Source: Acidimicrobiia bacterium (lineage in GTDB: Bacteria > Actinomycetota > Acidimicrobiia > Spongiisociales > JAHEDJ01). From it: 32,969 bases of DNA. Position 1 is the first letter of the stretch. Every line of letters begins with the position of its first letter. The position numbers were made by a program, and so were the translations under genes. Location: positions 1-32,969 of the forward strand of contig JARGFH010000043.1 of NCBI GenBank assembly GCA_029210695.1. The letters run 5' to 3'. Shown here in pieces: positions 1-32,969 of the stretch. The notes beneath the pieces are model-generated. The model made no database searches, was not told the origin of the DNA, and saw only the letters and a program-made list of their open reading frames with translations.

Positions 1-60
1 AGCTCCGCCCCAACCCGGGGCCTTTCAGCACACAAGTGTGCATGAGCCGGAGGGGGTCCC
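1..60. other. Non-coding sequence past a broken methyltransferase, with two small hairpins
   Basis: No continuation of the methyltransferase reading frame is visible here in any frame. Two perfect short inverted repeats stand out: GCCCC/GGGGC (7-11 and 17-21) and GCACAC/GTGTGC (28-33 and 36-41). The methyltransferase homology ends near base 73, so this may be the end of an inserted element or a deletion junction. I do not recognise a specific insertion sequence family from 60 bases. Confidence 0.4.
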
Positions 61-477
61 TCACATGTCATCTGTCATGCCGGTGCCTGCAAAACCGTCG
101 AGTACAACATCGCCGGGCCGGGTGTAGTGAAGAATGAACTTGGCGATTACCTCGTGAGGTACCTTCGTCGGGTAACTGTGAGCCTTGTACACAAGGTTGC
201 CGGTCCCGGCGGTTACATCCGTAGCGTAAGGCCCAGGGTCAACGTACTTCCGTTCCTCATACCCATCGGGACTCGTCTCCTCCAGCCAGTCCTCAATGAA
301 GGGATTTGGACATGCCGTGTAATACGGTGGCACCGACATCCGGAGGATGTCCTCATCGGACCCGATCGGAAAACCGGGTAGCTTCCTCAGCTCCGGTAGC
401 TGACGGCGCAGCTCTTCGCGGGCAGCTTCGATTACCTCTGGATCGAGCCCCTCCGAAGAGAACAACGAACCTGACAC
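61..477 (-). pseudogene. Truncated DNA adenine methyltransferase, PglXI-like (BREX type 3 context)
   Basis: The 138 residues contain a short charged N-terminus, a YYTACPNPF segment (about residues 52-60), then SYPTKVPHEVI (101-111) and DGFAGTGMT (127-135). The last is the SAM-binding motif I of amino-methyltransferases. In such enzymes motif I is followed by several hundred residues carrying the catalytic (D/N)PPY motif; here three unrelated codons and a TGA follow. The break lies in a tandem TGTCAT-C-TGTCAT (66-78). The GTG start abuts the brxC stop codon and is preceded by a GAGGG ribosome-binding site inside the end of brxC, so the 5' end is normal and coupled to brxC. The order brxF-brxC-methyltransferase suggests PglXI. 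The fragment cannot be an active methylase because most of the catalytic domain is missing. An insertion, deletion or assembly join could each explain the break. Confidence 0.7.
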
Positions 478-3400
478 CTACTCGCCCTCGGTTGTTGGGA
501 CGATACGGATCTTGTCGGCGGCGTCCTTGGCGACGAGGTCTTCTACAAATTTCTCGAACCGTTCGCCAAGTTCGGCGACCGTGGTTGGAGTCTTCTCGGG
601 AAAGAGCGCCTTCCACAGCTCGCCGGAGTTGACCGGGCGAACAACGAAACGTCCGAAAACAAGGTTGATCGCCTGAACAAGTGCCGTGTCGACAGGGGTT
701 GGAAGCGTCTCGGAATCGAGTAACTTCTTCACTGCCTTGGCGTCGCCTGAGTCGAGCAGGTCAATCTGAGCCGACATCTCATCAGTTCGTAGGTTGTCGA
801 GGAGGGTCCGACGCCACTCGTCAAACAGGGCGTTGACCTCGTCTGCAATGGCATTGACAGCGGCCAATGCGGTGGGTCCGGTCGATGGTTTCGGTCGGTA
901 CTTACAGTCCGGGCAGATCACCGACTGTTTGAGATTGTCCTCGTTGAACGTCTTGCAAACCCCGATCGAAACAAGGCGTTCACGAATCGAACCGAAGGCG
1001 CCATCGGGGAGGATGGAAACGACCGAGAGCGTTTCGAGATCCCGCATGGCGTCTCCTTGGACGATCTGGCGTTTCCGCTCGTCGCCCGCCCCATCGAGAC
1101 GATCTCGGGCATGGGCTTGAGCGGCTTCGTCAGAGAATCGGCGACTCAACGCTTTCGCGCCAGTGTTGAGCTTGGCCACTGCGGCGTTGTCGATTTCGCC
1201 GCCTCCCTGGAACAGCTGCAACATTGAGGATCGCAACGCCTGGGCGTCGACGGTGAGAGCGTGATCGTCACCAAACACTTCCGCGGCCTCACGGAGATAC
1301 TCCACCGTTCCTGAGAGGTGCTCTCGGGCTCGAAAGGCAGAATCCAACCATTCGAGTTCCTCACGACCCTTCTTGGCGGTATCAAGCGTCTCGGGCGGAA
1401 GCTCGAGTCGGTTCATCTTGCCGACGGAGTTCCGTGCTTTGACATTCTCGAGCACTGACTGCAGGGCATTCAGCCGTTTCGTGCGAACATCAATCTGGTC
1501 GACGACGGAGGCCCCCCACAGCATTACCCCTTGGGCGAGCTTGGCCTGAGCATCGACGACCTGCTTGAGCATTTCGGCCTGATGCTGGAGAATCGCCTGG
1601 ACGCTCGCCTCGTTGACGCCTGTGGCGTGGACGATCCCCTCGGCGAGACCAAGGAGCTTGGCAACCTCTTTGAGGGTCACTTCTGGAATGCCCTTGGGAG
1701 GAGCCACGTGAGAAAAGCCGGAGACGTCGTCGAGCGACATCGACGTGAGGCGATCGAGGCCGAGTGCGTCGATCTGACCGCTCGAATAGCCGAGTTCCAA
1801 TCGACCCTGCTGAGTCAGGGCAGCGGCGACGACGGCCACCCAAGCGGGTTCGAGATGCCAGGTGCCCCAGGTGAACACGCCCCGGTCGCGCTCGGTGAGC
1901 AGGTCCTTGCGGTTCAGGACCTTGCCTCCGGCTTTCTTGACCGCGGATTCGAGGACGCCGGCATAGCTTCCAGAATTGGACAACGACTCGTCCGGGTCGA
2001 GTAGCTCGAGTGAACGCAGAATGGCTGTTCCAAGCTGGGTCTTGCTACCGGCGATCTGATTGAGCGCCTGCTTCACGCTCTCGCCTAGGTTCCCTTTGCC
2101 GATCGGGACGGAAACTTGAAAGGATGGGTATCCGGGATAGCGGACCGCGAAATGGTCGGCCAGAGCCGTTGATGCGATGGAGTCGAGTTGATCCTTCATC
2201 GACGCTCGCGGGCCGACTGCCGATCCGAGCCACGTGCCCAATGGGCGAGCATCGCCTTGGTGCGTCACCGTGAAGGCATCACGCATGTGGGCCCGGAGCC
2301 ACGACACCATGCCATGCAGCGCAGTCCGTCCTTTGTCTTCGTAAATGCTGCGTCGCTCGCCGGAGGCGGTCTCCGCTGCGAGAGCCGTGGCACCGGCGTA
2401 TGTGCGGAGCTTGGCGGTGAACTCCTCATCGGGCTTGTCGAAGTGGAAGAACACTTCGTCAGGCTTTGCCTCATCCTTGAACTTCGGTGGGTCGTATGGC
2501 TGGAGGAAATAGACGTAATAGTCGCGGGGTGGCTGGGCAGTCGACCGCTCGTTCGGTGCACCCATGAAGAGGTAGCCGATGCGCATGACGTTCTTATCGA
2601 TCCACGGAAGCTCGTACTCCCAGATCCGGTAGCCCGAAACATAAGGCGCGTCGCGTAGACCGAGCAGTTCTTCGAGTGCCCGGTAGTAGGCCTCGTCGAG
2701 CTTCGCCGTGTCGAGCGAGTTAGCGCGCTCGCCAATCAGTTGGTCGTAGTCGATGTCCTTCTTGACATCGAGGTAGACCTGGCCGTTCTCCTCGTTCTCT
2801 GAGATGAACTGCCCGCTGACCGCCCGGATGATTTCAGCGATGACCGAATCGACCGTCGTTTCGAGAAAGAAGGCGTCGAGTTCGGGCAGTCCGTCTGGAA
2901 AGAGGCACAGGTCGTCCCTGAGTTCCGCCTTGGTGGGTCCAAGTGGGACATAAACATCGCCGGTTGTGAGCCGATGGACGGTGAGGGCGTCGATGATCTG
3001 CAAGGCGATCGGTTTGTACCGGGGCGTGGCCAGGGCGCCTTCGACCCGGTTTCGCAGCTTGTTCGAGACGTCAAGCACGGTGCGGACTTCATCGACGGCG
3101 TGAAAGCTCGGGTCGTCCGACATGCGCAGCCGGTAGCTGTCGTAGGTTACGAGCCCCGGACGATCATCGGGTACCTCATTGTCGAGCATGCTGCCAATCT
3201 CGCGGGACAGCGTCTTGAGGATCTCGCGTTTCTCGATCACGGTGAGCTGCTCGAAGACCTCGAGATATGCGGGATGAACCGGGAAGAGGTCGACGAAACG
3301 GTCGAGGTTCTCAGCCATACCTTCGTAGAGCGGGGTGAACTGCTGAAGATGATCCTTGATGGTGGTCCGCTGGTCTACGGTCTTCTTGAGAAGCCGCGCT

Positions 3401-4167
3401 TGGACTACGAAGGCAACGTCTTCGCGACTGATCCGCACCTGCTCGAAACGGTCCTTTACGCGCTTCACCGAATCGGCGACGCTGGCGAACCGGGGGTTGT
3501 CGAAGATCGCCTCCTGGACACCGCCGATGAAACGGAAGCGGCTCGAACGGCTGATCTCGCCAACCTCTCTGAGGAACGAGAGCGCCAGGACCAGCTCGGT
3601 GTCCCGGAGGGTGCGGAGATAATCGAGCAGTTCGTCGAGAACGAAGAGCAAACCCTGGTCGGGGTACTTCGCTTCGAAGGCCGCCATCATGTCGACCAGG
3701 GCGTCCTTATTGTTCGTGACCTTCTCTGCGTCCGGGAACTTGAAATTCACGCCGAGCTTGGCGAGTCCGTCTTGGAGTTCGTTGGCGAAGATGTCTCGCA
3801 GCGACATCTTGACGGCGCCGATCTCAGCTCTGATCACCTGGAACCGTCCGGCGACCGACCCAGCGTGCTCCTTAACGGTGTCGTGGGTGAGGAGATTTCG
3901 GAGTTCGGCCCGCTCGGCGACACCTGAGATGACCGACATGAGGTGGGTCTTACCAGTCCCGTAGTTGGCGACGATCAGGAGGCCTTTTTGGTCGGTGGGG
4001 TCGTCGAACTGGAGGTTGGGAAAGATGACATGGACGAGCTGGTCGGCCATACGATCGGAGATGACAAAGGTGTGAGCGTCTTCCTTGGCTTGGTCGAGAT
4101 CATCGGCCTCGACCAGAACCTTGACCGTCTCGACCGGATCGAATTGAACCAGTTCTCCATATCTCAT
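478..4167 (-). CDS. brxC: BrxC-like large P-loop ATPase (DUF6079-type), BREX
   Basis: This 1,229-residue protein has a clear Walker A, ANYGTGKT, at residues 67-74 and a Walker B, LLFVLDEL, at about 173-180, so the ATPase core is N-terminal. The long remainder is mostly helical and charged. Near the C-terminus a Cys followed by CPDC (about 1085-1088) may bind zinc. Length and layout fit the BrxC/PglY ATPases of BREX systems, which act with PglZ, the methyltransferase and BrxF in blocking phage DNA replication. I recall this subgroup as DUF6079, the BrxC of BREX type 3. The ATG has a GGAAAGGA ribosome-binding site and overlaps the stop of the upstream brxF-like gene by 4 nt (ATGA), showing translational coupling. 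The reading frame is intact even though the downstream methyltransferase is broken. The BREX assignment rests on gene order plus family resemblance; the ATPase call itself is firm. Confidence 0.75.
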   Translation of the reverse strand: MRYGELVQFDPVETVKVLVEADDLDQAKEDAHTFVISDRMADQLVHVIFPNLQFDDPTDQKGLLIVANYGTGKTHLMSVISGVAERAELRNLLTHDTVKEHAGSVAGRFQVIRAEIGAVKMSLRDIFANELQDGLAKLGVNFKFPDAEKVTNNKDALVDMMAAFEAKYPDQGLLFVLDELLDYLRTLRDTELVLALSFLREVGEISRSSRFRFIGGVQEAIFDNPRFASVADSVKRVKDRFEQVRISREDVAFVVQARLLKKTVDQRTTIKDHLQQFTPLYEGMAENLDRFVDLFPVHPAYLEVFEQLTVIEKREILKTLSREIGSMLDNEVPDDRPGLVTYDSYRLRMSDDPSFHAVDEVRTVLDVSNKLRNRVEGALATPRYKPIALQIIDALTVHRLTTGDVYVPLGPTKAELRDDLCLFPDGLPELDAFFLETTVDSVIAEIIRAVSGQFISENEENGQVYLDVKKDIDYDQLIGERANSLDTAKLDEAYYRALEELLGLRDAPYVSGYRIWEYELPWIDKNVMRIGYLFMGAPNERSTAQPPRDYYVYFLQPYDPPKFKDEAKPDEVFFHFDKPDEEFTAKLRTYAGATALAAETASGERRSIYEDKGRTALHGMVSWLRAHMRDAFTVTHQGDARPLGTWLGSAVGPRASMKDQLDSIASTALADHFAVRYPGYPSFQVSVPIGKGNLGESVKQALNQIAGSKTQLGTAILRSLELLDPDESLSNSGSYAGVLESAVKKAGGKVLNRKDLLTERDRGVFTWGTWHLEPAWVAVVAAALTQQGRLELGYSSGQIDALGLDRLTSMSLDDVSGFSHVAPPKGIPEVTLKEVAKLLGLAEGIVHATGVNEASVQAILQHQAEMLKQVVDAQAKLAQGVMLWGASVVDQIDVRTKRLNALQSVLENVKARNSVGKMNRLELPPETLDTAKKGREELEWLDSAFRAREHLSGTVEYLREAAEVFGDDHALTVDAQALRSSMLQLFQGGGEIDNAAVAKLNTGAKALSRRFSDEAAQAHARDRLDGAGDERKRQIVQGDAMRDLETLSVVSILPDGAFGSIRERLVSIGVCKTFNEDNLKQSVICPDCKYRPKPSTGPTALAAVNAIADEVNALFDEWRRTLLDNLRTDEMSAQIDLLDSGDAKAVKKLLDSETLPTPVDTALVQAINLVFGRFVVRPVNSGELWKALFPEKTPTTVAELGERFEKFVEDLVAKDAADKIRIVPTTEGE

Positions 4168-4631
4168 GAGATCCTTTCCACCTGGTAGGGCAGCTCATCG
4201 GGGAAGGTAGCGGTTAGCGGGTGGAGGACCACAATCCCCTTTGGTATTGGATTGTCGTAATAATCCGGACGACCTGGACTCGAGTAGGTAGCCCGGCCGT
4301 CGGCGATCCGGCCCGGCCACTCGGCGACAACAGGTTGGTGGGCAGCGAGGGTTCGGAGAAGCCGAAGCGGGTCGACCATGACGGTCGGCCAGAACAAGAC
4401 ATCGAACCCGGTGAGAAGTCTGCTTCCGCGGAGGCTGTCTTCTGGAGTCTTCCACCCGTTCTCGTCGGCGACAGTCAGGAGGTGGCCCGCGTTGGTGATG
4501 GGGGTGTCCCATTGGGACGACAAAAAGTCCAACGTGGAGTGGGGAAGGTCGCCGACGATCAACGCAAATCTGCCGGGCGTTCTCTGGAGAGAATCCCAAA
4601 GCGCTTTAGGCTCGTTTCCCCACGTCTGCAC
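4164..4631 (-). CDS. brxF: BrxF-like protein with a degenerate P-loop, BREX type 3
   Basis: The 155-residue product has the size and position of BrxF, the small P-loop protein that opens BREX type 3 operons. A hydrophobic strand (RFALIVGD, about 21-28) sits where the P-loop strand belongs, but the next residues are LPHSTLDFL, with no GKT/GKS. Further matches to the BrxF pattern as I remember it are DPLRLLRTL (87-95), VVAEWPG (101-107) and a TYSSPGRPDYY segment (115-125). The start is GTG with AGG four bases upstream. The frame stays open further upstream but offers no ATG, GTG or TTG with a better ribosome-binding site. The stop overlaps the brxC start. If the assignment holds, this copy probably cannot bind ATP in the usual way. 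It could also be a different small BREX-associated protein. Confidence 0.6.
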   Translation of the reverse strand: MQTWGNEPKALWDSLQRTPGRFALIVGDLPHSTLDFLSSQWDTPITNAGHLLTVADENGWKTPEDSLRGSRLLTGFDVLFWPTVMVDPLRLLRTLAAHQPVVAEWPGRIADGRATYSSPGRPDYYDNPIPKGIVVLHPLTATFPDELPYQVERIS

Positions 4632-4752
4632 GATCCTGAAGACTAGCGAGAGAGCCTTTTGCGCACCCGCTAACGTGACCTGGAAGCTGAACCCAGCAGG
4701 AGCAGGATTGGAACCGGTGCACGACCTTCTCGAAACTCAGGCTGAGTCTGGC

Positions 4753-4777
4753 GGGGGGACACAGGTTGTGGCCCCCC
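4753..4777. repeat. GC-rich hairpin upstream of the 232-residue membrane protein gene
   Basis: GGGGGG-A-CAC (4753-4762) pairs with GTG-G-CCCCCC (4768-4777), with one A/G mismatch and a five-base loop AGGTT. It ends 22 bases before the ATG at 4800. It lies in the 168-nt gap between the divergent brxF-like gene and the membrane protein gene. It could be an attenuator in the leader of the latter. There is no T-run on either side. Confidence 0.5.
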
Positions 4778-4799
4778 GGAATCCGAGGATCGTTCGAGG

Positions 4800-5498
4800 A
4801 TGAGTTCCCTGCTAGATCGCTGGAAGCGGGCTGGGAGGTTTGCCGCCGACGACCTCAAGCAGGCCAAGGTGCTTGTCGGGCTTGCCGTATGGCTGACTTT
4901 GTTGGCCGGTGGAAGTGTGGCCTTTCTGCGAGCGAAGCTTCCTGACTTGGGTGCCTCATGGGCTTGGGGGATCGTTCTCACTTTCTGGCTTCTCGCGCTG
5001 TTGGCCTTTCTCGCTGTCGAGTACGCCCGAGCCGGTGAGGAGGGCGGGCAGGCTACGGCGCATGACAAGAAGCTCTTTCTCGAGGTTCTGGAGGTGTTGC
5101 CATCGGATTCTGAGGCCATGTGGTTGTTGTGTGAATCTTCTTTCGCGATCAGGTTTGAAAACGATTGGTTGCGGCCAATCGATCGATTCGCTCGGGAGTT
5201 CACTATGCCGGAGCGAGCGTTTCACGATGTCTCAGTCGAGGAGAAGAAGATCGCACTGATCGACGCCTACCGGGATTTCCATAGCCTCTTGTGGCCGAAT
5301 GTCTTCGTGGACAGTCGGCCCGACGACTCGCGGCTTGGGACGAAGTATGCACTTGAGTACATGGAGCTTCACGGCGCTGGGATCGACGAAGCAGACAACG
5401 CCTGGGACTTGGTCGGAAAACTTGATGCACTTGCTCGACGCGTTTGTGACGCACATCGAGACTTCATTGCCCTGGCGGCGGCTCGCATTGGGCGGTAG
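4800..5498 (+). CDS. Membrane-anchored protein of unknown function, two N-terminal helices
   Basis: The 232-residue protein has two hydrophobic segments, about residues 23-45 and 55-73, joined by a short loop. A soluble, mainly helical domain of about 155 residues follows, with acidic and aromatic residues and no catalytic motif I recognise. The short basic N-terminus suggests that both ends are cytoplasmic and that the protein is a helical hairpin anchor with a cytosolic domain. The ATG at 4800 has GAGGA ten bases upstream; a closer GAGG touches the start codon and is too near to serve. The gene diverges from the BREX-like operon and stands alone, 176 nt before recC. Its place between a BREX-like operon and recBCD makes a defence role conceivable, but nothing in the sequence proves it. 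Confidence 0.7.
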   Translation: MSSLLDRWKRAGRFAADDLKQAKVLVGLAVWLTLLAGGSVAFLRAKLPDLGASWAWGIVLTFWLLALLAFLAVEYARAGEEGGQATAHDKKLFLEVLEVLPSDSEAMWLLCESSFAIRFENDWLRPIDRFAREFTMPERAFHDVSVEEKKIALIDAYRDFHSLLWPNVFVDSRPDDSRLGTKYALEYMELHGAGIDEADNAWDLVGKLDALARRVCDAHRDFIALAAARIGR

Positions 5499-5580
5499 CT
5501 GTCGTTTCCGTCCCCGGAGGGTGTTGCATTGCATGAATCTGCTCGGCTCTTCTTGAGATCGAAAGCACGCCAAACGATGT

Positions 5581-5649
5581 CCCCGATTACCGGGGCCGGA
5601 AGTCCCGCAGGTTTCCGCGATTTGGGACTGACGGACCCCGAATCCGTCA
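5581..5649. repeat. Three consecutive inverted repeats in the recC leader
   Basis: The 176-nt gap before recC holds three stem-forming pairs in a row: CCCCG/CGGGG (5581-5585, 5591-5595), AGTCCC/GGGACT (5601-5606, 5624-5629) and TGACGGA/TCCGTCA (5629-5635, 5643-5649). The second and third share base 5629, so they could be nearly coaxial or alternative folds. No T-run follows. This may be a terminator for the upstream gene, an attenuator for recCBD, or an operator. Confidence 0.45.
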
Positions 5650-5674
5650 CAGTCAGCCATTACGGTGACTGGTG

Positions 5675-8600
5675 ATGCTGGGGTTGTATCGAAGCGACGA
5701 TCCGGACGTGTTGGTTGGCCTGCTGGCCGACCTGCTTCGTGATCCGCTCGACGACCCGTTTGCCACCGAGACTGTGTCGGTTCCGACCCGTGGCATCGAG
5801 CGGTGGATCAGCCAGGAGCTCTCACTTCGCCTCGGGACCTCGGTCGGGTCAGACGGGGTGGCCGCCAACATCGACTTCCCATCTCCCTACCGGTTGATTG
5901 CCGACCTGACCCGCCAGGCAACCGGCCGGGATAGGCGACTCGACCCGTGGAATCGAACCCGACTGATCGGGCCGGTGCTCAGAGCCCTCGATCACTCGAT
6001 TGATGCGGAGTGGATGGTCACAATCAGACGCTTTGTCGAGGGTTCCGAATCGACCCTTGAGATGCCGACCGGACGCAGAGTTGAAGCCGCCCGCAAGATC
6101 GCCGGTTTGTTCACCCGGTACGACTCGCACCGGCCAGGCATGATCCAACGGTGGGCTCTTGGCGACGAGTGCGGCCCGGACGGGAGTGCAGTCGCCTTCC
6201 GCCATGAATGGCAACCGCGTTTGTGGCGGGAAGTCCGATCAATAATCGGCGAGCCAAGCCAGGCTGAGCTTCTGCCGGAGCTGATCGAAGTGGTCCGGGC
6301 CGGAAGTCACGTTGGCCTCCCGTCTCGCATATCTGTCTACGGGCTAACCGCTCTTCCGCAAGCTCATCAACAGATCCTCACGGCGCTCGGTGAGACGGTG
6401 GGTGTTCACCTGTTCCTTCTCCATCCTTCGCCTGGGTTGTGGGAGGCGGTCTCCGACGTGTCTGGACCCATGACGAGTGCCCGCAACATTGCTCGACCCG
6501 ACGATCCGACGGTCGGGCTAGCGGTTCATCCGTTGCTGGATTCGTGGGGGGCGGAGAGCCGGGAGCTGCAACTCATCGTGGCTGGTGCAAAAAGTGAGAC
6601 GGCGGTCACCGGCGTCGACCGCCAGGACACCTTGATCCGGCGACTCCAGGCCGACATTCGAGCCAACCGGCCCCCTGGGGAAGAGACGGCACCACCCGAC
6701 ACGTCGATTCAGATCCATTCCTGTCACGGGCCGACCCGGCAGGTGGAGGTGATGCGGGACGCCATCCTGCACGCTCTCGCCGACGACCCGACGCTGGAAC
6801 CCCGTGATGTCATCATCATGTGCCCGGACGTCGAAACCTATGCCCCGCTCGTTGAAGCCGCGTTCACGCCGCAGAGCAGCGACGGGATCGGTGGATTCAC
6901 TTCGAGTTTCCGAATGCCCGACCTGCGGATCAGGATCACCGACCGGGCGCCCGGGGGATCGAATCCGCTGACTGAGCTGACCGAACAAGTCCTCTACCTG
7001 GCTTGCTCCCGGCTGGAACTGACTCAGATCGTCGAGTTCGCCAGACGTCCGCCCGTCCAGTGGCGCTTCCGACTGTCCGACGACGACCTGGCCACGCTGG
7101 CCGACCTGGCCGGTGACATGCAGGTGAGCTGGGGACTCCACGAACCGCATCGCGATCGCCATGGCCTCGACGGCCGCCCGGAGCGAACGTGGCAGGCCGG
7201 GCTGCAACGCCTCCTGGCCGGGGTGTTCATGCCGGACACCGACACCGACCTGATTGCCGGAGTACTTCCGCTGAGTGGTGTCGAAGCTCAGGAAGCCGAC
7301 GTGGCCGGCCGACTGGCCTCCCTCGTCGACGGCCTGGAACTCGTCGTGGCAGGTCTGGCCGAACCTCGCTCCGGATCTGAGTGGATCGAGTCGATTCTCA
7401 GCGGAATCGAAGCAGTTGCAGTGCCGGAGCGTGGTAGCGAATGGCAGTGGGCAAGCCTGCAACGGGCAGTCGCCGATCTAATCCCGGCCGAACTCGAAGA
7501 AACCCGGCTCACTCTCCAGGAGGTCCGGGCGGTGCTGGCCCCGCTGGGTTCCGGCCGTCCGACCCGGCACGGGCACCGGACCGGCGACCTGACCGTCTCG
7601 ACGCTGGTTCCGATGCGGTCGGTGCCGCACCGGATCATCGGCCTGCTCGGGATGGACGACGGCGTGTTTCCCCGCAATGCCGGCCGCGACGGAGACGACC
7701 TGCTCGCCGCCTACCCGCTGGTCGGTGACCGGGATGCTCTGACCGAAGACCGTCAGCTACTGCTCGATGCGCTGATGGCCGCCCGGGACAGCCTGATCAT
7801 CACCTATTCGGGGCGCGATGAACACACCAACGCCGACCGTCCCCCCTGTGTCCCGGTCGCTGAGCTGCTCGATGTCCTCCACACGATGACCGGCATAGCC
7901 CATAACCCGGATCATCTGAGTGAGCTGGTGGTCAGCCACCCGCTTCAACCTTTCGACCCGCTCAACTTCACGGTGGGAAGCCTTCGGAACGGCGGCCCCT
8001 GGGGATTCGACCGGCAGCTCCTCGCCGGCGCTGAGACGCTGGCGGCCGGAGATGCGTCGGGAGCTGAGCACACGGTGCCCGTGGTCGATTCTCCCGACAC
8101 CGACGACATTGCTCTGGCAGATCTGATCGGTTTCTTCCAGCATCCGGTCAAGGCCTTCGCCCGCCAGCTCGGCCTCACCTACTACAAGTCGGTCGAAGCC
8201 GTCGACGACAACATTCCCACTGAACTCGATCCACTCTCCAAGTGGGGGGTCGGCGACCGGTATCTGCGGGCCCGCCTCTCCGGCAATGATCGGGCGGTGG
8301 CGTTGGCCGCTGAGGTGGCCCGCGATGTTCTCCCGCCGGCCAACCTGGGAGCGGTTGCCCTCGACGAAGCAGTCGAGATTGCCGACCGGATCCTTGAAGT
8401 CACAGATGAGCTCGTTGACCTGTCGGGTGGTCGAGCACCGCGAAGGGGTGAGGTCGTTCTCGATGACGGAATCCGTCTGGCCGGGACTGTCACCGACATC
8501 TACGGGACCCACGTTGCGACGGTCGGGTTCTCGAGGCTGAAAAGCAAACACTTGCTGACCGTCTATATCAATCTGCTGTTCGTGACCGCCCTCGAACCAT

Positions 8601-9055
8601 CGGCACCGTGGGGTGGGGTTCTGGTCGGAAGGACGCCTGGCCAGCGGGTAGACCCGGCGGCTTCGGAGATTGTCTACCCGCTCGGTGCGACCCCAGCGGA
8701 ACGGAGGGAGACCGCCCGGCGACGGCTGGCCGACCTGATCGACATCTACCGGCGGGGCCTGCGGGAGCCGATCCCCCTCTTTGCCGAGACCTCGGCCGCC
8801 TGGGCGCGGGCACCGGAGAGAGACCGGGCCGGCAAGGCCAACGGCAAGTGGCAGAACGATCGATTCGACCCGGAATGTGCGGACCCTCACCATCTCGCCG
8901 TGTTCGGGGAGGAACGCAGCCTCGTTGACCTGTTGGATGAGCCGCTGCGTGCCGACGAGGGGCCGCCTGCGTTTCCTGAGGCCGGCAGCCGCTTTGAGGC
9001 CTATGCGCGGCGCTTGTGGGAGCCACTGCTGGCCGCCATGGTGGAGGCCGAATGA
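5675..9055 (+). CDS. recC: Exodeoxyribonuclease V, RecC subunit
   Basis: The 1,126-residue protein begins like RecC: a short strand, then VPTRGIERWISQELS at about 39-53, corresponding to the helicase motif Ia area of these inactivated helicase folds. It also has LLGMDDGVFPR near residue 657, a RecC hallmark, and a C-terminal inactivated nuclease-like domain. Length matches E. coli RecC (1,122). RecC recognises Chi in E. coli and splits the DNA strands in the RecBCD complex that processes double-strand breaks and degrades phage DNA. GTG (5672) and ATG (5675) are adjacent; I prefer ATG, since the weak GGTG at 5664-5667 is better spaced from it. The stop overlaps the recB start by 4 nt (ATGA), so the subunits are translationally coupled. 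Hairpins precede the gene. Confidence 0.92.
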   Translation: MLGLYRSDDPDVLVGLLADLLRDPLDDPFATETVSVPTRGIERWISQELSLRLGTSVGSDGVAANIDFPSPYRLIADLTRQATGRDRRLDPWNRTRLIGPVLRALDHSIDAEWMVTIRRFVEGSESTLEMPTGRRVEAARKIAGLFTRYDSHRPGMIQRWALGDECGPDGSAVAFRHEWQPRLWREVRSIIGEPSQAELLPELIEVVRAGSHVGLPSRISVYGLTALPQAHQQILTALGETVGVHLFLLHPSPGLWEAVSDVSGPMTSARNIARPDDPTVGLAVHPLLDSWGAESRELQLIVAGAKSETAVTGVDRQDTLIRRLQADIRANRPPGEETAPPDTSIQIHSCHGPTRQVEVMRDAILHALADDPTLEPRDVIIMCPDVETYAPLVEAAFTPQSSDGIGGFTSSFRMPDLRIRITDRAPGGSNPLTELTEQVLYLACSRLELTQIVEFARRPPVQWRFRLSDDDLATLADLAGDMQVSWGLHEPHRDRHGLDGRPERTWQAGLQRLLAGVFMPDTDTDLIAGVLPLSGVEAQEADVAGRLASLVDGLELVVAGLAEPRSGSEWIESILSGIEAVAVPERGSEWQWASLQRAVADLIPAELEETRLTLQEVRAVLAPLGSGRPTRHGHRTGDLTVSTLVPMRSVPHRIIGLLGMDDGVFPRNAGRDGDDLLAAYPLVGDRDALTEDRQLLLDALMAARDSLIITYSGRDEHTNADRPPCVPVAELLDVLHTMTGIAHNPDHLSELVVSHPLQPFDPLNFTVGSLRNGGPWGFDRQLLAGAETLAAGDASGAEHTVPVVDSPDTDDIALADLIGFFQHPVKAFARQLGLTYYKSVEAVDDNIPTELDPLSKWGVGDRYLRARLSGNDRAVALAAEVARDVLPPANLGAVALDEAVEIADRILEVTDELVDLSGGRAPRRGEVVLDDGIRLAGTVTDIYGTHVATVGFSRLKSKHLLTVYINLLFVTALEPSAPWGGVLVGRTPGQRVDPAASEIVYPLGATPAERRETARRRLADLIDIYRRGLREPIPLFAETSAAWARAPERDRAGKANGKWQNDRFDPECADPHHLAVFGEERSLVDLLDEPLRADEGPPAFPEAGSRFEAYARRLWEPLLAAMVEAE

Positions 9056-12000
9056 GCACCGCCACTCCGTTCGATCCGATCGGTGTTCTACCGGAGGGGC
9101 GGGTCGTGCTCGAGGCCAGTGCCGGCACCGGCAAGACCTGGACCATCGCCGCCCTCGTCACCCGGTATGTGGCTGAGATGGGTGTGCCGATCGAGGAACT
9201 GCTCGTGGTGACCTTCACCAGGGCCGCCACCAGCGAACTCCGCTCCCGGGTGTGGAACCGACTCGCCGAAGCCGAACGCTTCCTCCTGGCACCAGGCCCG
9301 ACCGATGACCCGGTGCTCAAGTTGCTGGCCGACACCGATCAAGCGACCCGTGATCTCCGCCGAATGCGCCTGCGCCAGGCCCTGCGCAACTTCGACGGAG
9401 CCACCATCGCCACCATTCACGGATTCGCCACCCGGGTTCTGCGCGGACTCGGATTCCTGTCCGGAAGCGATGCCAGTGCCGAGCCGATGGCCGACCTGTC
9501 CGAACTCATCAAGCAAATCGTCTCCGACACCATCGTCGGCCGCTTCGCCGACGCCGAGGAGCCGCGTCCCACGGCCAAACAACTGACCGAGATCATCGGC
9601 ACCATCGAAACCAACCACGACATCGCCCTCGTCCCGGCCGGCGGACAGGCCGAAGGGCTGGCCGCATTGCGATCGGAGCTGGCAGCCTCGATGCGGAGCG
9701 ACCTGGTTCAACGCACACAGGCCGGCGGGACGCTCACCTACGACGACCTGCTCATCTTCGCCCGCAACGCCCTCACCTCACCGACCGTCGGTGAAGCTGC
9801 CCGGGAACTGTTGCGTCGGCAATACCGGATCGCCCTGATCGACGAGTTCCAGGACACCGACCCCATCCAATGGGACATCTTCAACACCCTGTTCGATGCC
9901 GACGGGTCAACCCTGGTCGTCATCGGCGATCCAAAACAATCGATCTACTCGTTCCGCGGCGCCGACGTGCACGCCTACCTCGAAGCCGTTCAACGAGTAG
10001 ACACTCCTACCACCCTGGTGACCAACTGGCGGTCCGATAGTCCGCTCCTCGACGCTCTGGACCATCTCTTGACCGGGGCAACCTTCGGTGACGAACGGAT
10101 CGCCTACCGTCGGGTACACGCGGCGGCCCAGCACCTCCAGCCGAGGATCGAGGGGATTAGCGCGCCGCTCGAGATCCGGATGATCGGGCTTGATGCGCCG
10201 ATCCCGAAGATAAAGAAGGGCCTGCCGGCGGTTCCTCCGACCCGTGAGTTCATCGCCGCCGACGCGGCCGCTCAGATCAGCGCCCTCCTGCAAGGGACGG
10301 CCCGCATTTCGGATGATGACGGCCCCCGTCCCGTGCTGCCGGGTGACATCGCCGTGCTGTGTCGAACCCGCTACGAGGTTGACCATGTCAAGACGGCTCT
10401 TCTTGAGCTGGGTGTGCCGGCCGTGGTGGGTCGGACCGGCAGCGTATTCCAGTCGAGCGCAGCCGAAGACTGGCTGATTCTCCTCCAGGCTCTTGAGGAC
10501 CCGGCCAATGCCAGTCGGGCTCGCCGGGCCTCCGTGACCTCATTCATCGGGTGGACGGTGGCCGACCTGGCCGGCGCCGAGGACGACCAACTGCTCGATC
10601 TCCAGCAGCAGCTCGCCGGGTGGCGCGACGTGCTCCGCAGCAAGGGCATACCAACCTTGCTGGCGGCGGTCGGCCGCTCAACCGACCTGATACCTCGAGT
10701 GCTGCAGACTGAGGGAGGCCAGCGAACTATCACCGACATTCACCATCTCGCCGAGGTGCTGCACGAAGCGACCCTGCGCAACGGAGCCCAGTCCCTTTCT
10801 GCCTGGCTGGCGCAGGAGATTGCCGAGGCTGAGGAGAAGCCTGAGGATTCCGAAACCCGGACCAGGCGACTCGAAACCGACGCCGACGCCGTGCAGATCC
10901 TCACCATTCACGCTGCCAAAGGCCTCGAGTTCCCGGTCGTCTACTGCCCCTACCTGTGGGGGAGTCCACCGAGAGGCATGCCGATCCCCGTCTTCCACGA
11001 CCCAGTGACGGGGGAACGGACCGCCGACGTGGGCGGCAAGTGCAACTGGGACGACTTCGACACCCATCAGCAACTCGCCGAAGCCGAACGAGCCGGCGAG
11101 GAGTTCCGACTGCTCTATGTGGCACTGACTAGGGCCCGGCACCATCTGGTGGTCTGGTGGGCGCCGGTCGACGGTGTCGGCAAGCGGCCGCTCTCGAAGC
11201 TGCTGTTCAACCGGTCCCCCGACGACTACTCGATCGACCTGGCGGCCGACGCCACACTACTGACCGATGAGCGGATGGCCGGCAAGCTCGAACCGCTGCT
11301 CAGGCGGGCCGGGGCGACGGTCAAGCCGGTGCGGGTGACGGCCCTCCAGCAGGTTGATCGTTATCGGCCATCGGGCGGCAAGTCGCTCGAGCTGGTGGCC
11401 GCCGAATTCGGCCGATCCATCGACTACATGTGGCGGCGGACCTCGTTCTCCGGCATCACCGCCGGCGTTCCACACATTTTCGCCGGCGATGTGGATGTGG
11501 TGCTCAAAGACGACGAACCGGACGACATCGATGGTGGGTCCGACGAGGGGTCGCCATTGCTGATGGACTCTCTGCCGGGCGGTATGCGATTCGGAACCAT
11601 GGTCCACCAGATCTTTGAGCACGTCGACTTCGCGGCCGCCGACCTGCCGGGCGAACTGGCGGCTGAGGTGGAGAGCGCACTGCGCTGGTATCCCGAACCG
11701 ATCGATCCCGCCGTACTGGCGAACTCGCTGGAAGCGGCCATCCAAACACCGCTCTCCGAGGAGGCCGGTGGATTGCGTCTGCGCCAGATAATCCGTGGTG
11801 ATCGGCTTGACGAACTCGGGTTCGAGATGCCGATCCGATCGTCAGCGACCAGCCGGGTATCGGTTGGCGACCTCGCCCGGCTCTGGCGAGAGTTCGTGCC
11901 GGCCGACGATCCGTTGACGGAATACGCCGACCGACTGGAAGTCCTGCCGGCCTCCGCCTTTCACGGGTTCCTCTCGGGTTCCATCGACCTCACCTACCGG

Positions 12001-12369
12001 GCAGCCACGCCGGAAGGTGATGAGCGGTTCGTGATCATCGACTACAAGACCAACCGGCTTCCGATGCGAGGCAACACGGCCACGGTGCTCGACTACGCCC
12101 CCGAGCACCTGCTCGAGGTCATGTTCAACAGCAACTACCTGCTCCAATCGTTGCTATATCAGGTTGCGCTGCACCGGTATCTGCGCTGGCGGCAGCCGGA
12201 CTACGACCCGGCCAACCACCTGGGTGGATCGAAGTACCTTTTCGTGCGGGGAATGGTCGGCCCGGATACACCGGCGGTGGGAGACGGCCGCTGCGGAGTG
12301 TTCTCTTGGAACCCGGCTCCTGAACTCATCGAGGCGGTCAGTCAACTCTTCGAAGGGGAGCGACCATGA
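9052..12369 (+). CDS. recB: Exodeoxyribonuclease V, RecB helicase-nuclease subunit
   Basis: The 1,105-residue protein carries superfamily 1A helicase motifs: Walker A ASAGTGKTW at residues 22-30, LIDEFQDTDPIQWD near 260, LTIHAAKGLEFP near 616 and LLYVALTRARHHL near 687. The C-terminal nuclease also looks intact: GTMVHQIFEHVD near 849 supplies the His, GSIDLTYR near 977 and IIDYKTNRL near 996 supply the metal-binding Asp residues and the D-x-K lysine. RecB is therefore predicted to be the active 3'-5' helicase and nuclease of the complex. A longer reading frame begins 12 codons upstream at 9016, but the ATG at 9052 overlaps the recC stop as ATGA, and its protein begins just before the conserved helicase N-terminus. 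The 3' end overlaps recD by 4 nt. Confidence 0.95.
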   Translation: MSTATPFDPIGVLPEGRVVLEASAGTGKTWTIAALVTRYVAEMGVPIEELLVVTFTRAATSELRSRVWNRLAEAERFLLAPGPTDDPVLKLLADTDQATRDLRRMRLRQALRNFDGATIATIHGFATRVLRGLGFLSGSDASAEPMADLSELIKQIVSDTIVGRFADAEEPRPTAKQLTEIIGTIETNHDIALVPAGGQAEGLAALRSELAASMRSDLVQRTQAGGTLTYDDLLIFARNALTSPTVGEAARELLRRQYRIALIDEFQDTDPIQWDIFNTLFDADGSTLVVIGDPKQSIYSFRGADVHAYLEAVQRVDTPTTLVTNWRSDSPLLDALDHLLTGATFGDERIAYRRVHAAAQHLQPRIEGISAPLEIRMIGLDAPIPKIKKGLPAVPPTREFIAADAAAQISALLQGTARISDDDGPRPVLPGDIAVLCRTRYEVDHVKTALLELGVPAVVGRTGSVFQSSAAEDWLILLQALEDPANASRARRASVTSFIGWTVADLAGAEDDQLLDLQQQLAGWRDVLRSKGIPTLLAAVGRSTDLIPRVLQTEGGQRTITDIHHLAEVLHEATLRNGAQSLSAWLAQEIAEAEEKPEDSETRTRRLETDADAVQILTIHAAKGLEFPVVYCPYLWGSPPRGMPIPVFHDPVTGERTADVGGKCNWDDFDTHQQLAEAERAGEEFRLLYVALTRARHHLVVWWAPVDGVGKRPLSKLLFNRSPDDYSIDLAADATLLTDERMAGKLEPLLRRAGATVKPVRVTALQQVDRYRPSGGKSLELVAAEFGRSIDYMWRRTSFSGITAGVPHIFAGDVDVVLKDDEPDDIDGGSDEGSPLLMDSLPGGMRFGTMVHQIFEHVDFAAADLPGELAAEVESALRWYPEPIDPAVLANSLEAAIQTPLSEEAGGLRLRQIIRGDRLDELGFEMPIRSSATSRVSVGDLARLWREFVPADDPLTEYADRLEVLPASAFHGFLSGSIDLTYRAATPEGDERFVIIDYKTNRLPMRGNTATVLDYAPEHLLEVMFNSNYLLQSLLYQVALHRYLRWRQPDYDPANHLGGSKYLFVRGMVGPDTPAVGDGRCGVFSWNPAPELIEAVSQLFEGERP

Positions 12370-14228
12370 CCGAGCGGGTGTTTCAATTGTCGGGTCTGCT
12401 CGACCAGTTCCGCCAGGCAGGAGTGCTGACCGACGTCGACGCCTACGGGTCCGCCACCATCGGCCGGATCGTCGGGGAGGAGTCCGCCGGGGTTCTGTTG
12501 GCGGCTGCCCTGGCCGTGCGCGGCACCAGGTTCGGGCACGTGTGCATCAATCTCGCCGACATCCAGAACACCGTGGTGGTCGAGGGCGGCGACCAGGAAG
12601 CCATCGACGCACTGCCCTGGCCCGATCTTGACCGCTGGCGGTCGGCGGTGGGTGAGAGCCCGCTTGTGATGTGCGACGGGTTGGCGCCGCTGGTGTCGAC
12701 CCGGAATGGCCTGTACCTCCAGCGCTACTTCGACTATGAACAGCGGCTGTTTAGAGCTCTCGCAGGCCGGGCGACAGAGCCGGGGTTGGTGGCGGGGTCG
12801 TCGCAGGTTGGGGGAGTGCTCGATGGACTGTTCCCTACTCAGGACGACCGGGTCGATCTACAAAGGCTGGCAGTTGCCGCCGCCCTAACCGGCCGGCTGA
12901 CGGTGATCGCCGGCGGCCCCGGAACCGGCAAGACGACCACCATCGGGAAGCTCCTGATGGCGTTGGCCTCTGTGGACGGAACGGTGGAGGTGGCCGTTGC
13001 CGCTCCGACAGGAAAGGCAGCCGCCCGGCTGACCGAGGCTATTCATGAGCAAGTCGAAGATATCGAACTTGATGACCCGATCCGGGTGCGGCTGTCAGGT
13101 GTAGAGGCGTCGACGATTCATCGGCTGTTGGGGTTCCATCCGGCCCGCGGGAAGTTCAGGTATGGGGCCGATCGACCGCTGCCTCACGATCTGGTGATCC
13201 TGGATGAGACGTCGATGGTGTCGTTGCCGCTGGCTGCCAAGCTGCTCGACGCCATGCGGCCGGACGCCTCGCTGGTGCTGGTTGGAGATCCCGATCAGCT
13301 CGAATCGATCGAAGCCGGCACGGTCCTGGGCGACATTGTCGGGCCCGTCGACGGTGGGACGGTCATGTCGCCGGCCCGGCGCTCGCAGCTGGCGGAGTTG
13401 GTCCCGGGCCTGGGGCAGGCTGAGGCTGGGTCGACACCGCCGGCGATCGGCGATGCGGTAGTGGTCCTGGAGAGAGTCCACCGTTTCGGCGAGGACTCGC
13501 CGATTGCCGACCTGGCCGACGCCATCCGGGCAGGCGATAGGGACAAGGCCGTCGAATTTCTCAGGTCTTCACCGGAGGGCCTGGTGTGGATCCCGGAAGT
13601 TGAGAATCCGGATGAGGGCGATCCGGTGTTGTGGGCTGCGGTGCTTGGCTCTCGGGTTCCGATGGTTGAGGCGGCGATGCGTGGGGACGCAGAAGAGGCG
13701 CTGCGGTTGTTGGCTGAGCAAGCGGTGCTGTGTGCTCACCGGCGGGGCCTGTATGGGGTGGGCCGCTGGGTTCCGGCCATAGAACGGCGAATCCAGGCAG
13801 AACTACCTGAGTTCAAACCATCCGACGAATGGCATGTCGGCCGCCCGGCGATGGTGACCCGCAATGACTACCGGCTGAACGTCTACAACGGCGACATCGG
13901 GGTGACGGTCGCCTTGGGCGACGGACTTATGGTCGCCTTCCCGGGTGACGAAGGCCCACGGTTCATCAGCCCGGCCCGGCTGTCGGACATCCAAACCGTC
14001 CACGCCATGACGATTCACAAGAGCCAGGGTTCACAGTTCGCCGGCGTAGCAGTGATCTTGCCCGAACCAATGTCCCGCCTGCTGACCCGGGAACTGTTCT
14101 ACACGGCAGTCACCAGGGCTTCAGATCGCGTGACCATCGTGGGCAGCGAAGAGTCGATACGGACTGCCATCAGCCGGCGGGTGGCCCGGGCGTCGGGGTT
14201 GCGTGAGTTGCTGTGGGGTGACTCATAA
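12366..14228 (+). CDS. recD: Exodeoxyribonuclease V, RecD helicase subunit
   Basis: The 620-residue protein is of normal RecD length. It has Walker A GGPGTGKTTT near residues 182-191, Walker B VILDETSMVS near 278, and the C-terminal HAMTIHKSQGSQF near 546 followed by LFYTAVTRASDRV. These identify a 5'-3' superfamily 1B helicase. The N-terminal 170 residues form the RecB-interacting region found in true RecD and not in the longer stand-alone RecD2. The ATG overlaps the recB stop (ATGA), completing a recC-recB-recD operon. The 157-nt downstream gap contains a perfect 18-bp palindrome. No key residue appears to be missing. Confidence 0.95.
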   Translation: MTERVFQLSGLLDQFRQAGVLTDVDAYGSATIGRIVGEESAGVLLAAALAVRGTRFGHVCINLADIQNTVVVEGGDQEAIDALPWPDLDRWRSAVGESPLVMCDGLAPLVSTRNGLYLQRYFDYEQRLFRALAGRATEPGLVAGSSQVGGVLDGLFPTQDDRVDLQRLAVAAALTGRLTVIAGGPGTGKTTTIGKLLMALASVDGTVEVAVAAPTGKAAARLTEAIHEQVEDIELDDPIRVRLSGVEASTIHRLLGFHPARGKFRYGADRPLPHDLVILDETSMVSLPLAAKLLDAMRPDASLVLVGDPDQLESIEAGTVLGDIVGPVDGGTVMSPARRSQLAELVPGLGQAEAGSTPPAIGDAVVVLERVHRFGEDSPIADLADAIRAGDRDKAVEFLRSSPEGLVWIPEVENPDEGDPVLWAAVLGSRVPMVEAAMRGDAEEALRLLAEQAVLCAHRRGLYGVGRWVPAIERRIQAELPEFKPSDEWHVGRPAMVTRNDYRLNVYNGDIGVTVALGDGLMVAFPGDEGPRFISPARLSDIQTVHAMTIHKSQGSQFAGVAVILPEPMSRLLTRELFYTAVTRASDRVTIVGSEESIRTAISRRVARASGLRELLWGDS

Positions 14229-14300
14229 GGCTCAACTCGGATTGCGGCCACCAAACGAGCTCGGTCAAGTATCCGCTATCAAGTGCCGATGCTGACCTCG

Positions 14301-14318
14301 AGGTTCTCGCGAGAACCT
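14301..14318. promoter_or_regulatory. Perfect 18-bp palindrome between recD and a ComF-like gene
   Basis: AGGTTCTCGCGAGAACCT reads the same on both strands. Allowing one mismatch it extends three more pairs on each side (CTC at 14297-14299, GAG at 14320-14322). The complete symmetry without a loop favours a dimeric repressor operator over a terminator. It does not match the actinobacterial LexA box GAAC-N4-GTTC. It lies 68 nt before the downstream start codon. Confidence 0.5.
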
Positions 14319-14385
14319 AGAGCTCAACCAGGAGGTTCGAGATTCTGAAGGCCCAGGCTTTGATCTCGATCGCGGATCATCTGAT

Positions 14386-15000
14386 ATGCCTGTGACTACT
14401 TCGCCAAGCCGGCTCGAAGGTGTCTGCTGGTTTCCGCACTTGCCGGATCCGCTCGTCGGGTGCTGGTACCTCGATGAACACTGGGACCACGACCTACATC
14501 AGAGGACCGGAATCGGCCAGCTCCTCTATCGAGCCAAAACCTACGAAGGCAAGCCGGGAGAGCGATCGGCCGCCGATGCGTTGGGCGAGCTCATGCAGGT
14601 CGGGGCGCAGATCGTCCGGGACAAACGCCAGTTTCCACTGCGGCAGGTGACGCTGGTCGTCCCGGTCCCCGCATACCCACCGAAACATCCTCACAACCTT
14701 CCCGACGTGCTGGCCCATCACGTCGGGCAAAGCCTTGGCATTGAATGCGATCAGCGCCTAATCCTCAAGGATCTGGCAACACTCCCGGCGAAAAGATCCC
14801 CTTCGCATCAGGTTGCATCAGATATTCGTGAGGCGTTCCACGTCACCAGGCGACTTCGAGGGGAGACGATCCTGCTCGTCGACGACCTGATCCACAACGG
14901 AACAACGCTAGGCACTCTGGCCGGGATGCTGGTTGCAGCCGGTGCCGGACGAACCGGGGGTTTCGTGGCTTCGAGGGCACGGAGGGGAATGACGGATTGA
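14386..15000 (+). CDS. ComF-like phosphoribosyltransferase domain protein
   Basis: The 204-residue protein ends in a type I phosphoribosyltransferase fold. VTLVVPVPAYPP (about 88-99) is the first core strand, and ILLVDDLIHNGTTL (about 164-177) is the PRPP-binding loop with its paired acidic residues. This form is typical of the ComF/GntX group, linked to DNA uptake or use of external DNA. ComF usually begins with a four-Cys zinc finger; here only one Cys, from VCWFP near residue 12, is seen in that part, so the finger is absent. The ATG at 14386 has no strong ribosome-binding site. The gene follows recBCD on the same strand after 157 nt containing a palindrome, so it may be separately regulated. 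The enzymatic substrate cannot be told from the sequence. Confidence 0.75.
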   Translation: MPVTTSPSRLEGVCWFPHLPDPLVGCWYLDEHWDHDLHQRTGIGQLLYRAKTYEGKPGERSAADALGELMQVGAQIVRDKRQFPLRQVTLVVPVPAYPPKHPHNLPDVLAHHVGQSLGIECDQRLILKDLATLPAKRSPSHQVASDIREAFHVTRRLRGETILLVDDLIHNGTTLGTLAGMLVAAGAGRTGGFVASRARRGMTD

Positions 15001-15053
15001 GCCCAATCTTCCGGAGCGTGAGCGGGCAATACGACCGATCGGTCCCTGGGCTC
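14999..15053. repeat. Nested inverted repeats after the ComF-like gene
   Basis: GAGCCCA (14999-15005, overlapping the stop codon) pairs with TGGGCTC (15047-15053). Between them lies a perfect 12-bp palindrome, GACCGATCGGTC (15033-15044). The outer stem could act as a terminator without a T-run; the inner palindrome could be a protein-binding site for the next gene. Confidence 0.35.
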
Positions 15054-15095
15054 GGGAGTAGCCTTTCCAGCGCGACCCGACGTTGGTGAGGCGGT

Positions 15096-16280
15096 ATGGC
15101 GATAGGACTTGAGTGTCCAGAAAACCATGTCAACCCGGGCGACCAGCTGTTCTGCTGGATTTGCGGCGCCGAGTTGTCCGCTGGGATCTGGGCTGAGGGA
15201 GCCTGGGATCGAGATCTATCTGAGCGGTGCCTCGTTTGCGATGCACCTGCCTCCTCGTTTGCTGCCTATTGCGGACGCTGCGGGAGCGCTCTGACCCGCT
15301 TTGTCAAGAGGGATCTGCGTCGGGTCAAGCGCATCACTGCCGTTGGTCTCGGTATCGGGGTGCTCGCCGCGTTGACTTGGGGCATGTCTCAGTTGCTGGA
15401 GGTGATCGAAGGGACCCCGGCCGAGACGAATGCGATGGTTGCAGTCGCTCCGGAACCAGATTCACCGGATCCGACTATTTCGGACTCTACTGCTTCGTCT
15501 GCAGCACCCCCAGCTGCGCCGAGTCCGTCAATCGTGACAGCGACAACCCGCCGAATGCTGACGACTACAACCGCCACCACGATTACAACCGTTCCATCGA
15601 GCGATTACTGGACTGTGATCATTGCCTCTCTCCCTGTGGAGACGAATGACCGGGGCGACGCCGAAGACTTCCTCGACGGAGTCAACGAGAGCGGGATCGA
15701 CGCGCGCTTACTGCTGTCAACCGATTATCCGACTCTGAACCCCGGGTACTGGGTCATACACACTGGGTTCCACAAAGATGAGCTCTCTGCGCGCACTGCC
15801 TGTCAAGCCATACGAGATCAAGTCGAATACTGCTACTGGAGGTATGTCGGCACGACTCCTCTGGCTGACGCCAGTGTTCCAACCAAGAGCAACGCCGCTG
15901 GGTCAGTGACCATACCTCCACCACCGCCACCCACCACGACGACATGGGCAATGCCGACCTACCCCTACTACGGATGGATAGTGACGATTGATGAGGTGTG
16001 CCAACCAGATTCCATCATCACTCTTGCAGTCGACAACTACGGCGACGAGATGCTTACGGTCGATGGGCTCGTCATAGAGGAAGGATTCGACGACCTGGTG
16101 ATCTGGCAGGCAAGTGGGTGGAACTGGGAGGTACCACCTGGGGCTACTGCAGAAAAGGCCATTGAGTTGCAAGGGATCACCCTCGAGTGGCTCAAACCCT
16201 ATTGGGTTGAGATCAATGCAAGTGCACACGGGCAAGAAACCAGCAGCTTCGGCTTCATCGACTGCCCATATGCCCCGTAG
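15096..16280 (+). CDS. Zinc-ribbon membrane protein with Thr/Pro-rich linker and SPOR-like domain
   Basis: The 394-residue protein starts with two zinc-binding units: Cys7/His11 with Cys20-x2-Cys23, then Cys45-x2-Cys48 with Cys59-x2-Cys62. A basic stretch (71-79) and one transmembrane helix (about 80-97) follow, so the zinc part is cytoplasmic and the rest external. After a Ser/Pro/Thr-rich linker (about 120-168) comes a domain of about 80 residues beginning YWTVIIASLP. Its strand-helix pattern, with GYWVIHTGFHKD and a Cys pair (236, 246), resembles SPOR domains, which bind denuded peptidoglycan. A second Pro/Thr linker (about 270-285) leads to a beta-rich C-terminal domain. The ATG has GGTGAGG just upstream. 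The gene looks unrelated to DNA processing apart from its location. The SPOR call is by resemblance; the zinc and membrane parts are clear. Confidence 0.8.
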   Translation: MAIGLECPENHVNPGDQLFCWICGAELSAGIWAEGAWDRDLSERCLVCDAPASSFAAYCGRCGSALTRFVKRDLRRVKRITAVGLGIGVLAALTWGMSQLLEVIEGTPAETNAMVAVAPEPDSPDPTISDSTASSAAPPAAPSPSIVTATTRRMLTTTTATTITTVPSSDYWTVIIASLPVETNDRGDAEDFLDGVNESGIDARLLLSTDYPTLNPGYWVIHTGFHKDELSARTACQAIRDQVEYCYWRYVGTTPLADASVPTKSNAAGSVTIPPPPPPTTTTWAMPTYPYYGWIVTIDEVCQPDSIITLAVDNYGDEMLTVDGLVIEEGFDDLVIWQASGWNWEVPPGATAEKAIELQGITLEWLKPYWVEINASAHGQETSSFGFIDCPYAP

Positions 16281-16314
16281 CGAAACAGCCGAGCTGCCGA
16301 TCGTGCGCTTCGCG

Positions 16315-16335
16315 GGGCGACGAGCAACGTCGCCC
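16315..16335 (+). terminator. Perfect 8-bp hairpin between the zinc-ribbon gene and the helicase gene
   Basis: GGGCGACG (16315-16322) and CGTCGCCC (16328-16335) pair perfectly around the loop AGCAA. It sits 35 nt after the stop codon and 33 nt before the helicase start. No T-run follows, so a terminator of the GC-stem type is possible, and an operator or leader element for the helicase gene is an alternative. Confidence 0.45.
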
Positions 16336-16367
16336 AACACGCATGTAGTGTCCTGACGTAATGGGAG

Positions 16368-19300
16368 ATGGTGGCGGCAGTGGGTGATCGAGTCCTCGAG
16401 CAAGTGCGCCAATGGCGCGACGAGCTAATCAGTCTTTCGCGGCGCGACAGGGTCCTCTACTTCCTGCCGACCAAGTCAGCCACGCTTCTCGTCAGATCGC
16501 CCGACCTGACGAAGGTACTTTCGGGATTCGAATGGGCCAACGGATGGGGATTCTTCACCCCTCCTGACATCGATGAGGCGGAAGACAATCACGACGCTCC
16601 GCTGATCGAAGTCGACGACTCCCCCGAAGGAGCGCCAGATGATCGACCCGACCAAGCGCCTAAACCTCGCCCAGACGAGCTTGTCACCCAGAAGGACACA
16701 CGCCGCAGCCTTGAATCCGCACTCCGGAACCTAGACCGACGGTCCAAACAGGAGTTCATGGACAAAGGCATCTGGATCCTTTACCTCGCCGCCGGATTCG
16801 TTGAGTGGGTTGACCCGGCCGACGAACGGCAAGTCCGCACTCCGATTCTCCTCATACCGGTGCGATTGGATCGCGAAGGCCCGCGCGACCCATTTCGTCT
16901 CGTGGCAACCGATGAAGACACCGTGCTGAATCCGGCCCTCGTGGTCAGGATGGCATCCGATTTCGGAATCGATCTGCCTGGTCTCCCCGAAGAGGACGAC
17001 CTCGGCGTCAACGCCTTCCTTGAGTCGGTAGAGCTTGCCATGAGAGATCGAGACTGGAGAGTCACACGCGACCTGGCGCTCGATGTTTTCTCGTTTCACA
17101 AGGAGGTGATGTATCGGGACCTCCTCGAAAACGAAGCCGAGATCTCAGTCCACGACATGGTGAGGGCACTCGCTCTGGGCGGGGACGCCGATGTGTCGCT
17201 TGGATTCGCGGCACCAACCGAAGATCAACTCGACGATCTCTACCCGCCCGAAGAGTCACCCACGATTCTCGACGCGGATGCCACCCAGAGGGTTTGTCTG
17301 GCCGCCGCCAAAGAGGGCCACAGCTTTGTGATGGATGGCCCGCCCGGAACCGGCAAGAGCCAAACGATCGCCAACCTCATCGCTGAAAGCCTGGCCGACG
17401 GCAAGACCGTGCTGTTCGTGAGCGAGAAGATTGCAGCCCTGGAAGTCGTCAAAGCTCGACTCGATGAAGCTGGTCTTGGCGAATACCTCCTTGAGCTTCA
17501 TTCACACAAGGCCACACGCAAAGAAGTGGCGAAGACCTTGGCCTCCGCCCTCAAGACGCGACCTGTCGCCAAGAACGGCATGAGCGGTGGCGAACTCGCT
17601 CGCCTCAAAGCGCGCCGGCTGGCCCTGACGGACTACGCCATCGCCCTTAACGAATCCCGACTACCTCTTGGAAGGAGCCTGGGCCGTGTGTTGGGTCGGG
17701 CGTCACAACTTCACTCGTTCCCGCAAATCCAGCTTCCCTCAGGAGTTGACGAGCAGCTCGATGAGCAATGGATGAGTCAGATACTTGACACCGCCGGCGA
17801 CCTTTCACGGTCATGGGGCCCGGTAGAGCGAGCCGACGAATTTGTATGGCGTGGTCTCCAGCCATCGTTTGCGGATCTAGCCGGGAAGAGGAGGCTCGCA
17901 GATGCTCTCGATCGTTGCTCCGATGCGTTGGGTGATCTTCGGAGAGCGACAGATTTTGTGTCCTCAGAGCTTGCGATGGGTGCAGTGGCGACGGCTACGG
18001 GTTCTCAGCGCCTCGCAGACGTAGTGGGTGTGCTGCAGGAACGTGTTGATGTGCCATCAAGTTGGCTAACTAGGGATGAACTGGATTCGCTACTGAGTCA
18101 CGTCGATGCTCTGGAAACTACGGCGCAGACTCGAGCAGAGAGCGTCGGAAGTCTCGCTGGCATAGTTGGAGGGCAGTGGGGTTCTCTGGTTCCGGCCGAT
18201 CGAGAGATGTGGGAATCGGCCAACGGCGCTCTTGCCGATCTGGAGTTTGGGTGGAGCCCGGTTGACGGTTGGGTCCACTCCGACCTCAGGAACGCCCGGG
18301 AGTTCCTCGAGACGTCGAGTGGTCAGCTGCGGAGGATCGAAGAGCACGCTAGAGCCATCTCCCGTGCGATGGGTCTCGACATTAGGGGTCTTACGCTCGC
18401 CCGCGCTCAAGAGCTCGTAGCCCTGACCGAGCTAGCACGCATCGAATATCCTCCGGAGCCAAATTGGCTTGATGAGGGTGGTCTCGCGGCCGCCCGTGCC
18501 GCTCATGCCGAGCTCTCAGCAGCCGTAGAGGAGTTTCGGAAGAAGGCTCTCAATCTCGACGGAGTCTTCACCGAGGAAGTGTTGAACCTCGATCTGGGCG
18601 GGCTCAAGGCACGATTCGACACGGTTCACCGCGGAGTCAGGAAGCTCGGCAGCAGCTACCGAGAAGATAAGAAGGCCCTGGTGACCGCCACACCCGATGG
18701 GAAAGCACGCAAGGATGCGCTGGCGCGGCTAGGTGATGCTGTCGAATGGAAACGCGTTGCTCTGGAGCTCGAAGGCACAGAACAGCAGTGTGCTACCGAT
18801 CTAGGCGAGCACTACTACAGGCGCACCGAGACGGACTTCATTCAGTTGGCCGCGTCGATAGACGCGGCGGAACTTGCTATCAATCTCGCAGGTGCACGGC
18901 TCGATCCTGCCGCTTTCAAGGCGACCCTCGGGTTAGGGGACAAGCGCGACGTTGAGCTCCATCGCACCGCTGAAGACTTACGCTCTGAAGTTCGAGCCTG
19001 GCTCTCGTATGCGTCCACACTTCTGCCGCTGACCGCCGACGTGCTTTCGTCCAAACCCGTCGAATCGCTTTCCTTCTGGAGCGACGGTGCTGTGGAGCCA
19101 TTTCGGGTTCTTGAAGAGGTATCCGAGCGATCCTCTCGGGCATGCGGAAGAGCGTTGACTTTCAGCCTCCTCTCCGAAGCCCTGCCTCTGCGGAGCTCGA
19201 TCGAGACCCATGATCAATACTTCGACGCTTTTGCTTCGTCCAACGGCCCGGAATACGGGGGGTACTACCACGGCTGCACAACGGATTGGGCCGATCTTCG

Positions 19301-21899
19301 AGAGCGTCTCAAATGGGCACAACGCCTTCGAGCGGCCGCAGGGCAGCCGCTCGGTCAACAATCAGTGGATCGATTGAGAGACGCCATCCTCGAGCCTCAC
19401 GTCATCCGGCCTGCAGTTGATGAGTGGCGTCTGGCCGTGAACGATTTCCGAAACACCTTCACGGACGAACGCTCGGAAGAGCTTGGAGATGAGTTCGGGG
19501 CGAGCTTCCCCGACGTGCAGCAACTCCTTGTTATTTTCACCCAAACGACCGCTGACATCGATGAGTGGGCAGCTCACGAGAACGCCCGCCGTCGGCTCAA
19601 TGAGCTGGGCTGCGCCGAAGCAGTCGAGAGTTGTATCACCAAATCCTTGCCTCGCGACCAGATCGAAGGTGGGCTCGAACGGGCGGTGCTTGAACGATGG
19701 ATCGATCTCACGATCGAAAGTGACCCTCGAATGGACAAACTCCGAGCGGAGGACAGGGACGCGTTGGTCCAAGAGTTCCGCAAACTCGATCGCAAGCTGA
19801 TCCGATCGATGGCAGCTCGGGTGATCGAGAAGTGCAATGCACGCAAACCCAGCACCACAGTCGGGGCGGCCGGCATCATCCTCAGAGAAGGCGAGAAGAA
19901 ACGTCGTCACATGCCGGTGCGAGAGCTCATTCAAAGGACATCCGATGTGGCACAGGCAGCCAAACCCTGCTTCATGATGAGCCCTCTATCGGTCAGCCAG
20001 TTCCTGACCCCCGAGACCAGGTTCGACCTCGTGATCTTCGATGAGGCATCCCAAGTGAAGCCTGCGGACGCCGTCAACTGCATCTACCGGGGCCGCCAGT
20101 TGGTGGTGGCGGGCGATCAGAAGCAACTCCCACCCACATCATTCTTCGAGCGGGTCGGGCTCGACGGCGACGACGAATACCAGGAAGACCAGTTTGACGA
20201 GTTCGAGTCCGTTCTAGACCTGGCCAAGGCCGGTGGCATGGAGTCCCTGCCGCTTCGCTGGCACTACCGCAGTCAGCACGAAGATCTAATCACTTACTCG
20301 AACTACTCCTTCTATGACGGCAAGCTGGTCACATTCCCTGGAGCCATCGCTTCTGATCCAGACCTCGGTGTGGCCTTCTACAAAGCAGATGGCGTCTACC
20401 GGCGGGGCGGCGCAAGAGACAATCCCGAAGAGGCGGAGCTGGTCGTCGACCGTGTAATCCACCACGCGATCAACCATCCGCAGCTGACCCTCGGCGTCGT
20501 TGCCTTTTCGGAGGCACAGGCGTCACGCATCGAGTACGCAGTAGACCGGCGCCGAGCGAATCATCCAGACCTCGACGCGTTCTTCACAACGGACCGACTC
20601 GCTGGGTTTTTTGTCAAGAATCTCGAGAACGTTCAGGGTGACGAACGGGACATCATGATCTTCAGCGTCGGCTACGGCTTTGACGAAGCAGGCAAGTTCA
20701 CGCTCAACTTCGGACCGCTCAACCGGGCCGGGGGCGAAAGGCGGCTCAACGTTGCTATCACCCGAGCGCGCCGACGGGTCGAGCTCGTTGCGTCGATTCT
20801 GCCAGACGACATTGCGGGCAACGCAGGATCGTCGGGCGTGCAGCATCTGCGGCGCTATCTCGAGTTCGCCAGGTCCGGGATCTCAGCTCTGGCCATCGAT
20901 GTCTCCGTGACCGGGTCGGATGTCGAGAGTCCGCTCGAGGACGAGGTTCTCCGTTCGGTACGGGCGATGGGGTTTGATGCCCACCCGCAGGTAGGGGTGG
21001 CCGACTACCGGATCGATCTCGGGATCGTGCATCCAGACCATCCTGGGCGCTACATCCTCGGCATCGAATGCGACGGTGCGATGTATCACTCATCGCGGGT
21101 AGCCCGTGACCGGGACCGATTGAGGCAAGAGGTGTTGGAACGATTGGGCTGGAGGATCCACCGAATATGGGGCCCTTCGTGGTTCGCTGATCGGGCGGGC
21201 CAAGAGTTGCTGCTGCGAGCGACGATTGAGGATTCCCTCGTGAACGGCCCAAGACGAGCGGGATTGACGCGACGGAGAGTCGAGCAAGTCGTGATCGAGT
21301 CAGTAGACCTCGACGCACGCCCCGAATGGGCCGAGCCCTATCGAGTGGCTAAGCCACGTCGCCTTGGTATGGATCTCCATGATCCGCTGGCGAGACGTCG
21401 GCTTGAGGAAGCACTCGAGGAAGTCGTCAATGTCGAATCTCCAGTTCACGAGGAGGTCGTTCTGCGGCGTATCCGAGAGGCGAACGGAGTTGGAAGAGCT
21501 GGAACCCGTATCCGTGACGCCTTCAACGCGGCAGTCAAGGCAGGTTCTCGAAATCGGGTTGTCAACCGGGACCCGGACGGTTTCCTTTGGCTCAGCGGAC
21601 ACCCTCTGACGACCGTCAGGGCTCCAGTTGAGGGTGTTCCGGCGACGGTGCGAGCGGCAACTGAGATTCCCCAGACCGAACTGCAAATGGCGGTCTGTCG
21701 GTTAGTTGCGGACGCGAAGCTCGTCGATCGAGATGAGCTCACGTCCTCGGTGGCGAAACTGTTTGGATGGTCCCGTCGGGGAACAGAAATCGCCGGCGCA
21801 CTCGATCTCGCCGTGGACACGTTGATCGGCAATAACCAACTCATTGACGCCGGCGGCGATCTGCGTGTTGCCGGCGCGGGGTGCCCCTCTACCGACTAG
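16368..21899 (+). CDS. DUF4011 / superfamily 1 helicase / Vsr-like nuclease / DUF3320 protein, Hhe-like antiphage candidate
   Basis: This 1,843-residue protein has four recognisable parts. The N-terminus (WRDELISLSRRDRVLYF, about 16-32) is the DUF4011 signature. An interrupted helicase follows: Walker A GPPGTGKS near 325, then after a long helical insert IFDEASQVKPADAV near 1221, VAGDQKQLPP near 1246, LRWHYRSQHEDLI near 1295, NVQGDERDIMIFS near 1420 and LNVAITRARRRVEL near 1463. Next is a Vsr-like (MTES_1575-type) endonuclease at about 1518-1610, with SPLEDEVL, DYRIDLGIV and GIECDGAMYH supplying acidic residues. The C-terminus (SPVHEEVVLRRI near 1690 onward) is DUF3320. Large single-gene helicase-nuclease proteins of this architecture, such as Hhe, are reported as antiphage systems. 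All helicase and nuclease motifs look intact. The ATG lies directly behind GGGAG; GTG at 16371 or 16380 gives better spacing, so the true start may be up to four codons later. Confidence 0.88.
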   Translation: MVAAVGDRVLEQVRQWRDELISLSRRDRVLYFLPTKSATLLVRSPDLTKVLSGFEWANGWGFFTPPDIDEAEDNHDAPLIEVDDSPEGAPDDRPDQAPKPRPDELVTQKDTRRSLESALRNLDRRSKQEFMDKGIWILYLAAGFVEWVDPADERQVRTPILLIPVRLDREGPRDPFRLVATDEDTVLNPALVVRMASDFGIDLPGLPEEDDLGVNAFLESVELAMRDRDWRVTRDLALDVFSFHKEVMYRDLLENEAEISVHDMVRALALGGDADVSLGFAAPTEDQLDDLYPPEESPTILDADATQRVCLAAAKEGHSFVMDGPPGTGKSQTIANLIAESLADGKTVLFVSEKIAALEVVKARLDEAGLGEYLLELHSHKATRKEVAKTLASALKTRPVAKNGMSGGELARLKARRLALTDYAIALNESRLPLGRSLGRVLGRASQLHSFPQIQLPSGVDEQLDEQWMSQILDTAGDLSRSWGPVERADEFVWRGLQPSFADLAGKRRLADALDRCSDALGDLRRATDFVSSELAMGAVATATGSQRLADVVGVLQERVDVPSSWLTRDELDSLLSHVDALETTAQTRAESVGSLAGIVGGQWGSLVPADREMWESANGALADLEFGWSPVDGWVHSDLRNAREFLETSSGQLRRIEEHARAISRAMGLDIRGLTLARAQELVALTELARIEYPPEPNWLDEGGLAAARAAHAELSAAVEEFRKKALNLDGVFTEEVLNLDLGGLKARFDTVHRGVRKLGSSYREDKKALVTATPDGKARKDALARLGDAVEWKRVALELEGTEQQCATDLGEHYYRRTETDFIQLAASIDAAELAINLAGARLDPAAFKATLGLGDKRDVELHRTAEDLRSEVRAWLSYASTLLPLTADVLSSKPVESLSFWSDGAVEPFRVLEEVSERSSRACGRALTFSLLSEALPLRSSIETHDQYFDAFASSNGPEYGGYYHGCTTDWADLRERLKWAQRLRAAAGQPLGQQSVDRLRDAILEPHVIRPAVDEWRLAVNDFRNTFTDERSEELGDEFGASFPDVQQLLVIFTQTTADIDEWAAHENARRRLNELGCAEAVESCITKSLPRDQIEGGLERAVLERWIDLTIESDPRMDKLRAEDRDALVQEFRKLDRKLIRSMAARVIEKCNARKPSTTVGAAGIILREGEKKRRHMPVRELIQRTSDVAQAAKPCFMMSPLSVSQFLTPETRFDLVIFDEASQVKPADAVNCIYRGRQLVVAGDQKQLPPTSFFERVGLDGDDEYQEDQFDEFESVLDLAKAGGMESLPLRWHYRSQHEDLITYSNYSFYDGKLVTFPGAIASDPDLGVAFYKADGVYRRGGARDNPEEAELVVDRVIHHAINHPQLTLGVVAFSEAQASRIEYAVDRRRANHPDLDAFFTTDRLAGFFVKNLENVQGDERDIMIFSVGYGFDEAGKFTLNFGPLNRAGGERRLNVAITRARRRVELVASILPDDIAGNAGSSGVQHLRRYLEFARSGISALAIDVSVTGSDVESPLEDEVLRSVRAMGFDAHPQVGVADYRIDLGIVHPDHPGRYILGIECDGAMYHSSRVARDRDRLRQEVLERLGWRIHRIWGPSWFADRAGQELLLRATIEDSLVNGPRRAGLTRRRVEQVVIESVDLDARPEWAEPYRVAKPRRLGMDLHDPLARRRLEEALEEVVNVESPVHEEVVLRRIREANGVGRAGTRIRDAFNAAVKAGSRNRVVNRDPDGFLWLSGHPLTTVRAPVEGVPATVRAATEIPQTELQMAVCRLVADAKLVDRDELTSSVAKLFGWSRRGTEIAGALDLAVDTLIGNNQLIDAGGDLRVAGAGCPSTD

Positions 21900-21904
21900 T
21901 GAAC

Positions 21905-21925
21905 GGTGAGGAGCGGAACCTCACC
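21905..21925. terminator. Hairpin between convergent genes, probably a bidirectional terminator
   Basis: GGTGAGG (21905-21911) pairs perfectly with CCTCACC (21919-21925) around a seven-base loop. It fills the 21-nt gap between the helicase stop and the stop of the convergent 276-codon gene, whose last codons lie in the right arm. No T-run is present on either strand, as is common for GC-rich actinobacterial terminators. Confidence 0.5.
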
Positions 21926-22751
21926 ACCTCTCCATGGCTCCCTGGATCAGCCTCGTCTCTTCGACACAGAGGTGGCCGCGGCTCTCTAGGTCGGCGATCA
22001 CGTCGGGTCCTTTGTCGACCGGGAACGACGCGAAGGTTCCATTGAGGGTGGTTTCGTAGCGATGGCCGAGCCGGTTGATCAGGTCGCCGGGCAAGGTGTC
22101 GTTCTGGATCAACTCGAACATCGGTGGATAGTCGCCACACGAGTACGAGTCGATGTCGTTGGGGTCGAACGGGTCGTCGTCGGCAGGTAGGCCATTCTCC
22201 CAGTTCTCCTCTTCCCAACGCCTGGCGGCCGCCTCGAGAGCGCTGGGGATGGGCCTGCCGACGAAGATGTGTTCGACGTACTCGTCGAGACTCCCGTATC
22301 CGGCCCGACCCAGGATCTCCTGATACCGCTCCAACGACGCAGCCTCTCGTACCTCTCCCCAGGTGGTGCAGGTCTGCATGATCCGCATGATGTCGGCGAC
22401 GTCCTCTGCGTCGGCCCGGGGCACCACGAAGAAGTACTCGTTGGCATCGGCCCCCATCACCGTCGCATACACGAACTCCTCGAGTCGGATAATGGCCAGC
22501 ATCCGCTTGCCTCCCCGATCCGGATAGGCAAGCACGTGCCAACGTTCGGTGATCGAGACCCGGGTGGCGCCATCTTCGGTGATCAGGTCGGCCCATCCCG
22601 ACCGGAACCGTGCTTTCTCACCGTCGCCGAAACGGACGGTGATCGTCTCGCCCTCAACCGACAGCACCTGGGCGCTTCGCCAGGACTCGTGATCCTCAGA
22701 TGCTTTGCGGGCCTGAATCCAGTGGACCTTGTGTTCGCGGTGATACTCCAT
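21921..22751 (-). CDS. Acidic protein of unknown function, third gene of a minus-strand cassette
   Basis: The 276-residue protein is rich in Asp, Glu, Arg and Trp and has no signal peptide or membrane segment. Residues 11-58 form a strand-rich unit (VHWIQARK, SAQVLSVEGETITVRFGDGEKARF) that resembles a small SH3- or Tudor-like barrel. Residues 60-130 are a second alpha/beta unit, and the rest is helical with an acidic DDDPFDPNDIDSY stretch. I do not recognise the family. The ATG has GGAAGGCGAGG just upstream. It follows the 455-codon gene after 81 nt on the same strand, so it may belong to the same transcript, and it ends against the convergent helicase gene. Being the last gene and loosely spaced, it could be a passenger instead of a cassette member. 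Confidence 0.7.
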   Translation of the reverse strand: MEYHREHKVHWIQARKASEDHESWRSAQVLSVEGETITVRFGDGEKARFRSGWADLITEDGATRVSITERWHVLAYPDRGGKRMLAIIRLEEFVYATVMGADANEYFFVVPRADAEDVADIMRIMQTCTTWGEVREAASLERYQEILGRAGYGSLDEYVEHIFVGRPIPSALEAAARRWEEENWENGLPADDDPFDPNDIDSYSCGDYPPMFELIQNDTLPGDLINRLGHRYETTLNGTFASFPVDKGPDVIADLESRGHLCVEETRLIQGAMERW

Positions 22752-22832
22752 TTCCTCGCCTTCCGGCCGACCTCATCGACCTACTTCCAAGGTACGACAC
22801 GGGTGTGACAGTTTTCGGCTCTCGGCGTGGCG

Positions 22833-24200
22833 TCAGCCGTCGGGAAGCAGGTCCGGATTGAAGCCGACCCGTGACCAGCCGGTGTCGAGAACGACCCGGT
22901 TGTATTCGGCCTGAGCACGTGTGCCGTCGGCCGGGCGCGGCCGATCCAGGGCGGAGATGAGTCGTTTGGCGAGCATCAGCCACTGGGCGTAGTTGATGGT
23001 CAGCGGGTTGCCGCCGGCCAGCGCCAGCTTGCCGAGGTTCCCGGCGGCGGCAGTGCCGTGGGCCAGCAACGACATGGCCTGGTAACGCGGATGGTCGGAG
23101 ATTCGATCGGAACCGGCCCGGGCGGCTTCCGCTTCGGTGTCGGCGCGGTAGGCCTCGTCGTGATGTTGTCGGAGGGCGAAGTAGGAGCGGAGGGTGGCTT
23201 CGACGGTGGCAACCGACGTGCTCATCGTCAGGAAATGCCAGCTGTCGTAGCCACGCATGAACATCCAGCGCGACAATTCGGCCAATGTCCGATCGGTATC
23301 TCCAAATGATCCGGACTTGAGTGTGAGTAGGGCCGTCCAGCCGGGTAGGGGGAGACCGCTTCTGGTGCCGACGTCGGAGAGCAAGTGCAGCACCTCGAGT
23401 CCGAAGGCGAGTGCCGGGTTGGCCACCTGTAAGCCCGGTGAAGCGATCACGGTTACGTCGCCGGATGGGTCGATGCCGGTCAGAGTTCCCCGGACGATGT
23501 CGATCATGCCCAGCCCGAGCCCGAAGAGAGGGTCGTGGCCGAACGTCTGCACGCGGTGGGTCTGGGGGATGAAACCGGGAATGCCCGTCCCGATCACTCG
23601 ATCGAAGGGAACCCGAGCCAGCACTGCAAGCCAGTTGTCGCTGTCCACCGCAAGGTCCCGGAGCGCCCCGGTCAAGGCGCTGCCGGTGTGGATGCTGCCT
23701 TCCCACAAGGTCGTCGAGGGGATCTTCACTACCAGATAGTCGACCATTGCCCCCAACACTCCGGCCGCCAGCGCGGCGGTCAGGTCGTAGGGGTCGAGGT
23801 GCCCTCGAACGTCGAACCCGCCGTTGTGGCGCTGTTCGATTCGTTCGACCTCCGTCCGGTCGAGCAGCAGGTCGAGATTTACGGTTGCGGGGTCGATCTG
23901 CCGTTCGTTCAGGCTGATGCGGGCGCGGGCGACCACGTCGTCCCAGGTTGCGGGTCGCGGCGCCGCTGTCGGTCGAGTCGCCGGCTCCGATGGTTCGGGG
24001 ATCCGTGGGGGAGGGGCACCGCGCTCGGCGGCCATCTCCTCGACCTCTCGTCGTAGATTTGTGGCGCGCGACTCGAGAGCGTCCAGTGCTCTCCCCGTGG
24101 CCCCGGCGGCTTCGAGGTCGAGGTCGGCTCCATCGCTCAGCTCTTCGAGATCTGCAGCGAGGAACCAGAGTGCAACCTCCAGCCCGTCGGGTTCGCTCAT
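22833..24200 (-). CDS. 455-residue protein of unknown function with GHDPLFG motif, paired with a Gly-rich membrane protein
   Basis: The N-terminus is acidic and helical (1-60), followed by a Pro-rich linker (62-85) and a long alpha-helical body. The most distinctive segment is TFGHDPLFGLGLGMIDIVRGTLT (written here as three parts: TFGHDPL, FGLGLGMI, DIVRGTLT, about 219-241), flanked by hydrophobic runs at 142-160 and 255-275 that could be membrane-associating or buried helices. I have an impression of similar HDPL-x-G-x-x-FG proteins in other bacteria near coiled-coil membrane proteins, but I cannot verify this. No enzyme motif is recognisable. The ATG overlaps the stop of the upstream Gly-rich gene by 4 nt (ATGA), so the two products are likely made in fixed proportion and may form a complex. 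Confidence 0.75.
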   Translation of the reverse strand: MSEPDGLEVALWFLAADLEELSDGADLDLEAAGATGRALDALESRATNLRREVEEMAAERGAPPPRIPEPSEPATRPTAAPRPATWDDVVARARISLNERQIDPATVNLDLLLDRTEVERIEQRHNGGFDVRGHLDPYDLTAALAAGVLGAMVDYLVVKIPSTTLWEGSIHTGSALTGALRDLAVDSDNWLAVLARVPFDRVIGTGIPGFIPQTHRVQTFGHDPLFGLGLGMIDIVRGTLTGIDPSGDVTVIASPGLQVANPALAFGLEVLHLLSDVGTRSGLPLPGWTALLTLKSGSFGDTDRTLAELSRWMFMRGYDSWHFLTMSTSVATVEATLRSYFALRQHHDEAYRADTEAEAARAGSDRISDHPRYQAMSLLAHGTAAAGNLGKLALAGGNPLTINYAQWLMLAKRLISALDRPRPADGTRAQAEYNRVVLDTGWSRVGFNPDLLPDG

Positions 24201-25276
24201 TCGAGGTCGTCTTCTTGCGATCGCATCCAGAGGATCGTCTCCTCCAGCGCTTCGAGCGTTTCCTCGAGATCCGTCACCCGCTTGGAGTTCTCATCGTTGA
24301 GGAGGCGCTCTTCGGCGACCGTGCCCTTCAGCTCCTCGGCCTGTCCGGCCAGGTCTTCGATGACGGCCTGGGCTTTCACCAGATCCGTTTGGCCCTGGAG
24401 CAGGGTGAGCTTGTAGGTGACCTGGAGTTTGACGAGTTCACCGCGGGCCTGGGCTGCGCCGAGTTGGAAGAGCTTGATACCCCCTCCGCCGCCCACAACT
24501 CCGAGTGCGGCGCCGGCTCCGGCGACCATCCACATGCCGCCCGCCATGCCGGCCCCCCCGGCCGCCAGCGCTCCACCGCCCAGCAACGCCAGTCCGTGGG
24601 CCGTGGCCGCAGCACCCGACAATCCCGCCGCAGCACCGAGAGCCGCGCCGAACAGGGGAGCGGCCATGAAGCCACCCAACCCGAGTACCACCGCCGCCCC
24701 GACCCCGACGAGGCCGACCTTTCCCCAATTCTGTGTGCTGTGCGACTTCTTGGCGTCGGTTCCGGCCTTCTCAATACGCCGGATCACCTTCTTGTCCTCG
24801 CCCACGAGCGGGGCCAGGCGTTGCAGGGCGCGGCGGCGGATCTTGCCGCGATATCGGAGCGAATACGGAGAGAAAGGGTCGAGGAAGAACACCTCAATCA
24901 GGAACGTGATCCGGGTGTCGGGCTCCGCCGCCGTCATCGACCCGACCGCCGCCCCCGGATCGAGTGTTGGGCCGTTGGGGGTCCTCAGCGCGTTCAGGGT
25001 TTCCCGTTGGATCTGGACGACTCGATCCATCTTCTGGCGACGTTTCTCATCCCGTTCATTCGAAGCGATGTGCTCGGCAACGAGGAACTGGGCGGCGGCC
25101 AGTGCGACTGCAAACTCGGCCGGTTCGGTCGGAACAGGGCCCGGGTCGGCCCCGTCGAGGATCGACCGGCGGGGATCAAGCTTCGGAGGGCGAGTGGGAA
25201 TGATCCGTGTCATTAGGCGCTTGAGGCCTTGGGGCGGATCGTCGGTTAGTTCGGCGGCGTTTAGTTGTTCGGCCAT
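24197..25276 (-). CDS. Gly/Ala-rich membrane protein with C-terminal coiled coil
   Basis: The 359-residue protein has a charged helical N-terminal region (1-180, including FFLDPFSPYSLRYRG at about 130-144). A striking Gly/Ala-rich hydrophobic block follows at about 186-268, with many GxxxG-like spacings that fit two to four packed membrane helices. The C-terminal segment at about 276-356 (AQARGELVKLQVTYKL onward, ending DLEETLEALEETIL) is a heptad-like coiled coil. Such layouts occur in membrane-inserting or pore-forming proteins; that function is only a possibility here. The frame is open to 25474, but ATG at 25276 gives the natural N-terminus MAEQLNAAEL; upstream codons look like the shadow of the opposite gene. 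The ribosome-binding site is weak. It is the first gene of a minus-strand cassette and overlaps the next gene by 4 nt. The start lies 6 bp from a possible divergent start at 25283. Confidence 0.75.
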   Translation of the reverse strand: MAEQLNAAELTDDPPQGLKRLMTRIIPTRPPKLDPRRSILDGADPGPVPTEPAEFAVALAAAQFLVAEHIASNERDEKRRQKMDRVVQIQRETLNALRTPNGPTLDPGAAVGSMTAAEPDTRITFLIEVFFLDPFSPYSLRYRGKIRRRALQRLAPLVGEDKKVIRRIEKAGTDAKKSHSTQNWGKVGLVGVGAAVVLGLGGFMAAPLFGAALGAAAGLSGAAATAHGLALLGGGALAAGGAGMAGGMWMVAGAGAALGVVGGGGGIKLFQLGAAQARGELVKLQVTYKLTLLQGQTDLVKAQAVIEDLAGQAEELKGTVAEERLLNDENSKRVTDLEETLEALEETILWMRSQEDDLE

Positions 25277-25282
25277 TCCACA

Positions 25283-25696
25283 ATGGTACGGGTCGATGGA
25301 AGCGTCTGGGAAGGCTATGTTCGAGGTAGCGGCGAAGGGAGTGGAGTGTCCGGCGGACGCAGGGTCTATGTAGTTGAACTGTCCGACGCGGCCGGCGAAC
25401 GGTCCAATCCGGCTTTCCCGAATGTCTACGTTGGCGAGACGGGCCGAACCGTCGAGGAACGCTTCGCCACACACAAGGCCGGAGGTCGCACTGCCAGCAG
25501 GACCGTCACGCGCTTCGGTTTACAGCTTCGACCCGATTTGTACGAAGGGCTACCGGAGTACGAAACCGAAGCTGAATCGGTGGCGGCCGAGCAGCGCCTG
25601 CGTCGCAAACTCGAGAGACAGGGCTACACGGTGCACGGGGGCACGATGGGGATGGCCCAGACGATGGCCGTCCGCTTTCCCCGGGACGGTGGGTGA
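25283..25696 (+). CDS. GIY-YIG-like nuclease domain protein
   Basis: From ATG 25283 the protein has 137 residues. RVYVVEL (27-33) and NVYVGETGRT (47-56) correspond to the two halves of the GIY-YIG motif, RTVEERFATHK (55-65) supplies the conserved Arg, and ETEAESVAAEQRL (94-106) supplies a Glu in the position of the metal ligand. The Gly and Ile positions of the first half are altered, so activity is uncertain. Members of this superfamily cut DNA in repair, restriction and homing. A GTG at 25346, with GAAGGGAG just upstream, would remove 21 poorly conserved residues and leave room for divergent promoters, so it is an equally good start. The last codon overlaps the sirtuin GTG start by 4 nt, so the two genes form a coupled pair. 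Confidence 0.65.
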   Translation: MVRVDGSVWEGYVRGSGEGSGVSGGRRVYVVELSDAAGERSNPAFPNVYVGETGRTVEERFATHKAGGRTASRTVTRFGLQLRPDLYEGLPEYETEAESVAAEQRLRRKLERQGYTVHGGTMGMAQTMAVRFPRDGG

Positions 25697-26541
25697 GTAT
25701 CGACCTCTATGAACTCACCACCGACCTGAAGGTCCGTCTCGCCAAGGCTGTACACCGGCCGGGGAGGGTGATCGCCCTCACCGGAGCCGGCATCTCGGCC
25801 GAGTCGGGCATCCCCACCTTCCGCGGTCCGGGCGGGTTCTGGACGATCGGTTCGCAGGTCTACAGGAGCGAGGAGATCTCTACCTTCGAGTTCTTCGCCA
25901 TCCATCCGGAACAGTCCTGGGCCTGGTTCCTGTGGCGTCGCAACACCTGGGGCGACGCCCAACCCAATGCCGCCCACCGCGCCCTGGTGCGGTTGGAGCA
26001 GGCGCTGGGGGAGCGGTTCGTGGTCATCACCCAGAACATCGACGGACTCCACCTGGCCGCCGGGCACAATCCCGAACGGGTCTACGAAGGGCACGGCAAC
26101 CTCCAGATGATGAGGTGCAGCGCTCCCTGCGGGCTTGATGTGTACCCGATCCCGCCCGGCATCGGGCCGACCGGGCGGGATGAGCCGCTCGGTGAAGAGG
26201 ACCGCGATCTGCTGGTCTGTCCGAAGTGCGGGGCGATGACCCGACCCCACGTGTTGTGGTTTGACGAGACCTACAACGAGGAGCACTACCGGATCTACTC
26301 GGCCCGCATCGCCGCCCAGCAGGCCTCGCTGCTGCTGGTGATCGGCACCTCCGGCAGCACCCGGCTGCCCAACGACGTGTTCGCCATGGCCGGGCTCAAC
26401 GGGGCCACCCTCGTCGACATCAACCCAGAACCCAACCCGTTCTCGCTCATGGCCGAACGGATGGACCACGGCTTGGCGATCAAGGCACCCGCCACCGTGG
26501 TGGTGCCGCCTATCGTCGACTTCATCGAAGAGGTGCTGTGA
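25693..26541 (+). CDS. cobB: NAD-dependent protein deacylase, sirtuin family
   Basis: The 282-residue protein has all main sirtuin features: GAGISAESGIPTFR at 31-44, TQNIDGLH at 113-120, the catalytic His in GHGN at 134, and a zinc site of Cys142 and Cys146 with Cys176 and Cys179. IGTSGSTRLPN near 217-227 binds the NAD ribose. It should remove acyl groups from protein lysines, consuming NAD, in the cytoplasm. Some divergent Sir2 domains are defence NADases, but the complete zinc site and catalytic core point to an ordinary CobB-type deacylase. The GTG start overlaps the stop of the GIY-YIG-like gene (GTGA), so translation is coupled. The M28 peptidase follows after 58 nt. Confidence 0.93.
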   Translation: MSIDLYELTTDLKVRLAKAVHRPGRVIALTGAGISAESGIPTFRGPGGFWTIGSQVYRSEEISTFEFFAIHPEQSWAWFLWRRNTWGDAQPNAAHRALVRLEQALGERFVVITQNIDGLHLAAGHNPERVYEGHGNLQMMRCSAPCGLDVYPIPPGIGPTGRDEPLGEEDRDLLVCPKCGAMTRPHVLWFDETYNEEHYRIYSARIAAQQASLLLVIGTSGSTRLPNDVFAMAGLNGATLVDINPEPNPFSLMAERMDHGLAIKAPATVVVPPIVDFIEEVL

Positions 26542-26599
26542 TGAGTGATGCACGACCCGTCTCGGGATCCGCTTTGGTCGCAGGATGAGAAGAGGTCAT

Positions 26600-27673
26600 A
26601 TGAACAACGGTGAACGCTTGGACGCCCTGCGCCACCACGTCGAGTATCTGGCCTCTCCGGAATTGGAGGGCCGGGCACCCGGCACTCCGGGCGGGTTGCT
26701 CGCTCGCCGCTACGTGGAAGCTGCCTTTGCCGACCTCGGTCTAGAACCGGCCGGCGATGACGGGTATCAGCAACCGATCCCCGAGATCGGCGGCGCCAAC
26801 CTGCTGGGCACCATTCCCGGTTCCGGGCCTCACGCCGATCGATACGTGGTGATCGCCGCCCACTACGACCACCTCGGTATCAACTTCGGAGAGATCCATC
26901 CCGGCGCCGACGACAACGCCTCCGGGGTTGCCGTGCTGCTGGATCTGGCGCGAGGCGTCTCCGCCGATGGGGAATCCGGCCGATCTTTGTTGATCGCCTC
27001 GTTCGACGCCGAAGAACCGCCCAGCTTCTTCACCGAGAACATGGGCTCGAACTACTTCGTGGCCAACCCCACCGTGCCGCTCGCGCAGATCGACATGATG
27101 GTGTGCCTGGATCTGATCGGTCATCCGCTCGGACCGGCCGGATTGCCGGCCGAGGTGCGCAACACGATCATGATCATGGGCGCCGAGAAGAGCCCCGGTG
27201 TAGGCGCAGTGGTGGATCGGCTCGGTGAGGGTTTGTCGGGGATTGTGCCCCGCCGCCTCGATGCCGACGTGATCTCCCCGATGTCCGACCACTATGCCTT
27301 CAAACAGGCCGGGATCCCGTTCCTGTTCTTCAACGTTGGCCGGAATCGCCACTATCACACCCCGCAGGACACCCCTGAGAAGCTCGACTATCCCAAGATG
27401 CTGGCCCTGTCCGACTACCTGAGGGTCCTCGTCCGGGAACTCGCCGCCCGCGACGAGTTCACCTTCGACGCCGAGGCGGTAGACGATGTAGCCACCCTCA
27501 CCACCATCATCGAGCTGGGTCGCCACGCCGGGCGGCTCGCCCGCAAACCGGATCGGGTGATGACCCTGGTGAGCAAGATGGAACAACGGCTGGAAGCGGG
27601 AACCCGGCTCAGCTACGGCGACAGAGGAGCCGTGCGAGCGACGATGCTCGCCCTCGAGGAGGCGCTGGCCTAG
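26600..27673 (+). CDS. M28 family zinc aminopeptidase
   Basis: From ATG 26600 the protein has 357 residues. The M28 metal ligands are visible in order: HYDHLG (His88), GADDNASG (Asp104), SFDAEEPP (Glu138 and Glu139, catalytic base and ligand), CLDLIGH (Asp171) and NRHYHTPQDT (His251/253). It should be a di-zinc aminopeptidase. No signal peptide or membrane helix is present, so the enzyme is probably cytoplasmic, unlike many secreted M28 peptidases. An ATG five codons earlier (26585) is possible, but AGAGG at 26591-26595 is well placed for 26600. It lies 58 nt after the sirtuin on the same strand and could be co-transcribed. The C-terminal 60 residues are helical and basic. Confidence 0.88.
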   Translation: MNNGERLDALRHHVEYLASPELEGRAPGTPGGLLARRYVEAAFADLGLEPAGDDGYQQPIPEIGGANLLGTIPGSGPHADRYVVIAAHYDHLGINFGEIHPGADDNASGVAVLLDLARGVSADGESGRSLLIASFDAEEPPSFFTENMGSNYFVANPTVPLAQIDMMVCLDLIGHPLGPAGLPAEVRNTIMIMGAEKSPGVGAVVDRLGEGLSGIVPRRLDADVISPMSDHYAFKQAGIPFLFFNVGRNRHYHTPQDTPEKLDYPKMLALSDYLRVLVRELAARDEFTFDAEAVDDVATLTTIIELGRHAGRLARKPDRVMTLVSKMEQRLEAGTRLSYGDRGAVRATMLALEEALA

Positions 27674-27682
27674 CGCGCAACT

Positions 27683-27697
27683 CGTCGGCGTCCGACG
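27683..27697 (+). terminator. Short GC hairpin after the M28 peptidase
   Basis: CGTCGG (27683-27688) and CCGACG (27692-27697) pair around CGT, ten bases after the peptidase stop. There is no T-run. It marks the left boundary of the small integrase module. Confidence 0.35.
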
Positions 27698-27704
27698 GTG
27701 TGGC

Positions 27705-27851
27705 TCAAGGGAACGACCCGTAGCCTCTGCCGGTGTCGGCCGCCGTGGAACGCTGCTCGAGGTGTTGACTACGAAGCAGGTCGAGCATCTCTTCGATCGT
27801 TCTTTTCAGCCACGTCGGCGTGGCGCGCCCTAGTACGCCTGACGGTGACAT
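27705..27851 (-). CDS. Possible 48-residue helical peptide gene, doubtful
   Basis: An ATG at 27851 lies within the last codons of the Cys/His-rich mini-protein gene, in another frame, and reads 48 residues. A basic/hydrophobic stretch (TPTWLKRTIEEMLDLLRSQ, about 11-29) would form an amphipathic helix. No ribosome-binding site is convincing. It could be a third, coupled gene of the minus-strand module or chance. Confidence 0.2.
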   Translation of the reverse strand: MSPSGVLGRATPTWLKRTIEEMLDLLRSQHLEQRSTAADTGRGYGSFP

Positions 27852-28054
27852 GGGCAGGCAAGGCTGTCTTTCGCCTTCCAATGAGAACAGTGCCCGTCGG
27901 TTGGATCCCAGTAGTTGCACCGTCCGCCGTTCATGGCCTTCTTAGAAACATGTCCCGGTGGGTTCCAAGGCGTGTGTTTCGGGCAGGTCTTGCGTGGGCC
28001 GCGTCCTTTCGTCTTCGGCGGTTTGATGTACTTGCGAGCCTCTTCAAAAGGCAT
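27830..28054 (-). CDS. Cys/His-rich mini-protein of unknown function
   Basis: The 74-residue product begins MPFEEARKYIKPPKTK with a basic region, then carries Cys24, His27, His35, Cys46, His55, Cys56, His58, Cys67, Cys69 and His70. This is enough for one or two zinc sites. I do not recognise the family. An AGGAGG ribosome-binding site ends seven bases before ATG 28054, which strongly supports this start and the reality of the gene. A longer version from GTG 28093 would include the hairpin sequence as codons and is less likely. The gene lies 89 nt downstream of the HTH gene on the same strand, beside a tyrosine recombinase, so it probably belongs to the same mobile module. The ribosome-binding site is buried in a hairpin (28055-28082). 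Confidence 0.6.
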   Translation of the reverse strand: MPFEEARKYIKPPKTKGRGPRKTCPKHTPWNPPGHVSKKAMNGGRCNYWDPTDGHCSHWKAKDSLACPCHRQAY

Positions 28055-28082
28055 TGAGTGCCTCCTCTCGAGAAGGCACTCA
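28055..28082 (-). promoter_or_regulatory. Hairpin that would hide the ribosome-binding site of the mini-protein gene
   Basis: On the minus strand TGAGTGCCTTCT, loop CGAG, AGGAGGCACTCA forms a 12-bp stem with one G-T pair, and the very next bases are the ATG at 28054. The whole AGGAGG lies in the 3' arm. In the transcript this would block translation unless melted, by a translating ribosome, a protein or temperature. The same symmetry could instead be a DNA operator. Confidence 0.6.
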
Positions 28083-28143
28083 ACGGCGCTCACCTGTTAT
28101 GTGTACAACGTATCACGGAAGCCGTACCGGGTCCGAGCATTGC

Positions 28144-28347
28144 TTACGGGAGGCGGCCGGTGATCTTCGCCCACTTCTCGATGTCCGGCCAATACCAGAT
28201 CAGCGCGCTCTGGAGTTGGGCGACCGGCAGTGGAAAATCGGCGTGTCGCCGCCGCCAGGTATGAACTACCTGAGCGCGAGCCACGCCGAGGCGCTCAGCG
28301 ATTTCCGAAGCCCCAACCAAGAGCTCACTGTCTACGCGCCGACCCAT
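28144..28347 (-). CDS. Small AlpA/MerR-like helix-turn-helix protein
   Basis: The 67-residue protein has LVGASEIAERLGVARAQVVH (10-29), a winged helix-turn-helix recognition unit as in AlpA/excisionase-like proteins. RRRHADFPLPVAQ (32-44) and ALIWYWPDIEKWAKITGR (48-65) follow, the usual wing and closing helix. Proteins like this act as excisionases or repressors of integrases in small mobile elements. Start ATG 28347 has no strong ribosome-binding site. It diverges from the tyrosine recombinase at 28442, and a perfect 14-bp inverted repeat (28387-28428) lies between them, a likely target. The Cys/His mini-protein gene is downstream. Confidence 0.75.
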   Translation of the reverse strand: MGRRVDSELLVGASEIAERLGVARAQVVHTWRRRHADFPLPVAQLQSALIWYWPDIEKWAKITGRLP

Positions 28348-28386
28348 GGGGACAATCTACCAACGGCTGCTGCACGCCCGGTGTGA

Positions 28387-28428
28387 TTACGTCTGTACTC
28401 GCCTGTGGTAGACTGAGTACAGACGTAA
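28387..28428. promoter_or_regulatory. Perfect 14-bp inverted repeat in the HTH/integrase divergent promoter region
   Basis: TTACGTCTGTACTC (28387-28400) and GAGTACAGACGTAA (28415-28428) are exact complements around a 14-base spacer. TAGACT at 28409-28414, inside the spacer, is a possible -10 box for the recombinase gene, with TTACGT 16 bases upstream as a weak -35. The repeat ends 13 bases before the recombinase start, so a bound dimer would block transcription. It may be the operator of the neighbouring HTH protein or the recombinase core site. Confidence 0.6.
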
Positions 28429-28441
28429 CCAGACGAAATCC

Positions 28442-29059
28442 ATGGAGATGAGCGCCACAAGGATCCCCGCCAACAAGGGCAAGAGATACCCGACCGAAGT
28501 GTTGACGCCGGACGAGGTCCGAGCTCTGATCCGCGCATGCCCCGACGACACGCCCGTCGGCCTACGAAACCGGGCTCTCATCGCGCTGTTCTATCGCACC
28601 GGCCTGCAGTGCGCCGAGGCGCTCGCCCTCAGACAGAAGGACATCGATCGCGTAATCGGAAGTGTGACGGTTCTTTCCGGGAAGGGCGGACGCAGGCGGA
28701 CCGTCGGAATCGATCCGGGAGCGTTCAAGGTCATCGATGAGTGGCTCGACACGCGCCGTGAGTTGGGCATCGACTCAGTGGCTCCGCTGTTCTGCAGCAT
28801 GGAGGGGCGAAGGCTCTCGGGCTCGTATGTCCGAATGCTGCTCCCTCGTTTGGCCCGTGATGCCGGGATCGAGAAGAGAGTTCACGCTCATGGCCTCCGT
28901 CACACCCATGCCTTCGAACTTCTGATGGAGGGCATCGAGATTCCGGTCATCCAAAGACAACTCGGCCACCTGTCGCTGCAGACCACGGACACCTATTTGT
29001 CGCACATTGCTCCGCGCGATGTCATCCGGCGGATCAACGAACGAAGCTGGTCGCTCTAG
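28442..29059 (+). CDS. Tyrosine recombinase, catalytic domain only, first catalytic Arg replaced by Gln
   Basis: The 205-residue protein matches the catalytic domain of phage-integrase family recombinases: Lys81 in SGKGGRRR, His150 and Arg153 in HGLRH, His176 in LGHLS and Tyr185 in TDTYLSH. The first active-site Arg, usually in TGLRxSE, is Gln56 here (TGLQCAE, codon CAG). The N-terminal SAM-like core-binding domain is missing; the protein starts about 20 residues before the catalytic fold. It may bind DNA weakly or act with a partner, or be inactive. ATG 28442 and 28448 are both possible starts; no clear ribosome-binding site precedes either. A 14-bp inverted repeat lies just upstream and a tRNA T-arm-like sequence just downstream. 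Reading frame and C-terminus are intact, so it is not an obvious fossil. Confidence 0.85.
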   Translation: MEMSATRIPANKGKRYPTEVLTPDEVRALIRACPDDTPVGLRNRALIALFYRTGLQCAEALALRQKDIDRVIGSVTVLSGKGGRRRTVGIDPGAFKVIDEWLDTRRELGIDSVAPLFCSMEGRRLSGSYVRMLLPRLARDAGIEKRVHAHGLRHTHAFELLMEGIEIPVIQRQLGHLSLQTTDTYLSHIAPRDVIRRINERSWSL

Positions 29060-29122
29060 ATTCGAGGCTTCGAACCTCCGACCACCCGACCGGTCGCTCG
29101 GTCTGGCGGTCTGGTGGTCGCC
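29060..29122. repeat. tRNA T-arm-like sequence and four tandem octamers after the recombinase
   Basis: GAGGCTTCGAACCTC (29064-29078) has the form of the complement of a tRNA T-arm (GG-TTCGAAG-CC with four pairs). No complete tRNA can be folded around it. Then come four tandem octamers: CGGTCGCT, CGGTCTGG, CGGTCTGG, TGGTCGCC (29091-29122). CGACCACC (29079-29086) and GGTGGTCG (29113-29120) form an outer stem. The position at the recombinase 3' end suits an attachment site; this is unproven. Confidence 0.4.
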
Positions 29123-29161
29123 TAGTCCGACATTGCGGCGTGCGTTCGATCCGTTGGTCAT

Positions 29162-29354
29162 GCATGGGGTACCAGCCGTGTATGGGGTCGGTATCGATTC
29201 ACTTCCGGCCGGGCCCATCTGGCCCCCTCGCCTCGAGGACTCGGTACTCCTCCCACTCCTGGGGGGAGAGACTTGGGTTCGTCCATGGGGTTATCCCGGT
29301 CCATGGGGTGCGACTCAGCCGGAAATGCCATGGGGTCACCTAGTGCCATGGGGT
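29162..29354. repeat. Six ATGGGGT motifs at spacings of 18 or 27 bases
   Basis: The nonamers begin at 29162, 29180, 29283, 29301, 29328 and 29346; the last four are exactly CCATGGGGT. Spacings are 18, then 103, then 18, 27 and 18. No gene is credible in this stretch. Open frames on both strands here show only the repeat's own periodicity. Confidence 0.55.
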
Positions 29355-29412
29355 CTGCTGCCCGCGTCCCGTCACATAGCCCCCCTACCCCCGCCTGCCG
29401 GCGGCGGTACCT

Positions 29413-29429
29413 TCCCCCCTCCGGGGGGA
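29413..29429. repeat. G/C-run hairpin
   Basis: TCCCCCC (29413-29419) pairs with GGGGGGA (29423-29429) around TCC. A less perfect relative, CTCCTCCCA with TGGGGGGAG, lies at 29247-29268. These make the non-coding region between recombinase and cyclase rich in stable stems. Confidence 0.4.
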
Positions 29430-29457
29430 CCGACCCGCTCCGGAATGACGCTTTCAC

Positions 29458-29488
29458 GTCGAAACGTCAGTCGTGTGACGATTTCGAC
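29458..29488 (-). terminator. 12-bp stem-loop downstream of the cyclase gene
   Basis: GTCGAAACGTCA (29458-29469) pairs with TGACG-A-TTTCGAC (29476-29488), with one bulged A and loop GTCGTG. It is the strongest stem in the region and lies 66 nt beyond the cyclase stop, in the right place to end that transcript. No T-run is present on either strand. Confidence 0.45.
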
Positions 29489-29553
29489 AGCTGCCGGGCG
29501 GCCCGACCATCTGGTGCGAGGCATTGCGCAGGAGGCGGGCGGATTACCGCCGG

Positions 29554-31293
29554 CTATGCGCCGGCACCGTCTCCCAGATCGAGTTCGACCGCTCCGGCGG
29601 AAACGAGGTCCGCTTTCCACCGGTCGACCATATCTCGCCCCTGGTAGGGGTTCGCGTCTATCCAATGCGCTATGTCCACCGCCGGGTAGCGTTCTCGGGT
29701 CAGTTCGGCTGTCGCCCGGGCCCGTCGATCAAGCCCCAACTCGACCTGGGCCGCCGTGAGGACAAGCAGAGCCTCCAGATTGTGTGGCTGGTGTTCGAGA
29801 ACCATCTCAGCCACGGACGCTGCCTCCTCGACTCTGCCTCCCATGAACAGCGAACATGCCTTGACCGTGGGATACCAAGGCTTGTTGACTCCCGTCAGAC
29901 GCATCGCAACATCGGTGAGGTCAATCGCCTTCTCCCATTGACCGAGGTAGCGCCGGACGCTGCCCTCCAGGCCGAAGGTGACGTCGCAAGTGGGCCTGAC
30001 AATCTCCAACTTCTCCATTGCCTCCAGGGCTTCGGCGCCGCGACCCTGAGACATCAAAACGGCCGCTTCGACCGTCCGCGCCAGACCGGTTGGATCGCCC
30101 AGCCCAAGTCCGACCTGAGCCTGGTCGCGCGCCTTGAGCAACATCTCCTTTGGTTCACGGGCCCATCCGTTGCTTGCGCCCATCCAGTTCGCAAACGCGG
30201 AAAGGACGTGTCCGTAGGGCTGATCTGGATGTGAGTCGGCGACCCGGCCGAAGAGATCCAAAGCTCGAGACCATCCCTCGACTGTGCCGCTCGTTAGGTG
30301 ATACCAACCGAGGTAGACCTGCTCTATCGCTTCCGGATCGCCCAGATCCGCGTAGAGGCCGGCAGGTTCCCCTATTACCAGGTCTACTTCTATCGCCCGA
30401 GCAACCTCATCGGCGAGTTGTTCCGATAGGGCGAATAGACCGGCCACCGTCGTTGTCCACCTGTGCGATTTGACGACGTTCATGGATGTGACGTCAATAA
30501 GAGTGGCGTAGACCCTCACGTTCTCGCCGGCCTGATGGATTCCGGTCTCGACCATGTAGCGGGCGGTTCCCGGTGCGCCGGTACTGCCGAGTTCGGCCTT
30601 GGCGTCGATCACGCTCAGAGAAGGGACTCTCGTCAGTCGGTGAATCAGGTCCATCCGAAGTATTCCCGCCGTCGCCCGCACAGACTCGTCCACCATCTCG
30701 GCATGGATGGGGAGGACGGCGACCGTCGGCGACTCGAGCGCCAGCGGCCGTTGTACCGAACTGGGGCGACCATCAGCGGGGAGGTCGGCGAACTCATAGA
30801 CGTCCACTTCCTCAGGAATATTCTTCAGCCGGCGCCGGCCGAGCGGCTTGAATCGCAAGGCCGGCTCATCCAAGGCTTGGTAAACCCGCCCGGACACGCT
30901 GAGTCCCCCGGGAGGGGCTATCGCCTGAATCCGTGCGGCGATGTTCAGGGCATCGCCAAAATACCGACCGTCGGAGATTGTGACTGCACCCTGATCCATC
31001 CCCATGCGAAAGCGTGTCTGGCCCGTACGGGAGCGGGTGGCGTTCTTGGATTCGATCTCGTTGGCGATCGCGATAGAGGTGCGCACTGCATCCTTCGCAT
31101 CGTCGAAGACCGCCATGAAGTTGTCGCCGACGAAGTTGACGAGTGTCCCCCCACTCTCGGCGACCTTCTCCTCGACCAGGTCCTTGTACTCCTCCATGGT
31201 CGCCGTAGTGGCCTCGAGATCATCGGCAAGAAGTCTGCTGTACCCGACAACGTCGGCGTTGAGAGCCACCACCTCAACCAGAGTCTCGCTCAC
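29554..31293 (-). CDS. Class III adenylate/guanylate cyclase with TolB-like and TPR regions
   Basis: From GTG 31293 the protein has 579 residues. The N-terminal cyclase domain (about 5-140) has metal-binding Asp13 (NADVVGYSRL) and Asp57 (NFVGDNF), and Asn117 with Arg121 in GDALNIAARI. Asn53 stands where adenylate cyclases often have the adenine-selecting Lys, so the nucleotide used is uncertain. Residues 188-310 (VAVLPIHAEM, MDLIHRL, YMVETGIHQAGENVRVYATLIDV) resemble the TolB-like N-terminal domain that accompanies many such cyclases. The C-terminal 270 residues are helical TPR-like repeats. There is no membrane segment. The open frame extends to 31386, but GTG 31293 has an AAAGGGGG ribosome-binding site six bases upstream and fits the domain start. 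The decarboxylase gene ends 147 nt upstream on the same strand; that gap contains GGTGG/CCACC and one CCATGGGGA. Confidence 0.9.
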   Translation of the reverse strand: MSETLVEVVALNADVVGYSRLLADDLEATTATMEEYKDLVEEKVAESGGTLVNFVGDNFMAVFDDAKDAVRTSIAIANEIESKNATRSRTGQTRFRMGMDQGAVTISDGRYFGDALNIAARIQAIAPPGGLSVSGRVYQALDEPALRFKPLGRRRLKNIPEEVDVYEFADLPADGRPSSVQRPLALESPTVAVLPIHAEMVDESVRATAGILRMDLIHRLTRVPSLSVIDAKAELGSTGAPGTARYMVETGIHQAGENVRVYATLIDVTSMNVVKSHRWTTTVAGLFALSEQLADEVARAIEVDLVIGEPAGLYADLGDPEAIEQVYLGWYHLTSGTVEGWSRALDLFGRVADSHPDQPYGHVLSAFANWMGASNGWAREPKEMLLKARDQAQVGLGLGDPTGLARTVEAAVLMSQGRGAEALEAMEKLEIVRPTCDVTFGLEGSVRRYLGQWEKAIDLTDVAMRLTGVNKPWYPTVKACSLFMGGRVEEAASVAEMVLEHQPHNLEALLVLTAAQVELGLDRRARATAELTRERYPAVDIAHWIDANPYQGRDMVDRWKADLVSAGAVELDLGDGAGA

Positions 31294-31440
31294 AGTGGTC
31301 CCCCTTTCATTTGATCGACCCATCTTATGGTTTCCACCGGCTGGTTGATAGGAAGAGTCGGTCGTGTCGGGGTGGAGTACCACCATGGGGAAGTCGACGC
31401 CGCGGCTCTACCGGTACTCCGGAAAGTTCACTCGGTGCGG

Positions 31441-32883
31441 CTACCTGTCGGTGAGTTCGTCGCCGATTGCCACCACTGCGTCAACGAATCCGTCGACATC
31501 GGCCCAGGTTGTCCGGGGATTGATGAAACACGGCCTGATCGCAAAGGCGCCGTGGACGACTGTGGCGCTGGGCAGGAAGGGGGTGGTCCTTACGAGTCTC
31601 CGTAGCAGTCGGGCGTTCAACTCGTTGAGATCGTCGACGCCCTGGATCGAGTACCGGATACAGGCGATAGACAGTTCGGGTTCGGTGAGCGATTCCAAAC
31701 GGGGGTGTCGGGTGGCCCGGTCGGCTACGTGGCGCGCAAAGTCGTTGTCCCGGCGGATCCGTTCTCTCACACCCTCCCGGCCCTGTTCAAGGAGAATGCT
31801 CCACACGATCACGCCCCTTGAAGGAGATGACAGTTCCACTCCGAAGTCGCCGAACGGCACTCCGAGGCTGTCCATCGACACCTCCACATCTCCGTCCTCG
31901 GCGAATGAGCCCTCCAGATATTCGGCCGGTTCCTGGGTGAAGGCCCGATGCAAGATCGTCCGGTCGCGTACGAAGGTGGCCGCAACTCCCACCGGGGCCG
32001 CCAACCACTTATGTGGATCGACGATCACCGAATCTGCCAGCCCCAACCCGTCGAATCGGGCTGCGATGCGTTCGTCGAGGATGCCGGGCAGTCCATAGGC
32101 ACCGTCGACGTGGAACCAGACGCCGAGTTCAGCAGCCAGTTCCCCAATGGGCCGCAGTGGATCGATCGCTCCGGTGTTCGTCGTACCGCATGTGCCGACT
32201 ACCGCCACCGGGAGAACCCCTTCGGATCTATCCCGTTTGAGACTGGCCTGAAGCGCGCCGACCTCCATGCGTTGCCGGTCGTCGGTGGGTATCACCCGTA
32301 CCGCAGCCCGGCCCAACCCCAGCACTCCTGCAGAGCGCTGCACCGTGTGATGCACCTCAGTGGAGGCGTAGATTGCCGTCGCCCGATCCCCGAATGCCCG
32401 GGCGGAAGGGTCCACCCCAATCTGTTCGAAGGCCCACTGGCGGGCTGCTCCCAGCGCCACCAGGTTGGCGGTCGAGCCACCGCTCGAGTACAGCCCCTTC
32501 ATCCCCGAACTCAATCCGCACAGGTCGCCAAGCCAATCGAGCGAGAGCTCCTCGAGCAGGTTGAATGCGTTGATCGTGTACCGCTGTGGGGCGGCCACCA
32601 GAGCGGCCGCTTGCGCCACCGCCGGAATGGTGGTGGGTCCGGTGGTGATGAATCCCCAGAAACCCGACTCACTCATCCGGGGGCCGTTGGGTATCAGGCC
32701 GCTCTCCAGTTCGGCTACGACCGCCGCTGCCCCCACCCCCCGTTCCGGAAGGGAACCGGTGAACCGCGGCTTCCACTCTTCGATGGTGGTCACCGGGTCG
32801 GAACGTTCACCTTCCAGATGCTGATCGAGTGCTCGACCGATGCGAGTGAGATACTCGCTGAAGGCTCCTGTTTCTGCGCGCAT
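31441..32883 (-). CDS. PLP-dependent group II amino acid decarboxylase
   Basis: From ATG 32883 the protein has 480 residues, normal for this family. The PLP lysine is Lys292 in VDPHKWLAAP, the PLP-N1 partner is Asp260 in FHVDGAYG, and the stacking His is in STEVHHTVQRSAGVLG (about 174-189). GTCGTTNTGAIDPL (about 230-243) is the family strand after the substrate site. It may decarboxylate an aromatic amino acid, glutamate or another substrate; the sequence alone does not say which. A TTG one codon earlier is a poor alternative start. No ribosome-binding site is obvious. It faces a divergent plus-strand gene start across 54 nt. Nothing links it to the defence genes; it looks like a housekeeping or metabolic gene outside the island. 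Confidence 0.9.
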   Translation of the reverse strand: MRAETGAFSEYLTRIGRALDQHLEGERSDPVTTIEEWKPRFTGSLPERGVGAAAVVAELESGLIPNGPRMSESGFWGFITTGPTTIPAVAQAAALVAAPQRYTINAFNLLEELSLDWLGDLCGLSSGMKGLYSSGGSTANLVALGAARQWAFEQIGVDPSARAFGDRATAIYASTEVHHTVQRSAGVLGLGRAAVRVIPTDDRQRMEVGALQASLKRDRSEGVLPVAVVGTCGTTNTGAIDPLRPIGELAAELGVWFHVDGAYGLPGILDERIAARFDGLGLADSVIVDPHKWLAAPVGVAATFVRDRTILHRAFTQEPAEYLEGSFAEDGDVEVSMDSLGVPFGDFGVELSSPSRGVIVWSILLEQGREGVRERIRRDNDFARHVADRATRHPRLESLTEPELSIACIRYSIQGVDDLNELNARLLRRLVRTTPFLPSATVVHGAFAIRPCFINPRTTWADVDGFVDAVVAIGDELTDR

Positions 32884-32937
32884 CAAAGCAAGCTAGTGGT
32901 CTGTCGCTGAAATGGCGAACCGGTGTAGTGTTGGGGG

Positions 32938-32969
32938 ATGGTTGCTACTGCTGAAGCGTTGCGGATGTC
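32938..32969 (+). CDS. Start of a gene cut by the window end
   Basis: ATG 32938 follows GTTGGGGG directly and opens a frame MVATAEALRM that runs off the window. The first residues resemble the start of YjbR/MmcQ-like proteins, but ten codons are too few to identify it. Divergence from the decarboxylase supports a promoter in 32884-32937. Confidence 0.35.
   Translation, partial: MVATAEALRM

Follow-up and report, generated by a model that had tools for sequence, protein, structure and literature searches.

Genes 1 and 2 of the region described here very probably form a divergent two-gene anti-phage system of the Bunzi type (BnzA-BnzB), which by its sequences falls into a lineage without a recognisable TerB domain. 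They lie on a 32,969-nt stretch of DNA from an Acidimicrobiia bacterium that was analysed as a whole (the window). In PMC10952713, BnzA and BnzB are the genes of the published anti-phage system Bunzi (Millman et al., 2022, cited there), and Bunzi is catalogued under the TerB domain; a 2026 review still lists it among systems of unknown mechanism (PMC12926258). The earlier note had taken the pair for an undescribed system. Gene 2, however, is the BnzB of Bunzi, and the pair is a variant rather than something undescribed because Bunzi is published, with TerB as its catalogue domain. We file it as a variant and not as canonical Bunzi because the PADLOC BnzA model misses gene 1. Canonical features were taken for this comparison from the PADLOC models, PMC10952713, and the homologues. 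The window pair shares with Bunzi homology over most of the length of BnzB, the order and coupling of the two genes, and a Gly-rich membrane block followed by a coiled coil in BnzA; it differs in that its BnzA, a member of a lineage of its own (II), has no detectable TerB and escapes the BnzA model. The Shango system (TerB, helicase, ATPase; PMC10250203) resembles only lineage I Bunzi, through its TerB-domain component; its other genes differ, and no TerB was detected in the window pair.

All three open reading frames are on the minus strand, at the positions that the earlier note gave. Gene 1 (24197-25276, 359 aa) lies directly 5' of gene 2 (22833-24200, 455 aa). The two overlap by 4 nt at 24197-24200, CGAATGAGC (ATGA, the start ATG of gene 2 and the stop TGA of gene 1), and a third gene follows (21921-22751, 276 aa), as had been noticed; it starts 81 nt past the end of gene 2 and has its own purine-rich stretch ahead. 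A genome of the same order retains the pair at 79% (gene 1) and 82% (gene 2) identity, with dN/dS of about 0.12 and 0.24, respectively. Genes 1 and 2 are under purifying selection and are therefore real and selected genes.

The third gene encodes an acidic protein (pI 4.7) that lacks a hydrophobic segment and matches no family in Pfam, PADLOC, or NCBIfam. Only one of the 57 BnzB loci has a homologue of it nearby, encoded on the opposite strand, and across the phylum 4 of 198 genomes carry one, that of the window included; gene 3 was ruled out as a system component on these counts. The earlier description of an acidic partner thus holds for the acidity and not for the partnership, and we judge gene 3 to be a neighbour of the pair.

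PADLOC identifies gene 2 as a BnzB homologue (PDLC03834, E 1.5e-40, residues 80-411). BnzB is the sole PADLOC family that it matches, and no model in Pfam or NCBIfam does so; its relatives elsewhere score as BnzB down to 1e-96 in PADLOC. An alignment of 55 homologues contains 15 invariant positions: P161, D200, H215, R216, H222, D223, P224, G227, D234, H272, D276, G282, P286, M313, and G317. Those of the set that lie within the BnzB core stay invariant when plasmid and phage copies are added. H215-R216 (23553-23558, minus strand, as are the motifs that follow) precedes the GHDPLFG segment to which the earlier note had drawn attention. The segment spans residues 221-227 (23520-23540); H222, D223, P224, and G227 are invariant, and G221, L225, and F226 vary among the homologues. 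A second motif, H272...D276...G282...P286 (HLLSDVGTRSGLPLP), is encoded at 23343-23387, and the four residues named are invariant in it. The His/Asp set (HR...HDP..G and HxxxD...GxPxP) suggests a metal site like that of metal hydrolases. The claim that the second protein has no recognisable enzyme motif is doubtful in view of this set, which comes with no proven family.

The model of BnzB gave nothing significant against the PDB in Foldseek (best E 0.73) and reached a Z of 5.5 at most in VIA-align, and a profile of the core found no match among PDB sequences. Because the fold matched nothing in the PDB, we refer to BnzB catalysis as putative. The nearest lead is YdjM (PF04307), a family of putative membrane metal-dependent hydrolases. 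HHalign aligned the HxxxDxxTxxGxP stretch of BnzB with YdjM, and the His-rich first motif, HR..H in BnzB, may be a further likeness, although its spacing differs. The probability for the second motif, HxxxDxxTxxGxPxP, was about 10% over 24 columns only; the score exceeded those of all 500 column shuffles (two runs, 200 and 300). An actinobacterial subset gave no match, a diverse set a weak one. The YdjM HMM did not match the BnzB of the window, and the family was absent among those listed for the 55 BnzB proteins. BnzB also has a single strongly hydrophobic segment where YdjM has several. Because the comparison is driven by motifs and BnzB has only this one segment, the likeness to YdjM-like membrane hydrolases is kept as a weak and unproven lead.

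Gene 1 encodes a divergent BnzA whose N-terminal domain is, by sequence, no recognisable TerB. In the AlphaFold2 model, residues 52-181 (24734-25123, minus strand) form a domain of six main helices with pLDDT mostly above 80. A hydrophobic block, presumed to insert into the membrane, follows at residues 187-267 (24476-24718, minus strand); it is defined by its composition (27 Gly and 23 Ala among 81 residues) and by hydrophobic 19-mers, and AlphaFold2 confidence over it is low. The C-terminal part (residues 274-358; 24203-24457, minus strand) consists of coiled-coil-like helices, modelled as long helices at 274-294, 299-326, and 328-358. The Gly/Ala-rich membrane block and the coiled coil that had been read from the first product are thus borne out, with 50 of 81 residues Gly or Ala and long C-terminal helices. 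The block is kept across the BnzA alignment.

The PADLOC BnzA model did not match gene 1 up to an E of 10, and it missed other lineage II BnzA proteins or reached 0.47 at best. A Pfam search found no TerB in the gene 1 protein, and the N-domain of its class aligned with the TerB region of lineage I at an HHalign probability of only 1.5%. The C-terminal modules of this class and of TerB-type BnzA aligned at 97.2% (E 4.3e-11). TerB-type BnzA is exemplified by a Rubrobacter relative, in which the gene 5' of BnzB scores as BnzA at 3.2e-37 in PADLOC and encodes a TerB-like N-domain, then the Gly-rich block and a coiled coil. We assign gene 1 to BnzA because its C-terminal module matches that of TerB-type BnzA and because strong loci of the PADLOC candidate component PDC-M09A, which it also matches, differ in the following gene. 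A Foldseek search of the PDB with the BnzA model gave nothing significant (best E 0.98), and VIA-align returned only generic helical matches for the C-terminus. A BnzA family profile picks up the TerB structure 2ou3 (E 5e-4) because it includes lineage I members.

When a genome collection covering 84,980 species was scanned with an alignment of five BnzB proteins, 57 independent loci were found. A BnzA-like gene lies directly 5' of BnzB in 51 of them, spread over many phyla. The earlier note had asked whether the two genes co-occur elsewhere or belong to a known housekeeping complex; they co-occur, and they were not traced to such a complex. L068, one of the six other loci, has a minimal BnzA that was seen by eye; the BnzB genes of L019 and L047 are at contig starts, and the sequence upstream of that of L040 is masked. 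In two cyanobacterial loci (L034, 7287-9080; L064, 3086-4999) the N-terminus of BnzB is long, helical and repetitive, and no gene for BnzA was found, possibly a single-gene form. On a Limosilactobacillus plasmid (L156, 2888-5146) and in a gut phage (L158, 682-3011) the BnzA part consists of two short genes before BnzB. Overlaps of bnzA and bnzB by 4 or 11 nt, as given by start codons picked by rule, are common among the loci.

BnzA proteins fall into three architectures, labelled by hand from BnzA alignments and neighbourhoods. Architecture I has TerB or a related N-region, and Pfam TerB is present in 23 of 52 BnzA; II has another helical N-domain and is found in the window, cyanobacteria, Bacillota, Bacteroidota, and Stahlbacteria; III is minimal, with about 120-200 aa. 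In a tree of the BnzB core, lineage II forms one side of a branch with support 98/95 and lineage III one side of a branch with support 100/98. The BnzA labels require 4 changes on this tree, as against 23.5 in shuffles. Partner architecture and BnzB lineage have thus travelled together, a co-diversification that is good evidence for one functional unit.

Homologues of the pair have BREX, DISARM, and restriction genes among their neighbours, and the context is one of defence. Neighbours at 12 Bunzi loci include BrxL, PglZ, DrmA, DrmD, a type I MTase, and a type IV REase; regions round a housekeeping gene of the YdjM family in the same genomes showed no such defence genes among the 25 families listed, a contrast that is qualitative, not a rate, and is based on the first 25 families listed. 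Homologues also occur on mobile elements. One is encoded close to a type I restriction subunit on a plasmid of Priestia, and others are on plasmids of Limosilactobacillus and in two phage records; the Priestia plasmid pFDU301C is an example of a lineage II pair from Bacillota. Distant lineage III relatives of BnzB turn up in 462 plasmid records, most of them for conjugative and enterobacterial plasmids. On one Klebsiella plasmid (NZ_CP044051.1, IncHI2A; L160, 3007-5756) a gene for a trypsin-like serine protease is directly followed by a lineage III BnzA-BnzB pair, possibly a three-gene form.

In the window itself, gene 3 adjoins a DUF4011/MTES_1575 helicase-nuclease (16368-21899, plus strand). 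Its best PADLOC matches are PDC-S37 and Hhe, and its best NCBIfam match is ProA, below the cut-off of NCBIfam; the neighbouring antiphage candidate of the earlier note is real and ProA/Hhe-like. The window further contains BrxC (DUF6079, 1367 bits; 478-4167, minus strand), beside it a complete RecC-RecB-RecD-like operon (5672-14228, plus strand), and a tyrosine integrase (28442-29059). Divergent from BnzA, at 25265-26541 (plus strand), a GIY-YIG-like ORF and a Sir2-family gene share 4 nt; this stretch may be a further candidate for defence or may simply encode an ordinary deacylase.

Two other identities for the pair have to be weighed. It is very unlikely to be PDC-M09 instead of Bunzi. Gene 1 does match PDC-M09A at 8.2e-11, as do other lineage II BnzA proteins, and helices likewise come after a similar Gly-rich block in PDC-M09A (SGAAA..LAxLGGGxxAxGGxGMAxG). 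The match of gene 1, however, is confined to residues 163-324, for the most part the block and the coiled coil; gene 2 matches BnzB only. The strong PDC-M09A loci (G070, G108, and G081) have a different following gene, and no BnzB was present in the DNA examined around them, so that membership in PDC-M09 was rejected. At L145-L147, which are PDC-M09A loci, the block closely resembles the one in lineage II BnzA and the partner gene is different; by sequence, the Gly-rich block would be a membrane module shared by different defence candidates. Very unlikely, too, is a housekeeping or stress membrane complex unrelated to defence. It could draw on two Synergistaceae, in which the pair lies beside ordinary metabolic genes, and on two Rubrobacter contigs in which the pair is inside a trp gene cluster; in these (L014 and L015) a TerB-type Bunzi pair sits between trp genes (trpC side and trpF-trpB side), which is unusual for defence. 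Such a role does not fit a pair that is infrequent and patchily distributed (2 of 59 relatives), resides on plasmids and phages, has BREX, DISARM, and restriction genes nearby, and consists of genes that PMC10952713 gives as those of a published anti-phage system.

As to mechanism, we favour a model with BnzA as adaptor and BnzB as effector. BnzA would be held in the inner membrane by its Gly-rich block and may bind BnzB through coiled coils, for which the long helices of both proteins are suited. Acting as membrane anchor and adaptor, it would leave the setting or tuning of the trigger to the exchangeable N-terminal domain, which differs by lineage: TerB in I, another helical domain in II, that of the window, and almost none in III. 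BnzB, with its invariant His/Asp set, would be the constant, catalytic-like effector. Infection would turn on BnzB damage at the membrane, and the cell would die or stop before phage release, an abortive outcome. A bolder reading, less likely than not, has all three Bunzi lineages combine a constant BnzB, membrane-associated and like a metal hydrolase, with a membrane and coiled-coil BnzA adaptor that carries an exchangeable sensor; TerB would then be dispensable, as the window would show, and the His/Asp site of BnzB would be the active principle. A rather doubtful alternative, the model of the earlier note, makes BnzA the killer, a membrane-perforating oligomer built on the Gly-rich block and coiled coil that BnzB would hold inactive or trigger. 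A Gly-zipper-like block with a coiled coil is indeed present in every BnzA class, even in the otherwise near-empty lineage III, and translational coupling suits a toxin kept by its partner. Yet the strictest conservation is in BnzB, whose 15 invariant positions with their polar His/Asp residues would be surprising in a protein that only inhibits; BnzA varies far more, with 2 invariant positions in its alignment, and in the two cyanobacterial loci no BnzA gene was found with BnzB.

The variant widens the Bunzi family by a TerB-less lineage that current models half miss, and it indicates that not all Bunzi systems need a recognisable TerB domain. The short list of invariant BnzB residues offers a direct handle on the mechanism of Bunzi.

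Follow-up and report, generated by a model that had tools for sequence, protein, structure and literature searches.

The core sites of tyrosine recombinases are made of inverted arms around a spacer of 6–8 bp, and an integrase-type gene placed under a small divergent regulator is a known and ordinary kind of switch. BldC of Streptomyces is a developmental regulator, and to our knowledge it is not a neighbour of integrases. Closer to the subject of this article, phage 186 Apl is a small regulator from a mobile element, with binding sites between promoters and a second function in recombination (PMC7498355), while RdfS of ICEMlSym-R7A, a winged helix-turn-helix (HTH) protein, acts at the integrase promoter and attP (PMC11963761). 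On the enzymatic side, Cre in which the catalytic Arg-I is replaced by lysine is described as giving no detectable products and the Flp equivalent as practically inactive in recombination, and mutants lacking Arg-I have been studied with the help of a DNA modification that rescues them (PMC4499138); in the IntCTnDOT group, some integrases use a substitute arginine (PMC8138268). Here we describe a locus from an Acidimicrobiia bacterium, located in a window that is one whole contig (JARGFH010000043.1, 32,969 nucleotides) of a 3.9 Mb genome. It holds an inverted repeat that probably represents the operators of a small HTH protein controlling the intergenic region between its own gene and that of a recombinase. 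A limited search of open-licence PMC papers found no description of this combination of regulator and operator.

The two flanking genes are as the initial annotation had described them, a 67-aa HTH open reading frame (ORF) on the reverse strand and a 205-aa tyrosine recombinase ORF on the forward strand. Its exact 14-bp inverted repeat between these divergent genes is likewise real, with arms that are exact reverse complements of each other around a 14-bp spacer:

28144-28347, reverse strand: gene of the 67-aa winged-HTH regulator, proposed binder of O1 and O2 (see below; ORF, profiles, model)
28387-28400, forward strand: left arm of the exact 14-bp inverted repeat, TTACGTCTGTACTC (sequence, repeat search, shuffles)
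28415-28428, reverse strand: right arm of the exact 14-bp inverted repeat, GAGTACAGACGTAA (sequence, repeat search, shuffles)
28442-29059, forward strand: gene of the 205-aa tyrosine recombinase, catalytic domain only (PF00589, E 2.4e-34)

The repeat can be extended to 20-nt arms at 90% (28381-28400 / 28415-28434), and it is the sole exact inverted repeat in the window with arms of at least 14 bp and a spacer of at most 50 bp. Dinucleotide-preserving shuffles of the window (200 in all) gave a mean of 0.01 such repeats and never more than one; the repeat is beyond chance. Further copies of the arm, which the initial annotation had suggested looking for, did not turn up: a genome search at 0–1 mismatches returned nothing besides the window's own, and at two mismatches there were three others, against nine for a reversed control pattern.

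Each arm lies inside an 18-bp quasi-palindrome of the form nGnnTAC-N4-GTAnnCn, and these two elements, together with the candidate promoters around them, make up the intergenic layout:

28354-28362, reverse strand: proposed extended −10 of the HTH gene, TGG-TAGATT (sequence, G003; start inferred)
28384-28401, no strand assigned: proposed operator O1, TGATTAC-GTCT-GTACTCG, 18 bp, 5/7 pairs (sequence; putative function)
28406-28414, forward strand: proposed extended −10 of the recombinase gene, TGG-TAGACT (counterpart in G003; missed by a consensus scan)
28414-28431, no strand assigned: proposed operator O2, TGAGTAC-AGAC-GTAACCA, 18 bp, 5/7 pairs (sequence; putative function)

The centre of O1 lies 45 bp upstream of the HTH ATG, and the site spans the expected −35 region of the recombinase promoter; O2, centred 75 bp upstream of the same ATG, spans the last −10 base and the expected start of the recombinase transcript. 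Read on the HTH strand, the sites are CGAGTAC-AGAC-GTAATCA centred at −45 and TGGTTAC-GTCT-GTACTCA centred at −75 from the HTH ATG, and they stand 30 bp apart, centre to centre. Between them runs GCCTGTGGTAGACT, which holds the recombinase TGG-TAGACT, with TAGACT at 28409-28414 and the TG ahead of it at 28406-28407. This is the "possible −10 box" seen earlier in the spacer, now a candidate with a counterpart in the congener G003; because a simple sigma-70 scan of 28300-28500 gave no promoter passing its rule, the recombinase −10 rests on that counterpart in one congener. On the other strand, the HTH ATG follows TAGATT by 6 nt in the window and by 7 nt in G003, and follows TAGGGT by 6 nt in a second congener, G002. 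With the −10 only 6 nt before the ATG, a leaderless HTH transcript is suggested, its start point being read from the sequence. Two binding-site-like palindromes are thus found to overlap the predicted promoter between the divergent regulator and recombinase genes. Since scores of 5/7 pairs, taken singly, are common, the case for the window rests on the exact duplication of the sites.

Which of the two neighbours owns the element? The genes were treated as competing owners, and the upstream regions of their relatives were compared. The HTH set comprises 22 homologous loci (tblastn E <1e-15; L001, L002, L003, and L047 dropped as duplicates) and covers the loci that were fetched, more distant ones having been just viewed or left unused; L160, below the cut and hence outside the 22, has such sites upstream by eye. 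A subset of 19 loci, those other than the window, G003, and G002, comes from 16 genomes of other genera. Within 130 bp upstream (87 bp in the case of L146), palindromes with a gap of 4 and at least 6/7 pairs occur at 16 of these 19 loci, against 3.4 expected (100 shuffles: mean 3.4 loci, maximum 10). Gap 4 outscores every other gap from 0 to 12; gaps 0, 2, and 6 carry some of the signal too, and the counts for odd gaps remain close to expectation, which is the pattern of true palindromes. Among the sites are TGCGTAC-GTTC-GTACGCA (L155), TGCATAG-TTAT-CTATGCA (L143), and TGAGTAC-GGCT-ATACTCA (L144), the last beside an HTH protein 71% identical to that of the window.

The recombinase set (at least 40% identity over more than 120 residues, duplicates removed by the first 120 residues) holds 88 proteins including that of the window. 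HTH linkage was seen for three of them; of the remaining 85, 80 offer 100 bp or more of upstream sequence, and for these, "no HTH found" refers to the flanks as fetched, which are short in some cases. In 26 of these 80 upstreams there is a gap-4 palindrome with 6/7 pairs or more, against 15.9 expected, with a comparable excess at other even gaps. The core TACN4GTA is present in 7/22 HTH upstreams vs. 1/80 recombinase upstreams, and by eye many close recombinase relatives without the HTH have another motif in common upstream, of the type GGTCTGGAATCGG...GTGTCGTACGGTGTC. The 16 genomes that carry the 19 HTH loci all fall outside the 15 of 395 genomes with a close recombinase relative. Because gap-4 palindromes are enriched upstream of HTH genes and the core TACN4GTA is nearly absent at the recombinase relatives with no HTH found, the element goes with the HTH: as judged from upstream sequences, the type of site follows the regulator family rather than the recombinase. 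Twin sites, on the other hand, were rejected as a family-wide rule. A further half-site copy is found in 12 of the 22 HTH loci, within the range of shuffles (mean 9.0, maximum 15), and the duplication is therefore claimed for the window and, imperfectly, G003 alone.

The 67-aa protein itself gives a confident AlphaFold2 model of a winged HTH (helix-helix-strand-strand-helix, pLDDT 91.3). Its best folds in Foldseek are excisionase, RacA, MtaN, and BldC, none at E ≤0.001, with the excisionases 2kvv and 8dgl among the nearest (E 0.047 and weaker; 0.19 for 8dgl). When curated-model cut-offs were applied to the window HTH, one of the 22 members, four Pfam families and one NCBIfam family were seen, all below cut-off. 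All 22 members match a PHROG named DNA binding protein, and 20/22 one named excisionase and transcriptional regulator. A PDB profile search gave weak matches such as the AlpA-family excisionase 8c3t (E 0.019); a match to a designed protein (E 9.1e-6) was taken as chance. The HTH family is present in 26 of the 395 genomes of the class. A PF00589 gene lies within 3 kb of 8 out of 26 HTH places (the places, out of 34 HTH rows, lying in the 19 genomes searched for PF00589), five of the eight being divergent, and 18 have none, several of them near contig ends; with about eight such genes per genome, the chance estimate is well under one. By eye, the divergent ORF at some other HTH loci resembles an excisionase or integrase. 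Viral contigs contain 16 HTH relatives and 18 recombinase relatives. A recurring hairpin-like GGCCCCGGGGTG...CACCGCCGGGGCC precedes the divergent gene at L143, L146, L165, L167, L177, L178, L182, and L195.

The predicted recognition helix corresponds to residues 26-34, and two of its residues vary together with the half-site: residue 30 goes with base 3 and residue 27 with base 4. Permutation gave p 0.003 and 0.004, respectively, for the 14 loci with TA in a half-site of their best site, and 0.016 and 0.025 for the full set of 22. These pairings are two of 371 tests, residue 30 being sixth by z with the lowest p among the 20 listed, and the statistics ignore kinship within a small set in which some sites, such as that of L150, are doubtful. 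The residue-to-base link is suggestive at this stage.

A recombinase of near full length and at least 59% identity occurs in 7 of 59 genomes, the window's own included, and the divergent HTH accompanies it in three of the seven: the window, G003, and G002. In a fourth, G047, the contig ends before an HTH could be seen. That locus, L004, lies outside the 80 upstreams above, its contig ending about 115 bp upstream of the match; palindromic sites are nevertheless seen there by eye (~2098-2211, reverse strand), where TGCGT...ACGCA sites flank GTATAGT and resemble those of the HTH locus L160. In G003 the HTH gene, both sites, the −10, and the recombinase gene follow in unchanged order; the place of the −10 is taken by GCCTGTGATAGAAT, with TGA-TAGAAT, and the flanking sites are imperfect, at 5/7 and 4/7 pairs. 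G002 has the HTH and recombinase genes with a single perfect TGCATAC-ATGT-GTATGCA between them, near TATGAT. The block shared with G003 is 1.3 kb long (27873-29191, 71.6% nucleotide identity) and embraces, besides the two genes and the repeat, one more small ORF:

27830-28054, reverse strand: 74-aa Cys-rich ORF downstream of the HTH gene, in the shared block (ORF, G003)

The Cys-rich ORF adjoins the HTH gene in G003 as well and was not seen in the fetched G002 flank; its protein has no relatives among the viral contigs. The cyclase gene beside the window recombinase has 88–90% orthologues in G002 and G003, which do not lie next to the recombinase there: the G003 cyclase match ends at a contig end, and the G003 recombinase contig continues for 8.9 kb past the block without a cyclase. 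For the peptidase gene on the opposite side, six genomes gave no close match of full length. The surroundings of the block thus vary from congener to congener, as would those of a mobile or relocated module. No element boundaries could be defined from the comparison of window and congeners, and neither a tRNA gene nor an attachment site was found in the window.

Several other features of the block and its relatives deserve mention. Upstream of the Cys-rich ORF, a 14-bp stem (28054-28083, reverse strand) covers a Shine-Dalgarno-like GGAGG and reaches the A of the ATG; the 90-nt RNA there has a folding z of −3.9, and G003 retains the stem, both bases of one pair being changed. This is a possible translation switch. 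After the recombinase gene, 29164-29354 contains three ATGGGGT pairs with an 18-bp period within each pair, and two such pairs follow the G003 recombinase, the first of them at matching offsets. In 59 genomes, paired ATGGGGT was found only at the places in the window and G003 and once on G000:C96; these pairs are possible binding or attachment sites. Finally, five recombinase relatives (L128, L137, and L140-L142) lie on one strand within 8 kb of one contig (G273:C246:9050-17048).

Most of the recombinase's named relatives with at least 60% identity carry the label Acidimicrobiia or Actinomycetes, the closest being L047, on a metagenome-assembled (MAG) contig of bacterium isolate Ww198 (81%). 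K81, H150, R153, H176, and Y185 are present, and the full RKHRH pentad plus Tyr nucleophile is missing one member, Arg-I being Gln56 in the assembled sequence:

28607-28609, forward strand: codon of Gln56, at the position of catalytic Arg-I (sequence, alignment)

This position is Arg in 85 of 88 aligned proteins (the G003 enzyme likewise has Arg-I), and the other two non-Arg cases are L123, a partial match, and L124, which has Cys. The window protein departs alone at P65Q and P149A too, that is, at three of the 80 columns that are fixed in the other six orthologues. By the same comparison, other orthologues depart at 0 to 9 columns. With so few fixed columns changed, there is no sign of general decay. 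The window recombinase has likely lost activity, and the substitute arginine of some integrases makes this loss likely rather than certain.

How might the locus work? The initial annotation had proposed either an HTH-controlled switch for the recombinase or a recombination core. The former has gained ground as far as the sites are concerned, for gap-4 palindromes accompany the HTH family and two copies bracket the −10, an arrangement imperfectly kept in G003; the control itself stands as a proposal. The 67-aa winged HTH, as a dimer or as two facing monomers, would bind each 18-bp quasi-palindrome with its 4-bp centre. Because each site is nearly symmetric, two opposite copies resemble one long inverted repeat. 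With O1 over the −35 region and O2 over the −10 end and the start, occupancy of both would block the recombinase promoter from either side of the −10 and keep the recombinase off, and binding at O1 could feed back on the HTH's own promoter, 45 bp upstream of its ATG. Overlap of the sites with the promoter itself makes repression the likelier sign; we infer, then, that the HTH binds O1 and O2 and most likely represses the recombinase gene.

The same sites could instead belong to an HTH that serves mainly as an excisionase-type accessory, a directionality factor for an attachment region beside the integrase gene, and that controls the promoter secondarily or not at all. Such a role would suit the 20 of 22 members matching the PHROG named excisionase and transcriptional regulator, as well as the excisionases 2kvv and 8dgl among the nearest folds (E 0.047 and weaker), and both jobs are combined in Apl (PMC7498355) and RdfS (PMC11963761). 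However, Apl-type sites are described as direct repeats one helix turn apart (PMC7498355), whereas the palindrome scan points here to palindromes with an even 4-bp centre. Moreover, the sites bracket a −10, the window revealed neither attachment site nor tRNA gene, and the 3 kb around 18 of the 26 HTH places are free of PF00589 genes. We accord this role a small chance. A recombination core, in which the arms would bind the tyrosine recombinase and the 14-bp spacer would be the crossover of an inverting or integration site, is very improbable. An exact inverted repeat directly upstream of a recombinase gene invites the idea, as do the conserved K81, H150, R153, H176, and Y185; but the spacer has 14 bp rather than 6–8, the arm has no other copy in the genome at 0–1 mismatches, and, where no HTH was found, recombinase relatives lack TACN4GTA in 79 of 80 upstreams. 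In addition, the spacer contains the −10 and matches G003 over most of its length, that element included, while the flanking G003 sites are imperfect. Arg-I is Gln, though a substitute arginine serves one class of integrases (PMC8138268). The crossover site, and with it the invertible spacer of the initial annotation, was rejected on spacing, copy number, the near absence of the motif at recombinase relatives, and Gln at Arg-I.

Operators of another host regulator acting on both genes would also explain the sites, whose tie to the 67-aa HTH is one of sequence association. Yet HTH homologues in other genera come with palindromes built alike but with different half-sites, and an arm without further genome copies is unlike the site of a many-target regulator; there is little to recommend this reading. 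An RNA hairpin or terminator is the faintest prospect of all. RNA of 28380-28445 would fold strongly from either strand (z −4.8 and −6.7), but no terminator-like site occurs in 28300-28500, with the proposed starts neither transcript would contain more than part of the repeat, and the perfect pairing is lost in G003.

With the sites read as operators of the divergent HTH, the repeat gives this family of small regulators an operator assignment that is specific and can be tested, and the claim of an invertible switch is removed for this locus. Should the residue-to-base link hold, one could predict from sequence what other members target; the family is little curated, and the pattern of site recognition across its members is possibly useful. 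A bolder scheme, on which we would place little weight, has a widespread ~67-aa winged-HTH family, unclaimed by curated models in the one member compared with cut-offs, reading TGnnTAC-N4-GTAnnCA by a simple code in which residues 27 and 30 specify bases 4 and 3, respectively, and repressing many integrase modules on its own, the window recombinase without Arg-I now being a DNA-binding partner and not an enzyme.

Set against known systems, the recombinase has two sorts of counterpart. Like simple Xer-like tyrosine recombinases (PMC8138268), it has a catalytic domain that matches the XerC, XerD, and XerA models (131–134 bits), but it has no core-binding domain, falls far below the cut-offs (134 vs. 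335 for XerC), and carries Gln at Arg-I. It shares with FimB/FimE-like invertases (NF007371, NF007370) a size of ~200 aa and the presence of the catalytic domain only, but scores 62.3 vs. a cut-off of 222 bits and 56.3 vs. 221; here again Arg-I is Gln, and no invertible segment was found at the window locus. As for the regulator, BldC is a winged HTH of similar size and also actinobacterial (PMC11963761; Foldseek 6ama/6amk), but is reported to bind direct repeats head-to-tail (PMC11963761). RdfS (8dgl) is near the window model in fold, with 11% identity over the match and E 0.19 in Foldseek; unlike the window HTH, it is described as having no clear binding motif and an extra N-terminal helix, and as forming filaments (PMC11963761). 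Lastly, Apl resembles the window HTH as a small regulator acting between promoters, but its sites are reported to be direct repeats bound with low sequence specificity (PMC7498355), in contrast to the sequence-specific palindromes with a 4-bp centre seen here. The additional role in recombination is Apl's, whereas for the window HTH it is promoter control that is proposed.
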